Below are positions 1-26,124 of a stretch of DNA of 26,124 bases, in pieces (the first letter of the stretch is position 1; every line of letters begins with the position of its first letter). The stretch is from a virus. The DNA is taken from positions 1-26,124 of the IMG/VR virus record IMGVR_UViG_3300022937_000127; one strand, written 5' to 3'. The notes under the pieces were generated by a model. It did no database searches, was not told the origin of the DNA, and saw nothing but the letters and a program-made list of their open reading frames with translations. The position numbers and the translations under genes were made by a program.

Positions 1-1093
1 CTGCAAGTACTCTTATTTGTCCGGGTATAGCAGTAGTATTGTGCTGCCATTCTGCTACTTGTTCATAGGTAGGCAGTTCGAAAACTTGTATGGCAGAATA
101 GTCGCCACCTGTACCCATTGAAGGATCAAGTGCAACAACATATGTGTATTGGCTTGTTGGCTTCTTGTACCAGCGTGTTTGTCCCATATTAAGTATAGGG
201 TTGCCTCCCTCCATTGTAGCAAGATGAATACTGTTAATTAATGTTTCGTCAAATACTAAGAATTCACAGCCGTATTCACGGCGGAAACGTTCTTCGCCAA
301 TACGTCCAATTTCTGCATCACGCCAAGCATCATCACGATCTGGATGCTCGTGCCATTCTGCACGGAAAGCATGGAAGCCATTTATACCTGTATCGCTTTC
401 GTTGCCATATTCGTCAAACTTTTGTTCTGCTTGTTTCCAAATAGTAGCAAATGTATCTTCGTCTGAGTTAGGTGTGCTTGTAATAATTGCACGACCACCT
501 GTTGCTAGTGTAGGCGAAATCGAAGTCCAAAATTCGTCAGCAATGTTTGGTTGCACAAATGCAAACTCGTCACAGTATAATAGCGAAATAGACATACCAC
601 GTCCAGTAGTGCCTGTTGTTGTTTGCGACACAATACGTGATCCGTTTTCAAACTCTATTGATCCTTTGTTATATGATATAACACCTGCTCTAATATAATC
701 AGGACATAATTCATATACATATCGTATGCGTTGCATAATTTCTTGCGCACCTGTATATTTGTGTGCAGCAATTAGAATAGTTTGATCTGGATTAAACATT
801 GCATACCAGCACAAATAGATAGCAGCACAAGTAGTTTTACCTGTCTGTCTAGGCATCATATTAATATTAAAACGGAATGTATGGTAAGAATGCATCAAAC
901 GCAGTTGATACTCGTAAGGGTCAAATATTAGCTTGCCTTTTACAGGATGCTGAATGTATGCAAACTTTCTTGCAAAATGCAAATACCCTTCGTTTGGATC
1001 CATGCACTTGGCAAGATCCTGAATTTGATCTTCAGTAAAGGTTTCTTTTTGATTTGCTTTCTTGGTTAATACACCATCTAACGACTTGCTCAT
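1..1093 (-). CDS. gp17: Terminase large subunit gp17 (3' part beyond window edge)
   Basis: ATPase-nuclease motor that packages DNA into the prohead. About 364 residues can be read from an ATG at 1093 without a stop; the frame runs off the window, and T4 gp17 is about 610 aa. Visible motifs: Walker A MPRQTGKT (lysine about residue 86), Walker B LLYCDEFAF (D175, E176), an ATPase coupling motif TSTPN near residue 205, and the start of the RNase H-like nuclease domain, ALDPSMGTGGD, with its first metal-binding Asp about residue 324. The gene is cut off from its upstream neighbour by an intrinsic terminator (1106-1136). It then has its own late promoter motif TTAAATA ending 5 nt before the ATG, with no Shine-Dalgarno sequence between. 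The identification is firm; the C-terminal half of the nuclease is not visible. Confidence 0.96.
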   Translation of the reverse strand, partial: MSKSLDGVLTKKANQKETFTEDQIQDLAKCMDPNEGYLHFARKFAYIQHPVKGKLIFDPYEYQLRLMHSYHTFRFNINMMPRQTGKTTCAAIYLCWYAMFNPDQTILIAAHKYTGAQEIMQRIRYVYELCPDYIRAGVISYNKGSIEFENGSRIVSQTTTGTTGRGMSISLLYCDEFAFVQPNIADEFWTSISPTLATGGRAIITSTPNSDEDTFATIWKQAEQKFDEYGNESDTGINGFHAFRAEWHEHPDRDDAWRDAEIGRIGEERFRREYGCEFLVFDETLINSIHLATMEGGNPILNMGQTRWYKKPTSQYTYVVALDPSMGTGGDYSAIQVFELPTYEQVAEWQHNTTAIPGQIRVLA

Positions 1094-1098
1094 AGTAT

Positions 1099-1105
1099 TA
1101 TTTAA
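1099..1105 (-). promoter_or_regulatory. T4-type late promoter for gp17
   Basis: The minus strand reads TTAAATA, then ATACT, then the gp17 ATG. The motif matches the T4 late promoter core (TATAAATA). It lies directly after an intrinsic terminator and 5 nt from the start codon, so a transcript started at T4-like spacing would begin at or next to the AUG. Confidence 0.7.
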
Positions 1106-1136
1106 CCAAAAAAATAGCGCCTTGCGGCGCTATTGA
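1106..1136 (-). terminator. Intrinsic terminator between the zinc-knuckle gene and gp17
   Basis: Perfect 9-bp stem AATAGCGCC/GGCGCTATT (1113-1121 with 1126-1134) and a 4-nt loop. On the minus strand it is followed by a T-run (1112-1108). It lies just after the stop of the gene at 1147-1620 and just before the gp17 late promoter. Confidence 0.9.
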
Positions 1137-1146
1137 ATTATTTGGA

Positions 1147-1620
1147 TCAGTGCTGTTTTGCTTTTGCGGCCTTCCATTCGGCCATTAAGTCATTACTAAT
1201 AGATTCTACAGACATCGGATTGTCACCGTCCTGTGCTTTAGCATATTGCTTTTTACGACGGTTGATTCCACCAGCTAGATCATTTTTCATGTAGTCATCA
1301 TCTTTGTATTCTTCGTCTGGTGAGTTATCCCAATCTTCGCAAGTCATTTCTTCTTCATGCATTCCACCGCAAATTGGACACGGCTTAGGTCCCATTTCGT
1401 CACCGTCTGGTTCCATTGCCATTGCCATGTTGCTGCTAGGCTGCAATCCTGCATTTTTTACCAAATCCATCAAATCTTTGACATTTTCCATGCCAGAAGC
1501 ATTCAATGAAACATTCATGCTAACTGGTGAGCCCGGATTAGACATTGCAGGAGCTGGCATCGCACCTTCGCCGCATTCGTCTAAGGCTACTATTTTTTTG
1601 TAAATATCTCTGATGTCCAT
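1147..1620 (-). CDS. Uncharacterised zinc-knuckle protein between gp16 and gp17
   Basis: 157 aa, function unknown. The N-terminal ~15 residues look helical. Residues 20-75 are rich in Met, Ala, Ser and Pro. A compact metal-site motif follows: C81-x2-C84-x3-H88-x5-C94 (CPICGGMH and MTC), probably binding one zinc. The C-terminus is acidic, then basic (NRRKKQYAKAQ), and ends with an Ala/Lys helix. It is translated from ATG 1620, with a GGGAG ribosome site formed by the last codons of the upstream gene, 2 bp away. It is followed by a strong terminator, so it ends a transcription unit that starts with late genes. The position beside the terminase genes suggests a head or packaging role, but nothing in the sequence proves it. 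Confidence 0.8.
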   Translation of the reverse strand: MDIRDIYKKIVALDECGEGAMPAPAMSNPGSPVSMNVSLNASGMENVKDLMDLVKNAGLQPSSNMAMAMEPDGDEMGPKPCPICGGMHEEEMTCEDWDNSPDEEYKDDDYMKNDLAGGINRRKKQYAKAQDGDNPMSVESISNDLMAEWKAAKAKQH

Positions 1621-1622
1621 AA

Positions 1623-2180
1623 TTAACTCCCTACAACACTTTTAGTGTTCTGTTTATCGTCCATTTTTTTGTTTTCACCTGGTTTTATACCTGTAGCAGG
1701 ATCAATTTCTCTTTCTTTACGTGCAGCTTCAAGTTCTTTTAGCAAGTCCATTACTCTGCTTTCACCTGCAGATTTTTGTGCGCTTTCACCACCCATATCT
1801 TCTTTATCTAGTAAAGTTTCGTAAGGTGATTCGTCTGCTGGTTTTTGTAGTTCTTCAATTGGATCAAACTCCCCACGTACATTTAAATGACTGTGTGGAA
1901 CACTGCAATTAGCAACTAAGTATTGCTCTAATATGTGACTTGTAACTGGGTATGTAAGCTCTACTTCATATGTAGTCACTTCCATATTTTGCAATGCTGG
2001 AAAGTCCATTGGTGTTTCTTGTATTGGAGTCTTTTTACCTGATGATAAATTTAAAACTTCGTATTTTTTAAGATTTGACTCAAGTTTATCTGCAAATCCT
2101 TCAGGTAACTCGCCGGCTACCCTAATTTTAAATTTATAGGTCTTTTTAGATTCCATTAAATATTCTGAAAAAGATTTCAT
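1623..2180 (-). CDS. Uncharacterised virion-module protein (MKSFSEYL N-terminus)
   Basis: 185 aa, not identified. It opens with MKSFSEYLMESKK, a short amphipathic leader of a kind frequent in T4-like prohead and virion proteins. An alpha/beta segment follows (residues about 15-115; alternating hydrophobic strands such as YKFKIRVAG and TTYEVELTYPV, then VPHSHLNVRGEFDPIEEL). The C-terminal 65 residues are charged and low in complexity, likely disordered. The start at 2180 has AGGA 9 nt upstream. A late promoter GATAAATA lies at 2217-2210, overlapping the stop codon of gp16. The ATG sits in a perfect 12-bp palindrome (2179-2190), of unclear meaning. It is co-transcribed with the zinc-knuckle gene 2 bp downstream. 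Confidence 0.8.
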   Translation of the reverse strand: MKSFSEYLMESKKTYKFKIRVAGELPEGFADKLESNLKKYEVLNLSSGKKTPIQETPMDFPALQNMEVTTYEVELTYPVTSHILEQYLVANCSVPHSHLNVRGEFDPIEELQKPADESPYETLLDKEDMGGESAQKSAGESRVMDLLKELEAARKEREIDPATGIKPGENKKMDDKQNTKSVVGS

Positions 2181-2208
2181 GTGCGCACATCCTATTATTC
2201 TTTATATA

Positions 2209-2712
2209 TTATTTATCTTTATCTAGCCCTTTGAGCTTCTCTAGCAGACTGTTTCTGTCTGATACAACGTATCCTTCGCCATTTACAATACCTGTAGGTG
2301 AAGAATCGTCTTTGTCTAATTTTTCTTTTTTAAGTTGCAACTCGATCATTTTGAGCTTCTTATCCATCTTAGCAACCTTTGCATCAAGTCCTGTCTTGAG
2401 CATACTGCCAGCAACTTCAAATACTCTGCCACTGTAACGACTTTCAACATTCATACCAAGATCCATTAGATCTTCGTAACTGCTCAACGCACGTTGCGCA
2501 ATATCTTCTAGTTCAGCATCAGCCTTTTCGCCTAGTCCTTTTACACTAGGAAGGGCTGCGGCAATCTTGTCAAATTCTGCAATATCTCTAAAAGTTTCTT
2601 CTTGTTCAACAACAGCAGAGTGTTTGGATTTTTTCTTTTCTTCTGCTTTTGCTTCATCAATTATTTCTTTAGAATCAGGCAAATTTAGTATTTCTTCTAG
2701 TTTCTTTGTCAT
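2209..2712 (-). CDS. gp16: Terminase small subunit gp16
   Basis: 167 aa, close to the T4 gp16 length of 164. The small terminase recognises viral DNA and regulates the gp17 motor. The central helical block (about residues 60-145), with YEDLMDLGMNVESRYSGRVF followed by a Lys-rich helix (KMDKKLKMIELQLKKEK), matches the gp16 helical core as I recall it from marine T4-like phages. The N-terminus is acidic/Lys-rich and probably flexible. The ATG at 2712 lies 5 nt after the late motif GATAAATA, with no Shine-Dalgarno. It is separated from gp17 by two unknown genes, unlike T4, where gp16 and gp17 are adjacent. Confidence 0.85.
   Translation of the reverse strand: MTKKLEEILNLPDSKEIIDEAKAEEKKKSKHSAVVEQEETFRDIAEFDKIAAALPSVKGLGEKADAELEDIAQRALSSYEDLMDLGMNVESRYSGRVFEVAGSMLKTGLDAKVAKMDKKLKMIELQLKKEKLDKDDSSPTGIVNGEGYVVSDRNSLLEKLKGLDKDK
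2210..2217 (-). promoter_or_regulatory. Late promoter GATAAATA upstream of the 1623-2180 gene
   Basis: GATAAATA on the minus strand, 29 nt before the ATG at 2180. It overlaps the stop codon of gp16. The leader it would give contains an AGGA ribosome site, the conventional arrangement. Confidence 0.65.
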
Positions 2713-2717
2713 AACAC

Positions 2718-2725
2718 TATTTATC
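2718..2725 (-). promoter_or_regulatory. Late promoter GATAAATA, 5 nt before the gp16 ATG
   Basis: The minus strand reads GATAAATA, then GTGTT, then ATG. It overlaps the stop codon of the sulfotransferase gene. There is no ribosome binding site between promoter and start, which predicts a leaderless mRNA. Confidence 0.7.
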
Positions 2726-3302
2726 GGCTATCAAACTCGTATCCATTATTTTCTATAAACTGTTTGTGTTTTTTATAAACATAGTCTTTGGTTGTGCTAT
2801 CATAATATTCCATGTAGTTTCTTTTTGTAGATGCATTTAAGTGCAGTAATGGTATAAAGCAATTAAGTCTATTTTGTATTTGTTTAAAGTCTTCATGAAG
2901 ATTTTCATATTTAAGTATTATATTACAACCATTACTATAAACTTCTTGCGATGTTTGTGGCATAGTTAATAGAAATTTTTTAAAACCTATGCTCTTATAA
3001 TAACGCAACATTGTTGTTGATATTTCTGTATTTTCATCTGGAAGTTTGACTGAATTATCTCCTGCTAAAAATTTTTCTCTTCTTGATATTTCCCAATGAT
3101 ATTTGCTAACATACCAATCCCATGGATTACGTATTACACAAAAAGCATCTTGTATATCCGGGTGTGATTTCTTTACATGTTCGAGCGGAATGTGCCAAAA
3201 CCAGTTACTATTAATTGAAAAGGGTTCCAACCAAGTTCTAATACTAGTGCCGGCAGTTTTTGGCACATGTATAAAAATTATTTTATTTGAAACTACTGCC
3301 AT
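2721..3302 (-). CDS. PAPS-dependent sulfotransferase family protein
   Basis: 193 aa. Sulfotransferases move sulfate from PAPS to a hydroxyl or amine acceptor. Both cofactor signatures are present: the 5'-phosphosulfate loop HVPKTAGTS (residues 12-20) and the 3'-phosphate site around CVIRNPWDWYVSKYHW (R58, S66). The HVPKTAGT form resembles carbohydrate/heparan-type sulfotransferases rather than the cytosolic phenol type. The short length implies a minimal catalytic domain; the acceptor cannot be inferred. Its start overlaps the end of the radical SAM gene by 20 bp, so the two are translationally coupled. The pair sits between gp4 and gp16 as an accessory insertion. The region is visibly richer in A+T runs than the flanking virion genes. 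Confidence 0.85.
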   Translation of the reverse strand: MAVVSNKIIFIHVPKTAGTSIRTWLEPFSINSNWFWHIPLEHVKKSHPDIQDAFCVIRNPWDWYVSKYHWEISRREKFLAGDNSVKLPDENTEISTTMLRYYKSIGFKKFLLTMPQTSQEVYSNGCNIILKYENLHEDFKQIQNRLNCFIPLLHLNASTKRNYMEYYDSTTKDYVYKKHKQFIENNGYEFDSR

Positions 3303-4401
3303 TTGTTAAGTTTTCTTGTATATTAAAGTTAGACTTTACATCACAACTGTATCTACATGCAGGGTGCGGATTGTCTTTTGGCCAAGTTTTTGGATAAAAG
3401 TCAAACATTTCTGTTTGAAATATTTTCTTTATTGTATGTATTTTTGTGTTATTAAAATTTTGTTTGTATCCTTTTTTTTGATAAAATTCTTTAATAAAAT
3501 CATCTTTAAAATTTTGAGAAAGCATTCTATCATGATGAGAAGCTGTCCAGCAGCAAGGCCATATCCTCCCATCAGCTGCCAAATATATACTATTATTGAC
3601 ACTACCGTTAATAGGAAGTACCTTACACTCAATGTTGCATTTGTTATTAGGAGTTGGTAGGTCGTTCGCAGTTTCTACATCGTATTTTATATGAGAATTA
3701 GGTGGAGGAGCTTTAGGAGGCTCAAAAAACTTTGTTATTCCTTTTTCTTCTACTACTGAAGCTGGATAAATCCTGTATTCTTCTTTTTTATTTTTATCAA
3801 AAACTGGAGTATAGTCTTGTACCCATCTATGACTAGGCCTATAAGTAAAGTTTAAAAATCCGTATTCTTGTGCTAACAACTTGCAATCTTCTACTTGATG
3901 TTCGTTATGTTTAAAAACATTCATCATCCAAATTGCTCTGCCGCCAGCATTTATGTATTCTTTTGCATTTGAAATTACAACATCATATCGTGTGTTTCGT
4001 CTATACAAATGATGTGTATCTTCTAATCCGTCTATTCCAAACTCTACATGGACTTTTCTATGTGTTGCTAACCACCTCCAAAATTCTTTGTTTAAGGCTC
4101 CGCCGTTGGTATTAACTTTAATTTGTAAGATATGATTTTTATTAATAATCGTTTGTAGCAATCCTTTAGGATCACTGTGTTTTACAATATCTCCATAGTT
4201 GCCATTGACAGCTACATGTTTAACAGATGTTAGTTCTGGCTGATTTAAAACAGAATCGAGTTCATCTTTTGACCATTCTGTAACATTAAGCCATTTAGCA
4301 GTATCAAGGGTACCTTTCCAATTTCTAGGACATTGTGGGCATCTGGCATTACAATCCGATGTGGGTTCTAAATGTAAATGAGTTATAGGTTTGCCGTACA
4401 T
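3283..4401 (-). CDS. Radical SAM enzyme with C-terminal Cys-rich (SPASM/twitch-like) region
   Basis: 372 aa. The [4Fe-4S] motif C17-x3-C21-x2-C24 (CNARCPQC) is that of radical SAM enzymes, which cleave S-adenosylmethionine to start radical chemistry. The segments VNGNYGD, VNTNGG and EFGIDGLEDTH fit successive strands of the partial TIM barrel. A C-terminal cysteine set (C255, C259, C283, C284, C349, C353) suggests an auxiliary Fe-S cluster domain of SPASM or twitch type, used by enzymes that modify peptides or sugars. The ATG at 4401 is 5 nt after AGTAAATA, a late promoter variant that overlaps the gp4 stop. The downstream sulfotransferase overlaps it, so the two probably act in one modification pathway. 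The substrate is unknown; a peptide or surface glycan is possible. Confidence 0.9.
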   Translation of the reverse strand: MYGKPITHLHLEPTSDCNARCPQCPRNWKGTLDTAKWLNVTEWSKDELDSVLNQPELTSVKHVAVNGNYGDIVKHSDPKGLLQTIINKNHILQIKVNTNGGALNKEFWRWLATHRKVHVEFGIDGLEDTHHLYRRNTRYDVVISNAKEYINAGGRAIWMMNVFKHNEHQVEDCKLLAQEYGFLNFTYRPSHRWVQDYTPVFDKNKKEEYRIYPASVVEEKGITKFFEPPKAPPPNSHIKYDVETANDLPTPNNKCNIECKVLPINGSVNNSIYLAADGRIWPCCWTASHHDRMLSQNFKDDFIKEFYQKKGYKQNFNNTKIHTIKKIFQTEMFDFYPKTWPKDNPHPACRYSCDVKSNFNIQENLTNGSSFK

Positions 4402-4406
4402 GGAAG

Positions 4407-4414
4407 TATTTACT
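4407..4414 (-). promoter_or_regulatory. Late promoter variant AGTAAATA, 5 nt before the radical SAM ATG
   Basis: The minus strand reads AGTAAATA, CTTCC, ATG. It overlaps the end of gp4. There is no Shine-Dalgarno in the 5-nt spacer. Confidence 0.55.
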
Positions 4415-4850
4415 ACTTTCTTCTGCCTGTGTGAAAAATATCTCCCTCATTGATAACCCTAAAGAAAATTCCTTTTTGCTTACACCAAGCTCTAGCAGCC
4501 ATCCATTTTGCTTGATTGACAACATAATGTGCTTGATTGGCTCTAGATTTTCCTAGGTTTTCTCTAAAAGTTTGATTGGCGGGTTTAACTTCAATGAGTT
4601 CAACATTTTGCTTTCCTTTAGCATCGGCATATGCAATAAAAAAATCTGGAACATATATTGTATGTTTTCCAGTTAAAGGATTTCTATATGGAATACGTAT
4701 TGCTTCACTGGCCCATTGACTAACACTAGGATGTTCGTCACAGAATCTCATAAAGGCAAATTCCCAACTGCTACGATAAGTTGGTACTTTTGTTCCTATG
4801 TATTTGTTAGGGTTTTTAAGGGTGTATTTACCTTGGGCAAACTTTGCCAT
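4413..4850 (-). CDS. gp4: Head completion nuclease-like protein gp4
   Basis: 145 aa, against about 150 in T4 gp4 (gp50/gp65 family), which is needed to finish filled heads. It has a TnsA-like PD-(D/E)xK nuclease core: E30 (SSWEFAF), D69 (VPDFF) and E87-x-K89 (IEVKP). The N-terminal KFAQGKYTLKNPNKYIG is typical of this family in marine T4-like phages. The gene lies 3 bp downstream of the 122-aa gene and has its own AAGGTG ribosome site. It is followed by the inserted radical SAM gene. Family assignment is strong; nuclease activity is inferred from the conserved residues. Confidence 0.9.
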   Translation of the reverse strand: MAKFAQGKYTLKNPNKYIGTKVPTYRSSWEFAFMRFCDEHPSVSQWASEAIRIPYRNPLTGKHTIYVPDFFIAYADAKGKQNVELIEVKPANQTFRENLGKSRANQAHYVVNQAKWMAARAWCKQKGIFFRVINEGDIFHTGRRK

Positions 4851-4853
4851 GAT

Positions 4854-5222
4854 CTACACCTTTATGTTTCTACGTTCTACTTTATCAACAGTTTCTGTTC
4901 TTTTATAACCTATAGAACTTGATTTAGGCCTATTATAGTTTATAACTTCTGCTACAACTGCACTTAATTGCACATCGTCCAAGCCTTTCATAGTATCTAA
5001 AATTTTAAATATTTTTATACCATCAATTTTTGCTTGCTTCAATAATACTGAAGAAACTGCAACTGCTGCACTTTGCTCAAATCCTCTTTTTGTAAAAAAT
5101 GCTAAAACAGAATCTACATCGTTTGCTGCAAATTCAAGAGGCTTATCATAGTACCTATCAAAAAATTGATTTATTTCTTTATCTGATTTTTTTGGGATGT
5201 CTGCTTTGGGTAATGCTGTCAT
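4854..5222 (-). CDS. Conserved small virion-module protein, function unknown
   Basis: 122 aa, mostly predicted helical. It has a Lys/Asp N-terminus (PKADIPKKSDKEINQFFDRY), a central Ala/Val helix region (SVLAFFTKRGFEQSAAVAVSS), and a basic C-terminus ending KVERRNIKV. I recall similar proteins next to gp4 or baseplate genes in cyanophages, without a proven role. It begins 1 bp after the stop of the tail-tube-like gene, with a GGAAG ribosome site inside the end of that gene, and runs into gp4 with 3 bp between. A structural or assembly role is inferred from position only. Confidence 0.75.
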   Translation of the reverse strand: MTALPKADIPKKSDKEINQFFDRYYDKPLEFAANDVDSVLAFFTKRGFEQSAAVAVSSVLLKQAKIDGIKIFKILDTMKGLDDVQLSAVVAEVINYNRPKSSSIGYKRTETVDKVERRNIKV

Positions 5223-5223
5223 A

Positions 5224-6501
5224 TTAACTTCCAGTTACTTTTGCTGCTAATGCTGCTTGGTCCGATGGACCTAATTTAGAATATGCATCTTTCATAGCAT
5301 TTATGCCCCCAGATCTGCCAGATGCTTGGTAATCGTTTTGGAATTGAGCAAATTTTGCTGCTTCAAGTTCTGCAGGATTATTTGGACCTTTTACGGCATT
5401 TGAAACAGCACTCAGTCCTGCAACTGCCACTGTTGCAATGGCTAAATCTTTTGCTCCGCCGCTGCCGCCATTTTTAGGAAAGAACGTCTGAGCAACACCA
5501 CTTACATCAATACCTGCTGCTGATCCAATTGCGTCTGTTAGCAATCTAAATCCTTGTTCTCGTAGTCCATCTTTAGACAAATTCCTAAAATTGCCAATTA
5601 AATTTACTGCTGCTATTCCTGCTTCTAGAGGATTATTAAAGTTCTTGCCTTTGGTAATATAATCATATAGATCTATTGCACCGCCAAATATTCCACCTAA
5701 TCCAAGTGTGCCACCACCTAATAATGTAATAGGACTTGGTGTAGAATCGTAGTGTGAAGGATCTCCAAAACCTACTGGATCTCCGTTTGCTCCGGCTGTT
5801 ACATTTCCTCTTAGATAATGTACTGCTTCATAAGCAACAGTAATAGTATTAAGCATAGTACTGCCATCGCCACTATCTACACTATCATGTTTCCAATCTG
5901 TAATGATAGGATTTACTAGAGTGTATGTTGTATAACTCTTACGAGCCATTTGGCTGATTTGAATGTTTCTAAAGAAAGGAACACTAATATTATTATCTAA
6001 ACCATACTTGTATTGGTTTGCTCCGGATCCTTTGTAAGTTTGGTCTCCTGAACCAGCTTTATTAAATGCGCCAGGATCATTGCCATAGTTACCATCTGCA
6101 AAATAATATCTATAATATGCTTCTAATAATGCTGTTGTAACACCGTAGTTATCATCATGGAATTGTATTGTTACAGGCTGATATGCTATAGCTGTCTGTA
6201 CATTCTTTTTACGGTTGTACTTGTTTTTTGTTTCAACTTCTGCTCTGAATGTAGGTAAGTCTGCACTTTTAACTAGCATACCTATTTCTAGATTATGCTT
6301 ATTCCTTAGATCAGGAAGTACATTAGATGCTGCTGGATCTAATACAAAATGGCAATGATAGAGATGCTTATGCTTGGGAGCCAGGCGTTGATTATCGGTA
6401 ACGAACAGCCTATTAGCATGTTGCCAATCCGCCATATTACCTTTAGGGCCTAACACCCCTGCTGCTACATTGTCGAGAAATCCATTAAACTTGCTTGCCA
6501 T
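5224..6501 (-). CDS. Tail-tube-like virion protein, possibly the tube initiator (gp54-like)
   Basis: 425 aa. Residues about 1-235 look like a gp19/gp54-type tube domain. LEIGMLVKSADLPTFRAEVET is followed by a strand reading VQTAIAYQPVTIQFHDDN, and later TLVNPIITDWKHDSVDSG and MLNTITVAYEAVHYLRG. The strand order resembles the conserved parts of T4 gp54 (baseplate tube initiator). The remaining ~190 residues are Gly/Ala-rich, with hydrophobic stretches (GGGTLGLGGIFGGAIDLYDY, LAIATVAVAGLSAVSNAV), perhaps a baseplate-facing or membrane-active tail. It lies directly after gp19, with a terminator between. It carries its own late promoter 5 nt before the ATG and no Shine-Dalgarno. gp54, gp48 or a second tube protein are alternatives. 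Confidence 0.7.
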   Translation of the reverse strand: MASKFNGFLDNVAAGVLGPKGNMADWQHANRLFVTDNQRLAPKHKHLYHCHFVLDPAASNVLPDLRNKHNLEIGMLVKSADLPTFRAEVETKNKYNRKKNVQTAIAYQPVTIQFHDDNYGVTTALLEAYYRYYFADGNYGNDPGAFNKAGSGDQTYKGSGANQYKYGLDNNISVPFFRNIQISQMARKSYTTYTLVNPIITDWKHDSVDSGDGSTMLNTITVAYEAVHYLRGNVTAGANGDPVGFGDPSHYDSTPSPITLLGGGTLGLGGIFGGAIDLYDYITKGKNFNNPLEAGIAAVNLIGNFRNLSKDGLREQGFRLLTDAIGSAAGIDVSGVAQTFFPKNGGSGGAKDLAIATVAVAGLSAVSNAVKGPNNPAELEAAKFAQFQNDYQASGRSGGINAMKDAYSKLGPSDQAALAAKVTGS

Positions 6502-6506
6502 ACTAA

Positions 6507-6514
6507 TATTTATC
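6507..6514 (-). promoter_or_regulatory. Late promoter GATAAATA, 5 nt before the tail-tube-like gene
   Basis: The minus strand reads GATAAATA, TTAGT, ATG. A strong intrinsic terminator lies about 25 nt further upstream, so read-through from gp19 should be low. This motif probably supplies most of the message, and it would be leaderless. Confidence 0.75.
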
Positions 6515-6539
6515 TATATGAATTAAGTGCGTAGATAAT

Positions 6540-6568
6540 AAAAAAGGGAGCATAAAGCTCCCTTTAAC
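6540..6568 (-). terminator. Intrinsic terminator after gp19
   Basis: Perfect 9-bp stem AAAGGGAGC/GCTCCCTTT (6543-6551 with 6557-6565) and a 5-nt loop. On the minus strand a T-run follows, formed by the A-run ending at 6540. It lies 17 bp after the gp19 stop codon. Confidence 0.9.
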
Positions 6569-6584
6569 TAGTATTAACTATATT

Positions 6585-7211
6585 TTATACGCCGCCGCCA
6601 GTTACTAGAGTATTAACTGTACGTCCAACTGCTGTACCAACGCCAGTACCTTGTGGTGTCTGGATTGCGTTATCATATTGGATTTCTAGTGTAATTCTCA
6701 TCGGATCGTTGTTAGCATATGCAAGTTCGTTATAGTTTGCATTTACTACAAAGCAACCATATAGTTCAAATGTTTCTAGTACAGTTGGTGTGTTAGCACC
6801 GTTACCGCCGTCTAAGATTTCAATACGTGTTGTAAATTTGTAATCTTGACCTGATGCTGCGCTTGACTGTTCGAAGAAGTCGAACTGCTTCTGTAACTGT
6901 TCGCCTACTAACTTTTGAACGTTGTTATTAACATCTTCACGTAAGTTCAATGTAATTGGGGACCATGTATGCTTTCCTGCTAGATATGCTTTGGAGTTAT
7001 ATACTGGAATCTCAATTGGTTCAAAAGCAACTGTCGGTCTAGTAACATCTACAACCTGTTTTGTAAGTTCAGTTGTTGGTGTCGAAACACCAAAGTTTTC
7101 CAGTGATACCCTAAAGCGGTATTGTAGCTTTGGCATCAACAAGCCCTGATTGCTTGCGCTGTCTCCGCTCGCTAGTGGCACTGTGATTTTTGATAGTGTT
7201 GAAATTGCCAT
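6585..7211 (-). CDS. gp19: Tail tube protein gp19
   Basis: 208 aa; T4 gp19 is 163. This is the inner tail tube through which DNA passes. Features of the tube fold are visible: PKLQYRFRVSLENFG near the N-terminus, VVDVTRPTVAFEPIEIPVYN, HTWSPITLNLRED, TFELYGCFVVNANYNELAY, and the final strand MRITLEIQYDNA. It follows gp18 by 31 bp, the order seen in T4. It has a late promoter GATAAATA at 7239-7232 and a conventional AGGAG ribosome site 6 nt before ATG 7211. A strong terminator follows the stop. Confidence 0.93.
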   Translation of the reverse strand: MAISTLSKITVPLASGDSASNQGLLMPKLQYRFRVSLENFGVSTPTTELTKQVVDVTRPTVAFEPIEIPVYNSKAYLAGKHTWSPITLNLREDVNNNVQKLVGEQLQKQFDFFEQSSAASGQDYKFTTRIEILDGGNGANTPTVLETFELYGCFVVNANYNELAYANNDPMRITLEIQYDNAIQTPQGTGVGTAVGRTVNTLVTGGGV

Positions 7212-7231
7212 TTATTTGCTCCTGTTATATC

Positions 7232-7239
7232 TATTTATC
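7232..7239 (-). promoter_or_regulatory. Late promoter GATAAATA upstream of gp19
   Basis: GATAAATA in the 31-bp gap between gp18 and gp19, 20 nt before the ATG, leaving room for the AGGAG site at 7223-7219. This lets the abundant tube protein be made independently of the sheath message. Confidence 0.75.
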
Positions 7240-7242
7240 ATC

Positions 7243-10200
7243 TTATAGACCTGCTATTTCCCCAGTATTTTTCAAACGCAATGGAATGTAAATAAATTCA
7301 ACTGCTTTAACTGGTTCAATTGCAATATCTAAGTAGAGCTCATTTCTGTCAATTCTACTTGGTGTATTGTTTGATTCATCACAAACTACCAAGAAGTCGT
7401 ACAGTGCTCGTTGTCCTACAAGCTCAAGCATTAAGCTCTCTGCTGCTTGTTTGATCTCATCACGTGTGATCTTATCATTTGGTTCAAAGATGTAAGGCTT
7501 AGCAAGTTGATTCAACTGGCTGCGTAGGTAAATTACCAAACGTGCTACGTTGATTCTGTCTAGTGCGCTTGCGCCTCTTGCACGAGTCTTTTGACCGTAG
7601 TTAAGAAGTCCTGCACCTGTAATGAATGTAATTGGATTAACATTTTGTGCGTACAGTGTATCGCGCTGTCCTTCGTTAAGTGCAACTGGTACAAATTCGC
7701 CTTCTGCATCAATATAACCTGTTGAGCTTGCGTTAGTGATTCCGCCACGTCTTGTACCTGCTGGTGCAAACCATGGGTAAGAAACTTGGTCACTTAGTGC
7801 AATAGTTCTAAGCATCATGTGACTTGGAGGAATTACAACATTGTTACCAAAGTTGTCACTTGTGAAGCCCCATGGATAAAATATACCCATGTACTCATCT
7901 CTAGAAACAAGTCCTTCGTCATTGTCTTCTACTGCCAAATTAACGTTAGTTGCCCATTCATTTAATGAAGTAGCATCTGGTGTTAGTCTTGCTGGAGAAT
8001 CGCCAACAATAAATGCACTTAGTCCTCTGTCATAGTTTAGACTAATCATTTCACCAATCAGTTCTGGATACCCTGGGCAAGCCATTAGGTTAAACAGTCT
8101 TGCTTCATCATCTCTAATATCATCATTGTTATTAACAACTGCTTGTAGAGCTTGTACAACAACTTTACGCTGTGCTTTACGTCCGAAGCTACCTGAACCG
8201 TCGTTCTGGTTACCTGATTCTGTAACCCAGCGGTGTGGATAGTAGTTTTCCATTGCTTCGTCACCGTTACGTTCGTTGTCGCCATTAACATCAATGTAGT
8301 TACGCTCAAAACGTTTTACGTTAAATCCACTTCTACGTAGGTTCCATAACAACATACCTTTTGGATATAGTGCTGGATCTGGAGCATCTGGATCTAAGTA
8401 ACTGCTTTCTAGTAGTACATCAATGTCTGCTGCATCGCTTTCACTACCGGCTGTTGCCCAACGTGCATCTGCAAATAACACACCATTTTCTGTAGTTTGG
8501 TCTGCTTTGTCTAGCAGTTCCCAACGATTTGCAATTGGTGTGTTTAGCTTGTTTGCATTAAACTTGTAAATTTGTGGATAGTTTTCAATGTCTGAAGTGT
8601 CAATCCACAAGTCACCATTTTTAAGTGCAGTGCCGTCACTCTGTAATACAGGAGTGCTTGCAGAAACAATAGGTCCATTTGGATCTGTTTGTTCTGCTTC
8701 GTCTGCATTGTAATAAGGTGATGTTGAAGTTAAGTAACCAACCCAGTTGCTACCATCGTGGATCATTAGATCAACTTCATCGACAATTGAATTATACCAT
8801 TTAGCACCTTGTGCTGTTAGTGCAGTTACAGGATCATCACTTGCAGTGTAAGTAAGAACTTTCCAGTTACTTGCTTGTAATTCTAGTGGTGATGTGCTGC
8901 CATCTGTACCAGGTACATAATATAGATTTGGTGTGCCGCTTGTTGAACTAACAAATGCAGCGTAACCCATTTCAGTTAATACACCGTCTGTATCAACAAA
9001 TCTAATATCTCCACCTAGTGCGTGTGAAATAACAACTCTGTTTGAAGTATCAACGTCTGCTGTAACATTAGTAATGTTAGCATCTGTGATTGCTGCTGCA
9101 ATCGCTTCTGCATCAGTGCTAGAACCTGTCAAGCTAGGTACAGTAACAGTTGTAGCAGAGCTAAATGAGCTACTTCCGTTATCTGTGCTTGCAATAGTAA
9201 ATGTTCTATTACTACCAGAAGTTATAGTTCCTGTAAGTATTTTAGAACTTGTAATAGTTGTTGATCCTACATTCTGTCTGCGGAAAATTTTAAATGTTCC
9301 TAGCTTTTGACTGTCTGCTGCTACGTTTGTCATAACATACAAGTCACCAACTGCAAGATTTGCGCCGCCGCCTGTTCTATCTAATTCGTACAGTGCGTTT
9401 TCGTTGTTTGGATATAAAGGTGCTTCTACAGTATCCCATAGTAATGTAGCATCGTTCCAAACTTTAACTCTCCAACGTGCGCCTTGGTTAGGTTCAGTTG
9501 TTTTAATCCAAACACTGCCCGATGGACGTTGATATGTGTCATTTGTTTTCCATTCTGGAACAACAGTGTGTTTGCTAATTGCTAGTGCTGGAGGATAATA
9601 TGAACCTACATTAATTCCTAATAGATCCAATGTATCGGCATCGCCGCCTACTACAATAGGACCGCCTAATGACGAGTCGTCAGCACCTGAACTTGTACCA
9701 TCACTATAAACTTCTAAGCGACCATCTACTGCGGCAGCACTTAGTCCTGGGATTAATAATCCATTAATTGTTGAAGCAACATCTGCTACTTGATCGCTTG
9801 ATGTAACTGTTACATCCGTACCATTTAGTGTAATTGTTGCAGACGCTACTGAGAATGTTGGGTTTGCATTGCTGCCTTGGATAGTAGGCCAGCTTTGAAT
9901 CCAATCTGCACTTCCTACTTCTACCCACTCACCAGTTGATAATGCAGGTGCATTACCTTCTGACTTGTACCAAAGTCTGTTTGTAGTTGTAATTGCAACA
10001 ATAGCATAATCACCTACTGTACCTACAGAAGATTTTGGTGCTCCTGGTGATGTAATGCTTCCTGTTACTTGAGAAACGTTTGTAATTACGATTGGTGTTT
10101 GTGCGGTAAATGACTGACCGCCTGCTGTTGTAACTGGCGCACTGTTCCATTGTTGAATACCAAATGCAGTAACCGAAGTATCAAACCAATAAGTACCAGC

Positions 10201-10593
10201 TTCTGGGTTAGCTGCTGGTGCAGTTGAACTTGGTTGAATCTCGTTCAAATCAATGTCTGCTCTTACAACCCATGCCCTGTTGGAAACACCTAAGAATGAA
10301 TAAGCTGCCTGTAAGCCGTACTCATTAAGCTCTCCAGCGTGTATTGGGTTATTGTTATTATCAACTTGGAAAACTGGATCTCCAAATGTATCTGCTAGAT
10401 CTCTTTGAGATGTTAGCAAGTAAGGCTTACCAGCATTTGCTGCCAGTGTTCCTTGTGCTGTGCCTGTGCCGCTTGCATTTGCCTTATCTTGCGCACTGGC
10501 AACAAAAATCATTGGGGTAGTGCCGGGTTCAGCGGGAGTGTAAAAACTCTCGTCAATTACCTTAACCTCAACACCTGGTGATACTAATGCCAT
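7243..10593 (-). CDS. gp18: Tail sheath protein gp18, with large inserted beta modules
   Basis: 1116 aa against 659 in T4; forms the contractile sheath. The N-terminus (ALVSPGVEVKVIDESFYTP) and the C-terminal part from about residue 760 (PHRWVTESGNQN; YLRSQLNQLAKPYIFEPND; IAIEPVKAVEFIYIPLRLK) are standard sheath sequence. The extra length lies between roughly residues 120 and 700. It holds aromatic-rich beta segments (residues 131-151, 195-231, 350-405, 575-620) and two modules resembling the flagellar-hook IN motif (about 250-328, TLNGTDVTV with DVASTINGLLIPG; about 455-548). These probably form domains on the outside of the sheath. The ATG at 10593 has an AGGAG site and an upstream GGTAAATA motif. 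Confidence 0.95.
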   Translation of the reverse strand: MALVSPGVEVKVIDESFYTPAEPGTTPMIFVASAQDKANASGTGTAQGTLAANAGKPYLLTSQRDLADTFGDPVFQVDNNNNPIHAGELNEYGLQAAYSFLGVSNRAWVVRADIDLNEIQPSSTAPAANPEAGTYWFDTSVTAFGIQQWNSAPVTTAGGQSFTAQTPIVITNVSQVTGSITSPGAPKSSVGTVGDYAIVAITTTNRLWYKSEGNAPALSTGEWVEVGSADWIQSWPTIQGSNANPTFSVASATITLNGTDVTVTSSDQVADVASTINGLLIPGLSAAAVDGRLEVYSDGTSSGADDSSLGGPIVVGGDADTLDLLGINVGSYYPPALAISKHTVVPEWKTNDTYQRPSGSVWIKTTEPNQGARWRVKVWNDATLLWDTVEAPLYPNNENALYELDRTGGGANLAVGDLYVMTNVAADSQKLGTFKIFRRQNVGSTTITSSKILTGTITSGSNRTFTIASTDNGSSSFSSATTVTVPSLTGSSTDAEAIAAAITDANITNVTADVDTSNRVVISHALGGDIRFVDTDGVLTEMGYAAFVSSTSGTPNLYYVPGTDGSTSPLELQASNWKVLTYTASDDPVTALTAQGAKWYNSIVDEVDLMIHDGSNWVGYLTSTSPYYNADEAEQTDPNGPIVSASTPVLQSDGTALKNGDLWIDTSDIENYPQIYKFNANKLNTPIANRWELLDKADQTTENGVLFADARWATAGSESDAADIDVLLESSYLDPDAPDPALYPKGMLLWNLRRSGFNVKRFERNYIDVNGDNERNGDEAMENYYPHRWVTESGNQNDGSGSFGRKAQRKVVVQALQAVVNNNDDIRDDEARLFNLMACPGYPELIGEMISLNYDRGLSAFIVGDSPARLTPDATSLNEWATNVNLAVEDNDEGLVSRDEYMGIFYPWGFTSDNFGNNVVIPPSHMMLRTIALSDQVSYPWFAPAGTRRGGITNASSTGYIDAEGEFVPVALNEGQRDTLYAQNVNPITFITGAGLLNYGQKTRARGASALDRINVARLVIYLRSQLNQLAKPYIFEPNDKITRDEIKQAAESLMLELVGQRALYDFLVVCDESNNTPSRIDRNELYLDIAIEPVKAVEFIYIPLRLKNTGEIAGL

Positions 10594-10632
10594 TTTGTTT
10601 CTCCTGTAGGAATTAATTTTATTTGCTGTATG

Positions 10633-10640
10633 TATTTACC
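10633..10640 (-). promoter_or_regulatory. Probable late promoter GGTAAATA for gp18
   Basis: GGTAAATA on the minus strand, 39 nt before the gp18 ATG, in a 114-bp gap that also holds a plus-strand GGTAAATA for the HNH gene. Leader length and the AGGAG site are conventional. Confidence 0.55.
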
Positions 10641-10695
10641 ATTATCTAATAAAAAATCATGTTAAACACCTATAGAAAAGGGACCGAAAAGGTGA

Positions 10696-10703
10696 GGTAA
10701 ATA
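10696..10703 (+). promoter_or_regulatory. Probable late promoter GGTAAATA just before the HNH gene
   Basis: GGTAAATA ends 4 nt before the ATG at 10708. A GAGG (10694-10697) overlapping its left end could instead act as a ribosome site on a longer transcript, so promoter and RBS readings compete here. Confidence 0.45.
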
Positions 10704-10707
10704 CAGT

Positions 10708-11043
10708 ATGCGACCATTATGCAAGTGCGGCCAGCGTCCTGCTGCTATAAATTACAAAAAAGGAAACAGAACTTACTATCGCAAGCTCTGTGAAACCTGC
10801 TTGCGCAACGGCATTCATCACGGAATACCCAAATGGAAGCAAAAAGGTTATACTAAGGGAGATACCTGTGAAAAATGCGGATTTAAATCAAAACATTCAG
10901 AACAGTTTAATGTGTTCCATATAGACGGAGATTTAAATAATTGTCGTCCTAACAACCTGAAGACGATATGCGCCAACTGTCAGCGTCTTCTTCAAAAGGA
11001 CGGGGTGCGCTGGAAGCAAGGTGACCTAGTCCCTGATTTCTAA
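10708..11043 (+). CDS. Small HNH/treble-clef zinc protein (HNH endonuclease family)
   Basis: 111 aa with two Cys4 zinc sites: C5-x-C7 with C28-x2-C31, and C54-x2-C57 with C88-x2-C91. Between the last two pairs is FHIDGDLNN (H71, D73), followed by N82/N83, which fits an HNH nuclease fold. The MRPLCKCG start and overall pattern are familiar from T4-like cyanophages. It may be a homing-type nuclease or a packaging-associated HNH protein; the sequence does not decide. It is the only plus-strand gene between gp19 and gp13. Its last 95 bp overlap the 3' end of the kinase gene on the other strand. The start is fixed by the conserved N-terminus. Confidence 0.85.
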   Translation: MRPLCKCGQRPAAINYKKGNRTYYRKLCETCLRNGIHHGIPKWKQKGYTKGDTCEKCGFKSKHSEQFNVFHIDGDLNNCRPNNLKTICANCQRLLQKDGVRWKQGDLVPDF

Positions 11044-11533
11044 AGATAGTACGAATAAGTGTATCAACATTTCTTTCTAGTCTAGCTAAATCACCATTGT
11101 TGTCAATAGTGTAATCGCACATCCATTGTTCAATGCTCATTGAACTAGGATCTTCAGTAGGCAAATGATCGCAACGATCTACCCAAATTGCATAGTCAAA
11201 GATTTCTTCGTTTTGCATTGCGAAGAATTCACGCTTGTTACGTAGTCCGCAATAGATATTGTTTTGTGCAAACAAATTTCTGCCTAGTCTTGCTAAATCA
11301 TCTTTACAGTAGTCGTGGATCATATTGTACCATTCAGTGCGATGGTTGTGACGATCTGCATAACACTCTTCTTCGTCTGCGTAACCGTACTTGTCTTTTA
11401 GATCGTTGAATATAAAAAGCTCTGAACAGAACTTAGAACTTGATTGAAATGTGTATCCGTATTTTTCTAATAATTCGCAAACAGTATCTTTGCCATGACG
11501 ACCATGACCTACTACTAATAATTTAGGTAGCAT
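10949..11533 (-). CDS. Deoxynucleoside monophosphate kinase-like P-loop protein
   Basis: 194 aa. P-loop GHGRHGKDT (residues 9-17, K15) close to the N-terminus, followed by an alpha/beta kinase core (QSSSKFCSELFIF; DDLARLGRNLF; FDYAIWVDRCDHLP, with WVDR in the lid/base region). This resembles the dNMP kinase (gp1-like) of T4-like marine phages, which phosphorylates dNMPs for phage DNA synthesis. The last ~31 residues are encoded antisense to the HNH gene and look like a tail added to the fold. It has its own exact-consensus sigma70 promoter and a GGAG site, and no late motif. It therefore behaves as an early gene placed between late genes gp13 and gp18. Confidence 0.8.
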   Translation of the reverse strand: MLPKLLVVGHGRHGKDTVCELLEKYGYTFQSSSKFCSELFIFNDLKDKYGYADEEECYADRHNHRTEWYNMIHDYCKDDLARLGRNLFAQNNIYCGLRNKREFFAMQNEEIFDYAIWVDRCDHLPTEDPSSMSIEQWMCDYTIDNNGDLARLERNVDTLIRTIFRNQGLGHLASSAPRPFEEDADSWRISSSGC

Positions 11534-11561
11534 AAATTAATCTCCGCACAATATATTTTAT

Positions 11562-11590
11562 ATTATACGGAAAAATTAGTAAGATGTCAA
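11562..11590 (-). promoter_or_regulatory. Exact-consensus sigma70 promoter for the dNMP kinase
   Basis: The minus strand has TTGACA (11590-11585), a 17-bp spacer, and TATAAT (11567-11562). Both hexamers and the spacing match the bacterial consensus. The expected start is about 20 nt before the GGAG site and ATG at 11533. The promoter starts 8 bp after the gp13 stop codon. Confidence 0.9.
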
Positions 11591-11597
11591 GTATTTT

Positions 11598-12356
11598 TTA
11601 CCCTATTAAGAAACCGTAGCCTGCACCGCCTGCTACTGCTTCTTGAACTTCTTTTTCAAGTTTTTCCATTTCAGCAGTTGCTTCTGCTTTAAGTGCATCA
11701 CCGTTTAGTGTTGATCCGCCTTGTGGGCCAGCAATAGTAGCAAACTTACTTCTTGCTTCACCTAGCATAAACTTACAACTAGCAAGTGTATAATCTTTAA
11801 TCCATTGCTTTGCTAGGTAATCATCTAATAATGATTCGTCTGGGCGATAGTTATAACAATAAAGTAATAGATCTTCTTCTGCTCTAGGACGTTGTAGTAG
11901 TGTTAATTTTTTAGTTTGTGTGTTCCATTTAAATTCTATAAATGAACCAAACATACGCCCTACTAATTCTTGATATCCAGCAAATAGCTCGTAAGTTGCA
12001 AGGCCACCCATATTAGATGAGCTTAACAAGTATGTATTTGTATAAGCCATGTTAAATGGTTCAAACAATGTGCCGCCGTCGCCGCCGCCGGTACGTGATC
12101 CTATACTTCTGCGGAATAACTTACGAACTTCAACAATTTCTGCAGGAAGTGTATATTCGTTTTGATCAATGACTGTAGGCAAGAAAATATATGATTCTTC
12201 AACTGAGTTGTCTGAACGCTGCCTAAACTTAGTCAATGCTTTATTAAGTCCAGTTTCATAATGAATAGGATCTAATTCAACGTCGATCATTCCGCCGCCG
12301 AGCATAGCATTTACATAATCATATACTTCTTGTTTCTTTGTTGCTAAATTTGCCAT
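11598..12356 (-). CDS. gp13: Neck protein gp13
   Basis: 252 aa (T4 gp13 is 309). Neck proteins close the filled head and accept the tail. The N-terminal helix (ATKKQEVYDYVNAMLGGGM) is followed by DVELDPIHYETGLNKALTKF, FLPTVIDQNEYTLPAEIVEV, a Gly-rich loop (TGGGDGG), FIEFKWNTQTKKLTLLQRP, and a C-terminal helical region with an Ala/Glu coiled stretch (KAEATAEMEKLEKEV). This matches gp13 of marine T4-like phages. The ATG at 12356 has GGAG 8 nt upstream. A late promoter half-site at 12380-12373 is part of a palindrome shared with gp14. In T4, gp13 and gp14 are co-directional; here they diverge. Confidence 0.88.
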   Translation of the reverse strand: MANLATKKQEVYDYVNAMLGGGMIDVELDPIHYETGLNKALTKFRQRSDNSVEESYIFLPTVIDQNEYTLPAEIVEVRKLFRRSIGSRTGGGDGGTLFEPFNMAYTNTYLLSSSNMGGLATYELFAGYQELVGRMFGSFIEFKWNTQTKKLTLLQRPRAEEDLLLYCYNYRPDESLLDDYLAKQWIKDYTLASCKFMLGEARSKFATIAGPQGGSTLNGDALKAEATAEMEKLEKEVQEAVAGGAGYGFLIG

Positions 12357-12372
12357 ATGAAGTTCTCCATAG

Positions 12373-12380
12373 TATTTATC
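12373..12380 (-). promoter_or_regulatory. Late promoter GATAAATA for gp13 (left half of a palindrome)
   Basis: Left half of the 21-bp palindrome TATTTATCG-TAT-CGATAAATA (12373-12393). Read on the minus strand it gives GATAAATA, 16 nt before the gp13 ATG, with a GGAG ribosome site in the leader. Confidence 0.75.
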
Positions 12381-12385
12381 GTATC

Positions 12386-12393
12386 GATAAATA
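12386..12393 (+). promoter_or_regulatory. Late promoter GATAAATA for gp14 (right half of a palindrome)
   Basis: Right half of the same palindrome. The plus strand reads GATAAATA, TGTGT, ATG, i.e. 5 nt to the conserved gp14 start at 12399, with no Shine-Dalgarno. One palindrome therefore carries two back-to-back late promoters. Confidence 0.75.
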
Positions 12394-12398
12394 TGTGT

Positions 12399-13559
12399 AT
12401 GCCAAGACTATCTTTATACAAACCAGAAAAGGGCAACGACTACGAATTCCTAGATCGACAGATACTAGAAATGTTTTCAGTCGGCGGTACAGACTTACAT
12501 GTCCATAAGTATCTAGGTCCCGAAAATCCAGATGACGCATCGGCAACTGCGGATAAGCCGCAATATGATGCTGTCAAAGAAACTAACATACAAGACCTGC
12601 TGTTTATGGAGAACAGAGATCGTAAATACGATCCGGATGTTTATACTATACGAGGAATTTACAATGTCCAAGATTTAGATTTTAATCTAAGTCAGTTTGG
12701 GTTGTTCTTAGCTAATGATGATACTATTATGCTCACTGTGCATATTAGAAGCAGCGTTAAGACATTAGGCAGAAAGATTATGCCAGGTGATGTAATAGAA
12801 TTGCCGCATCTAAAAGATGAATATGCATTAAATGATTTTTCTCTTGCATTGAAACGCTTCTATGTAGTCGAAGACATTAATCGTGCAGCAGAGGGTTTTA
12901 CACAAACGTGGTATCCTCATTTGTACAGATTAAAACTTAAACAAATTGTTGATAGTCAAGAGTTTAAAGAGATACTAGACCTTCCTGCAGAAGAAGGCGA
13001 AACACAAACACTTAGAGATTTGCTTTCAACCTATGAACAGGAAATGCAAATTAATAATGCAATCTTGAATCAAGCAGAAGCAGATGCTGCAAAATCGGGG
13101 TACGATACCAGTCATTTCTTTACATTAAACATTGACGATAACGGTGACACACAACTTAACAGAGCAGACCAAACAGTACTCGATGCAAGTGGTGCTGATT
13201 TAACTGCTGACAGAATAATGTCACCTCCGGATAGAGAAGGTTATTCAGGATACTTGTTAGGTGATGGTATTCCGCCTAATGGAGAAGCGTTCGGACACGG
13301 AATTCAATTTCCTTCAGGAGCAACAGTGGATGATTATTTTTTAAGAACTGACTTTTTTCCAAATAGACTGTTTAGATATGACGGATCACGTTGGGTTAAA
13401 CTAGAAGAGAACGTGCGCATGACAATGACAAATACCGACAACAGACTTACACAAAAAGGAACATTTGTTAATAACACCAACACTGACGAAATTGGTGGTG
13501 AAACAGTTCAAGAACGACAAAGTTTGTCTCAAGCACTTAGACCTAAGGCGGATAACTAA
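12399..13559 (+). CDS. gp14: Neck protein gp14
   Basis: 386 aa from the conserved start MPRLSLYKPEKGNDY; T4 gp14 is 256. An in-frame ATG at 12357 exists but overlaps the divergent promoter, and its first 14 residues do not fit the family. Residues 1-200 are typical gp14 (FLDRQILEMFSVGGTDLHVH; YLGPENP; FSLALKRFYVVEDINRAAEG; QTWYPHLYRLKLKQI). The C-terminal ~180 residues are an extension with acidic low-complexity sequence and an aromatic hairpin (RYDGSRWVKLE, about 326-335). Similar hairpins occur in gp15, gp18 and the fibre genes. The stop overlaps the gp15 start (TAATG). Confidence 0.9.
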   Translation: MPRLSLYKPEKGNDYEFLDRQILEMFSVGGTDLHVHKYLGPENPDDASATADKPQYDAVKETNIQDLLFMENRDRKYDPDVYTIRGIYNVQDLDFNLSQFGLFLANDDTIMLTVHIRSSVKTLGRKIMPGDVIELPHLKDEYALNDFSLALKRFYVVEDINRAAEGFTQTWYPHLYRLKLKQIVDSQEFKEILDLPAEEGETQTLRDLLSTYEQEMQINNAILNQAEADAAKSGYDTSHFFTLNIDDNGDTQLNRADQTVLDASGADLTADRIMSPPDREGYSGYLLGDGIPPNGEAFGHGIQFPSGATVDDYFLRTDFFPNRLFRYDGSRWVKLEENVRMTMTNTDNRLTQKGTFVNNTNTDEIGGETVQERQSLSQALRPKADN

Positions 13560-15004
13560 TGCAACATTTTTATGACGGACAAATTAGAAGGTATATTACG
13601 CAGATAGTGCGTATGATGAGTAATTTTAGTTATAAGGATGGCAAGGGTCAGCTGGTGCAAGTGCCTGTTATGTACGGAGATATAACTAGACAAGTAGGTT
13701 CTATACTAAGAGATAACAGCGAAAACAAAATTCCTAGTGCCCCTCGCATGGCTGTTTATGTCACAGGCATAGAAATGGACAGAGACAGGACTGGAGATTC
13801 CAGTTATGTAAGTAAAGTAAATATTAGAGAACGTGCATACGATAGTGAAGGAAAAGAATATCTAAAAAAGGAAGGCAAAAACTACACTGTTGAAAGATTA
13901 ATGCCCACACCATACACACTTAGCGTGAATGTAGATATCTGGACAACTAACACAGACATGAAATTACAAATCATGGAACAAATTTTGATGTTGTTTAATC
14001 CTAGTTTAGAAATACAAACCACAGACAACTATATCGATTGGACTAGTTTAAGTGTAGTTAATTTAGAAAACTTAACTTTCAGTAGTAGAAGCATACCAGT
14101 AGGAACAGAAACTGAGATAGATGTTGCTACTTTAGGATTTACTACACCAATTTATATTTCCCCACCAGCCAAAGTAAAACGTTTAGGTGTTGTTACGGAC
14201 ATTGTAACTAGTATTTTCAACGAGCAAGGATCAGTTGATCTGGGAGATGGCTTAGGACAAAGTTCCGGAAATGCAGAAGCATTAATTAGACCGAAGCTGG
14301 CTGTTGTTCCTACCGGTGAAATTAAAAATATTCAAGAAAAACAAGAACTTGTGCGATCAGGTGTTGATATTGTTATGGGTATGAGTCACAACCAACCTAA
14401 TCTATTGGTAATGAATAACACCATTCAACTTGTTAAAAAAGGAATTGTTGGCGGTGAAGACTGGATCAGTTATTTGAAAGCGTTACCTTATGAATTCGAA
14501 TCTGGTGTTACACAGGTACGATTAGCAAGAAATGATTTAGATAATGAAATTTCAGGAACACTAGCAATTAATGAGAACGACCCAGCGTTTGCTATTGTTA
14601 ATTGGGATGAAGATTCGTTACCTTCCGACTCTGTTATTACATCTTCGTTAGGTGACAGAAGTAAAATTGATTATATCATAGATCCTCAAAAGTCAAATCC
14701 TCAAGATTTAGGACTTACTGGCAACCCAAGGATACTTATACTAGCTCCAATTGGCGATGTTGATAACGAAGATGGTGCAGACGCCTGGAAAAATGCGGAC
14801 GGCACTGATTTTGTTGCTAGTGAAAACGATATTGTTGAATGGGATGGTACTAAATGGAGTATTGTATTCGATGCAAGTAGCTCAACAGACACAATATACC
14901 AAACAAATCTTAATACAGGCGTTCAGTATAAGTGGGATACCGGTGAATGGTTACTAGCATTTGAAGGTGAATATCCAAACGGGTCATGGCGTTTGCAATA
15001 CTAA
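13559..15004 (+). CDS. gp15: Tail sheath stabiliser / tail completion protein gp15
   Basis: 481 aa (T4 gp15 is 272). It caps the tail so that it can join the neck. The N-terminus (MQHFYDGQIRRYITQIVRMM) and VPVMYGDITRQ, APRMAVYVTGIEMDRDR, PYTLSVNVDIWTTNTDMKLQ, EQILMLFNPSLEIQTTDNYI and ISPPAKVKRLGVVTDIVTSIF follow the gp15 fold through about residue 225. The remaining ~250 residues are an extension ending in two aromatic hairpins (EWDGTKWSIVF about 426-436; YKWDTGEWLLAFEG). It starts at the last base of the gp14 stop, so the two are translationally coupled, and both depend on the palindromic promoter. Confidence 0.88.
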   Translation: MQHFYDGQIRRYITQIVRMMSNFSYKDGKGQLVQVPVMYGDITRQVGSILRDNSENKIPSAPRMAVYVTGIEMDRDRTGDSSYVSKVNIRERAYDSEGKEYLKKEGKNYTVERLMPTPYTLSVNVDIWTTNTDMKLQIMEQILMLFNPSLEIQTTDNYIDWTSLSVVNLENLTFSSRSIPVGTETEIDVATLGFTTPIYISPPAKVKRLGVVTDIVTSIFNEQGSVDLGDGLGQSSGNAEALIRPKLAVVPTGEIKNIQEKQELVRSGVDIVMGMSHNQPNLLVMNNTIQLVKKGIVGGEDWISYLKALPYEFESGVTQVRLARNDLDNEISGTLAINENDPAFAIVNWDEDSLPSDSVITSSLGDRSKIDYIIDPQKSNPQDLGLTGNPRILILAPIGDVDNEDGADAWKNADGTDFVASENDIVEWDGTKWSIVFDASSSTDTIYQTNLNTGVQYKWDTGEWLLAFEGEYPNGSWRLQY

Positions 15005-15017
15005 GATAATTAACTAT

Positions 15018-15449
15018 ATGGACAGTATAGTTTGTAGTGGCGCACTAATATATTCATTAAAAACAAAAAGATTTTTGTTCTTGCATCGAACACAGGGTAG
15101 GCAAAGTAACCTTTGGGGGCTGGTTGGCGGCACCAATGAGCACACCGAAACTCCATGGGAAGGACTACAAAGAGAAATTTTTGAAGAAATTGGAGAAATT
15201 TCTATCAAAAAAACTATACCACTAGAAACCTTTGTATCAAATGACTCTAAATTCTTGTTCCACACATACTTGTGTGTAGTTGCTGAAGAGTTTATTCCTC
15301 AACTTAACAATGAACATGATGGTTATGCATGGGTATCCTTCAAATCCTGGCCGAAGCCGTTGCATCAAGGACTAAAAAATACTTTACAAAACAAAACAAA
15401 CATTACAAAATTGGAAACTGTGTTCAAAGTTATTGATTTGGTGAATTAA
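15018..15449 (+). CDS. Nudix hydrolase
   Basis: 143 aa. Nudix hydrolases cleave nucleoside diphosphates linked to another group (nucleotide sugars, oxidised dNTPs, ADP-ribose, capped RNA). The Nudix box is nearly complete: G38-x5-E44-x7-R52-E53-I-F-E56-E57-x-G59, preceded by LWGLVGG. The ATG at 15018 is chosen because a strand-forming start (DSIVCSGALIYS) fits the fold. An earlier in-frame ATG at 14961 would overlap gp15 by 44 bp. It follows gp15 by 13 bp and is followed by the cupin gene 1 bp later. MutT, GDP-mannose or RNA pyrophosphohydrolase roles are possible; the substrate is unresolved. Confidence 0.88.
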   Translation: MDSIVCSGALIYSLKTKRFLFLHRTQGRQSNLWGLVGGTNEHTETPWEGLQREIFEEIGEISIKKTIPLETFVSNDSKFLFHTYLCVVAEEFIPQLNNEHDGYAWVSFKSWPKPLHQGLKNTLQNKTNITKLETVFKVIDLVN

Positions 15450-15450
15450 T

Positions 15451-15813
15451 ATGTCAAAAAATGATAAAATTAAGAAATTTATCTGGGGTACTGAGGTTAC
15501 TTGGGCATCTAATGAAAAATATTGTGCAAAGTTTTTAATATTTGACAACAAGCACAATAAAACGGACTTTATATACCATAAAGATGTTAAGAAAACATGG
15601 TTTGTCAATAGCGGAGAATTTATTGTCAGGTATATCAACCCAAAGGACGGAAAATTCTACCATAATGAACTTAAAGAAGGCAGTACTTGGGAAGTTTTTC
15701 CACTTGTGCCAACAAGTTTAGAATGTTTGACAGAAAATGGAAGCATTTCTGAAGCATCTACTGAACAAAATGAAGAAGATTTATTTTTTATTGCTGCGGA
15801 AGGTTTATTTTGA
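15451..15813 (+). CDS. Degenerate cupin-fold protein
   Basis: 120 aa resembling the cupin domain of mannose-6-phosphate isomerase/GDP-mannose pyrophosphorylase type proteins: IWGTEVTWASNEKYCAKFLI, then FIYHKDVKKTWFVNSGEFIV, then EGSTWEVFPLVPTSLECL. The usual metal-ligand pattern (HxH, E, later H) is largely lost. Only H43 of motif 1 remains, and motif 2 has no histidine, so it is probably a binding rather than a catalytic cupin. It follows the Nudix gene with 1 bp between. The pairing hints at nucleotide-sugar chemistry, but this is inference. Confidence 0.65.
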   Translation: MSKNDKIKKFIWGTEVTWASNEKYCAKFLIFDNKHNKTDFIYHKDVKKTWFVNSGEFIVRYINPKDGKFYHNELKEGSTWEVFPLVPTSLECLTENGSISEASTEQNEEDLFFIAAEGLF

Positions 15814-16082
15814 TGTCTTTATTCTTAAAACACAGCAAAAAAATGCAGTCTGATGTAGAGTCTTATAAAAATGCTATTAGTAAAATTAAGTTAGGAAAGA
15901 ATAAGCAATATTTTACAAATCTACTTCAGAAATTTATAGAATATTCTCGATATATAGACAGTGCGCATGACACTAATAACAATGGTTACATAAAACCAAA
16001 TGTTAATCAAGAGTTTGTTATCGAAATGATAAAAATACGTAAAGAATTTGCTAAACTTCTAAAAGATGTTAAAGAGCACTAA
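15813..16082 (+). CDS. Small helical protein, unknown
   Basis: 89 aa from ATG 15813, which shares its A with the cupin stop (TGATG); an in-frame TTG 3 bp upstream is less likely. It is Lys-rich (LFLKHSKKMQSDVESYKNAI; KLGKNKQYF) and predicted to be two or three helices (LLQKFIEYSRYIDSAHD; FVIEMIKIRKEFAKLLKDV), without motifs I recognise. It ends the plus-strand gp14-gp15-Nudix-cupin run. Its last 14 bp overlap the end of the minus-strand cupredoxin gene. Support is the coupling and sensible composition only. Confidence 0.6.
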   Translation: MSLFLKHSKKMQSDVESYKNAISKIKLGKNKQYFTNLLQKFIEYSRYIDSAHDTNNNGYIKPNVNQEFVIEMIKIRKEFAKLLKDVKEH

Positions 16083-16956
16083 AATCTTTAATTGTTATTG
16101 CACCAACCATTGCTGCATGTAGCGTACATTGGTACCTAAAGTTAGGCGGCGATGTAGTTGTTTCCGGAATTCTCCAATATAAAGTACCACTTTCTTTGCC
16201 TTGGGCATTTGAACCGGTAACTACCGTCCCATCGTTTGCAACATGAACCAGGCCAGTGTTGTATTGAGTGCCTGTACTATCTTGTATTTCAAAAGGGTGT
16301 CCTGAAATATTATTTAGATCAAATGCAACTGTAGTTCCACTTATAACGTAAATTGTAGGATTATCAGTAATACCATAATGATCTGAAAACCTATATGCAC
16401 TGGCTGAATTATTAACTAACCGGAAAGTTTGTATTGCATGTTCATAGAACTTATCAACACTCATTCCAGCTGTAGTAGCATCATTTAAGTCAGTAAAATC
16501 AGATACTGCTGCTGCTGATGCTGATAAAGTAATAGAATCAGTACCTTGGTTTGTAATAATATTAATTCCTGCACCTGCAACTAACGTTAGAGTGTCAGTA
16601 GTATTGTCTGCTTCAATGGTATTTTGGCCAGAAACTGCAATATTAGAAAATGCATTTTGGTTAGGCTCGCCGCCTTCGCCGCCGCCACCGCCTGTTGATG
16701 CAATAGTTAAGGTGTTTGTTCCAGGTTCTGTGGTAATTGTAACGTTGGAGCCTTCAGCAATATTTAAAGTATCATTAGTAGATCCTGCTACAATATCACT
16801 TTGACCAGATACCGAAATAGTATTAAACACATTAGGTATAGACACGCTTGACGATGAAACAACTACGTTCCAAGATGTTCCGTCAAACTGCCAAGTTGTA
16901 TCACCTTCTGTTATTGTGTCTCCATTTGATGGATTTATTGGAAAATTTATCGCCAT
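16069..16956 (-). CDS. Fibre-like virion protein with a C-terminal cupredoxin-like domain
   Basis: 295 aa. Residues 1-35 carry an aromatic hairpin (WQFDGTSWNVVV). Two 44-residue beta modules follow (44-87 and 103-146, each F-x-x-I-x-V-S-G-Q ... DTL ... G), separated by a Gly-rich linker at 89-95. Residues about 198-295 look like a cupredoxin: PTIYVISGTTVAFDL, ISGHPFEI (H220), GTLYWRIP, and YQCTLHAAMVGAITI with C277-x2-H280-x2-M283. This places His, Cys, His and Met where type 1 copper ligands occur in plastocyanin-like proteins, though the last loop is shorter. It is probably a surface/fibre protein; metal binding is inference. It lies 10 bp after the protease gene and has an AAGGA site. Confidence 0.8.
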   Translation of the reverse strand: MAINFPINPSNGDTITEGDTTWQFDGTSWNVVVSSSSVSIPNVFNTISVSGQSDIVAGSTNDTLNIAEGSNVTITTEPGTNTLTIASTGGGGGEGGEPNQNAFSNIAVSGQNTIEADNTTDTLTLVAGAGINIITNQGTDSITLSASAAAVSDFTDLNDATTAGMSVDKFYEHAIQTFRLVNNSASAYRFSDHYGITDNPTIYVISGTTVAFDLNNISGHPFEIQDSTGTQYNTGLVHVANDGTVVTGSNAQGKESGTLYWRIPETTTSPPNFRYQCTLHAAMVGAITIKDFSAL

Positions 16957-16966
16957 TTTTTTATCC

Positions 16967-18580
16967 TTAATTCGTATTAATAGTAACTGAACCGGAAACG
17001 CTTGTTCTAGTTGAAGTTATAGGTTGTTGTCCATATCTTGTATATAGCATTCTGTTAGGAGCACCATACAATGCTCTGTCATAACTGTTAAAATAATCTG
17101 GTTGTGTTCCAACAGCTTGGTCAAATATAACACTTTTGCTATCATTATACATTTTTGTTACCAGTTGCGTAGGTGTTAAATTAGGTTGTGCTTGCAAATG
17201 TTGAGCGCACACGCCTGCAACCTGTGGAGATGCCATACTTGTTCCTGAAATATTCATAATTAGGTATGCAGGATCATCTGGATGTGACTGTGTGCTGTAT
17301 CCATCATTTACTGTACTGCAAGAACTTACAATATTTGTTCCAGGTGCGTGTATGTTTGTCATTGGTCCTGATGTGCTGCTTGCTGCAACTTTGTCTTGAT
17401 TAGATAACACATCAGTGTCTATATTACCTACTACAAAGCAATCATCTGTTCCTGTACTTCTTGGACTACTACCTCTATGATAGTAATAAGTTGTACCACC
17501 TATATAAACTTCGTCGTTATAATGTCCGTTTATTCCTAACCCCGGGTCAAGATAATTTACATAGTAATCGTTTCCAGATGCAATGCATACGTGTATCCCG
17601 GCAGCAATCATATCATCAATTTCTGCATCTACTGATGCTACTCGAGCTGGTATTCTTCTAAATATTCCTTGTATTACAGGAACAACTACACCTGCATTTT
17701 GCCATGCTTCGATTGCAGTTGCATAATTAGTAGCACCATAACTCCAAGCGTCCATATTTGTAGTCACATCATTATATAATAATCCGCCGGTTGGGTCGCC
17801 AGCAACTGTACTGCCATACCCCCAGCTCATATTTACAACTGTAGGACGTCCGTTAGTTTTTGCTGCATGCCATAATCTAATTGCATCAAACGCATCTGCT
17901 ACAGGAATACCTCCACTGTCTCCTGGTCCTTCAAGTCCTCCTAATTTTTGTGCGTATATGTGTGCGCCTTTAGCCCATCCATATCTTCTACCTGCTGCTA
18001 TTCCTGCACAATGAGTTCCGTGTCCGTCCCAATCTCTATCGTGATTGGCGCTTTGTGTTCCTGATAATCCACTTGCAGCATACCAATCTATTGTTTGTAG
18101 TCTTGTTTCGCCGTTAGCGTCTAACCATTCTGGATGTCCTACTTGTATTCCTGAATCTTGGATTACAATATCAACGCCTGTTCCGTCTAGTGCGTATTCG
18201 TAATCTCCAGTTGTTACAGTGTCTGCTCCGTAGATATTAGTTGATTCGATACATCTTCGTAATCCCCAATTAGTATAACCAGATATCGAAGTTGTTTTAG
18301 TAAAGTCTGCTGTTTGAGAGGCAAATTTTACCATTTGTATATCGTCACGCTTTTCAGCTGGAATCTCAACACTTAATATTCTAGGATCTGTTGATAATTG
18401 TGCGGCTTCTTCGTCAGTTAGCATCCAGTGAGTCATGCGCTTAGAGCCTATACGTGGATTAGCAATATCTACACTTCGATTTGGGATGGGTCCTGATCCG
18501 GTAGATGCTGCTATTTCAGAATCTACTTCGCTTAAATCGATTCCTTTTTTAACAACTACTACATATTCTTTTTCTATCAT
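16967..18580 (-). CDS. Subtilisin-like serine protease (S8 family)
   Basis: 537 aa. All catalytic elements are present: D142 (VIQDSGI), H187 (DGHGTHCAG), oxyanion Asn N337 (CIASGND) and nucleophile S448 (SGTSMASPQVAG). Residues 1-80 resemble an inhibitor I9-type propeptide (EYVVVVKKGIDLSE; QLSTDPRILSVEIPAEKR), suggesting synthesis as a zymogen with intramolecular cleavage around residues 80-100. No signal peptide is visible. The ATG overlaps the stop of the upstream fibre gene by 4 bp (ATGA), and the cupredoxin-fibre gene follows, so it is made with virion surface proteins. Roles could be fibre maturation or digestion of host surface protein as part of the particle. The fold is certain; the role is not. 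Confidence 0.93.
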   Translation of the reverse strand: MIEKEYVVVVKKGIDLSEVDSEIAASTGSGPIPNRSVDIANPRIGSKRMTHWMLTDEEAAQLSTDPRILSVEIPAEKRDDIQMVKFASQTADFTKTTSISGYTNWGLRRCIESTNIYGADTVTTGDYEYALDGTGVDIVIQDSGIQVGHPEWLDANGETRLQTIDWYAASGLSGTQSANHDRDWDGHGTHCAGIAAGRRYGWAKGAHIYAQKLGGLEGPGDSGGIPVADAFDAIRLWHAAKTNGRPTVVNMSWGYGSTVAGDPTGGLLYNDVTTNMDAWSYGATNYATAIEAWQNAGVVVPVIQGIFRRIPARVASVDAEIDDMIAAGIHVCIASGNDYYVNYLDPGLGINGHYNDEVYIGGTTYYYHRGSSPRSTGTDDCFVVGNIDTDVLSNQDKVAASSTSGPMTNIHAPGTNIVSSCSTVNDGYSTQSHPDDPAYLIMNISGTSMASPQVAGVCAQHLQAQPNLTPTQLVTKMYNDSKSVIFDQAVGTQPDYFNSYDRALYGAPNRMLYTRYGQQPITSTRTSVSGSVTINTN

Positions 18581-19305
18581 ACTAAGCTCACCCAGGCTCC
18601 GTTTTCATAAACTTGCGCTTTGTTCAAGTCTGTATCATATACCATGTCACCATTAACTGCTGCTAACCCGTCTTTATCAACTGTTGTAAAACTAGGTAGC
18701 CTAAAAGGACCTTGAGAAACAATCACCCCGTCAGGTGCTGTAAGTGTTAATGTACTTGCACTTGTTATATCAGCTGCTCCAACACCTGTGTTAGTAAAAG
18801 TATCAGCTGAAACACTGTTGAATACAACATCGTCTGTAGTATCAAGTCCTTGATTAGATCCACTTGCTGTATCTTGGAATGTATAATTACCTGCACCGTC
18901 TGTAGTTAAAACTTGCCCTACTGTTCCGTCAGATACTCTAAGTATAGGTTCGTAACTACTAGGTATAGCTATAGTAAGTGATTTCTCAATAGCGTCTGAA
19001 GTAATTTCAATACCAAACCCATCCTTTAGTGTTAGGGTATCATCGCCTGATGCACTGAACTGTGTGCTATCGTTGAATGCTATATTTTTAAACGCACTTG
19101 TATCCGGAATAGGAACAGATGGTTGCACCCATTGACTGCTATCTGTATCTTCTACATAAACATACAATCTACCATTTGTACTATTATACCAAATATTACC
19201 CGATTCTGGAGAAACTGGTGCAGTGTCCGATACATCTATACTTGCACCGCTTGATGCTGCTCCTGTTCCTGTTCCTGGATCAGCTAGGGTAATGGTATTA
19301 CCCAT
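18577..19305 (-). CDS. Fibre-like virion protein
   Basis: 242 aa, rich in Thr, Ser, Asp and Gly, as in tail-fibre or surface proteins. Features: NIWYNSTNGRLYVYVEDTD with SSQWV (residues 37-59), one beta module homologous to the two in the cupredoxin-fibre gene (72-114, FKNIAFNDSTQFSASGDDTL), VGQVLTTDGAGNYTFQD (a common marine phage fibre motif), and a C-terminal MVYDTDLNKAQVYENGAWVSL. The start overlaps the upstream gene by 22 bp; the end overlaps the protease start by 4 bp. It is probably an adhesin or connector subunit; the partner is unknown. Confidence 0.78.
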   Translation of the reverse strand: MGNTITLADPGTGTGAASSGASIDVSDTAPVSPESGNIWYNSTNGRLYVYVEDTDSSQWVQPSVPIPDTSAFKNIAFNDSTQFSASGDDTLTLKDGFGIEITSDAIEKSLTIAIPSSYEPILRVSDGTVGQVLTTDGAGNYTFQDTASGSNQGLDTTDDVVFNSVSADTFTNTGVGAADITSASTLTLTAPDGVIVSQGPFRLPSFTTVDKDGLAAVNGDMVYDTDLNKAQVYENGAWVSLV

Positions 19306-19862
19306 ATTAGAATTACGCCGCCGTCATATGTAAGACCGCTGCTAGTAGAACTACTTACTGAAAAAATAGTTTTTCTTTCAGTATAAGAATTAAATTTGCT
19401 AATGTAAGTTTCTGCAGATACAGGATTATCTCCTAATACATAGGTTACGCCTTGCGTATAGTAATCACTACCATTTTTAATTATAAACGGATGAATAGCA
19501 GAATTGAAACTTATATTGCTGTTATCGGATTGATCAAAAATGTAAGAGTAGCCTCGTACTAGTGTAATACCAGGATTAGCTTCTCCGTCTATATAAAATG
19601 CTTGTGAATATACTGCTTCAGGATCTACATCAACTGTAATTTCTCTAGTAATTGATGCTATTCCTGATTGATATATTTCTCTAGCAAGATTCTCGGAGGT
19701 ATAAACTGTTACTCCGCCTTTAATTTTGCCGTCGAACAATCTTAGTGTTTTTGCTTGTCCGTCAAAAAATACTTCTCCACTAGATCCAACGTTCCTATCT
19801 AAAAAGTCGTCCGGTCTTGGAATGATTCGTATTCTATCTACTACTGGTGCTTGATTTGACAT
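19284..19862 (-). CDS. Virion structural protein with a degenerate cupredoxin-like domain
   Basis: 192 aa. The N-terminus (APVVDRIRIIPRPDDFLDR, then NVGSSGEVFFDGQAKTLRLF) is one I recognise from structural proteins of T4-like cyanophages. Residues about 85-150 (FYIDGEANPGITLVRGYSYI, then FDQSDNSN, AIHPFII, YTQGVTYVLG) match the first half of the cupredoxin-like domain common in marine phage fibres. H124 is at the first copper-ligand position. The C-terminus (LTYDGGVILIWVIPLP) lacks the C-x2-H-x2-M loop, so copper binding should be lost. The ATG has a GGGA ribosome site inside a hairpin that overlaps a late promoter. It is the first gene of the fibre/protease operon. Confidence 0.8.
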   Translation of the reverse strand: MSNQAPVVDRIRIIPRPDDFLDRNVGSSGEVFFDGQAKTLRLFDGKIKGGVTVYTSENLAREIYQSGIASITREITVDVDPEAVYSQAFYIDGEANPGITLVRGYSYIFDQSDNSNISFNSAIHPFIIKNGSDYYTQGVTYVLGDNPVSAETYISKFNSYTERKTIFSVSSSTSSGLTYDGGVILIWVIPLP

Positions 19863-19866
19863 TTTT

Positions 19867-19900
19867 TAATTCCCGATTATAACATATTTATCGGAAATTA
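19867..19900 (-). promoter_or_regulatory. Ribosome-site-sequestering hairpin upstream of the fibre operon
   Basis: On the minus strand, TAATTTCCGAT (19900-19890) can pair with ATCGGGAATTA (19877-19867): 11 pairs, one of them G-U, with a 12-nt loop. The 3' arm contains the GGGA ribosome site for the ATG at 19862. The 5' arm and loop overlap the late promoter GATAAATA and the stop codon of the upstream oxygenase gene. A read-through RNA would carry both arms; an RNA started at the late promoter would lack the 5' arm. Confidence 0.65.
19885..19892 (-). promoter_or_regulatory. Late promoter GATAAATA for the fibre/protease operon
   Basis: GATAAATA 22 nt before the ATG at 19862. It lies inside the inverted repeat 19867-19900, so that its expected start site (about 19880) falls in the hairpin loop. 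Confidence 0.78.
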
Positions 19901-20425
19901 TATAATCCAAGTTACGATGGACCAGCGTTCTCCACTAGAAACAGGAGTAACTTTGTGTGGAAATACAAAATTACTAGGAAATATCAGTATTTGATTACGC
20001 TTTAATTTAAAAGTTTTGTTGTTTATTACAAAATCACCACCTTCGTAGCAATCATTTAAATTAAGTGTAATACTTATTCTTCTAAAAGCGTTAGCAAAGT
20101 CATCGATGTGTGTATCAAACTCTTGACTTTGTTGATATCTCAATATGTGAAATCCTGAATGACTTCCGTGTATAGATTTACCAGCATCTGGTATATCTTT
20201 TTTGTATTTTTCTACAGCGTCAAAAACTATTTTTTCAATGCGCTTATATAATTCTTGGTCAGTATGTTCTTCGTTACCTGGATGTAGATAAAACTCACTG
20301 CAAGTGCGATGAGTTGTTAGCCCATTGCCTGTCAATGAAGGTATTAAATTGTGTTTGAGCTTTAGGCATTCAGAATATAAGTCGTCTTCAAACTCAAATA
20401 TTTTTATATAATCTTCTAAAACCAT
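19898..20425 (-). CDS. 2OG/Fe(II) dioxygenase, prolyl-4-hydroxylase type
   Basis: 175 aa. The Fe-binding triad is H106-x-D108 (FDTHIDDF) and H157 (FPHKVTPV), with R167 (GERWSIVTW) for 2-oxoglutarate. Strands of the double-stranded beta-helix are clear (FRRISITLNLNDCYEGGDFV; NQILIFPSNFVFPH). Such enzymes hydroxylate proteins, nucleobases or small molecules. The substrate is unknown; the compact P4H-like form suits a peptide or protein target. It is the last gene of the operon that begins at 23625. Its ATG overlaps the end of the upstream gene by 10 bp, and its stop codon forms part of the regulatory hairpin of the fibre operon. Confidence 0.9.
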   Translation of the reverse strand: MVLEDYIKIFEFEDDLYSECLKLKHNLIPSLTGNGLTTHRTCSEFYLHPGNEEHTDQELYKRIEKIVFDAVEKYKKDIPDAGKSIHGSHSGFHILRYQQSQEFDTHIDDFANAFRRISITLNLNDCYEGGDFVINNKTFKLKRNQILIFPSNFVFPHKVTPVSSGERWSIVTWII

Positions 20426-21096
20426 TTGTGCATTTTACTTACTATGCTTTTCTTAAAAACTTTATACATCTCTTGCAAACTAAGATATTTTATTTGATCT
20501 TTAAAACTAGTGCAAGCCATAGATTGTTGCCAAATCTTTTCATTAAATTCTACTTGTTCTAAATCAAACTTATCATCAAGTTTTTCGCTGGTAAATTTAA
20601 CATACATTAATACATCACCGCGTTTCACTTTCATCTTGCCTTTTTTAGTTTTAAGTTCTATCGTTACATCTATAGGTCTGACCCATGCACCTACATTGTA
20701 TCTTCCCGGTAGAACATGCCAAGACAGCGGCTCTTCAGAAAAGAACGGTGTAAAGACTTCTGCATTAACATCCTTTTCAGCATAAAAAATATATTGAAAT
20801 AAAAGTGTTACAAGACGAGGATCGTCTTTTCCTTGATCATAAACTCTTTCTTGAACTAGCCCAGGAGCACCTAAAATTGTAAGATGCTCTTGATCTTCGC
20901 TCCATTCTATAGTAAAATCTACAGGAGATTTGATTGCATAATAATCATTAACACTTTGTTTGAATGCAGGGCAGGCTTTGTATGTACCTTTTCTGTTTTT
21001 AAAGGCGTCAATTGGTTCAGGTGCAAAGAATCCTAGATCTTTCCAGGCATCGTTCATTGGATTGCTTTTATATATACACCATTTAATTTTAGTCAT
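20416..21096 (-). CDS. Unknown protein, divergent member of a three-paralog family
   Basis: 226 aa, no known function. It shares a scaffold with the next two genes upstream: ACPAFKQSVNDYYAIKSPVDF near residues 40-63 corresponds to their CPPV ... SP segment. LPGRYNVGAWVRPIDVTIEL and MKVKRGDVLMYVKF correspond to their PPSFPA ... TYEW ... GDPIA segments. The general pattern (CPA, SP-x-D-F, late G-[DE]-x-[IL]) recalls DUF6065-like proteins, but this comparison is from memory. No catalytic motif is evident. It overlaps the gene before it by 8 bp and the oxygenase after it by 10 bp. Confidence 0.8.
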   Translation of the reverse strand: MTKIKWCIYKSNPMNDAWKDLGFFAPEPIDAFKNRKGTYKACPAFKQSVNDYYAIKSPVDFTIEWSEDQEHLTILGAPGLVQERVYDQGKDDPRLVTLLFQYIFYAEKDVNAEVFTPFFSEEPLSWHVLPGRYNVGAWVRPIDVTIELKTKKGKMKVKRGDVLMYVKFTSEKLDDKFDLEQVEFNEKIWQQSMACTSFKDQIKYLSLQEMYKVFKKSIVSKMHKWF

Positions 21097-21718
21097 TGTC
21101 TGGTCCTTTAAAGTCCTGTAAATTTATTTTTATATGGTTCCTTTCAATAGGAATACCGTATGCTATAGGTTCGCCTTTCTTTATTTCCCATTCGTATGTA
21201 TGTTTATCGTCAAAATTACAATATGCAGGGAAACTTGGAGGCGTGTTCCAAGAATCAATTATAGCTGGAAATATAGAAAAGCACTGCATTTGCATTTGTG
21301 TAGGAATGTATAAAATGCTTTTGTTTTTAGCGTCAATTGTCCAAAAATAATGGAACTTAAAAATACTTTTCTTTATACCATTTTTCACTAAAGGTATTTG
21401 ATCATATGTCTGATCGCTCATAGTAGGTGTTGAAAAACTATTATTTCCTTCTTGTATATTTACAACCAAATCACCAGATATGTCAATGTGTTCTTCTTTA
21501 CCAACAACATATCTTAAAAATTTAAAATTTCCCGGACTCGGAATATAAAATCCTTCAGTTAAAAAGTTTGTTACTGGCGGACAATTTTTTATATTTTTTA
21601 CACTTGTATTAATGTCTTTAAACCATGTTGGAATATTTTTCTTAGCATGTTGAGGCGGACTACAATAATTTTCCATATACTTTATAGGAAACACAGGAGA
21701 AACATTAATATCAGTCAT
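21089..21718 (-). CDS. Unknown protein, three-paralog family
   Basis: 209 aa, close relative of the gene just upstream. Shared landmarks: PTWFKDI (about 30-36), NCPPVTNFLTEGFYIPSP (45-62), GIKKSIFKFHYFWTI (about 114-128), SIFPAIIDSW, PPSFPAYCNF, TYEWEIKKGEPIAYGIPIER near the C-terminus. These look like strands of a single beta-rich domain. There is no obvious metal site or nucleotide-binding motif. It is tightly packed: 8-bp overlaps on both sides. Confidence 0.8.
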   Translation of the reverse strand: MTDINVSPVFPIKYMENYCSPPQHAKKNIPTWFKDINTSVKNIKNCPPVTNFLTEGFYIPSPGNFKFLRYVVGKEEHIDISGDLVVNIQEGNNSFSTPTMSDQTYDQIPLVKNGIKKSIFKFHYFWTIDAKNKSILYIPTQMQMQCFSIFPAIIDSWNTPPSFPAYCNFDDKHTYEWEIKKGEPIAYGIPIERNHIKINLQDFKGPDND

Positions 21719-22436
21719 ACTTCTTTTTCACATGCCAGTCTTTGTATTCACCGTGCTCGTGTCCTTCATAGTATTCTTTATCTAAATTATTTTCTGTACT
21801 ACTTGACCATTCTTCTCTTTTTATAGGAATAACTTTTGCAATAGGATCACCTGCATTTATAGTCCATTCATAAGTTCCGTTATCATTAAAACTACACATA
21901 GCCGGGAAACTGGGCGGTGCTAACCACTTATCATCAGCATCTACTATAGCAGGTAAAATTTCAAAAGGTAAAAAATGTAAATTTAAAGGTACATATGCTA
22001 AGGAATATCCTTCTGGGGGTTTAATAAGCCAGTAGGTATAAATTTTAAATATACTTTTTCTAATACCGTTAATTTCTAAAGGTGCTTGATGAAATTCGTG
22101 CTTACTAATTGTTTGTATTTCTGTCCAGGCAGGTGCTCCTTCAACTTCGCTCATATCAAGTGTCATAAAAATATCGCCATCAACAGATATTTCTTCTTCT
22201 CCATTAATAACTTCTCTTTTAAAGTGATAAGTTGCAGGAGATAGAATGCAGTATCCACTTATTAAATAGTCAATTACAGGAGGACACTTTTTAATAGACG
22301 TTTTGTTTTTATTGTCTATATTTTTAATCCAATCAGGTAAAAAACGTTTTGCCGGAACAGGTTTTTGGTTATAAAAATCCTGATTATCACAAACTAAATT
22401 ACCTCTAAAAACTTTTTCAAATACAAGATTGGGCAT
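21711..22436 (-). CDS. Unknown protein, three-paralog family (longest member)
   Basis: 241 aa. It shares with the 21089-21718 protein LPDWIKNID, KKCPPVIDYLISGYCILSP, GIRKSIFKIYTYWLI, LPAIVDAD, PPSFPAMCSF and TYEWTINAGDPIAKVIPIKR, in the same order. Unlike its paralog it has an acidic/His-rich C-terminal tail (DKEYYEGHEHGEYKDWHVKK). Function is unknown; conservation of the SP and G-[DE]-PIA segments suggests a common ligand or partner. It starts 3 bp after the oxygenase at 22440-22985 and overlaps the next gene by 8 bp. Confidence 0.8.
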   Translation of the reverse strand: MPNLVFEKVFRGNLVCDNQDFYNQKPVPAKRFLPDWIKNIDNKNKTSIKKCPPVIDYLISGYCILSPATYHFKREVINGEEEISVDGDIFMTLDMSEVEGAPAWTEIQTISKHEFHQAPLEINGIRKSIFKIYTYWLIKPPEGYSLAYVPLNLHFLPFEILPAIVDADDKWLAPPSFPAMCSFNDNGTYEWTINAGDPIAKVIPIKREEWSSSTENNLDKEYYEGHEHGEYKDWHVKKKYD

Positions 22437-22439
22437 ATA

Positions 22440-22985
22440 TCATTTACCGTAATTTAAGTTGAGTGCGTCTTTTTCAAAAAATAATTGAAAACTGAAACGT
22501 CTATCTGCTTCGTTTGCAATTACAGTAGTACAATGATTGTAGTCTTCATACATGATTACTGCTCTATTATACTTAGGAATAATAGATTTAATTTCGTCGT
22601 TGTCTTGATAACTAAACCAACCTCCCCAATGATCTTTCCATTCTTTATTTAAATATACACTAATTGCTGTGCGCTTACCGCCAAAATCATTATGTCCATC
22701 TTGATGCCAACTTAAACTACTGCCAGGATATCCTATATACAGAAATCCGTCAGCAAAAGATGGTGTTCTAGTAAAGATATCTTGTTCAATAAAATATTTT
22801 ACAATTTCATCTGTATAAATTTGTCCTAGCATATGTACTAAAACACATCCAGGATTTTGATTTATGTAAGAAGGAAATAGCCCACCATTAGTAGTCCAAA
22901 CCGCACTGTTTGAAAGTCCGTTAAATAATCCGTCTATTTGTTCGAGAGATTCTTCGTCAAAGATATCATCAATCACTTTCAGCAT
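22440..22985 (-). CDS. 2OG/Fe(II) dioxygenase
   Basis: 181 aa. HxD motif H94-Q-D96 (LSWHQDGHND), distal H151 (DYNHCTTVIANE) and R162/R163 (DRRFSFQLFF). The order and spacing are standard for the 2OG/Fe(II) fold. GFLYIGYPGSSLSW gives the strand before the HxD. The substrate is unknown. Its start overlaps the oxygenase upstream by 17 bp, and the first three-paralog gene follows within 3 bp, so it is cotranscribed from the sigma70 promoter at 23643-23671. Confidence 0.9.
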   Translation of the reverse strand: MLKVIDDIFDEESLEQIDGLFNGLSNSAVWTTNGGLFPSYINQNPGCVLVHMLGQIYTDEIVKYFIEQDIFTRTPSFADGFLYIGYPGSSLSWHQDGHNDFGGKRTAISVYLNKEWKDHWGGWFSYQDNDEIKSIIPKYNRAVIMYEDYNHCTTVIANEADRRFSFQLFFEKDALNLNYGK

Positions 22986-23625
22986 CTTGCAAATCTTCTT
23001 CTTTTAAAATTTTATATTGTCTGTCTGTTTTGTGTTCAAACATTATACCAATACTTACACGCCAAGGTGTAGTTGGAGCAAGAGCTTCGTGTGCATAGCC
23101 GCTTGGAAATATTACAATACGTCCAAGTTTAAAATCCACACAATCTGTAGGGTTTAAATCTTTAATATTGTCATAAAATTGAAGATCACCATCAGCTTCA
23201 TTTGCAAAATAAACAGCCGTCCAGTGATAATTTTTTTCAACTGTATCAACATGTGGCCCTGGCCGCATACCTTTTGTTTGGCCGTTTAAACTAACTCTGT
23301 AAATTCCTCTAAATTCACCGTCTTTATCAATATTATGACAAAGGGCTCCTTCTATAGCTGCTGCAATATTTGTTACTACAGGAGGCATATTTTCTGAATG
23401 ATTTTGTGCAAGATGGAATAGCTGACGTCCAAAAAATCTATCGTATTCTCCCAACTTAGTGGCATCGGTCATATGACCGTATTCCCATTGTATAAGTTGT
23501 AATTGTCTTGCATGATCTGCAACCTGCCAGGCGGGAAATACATCATCATAAACAAAAATATTGCTACTACAATAATCAGGATATGACTGTTTTAATTGTG
23601 AAAGTGGTATCATTGTGCTTTGCAT
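22969..23625 (-). CDS. 2OG/Fe(II) dioxygenase, first gene after the sigma70 promoter
   Basis: 218 aa. H125-V-D127 (GPHVDTVEKNYHW), distal H179 (FPSGYAHEALAPT) and R189 (WRVSIGIMFEH). The HWTAVYFANEADGDLQFYD and GRIVIFPSG strands are characteristic of the marine phage oxygenase group. The start at 23625 has an AGGAG site 5 nt upstream and a short leader from an exact-consensus promoter. It heads a run of six tightly coupled genes down to 19898. It is not obviously closer to any one of the other oxygenases here, so the array is not a single simple duplication. Confidence 0.9.
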   Translation of the reverse strand: MQSTMIPLSQLKQSYPDYCSSNIFVYDDVFPAWQVADHARQLQLIQWEYGHMTDATKLGEYDRFFGRQLFHLAQNHSENMPPVVTNIAAAIEGALCHNIDKDGEFRGIYRVSLNGQTKGMRPGPHVDTVEKNYHWTAVYFANEADGDLQFYDNIKDLNPTDCVDFKLGRIVIFPSGYAHEALAPTTPWRVSIGIMFEHKTDRQYKILKEEDLQDAESD

Positions 23626-23642
23626 TTTAACTCCTTTTCCTT

Positions 23643-23671
23643 ATTATACACGGTAATATAGCAGTTGTCAA
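23643..23671 (-). promoter_or_regulatory. Exact-consensus sigma70 promoter within the oxygenase array
   Basis: The minus strand has TTGACA (23671-23666), a 17-bp spacer, and TATAAT (23648-23643): both hexamers and spacing are consensus. The expected transcript starts about 10 nt before the AGGAG site of the gene at 23625. The -35 begins 2 bp after the stop codon of the upstream gene. No late motif is found in this gap. Confidence 0.92.
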
Positions 23672-23672
23672 G

Positions 23673-24272
23673 CTAAATTACTAAAGGAATCATACCTAAG
23701 TGTTCCGTTGTATCCATATCGTCTATATCAAATCCTATAGTAAATCTAGTTCCATCATAGTTTGTTAGATTCCTAACACTGTGTTCCCGTTTTCCTGGAC
23801 CTAAATAAACTAGTCCTGGACGGTTTTGCACAGCAAACATTTCTGTAGTATCAAAATCGTTATGATAAAAAACTGTTTCGGTATTTTGTGGATTTATAGA
23901 CAAGTACCCATGTACAGGGCTCCAGTGGTTATGTCGAGAAAGCACTGTATCATGAGTATGATGATTTAACCAACTTTGTATCCAAAGTTGCTCGTCAAAT
24001 TGTATTTTATAATGTTCAAAATAATGTTTTGCACATAGTTGAAGTTCTTTGAAAATTTTAAAGAAGTGTATGTTTCCTGGCATAATTGAAAAAACATTAT
24101 ACCTTGTATAAAACCAAGTTGTATCTTTGTTGTTTGTTTCTGCTTCTACAAAGTCATTTATTTTTTTAACAGCAGTAAAACAGTCTTTAACTATTTCTTC
24201 TTGCTGCTCTGCAATATATTCTATCTCGTATAAATTATACAAAAGTTTATCGTTAGTTTCTACTATTTTCAT
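23673..24272 (-). CDS. 2OG/Fe(II) oxygenase-like protein, HxH variant (tandem copy 1)
   Basis: 199 aa. The core reads LWIQSWLNHHTHDTVLSRHN, then H116 and HGYLSINP, later LVYLGPGKREHSV (H164) and GTRFTIGFDI (R176). This matches the 2OG-FeII_Oxy_5-like layout, but the first motif is H114-x-H116 rather than HxD. Iron and cofactor use are therefore inferred, not shown. The gene at 24269-24874 is a near relative over its full length, with the same ends (MK[IL][IV]E; MIPLVI). The two overlap by 4 bp (ATGA), marking a tandem duplication. Confidence 0.82.
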   Translation of the reverse strand: MKIVETNDKLLYNLYEIEYIAEQQEEIVKDCFTAVKKINDFVEAETNNKDTTWFYTRYNVFSIMPGNIHFFKIFKELQLCAKHYFEHYKIQFDEQLWIQSWLNHHTHDTVLSRHNHWSPVHGYLSINPQNTETVFYHNDFDTTEMFAVQNRPGLVYLGPGKREHSVRNLTNYDGTRFTIGFDIDDMDTTEHLGMIPLVI

Positions 24273-24874
24273 TCTATTACCAATGGTATCATGCTCAAGT
24301 GATGAGTCTCTTCGTTGTCATCGATATCAAATCCAATTGAATACCTAGGACCATCGTACTCTTTTGTAGTTATAACTTCATGTTCTAAGTTTCCGGGACC
24401 AATATATAACTGACCTAACTTGTTATTAATAGTAAATGCAACATCGTCTTGCCCCATTTGCTCATAAAACACTGTTTTGCTGTGTTGAGGATTTACAGCA
24501 ATATAACCGTGTATAGGACTAAAATGATTATGTCTTTCAAGGTTGTTATCGCTTCTATGATTGTTAAACCAGCTTTGCAAATATAAGCCTTTATCGTGTG
24601 TAACTTCATTAGTTTTACAAAAGTCTTTAATACATTCTAGGAGTTCTTTGTATAGCTCAAAGAACATTTTATTACCCGGAGTAACTGTCCAAATATTATA
24701 TCTAGAATAATAAAAAGTAGTATCTTGACCTTGCTGTTCTGCTCTTAAAAACATTTGTATTTTTGCTATTGCTTTTTCGCACTGAAACATCCATTCATTA
24801 AGATTATCTTCGGTAATCGTTTCTAGTTGATAAATGTGATATTTCCATTCTTTATTTTTCTCTATAAGTTTCAT
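24269..24874 (-). CDS. 2OG/Fe(II) oxygenase-like protein, HxH variant (tandem copy 2)
   Basis: 201 aa, paralog of the gene just downstream. LYLQSWFNNHRSDNNLERHN leads into H117, FSPIHGYIAVNP, YIGPGNLEHEV (H165) and GPRYSIGFDI (R177). The N-terminal ~90 residues (YYSRYNIWTVTPGNKMFFEL; KELLECIKDF) are also shared, so the whole gene was copied, not just the catalytic core. The copies have diverged a good deal, so the duplication is not recent. It overlaps the methyltransferase gene by 4 bp. Confidence 0.82.
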   Translation of the reverse strand: MKLIEKNKEWKYHIYQLETITEDNLNEWMFQCEKAIAKIQMFLRAEQQGQDTTFYYSRYNIWTVTPGNKMFFELYKELLECIKDFCKTNEVTHDKGLYLQSWFNNHRSDNNLERHNHFSPIHGYIAVNPQHSKTVFYEQMGQDDVAFTINNKLGQLYIGPGNLEHEVITTKEYDGPRYSIGFDIDDNEETHHLSMIPLVIE

Positions 24875-25515
24875 ATTTTCTCCATATGCAAAAAATTACA
24901 TCCGCTCATATGAGCACCGTACATAGGATCATATTCACTGTTTTTAACAACAAACAAGCCTTCAATTAATTTATTAATATCTCGATCATGCAACCCATAA
25001 ACAGGCATGCTAGGACGTACTCCAAATATCTTTTCTGGTTTTTCATGATAGAATAATCTAATAAACAATTTTCCATTTTCTTTTAGTGCATTATAATAAT
25101 TTTCAAAAACTGTTCTATAAACTTTTGGATGATTTACATGCAATGCTCCAGCATCAATTACAGCATCAAACTCCTTGTTAAAATCTAATTCTGCTATGTT
25201 TTTAACAATAAAAGTTCCGTTAGGAAAACGTTTTTGTGTTCTAGTAATTACTTCTTCAGAAATGTCTATACCTGTTACGTCTAGTCCTTGCTCTAATAAG
25301 TATTTTGAATTTCGGCCGTCTGCACAACCTGCATCTAAAACTTTTCCTGTTTTAATATCAAAATAATTTATAAAATCTACAACATGTTCGTCTGGCGAAA
25401 AATCAACAGTATCCCAAGGACCGCCTTGAGGGTGTTTTATATAAAAATTATTCCAGGCTTCTATGTCTATATAATCTATCCTATTCTGGATCTGATCATT
25501 GTGTTTAGTGTCCAT
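24871..25515 (-). CDS. Class I SAM-dependent methyltransferase
   Basis: 214 aa. Motif I VLDAGCADGRNS (59-70) binds S-adenosylmethionine; VTGIDIS (80-86) supplies the acidic residue for the ribose; FDAVIDAGALHVN and LKENGKLFIRLFYH follow as motifs II/III. The fold is of the UbiE/Tam type that methylates small molecules or proteins. There is no DNA methyltransferase motif (no DPPY/NPPY). The C-terminal MYGAHMSGCNFLHMEKI may shape the substrate pocket. It sits between oxygenase genes, overlapping by 40 bp upstream and 4 bp downstream, which suggests one modification pathway. Confidence 0.88.
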   Translation of the reverse strand: MDTKHNDQIQNRIDYIDIEAWNNFYIKHPQGGPWDTVDFSPDEHVVDFINYFDIKTGKVLDAGCADGRNSKYLLEQGLDVTGIDISEEVITRTQKRFPNGTFIVKNIAELDFNKEFDAVIDAGALHVNHPKVYRTVFENYYNALKENGKLFIRLFYHEKPEKIFGVRPSMPVYGLHDRDINKLIEGLFVVKNSEYDPMYGAHMSGCNFLHMEKI

Positions 25516-26042
25516 CTGTCTTTACCGCTTGTATTAATTTGAGTTCTATGATTTAAAAATCCAGGAAAAAATAAAACATCACCTGTTTTTATTTTTACTT
25601 CTCTCCATACATCTCTCGGATGTGTGTCTTTAGGAAGATTTTGCCAGGCATATTCTAAGGGATCTCTAAATTCTATGTTCCCGCTATTTTCTTCTGCACT
25701 TATGTATGCAACTATAACAATATCAACACCGGGATGCGAATGTTCTCTAACATACTGCCCTTGAACTTGCCTATTGACATGACTACTTGCAATATATTTT
25801 TCTAATGGTAGCAATTCCCAATCTTCGGCAATTTTTTCTGCTCTTTCTGCCGCCCAAACAAGAAATTCATGGAATTCTGGCCAATGATGCGGTGTTGCTC
25901 CTGCAGGTGTTGTTTCATAATTATCCGCTGACGGAACTCCGTCTTGAAAAAGACTTTGTTTCATCGTAGGAAGTAACTTTTGTAGATCAAACTCAAAAGT
26001 ATCTTTGTATATCAAGTTTCTAAAAAGGTTTTGTTCTATCAT
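25476..26042 (-). CDS. 2OG/Fe(II) oxygenase-like protein, HxH variant
   Basis: 188 aa. YVREHSHPGVDIVIVAYISA (H101-x-H103) is followed by NSGNIEFRDP, TGDVLFFPGFLNHRTQI (H165) and DRWTLNTMI (R176). The architecture matches 2OG-FeII_Oxy_5-like proteins. As in the tandem pair downstream, the first metal motif is HxH, not HxD. Its start overlaps the stop of a further gene by 4 bp. Its last 40 bp overlap the methyltransferase gene in another frame. Confidence 0.85.
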   Translation of the reverse strand: MIEQNLFRNLIYKDTFEFDLQKLLPTMKQSLFQDGVPSADNYETTPAGATPHHWPEFHEFLVWAAERAEKIAEDWELLPLEKYIASSHVNRQVQGQYVREHSHPGVDIVIVAYISAEENSGNIEFRDPLEYAWQNLPKDTHPRDVWREVKIKTGDVLFFPGFLNHRTQINTSGKDRWTLNTMIRSRIG

Positions 26043-26124
26043 AATGAAGCCATTGATAATGGTGTGTTTAATGGAGTTCTTGCTCTCATTTGATAACCAA
26101 AAGATATCCTAAATTTTTCTGTTG
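26039..26124 (-). CDS. C-terminal end of a further oxygenase-like gene (cut by window edge)
   Basis: An open frame enters from the right edge and ends with TGA at 26041-26039. The visible peptide reads EKFRISFGYQMRARTP and then LNTPLSMASL. The R-x-S-x-x-F pattern is that of the last strand of 2OG/Fe(II) oxygenases, where the Arg binds 2-oxoglutarate; this matches the downstream genes. The stop overlaps the next ATG by 4 bp, so it belongs to the same run. Only about 27 residues are visible. Confidence 0.6.
   Translation of the reverse strand, partial: TEKFRISFGYQMRARTPLNTPLSMASL

Follow-up and report, generated by a model that had tools for sequence, protein, structure and literature searches.

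A candidate cargo slot for tailoring enzymes at the gp4-gp16 junction of uncultivated T4-like phages

Genes for radical SAM enzymes and sulfotransferases recur in viromes, and their benefit to the phage has hitherto been unclear. Here, the junction between the gp4 and gp16 genes in one group of T4-like phages, all uncultivated, is interpreted as a slot in which cargo genes for tailoring enzymes can be swapped; the phage analyzed has two of them stacked there. We regard this interpretation as probable. The slot is empty in most relatives and holds other enzymes in some of them, which argues for a swappable slot for late enzymes rather than for a fixed two-step pathway.

Organization of the locus

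The analyzed stretch of DNA (the window; 26,124 nucleotides) is a 26-kb virus record of a phage known only from environmental DNA, and its T4-like structural genes are located on the minus strand. In the direction of transcription, gp18 (sheath), gp19, a second tail-tube protein, a 122-aa protein and gp4 are followed by the radical SAM enzyme and the sulfotransferase, downstream of which a gp16-like protein, a virion protein, a 157-aa protein and a gp17-like ORF truncated by the window end were found (Table 1). The surroundings of the slot (gp18, gp19, gp4 and gp17) are structural or packaging genes. The positions and the 20-bp overlap of the two enzyme genes were exactly those given in an earlier note on this DNA. 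The distance between the gp4 stop codon and the radical SAM ATG is 11 nt, that between the sulfotransferase stop codon and the gp16 ATG 8 nt. For gp4, tblastn matches were obtained in 2479 phage records, and the gp16-like assignment is backed by related loci, in which a relative of the window gene comes after gp4.

A second set of modifying enzymes is located at positions 19898-26042 of the window. It consists of six 2OG-Fe(II) oxygenase-like genes (three above the Pfam cut-off) and a methyltransferase, and is adjoined by tail-fibre-like genes at positions 16069-19862.

Table 1. Features in and around the gp4-gp16 junction of the window.
Feature	Position	Strand	Basis
gp4-like head completion/closure protein, upstream border of the slot	4413..4850	-	phrog_218 E 3.2e-42
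Late-type box AGTAAATA, overlaps the gp4 stop codon	4407..4414	-	spacing class in relatives
Radical SAM enzyme, 372 aa	3283..4401	-	Pfam PF04055 35.5 bits, conserved columns, AF2 model and fold matches
20-bp overlap between the 3′ end of the radical SAM gene and the beginning of the sulfotransferase gene	3283..3302	-	ORF coordinates
PAPS-type sulfotransferase, 193 aa	2721..3302	-	PF03567 23.8 bits, phrog_3347 E 3e-12, alignment A2, AF2 model and fold matches
Late-type box GATAAATA upstream of the gp16-like gene, with the stop codon of the sulfotransferase as its TAA	2718..2725	-	same box in most empty junctions
gp16-like protein (small terminase), downstream border of the slot	2209..2712	-	phrog_16202 E 1.5e-13, phrog_445 E 7e-4 (weak)
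gp17-like terminase large subunit, off the window end	2..1093	-	TAAATA-N5-ATG; assigned from its position and by eye

Identity and fold of the two enzymes

The identities proposed in the earlier note are supported for both proteins. The first one matches the Radical_SAM profile with 35.5 bits (cut-off 29.5) and carries the motif CxxxCxxC at C17, C21 and C24. All three cysteines are invariant in alignment A1, which comprises 30 of 40 family representatives (33 rows tried; L048, with wrong coordinates, L065 and the second L106 row were left out). In addition, five C-terminal cysteines (C259, C283, C284, C349 and C353) are kept across the family. The SPASM pattern consists of seven cysteines binding two auxiliary clusters. 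With five conserved C-terminal cysteines, the protein does not show this pattern, and its match to SPASM PF13186 is below the cut-off (16.0 versus 21.5 bits). The five residues are read as one auxiliary cluster and are compatible with the single [4Fe-4S] cluster of the twitch type. The description "cluster-rich" is correct in part: it fits the CxxxCxxC motif and the conserved C-terminal cysteines, read as a single auxiliary cluster. The NCBIfam search returned 18 matches, all far under the curated cut-offs; the twitch radical SAM model NF033640 reached 25.1 bits with a cut-off of 170. The PHROG search of the protein returned nothing up to an E-value of 1. A profile for another radical SAM type (304 sequences) was used as a generic radical SAM detector only.

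The AF2 model of the radical SAM protein (mean pLDDT 77.8) has the barrel fold, with SuiB as the top match (VIA Z 19.3, rmsd 3.6, 260 residues). Further matches were SkfB (18.8), anSMEcpe (18.1), BlsE (17.4) and MoaA (17.3). The structural comparison proposed in the earlier note thus puts peptide-modifying enzymes on top, but anSME, BlsE and MoaA follow nearly as high. Peptide-, protein- and small-molecule-modifying enzymes score near one another against the model, and a family missing from the fold-match lists is not thereby excluded.

The second protein exceeds the cut-off of the Sulfotransfer_2 profile (PF03567) narrowly, with 23.8 versus 22 bits, and has a PAPS-binding loop and a 3′-phosphate site. 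The loop sequence is HVPKTAGTS. H12, K15, G18, R58 and S66, which we take to be residues of the PAPS loop and the 3′-phosphate site, are invariant in alignment A2 (35 of 55 listed sulfotransferase rows). The matching PHROG family, phrog_3347, is named galactose-3-O-sulfotransferase. For the AF2 model (pLDDT 89.3), many sulfotransferase fold matches with Z-scores between 8.5 and 9.7 were found, among them HS2ST (9.7), SULT1C3 (9.7), StaL (9.1) and TPST2 (8.9). As judged from the model, the fold match leaves sugar, small-molecule and protein sulfotransferases unseparated, and several substrate classes fit.

Contents of the gp4-gp16 junction in relatives

For the analysis of the junction, 79 gp4 relatives (74-83% identical; among the matches listed, best 80) were fetched without deduplication. 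A total of 70 was scored; for the remaining nine a border gene was not called. Among the matches listed, gp4 and gp16 are directly adjacent in 49 of the 70 scored relatives, with a gap of 15 to 83 nt (median 29 nt), which bears out the claim that the two window genes interrupt the gp4-gp16 block. A sulfotransferase alone occupies the slot in 14 of these relatives and a radical SAM gene of another subfamily in two. One relative each carries a tryptophan halogenase (L188; Pfam 212 bits) and a 200-aa protein that is weakly methyltransferase-like (13 bits, under the cut-off of 27), whereas three have a gap of more than 100 nt and no ORF of 80 aa. These counts likewise hold among the matches listed.

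A deduplicated table of all loci with both genes contains 75 junctions: 45 empty ones, 20 with a sulfotransferase and no radical SAM gene, the window pair and nine others. The share of sulfotransferases in it is inflated, since it includes loci fetched by sulfotransferase similarity. The ORF counts leave out L247-L255. In a more distant locus (L118; gp4 59% identical), the slot contains a radical SAM gene of the query family (31% identical), a second radical SAM gene and two unassigned genes. The slot sulfotransferases are diverse, and the label needs six changes on a tree of 100 rows; a single origin is possible, as far as the sequences indicate.

An empty site and alternative cargo, as expected of moron-like cargo, were both seen in relatives. 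A classical moron has its own promoter and terminator. In the window, the radical SAM gene is preceded by a late-type box; the lone sulfotransferase cargo is without one. Promoter-repeat shuffling as the exchange mechanism was unsupported: among ten large records, a 23-bp slot element (up to three mismatches) was found once in six and was absent in four.

Distribution of the two genes

The exact radical SAM-sulfotransferase pair was found in the window and in three more IMG/VR records, which are identical copies from the same phage (one ends inside the radical SAM gene). In the IMG/VR and GenBank phage records and the loci searched, it was not found in any other phage. With its occurrence in one phage only, the pair could be a recent neutral acquisition.

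In the fetched loci, 133 distinct members of the radical SAM family (profile score above 100 bits) were identified, 123 of them with both neighbours visible. An adjacent sulfotransferase was detected for two of the 123 (the window phage and L258) and a sulfotransferase within four genes for three. Conversely, 115 distinct sulfotransferases of the window type were identified. Among the 107 with both neighbours visible, two have an adjacent radical SAM gene (the window and L019) and eight have any radical SAM gene within four genes. All neighbour counts are lower bounds, since two profiles were used for sulfotransferases and some types escape the detectors; in L023, for instance, the radical SAM profiles did not pick up a radical SAM gene two genes from the sulfotransferase (47.9 bits). 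Of ten large related records (42-275 kb; L412-L419 left out of the reading), two were matched by the radical SAM profile, one with two full-length copies and one with only 24 bits. The sulfotransferase profile matched in four, and both were present in one record, in which the radical SAM match is the weak one of 24 bits.

The neighbour counts and the large records indicate that the two genes mostly travel apart, and the pair as a conserved unit was rejected on the neighbour counts. The earlier note had proposed a search for the same pair in other genomes and had named separate occurrence as the outcome speaking against a dedicated pair; in what was searched, the genes are mostly apart. Together with the slot sulfotransferases that occur without a radical SAM gene, this result leaves a dedicated two-step pair unsupported among the matches listed. 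In L258, a radical SAM gene (42% identical) overlaps the next gene by 4 bp. This gene is Sulfotransfer_3-like (18.8 bits, cut-off 27), i.e. of another sulfotransferase type, and an FkbM methyltransferase is located nearby (Pfam 49.8 bits). Judged by its sequence, this overlap leaves room for some functional link. In L368 (the same find as L367), both genes occur within four genes. No paper on a radical SAM-sulfotransferase pair in phages was found in the literature, judged by titles or the start of abstracts.

In IMG/VR, the radical SAM family comprises 394 confirmed stretches (not deduplicated). In the GenBank phage records (50,697), tblastn gave no homologue below an E-value of 1e-5; at E-values up to 10, seven records with weak matches were obtained, including CP220. 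From 85 bacterial pattern matches, nine relatives were confirmed. Three of them (Verrucomicrobia, Bdellovibrio and Acidobacteria MAGs) are 30-32% identical with an E-value of 1e-38 or better, six are weaker, and none of the nine settles the function. The closest relatives, L257-L265 (41-44% identical; best 80 of 394), are mostly located beside further radical SAM genes. These neighbours and the FkbM methyltransferase in L258 fit work on a glycan or a small molecule as well as work on a protein.

Elsewhere in the family, a helicase-like gene is located directly upstream in 41 of 117 cases and a gene for an 82-aa protein directly downstream in 45 of 117. In PA5oct, these two genes are adjacent with no radical SAM gene between them. 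Judging from this arrangement, the family appears to behave as cargo at the helicase-like/82-aa locus as well. The idea that the 82-aa protein is the dedicated substrate of the helicase-linked radical SAM enzyme is weakened, since it stands beside the helicase in PA5oct without that enzyme. The family counts were obtained from one pattern scan and one further scan for relatives (best 80) and hold among the matches listed.

Late-type boxes and their spacing

The T4 late promoter is described as an 8-bp TATA-type box about one helical turn upstream, with its first base at −13 (PMC2988020), and its consensus as TATAAATA (PMC5587285), in the parts of these sources available. The box before the radical SAM gene, AGTAAATA, has an exact TAAATA core, ends 5 nt before the ATG and spans positions −13 to −6 if the A of the ATG is taken as +1. 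Exact ATAAATA is absent before this gene. With single deviations from TATAAATA tolerated for a T4-type late promoter, the box deviates at two positions, A at −13 and G at −12. An A at −13 is reported for nine T4 late sites (PMC2988020, available part), and G at −12 was found in four of 72 boxes of relatives with the same spacing. The late promoter placed by the earlier note 5 nt from the radical SAM start is supported as a late-type box by its core and spacing, with the two deviations from the T4 consensus named above.

No enrichment was detected across the window, where ATAAATA occurs seven times (expected 14) and TAAATA 31 times (expected 45); the late-box signal is positional. In related loci, TAAATA ends exactly 5 nt before the ATG in 72 of 496 ATG genes and 4 nt before it in 18. 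When the letters of the 45-nt upstream stretches were shuffled 200 times, the 5-nt spacing was obtained 1.2 times on average and at most six times. In the other spacing class of the relatives, TAAATA ends 20-27 nt before the ATG. TAAATA-N5-ATG was found in 52 of 64 copies of the second tail-tube gene and in 17 of 44 copies of gp17 (window included); in the window, the gp17, gp16, second tail-tube and radical SAM genes all carry it. With the first base of the T4 box at −13, a spacer of 5 nt places +1 on the A of the AUG. By analogy with T4, a leaderless late mRNA is predicted for the radical SAM gene. The late expression assumed in the earlier note is probable, as suggested by the late-type box and the position in the packaging block.

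Most empty junctions have the gp4 stop codon embedded in GATAAATA, with the gp16 ATG about 25 nt further downstream, and ATAAATA was identified in 45 of the 50 junctions that measure less than 60 nt. In the 25 rows with cargo, which include five copies of the window phage, ATAAATA is kept before gp16 in 16 and found before the cargo in three. In the 45 nt upstream of the clustered sulfotransferases, TAAATA was not found (0 of 17). Lone slot sulfotransferases start on or near the gp4 stop codon, which they abut or overlap, suggesting translational coupling. In the radical SAM family, 11 of the 133 distinct members have TAAATA at 5 nt and six at 4 or 6 nt, whereas 110 have none in the 45 nt upstream, which speaks against the cargo-slot reading. 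A literature search combining late promoter, TATAAATA and leaderless in phage returned nothing.

Interpretation and alternative explanations

In relatives with a lone sulfotransferase, the cargo would be read through from upstream late promoters, with its translation coupled to that of gp4. The radical SAM gene of the window phage may use its own late-type box, giving the predicted leaderless mRNA, and the sulfotransferase would be coupled via the 20-bp overlap; late transcription would then yield one message for both enzymes. Each enzyme may, with some uncertainty, independently use a host cofactor (SAM or PAPS) on a product present late in infection, and the two need not share a substrate.

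In a dedicated two-step pathway, as put forward in the earlier note, the radical SAM enzyme would alter a site that the sulfotransferase then sulfates, on one late virion or surface target. The overlap and the shared late-type box fit such a pathway, as do L258, where a radical SAM gene overlaps a weak sulfotransferase-like gene, and L368; the rare adjacency in both families and the single large record with both profile matches make it very doubtful. The neutral-passenger explanation, by which the genes sit in a permissive junction and have no selected role in the window phage, agrees with the absence of any cargo in 49 of 70 scored relatives (among the matches listed). The reading frames of both genes are intact with the motif residues present, and nameable cargo is repeatedly of the modifying-enzyme kind, so that we consider neutral passengers quite unlikely.

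Late modification of the host surface (LPS or capsule sugar), which might stop progeny from binding to debris or block superinfection, would agree with the name of phrog_3347, with heparan sulfate sulfotransferases among the fold matches, with the FkbM methyltransferase near the close relative in L258 and with glycosyltransferase-like genes, recognized by eye, near the distant relative in L368. However, the near-equal fold scores separate no substrate class and no glycosyltransferase was recognized in the slot; this explanation is held to be unlikely. A RiPP-like system, with a small peptide as the substrate that the radical SAM enzyme would mature, is highly improbable. SuiB and SkfB are the best fold matches, but other radical SAM enzymes come close to them and residues 1-2 of the model, which starts at the barrel, align to about residue 100 of both. 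The first 100 or so residues of SuiB and SkfB are presumably the peptide-recognition domain. Furthermore, the slot contains no separate small ORF, as each of the listed minus-strand ORFs with an ATG start and 20-93 aa is contained in a larger gene or spans the gp4/radical SAM junction, and the junctions of 11 and 8 nt and the overlap leave no room for an adjacent precursor gene. A RiPP cluster was rejected for the window, with neither an N-terminal domain nor a separate precursor ORF.

For the preferred reading as a swappable slot, our leading guess for the target is a virion protein or a glycan on the virion, with the host surface ranked second. The virion is suggested, circumstantially, by the operon, the likely timing and the second modifying-enzyme set beside tail-fibre-like genes, and a glycan, equally circumstantially, by the L258 methyltransferase and the L368 glycosyltransferase-like genes. 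In a further-reaching form, the slot would serve combinatorial tailoring of the virion, with one or two interchangeable enzymes (sulfotransferase, radical SAM enzyme, halogenase or methyltransferase) per lineage, a leaderless late promoter for the radical SAM gene in the window phage and a lineage-specific chemical decoration of progeny virions that alters adsorption or recognition by host defence systems; we consider this form improbable. Since the slot is fixed and flanked by two core late genes, it offers a likely timing and a location, along with relatives that are naturally either empty or loaded, which makes the question of virion modification directly testable on a phage carrying it. 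The predicted leaderless late mRNAs, if true, would characterize these phages more generally.

Comparison with known systems

In the literature searched, with subscription papers and preprints outside its scope and sources seen in part, no description was found of a single packaging-operon junction exchanging such enzymes or of a leaderless late class. The radical SAM protein resembles the SPASM/twitch enzymes SuiB, SkfB, anSME, BlsE and MoaA in its CxxxCxxC barrel and C-terminal cysteine region (Z 17-19), but differs from them in the missing N-terminal extra domain and in Pfam SPASM and NCBIfam scores under the cut-offs. The sulfotransferase is similar to the PF03567/phrog_3347 proteins in its Pfam match just above the cut-off, PAPS loop and fold, although it is short (193 aa) and shares 23-35% identity with the 34 remaining viral rows in A2. 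Compared with T4 late promoters, the 8-bp TATA-type box is alike, but here often ends exactly 5 nt before the ATG, which would imply leaderless mRNAs. The tryptophan halogenase of L188, found in the same slot, is likened by name, not by sequence, to the marine viral flavin-dependent halogenases, which we take to be of the VirX1 type.

As far as the available parts of the sources go, viral halogenases (PMC10452541), phage sulfotransferases whose function is called unclear (PMC10580990) and phage radical SAM cassettes (PMC2853527; PMC7029224) are already known. The Campylobacter phages CP220 and CPt10 have 11 and 12 radical SAM genes, respectively (PMC2853527), and radical SAM cassettes distinguish two close pelagimyophages from each other (PMC7029224). 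In these phages, as here, radical SAM genes form a swappable module. According to the same parts of these sources, that module is a central module or hypervariable region, whereas in the phages analyzed here single enzymes occupy one precise head-closure/packaging junction.

Late-type boxes and predicted leaderless transcripts

Two spacing classes were found among the late-type TAAATA boxes of the window and of the related viral loci L165-L243. In these related loci, the box ended exactly 5 nucleotides upstream of the ATG for 72 of 496 genes. Since a TAAATA box at this distance from the start codon would leave no leader, several genes, tail tube 2 and gp17 among them, are predicted from the sequence to have leaderless late mRNAs. 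The boxes of the window are listed in the table together with the other features described here.

Table. Location of late-type boxes, cargo genes and modifying-enzyme genes
Feature	Location	Strand	Remark
TAAATA boxes, late-type	window, upstream of the genes starting at 1093, 2712, 4401, 6501	-	
Subtilase	window 16967-18580	-	Peptidase_S8, 101.7 bits; among tail-fibre-like genes
Short-gene run	window 19898-26042	-	upstream of tail-fibre-like genes
phrog_7084 proteins (two)	window 19898-26042	-	function not known
Methyltransferase	window 19898-26042	-	
Sulfotransferase	L213 and L219, 3′ of gp16		
SGNH-hydrolase-like or nucleotidyltransferase-like genes	L173 5962-6658; L192 3718-4582		assigned by eye
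Split radical SAM match	G001 94254-95178		two pieces
RiPP-like gene row	L023 8320-14726	-	
Asn/Cys-rich protein, 135 aa	L023, gene 1	-	
Radical SAM protein	L023, gene 2	-	
209-aa gene	L023, gene 3	-	no assignment
Trp_halogenase	L023, gene 4	-	330 bits
Second radical SAM	L023, gene 5	-	
2OG-Fe(II) oxygenase	L023, gene 6	-	
Sulfotransfer_2 gene	L023, gene 7	-	

Cargo position downstream of gp16

In four loci (L173, L192, L213 and L219), a second cargo position was observed, flanked by gp16 on one side and by the virion gene that follows it on the other. The 275-kb record to which L173 belongs (G001) contains a split match to the query-family radical SAM, i.e., the relatives of the radical SAM protein of the window. 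The second piece has an internal TAG, and two full-length query-family copies are located elsewhere in the record.

Neighbors of radical SAM genes

A helicase-like gene lies immediately 5′ of the query-family radical SAM in 41 of 117 members (L089, L061, L140, L075 and others), and a conserved 82-aa gene immediately 3′ in 45 of 117. In PA5oct, these two genes adjoin without a radical SAM gene between them. The names helicase and primase were assigned by eye, with the PA5oct annotation as their sole confirmation.

A protein family of approximately 300 aa was found ten times (L257-L261, L073, L064, L116, L335 and L336). A radical SAM profile match was located within four genes of the family member in nine of these ten finds, a proportion biased by the selection of the loci for radical SAM or sulfotransferase similarity. 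The one member searched against Pfam gave no match.

Further modifying enzymes

The short-gene run of the window encodes six 2OG-Fe(II) oxygenase-like proteins, of which three exceeded a Pfam cut-off and three were assigned from PHROG or weak Pfam matches.

In the viral contig L023, a row of seven genes resembles a RiPP gene set. The first radical SAM protein of this row is 44-46% identical to a radical SAM protein of the Achromobacter phages JWF and 2-1.
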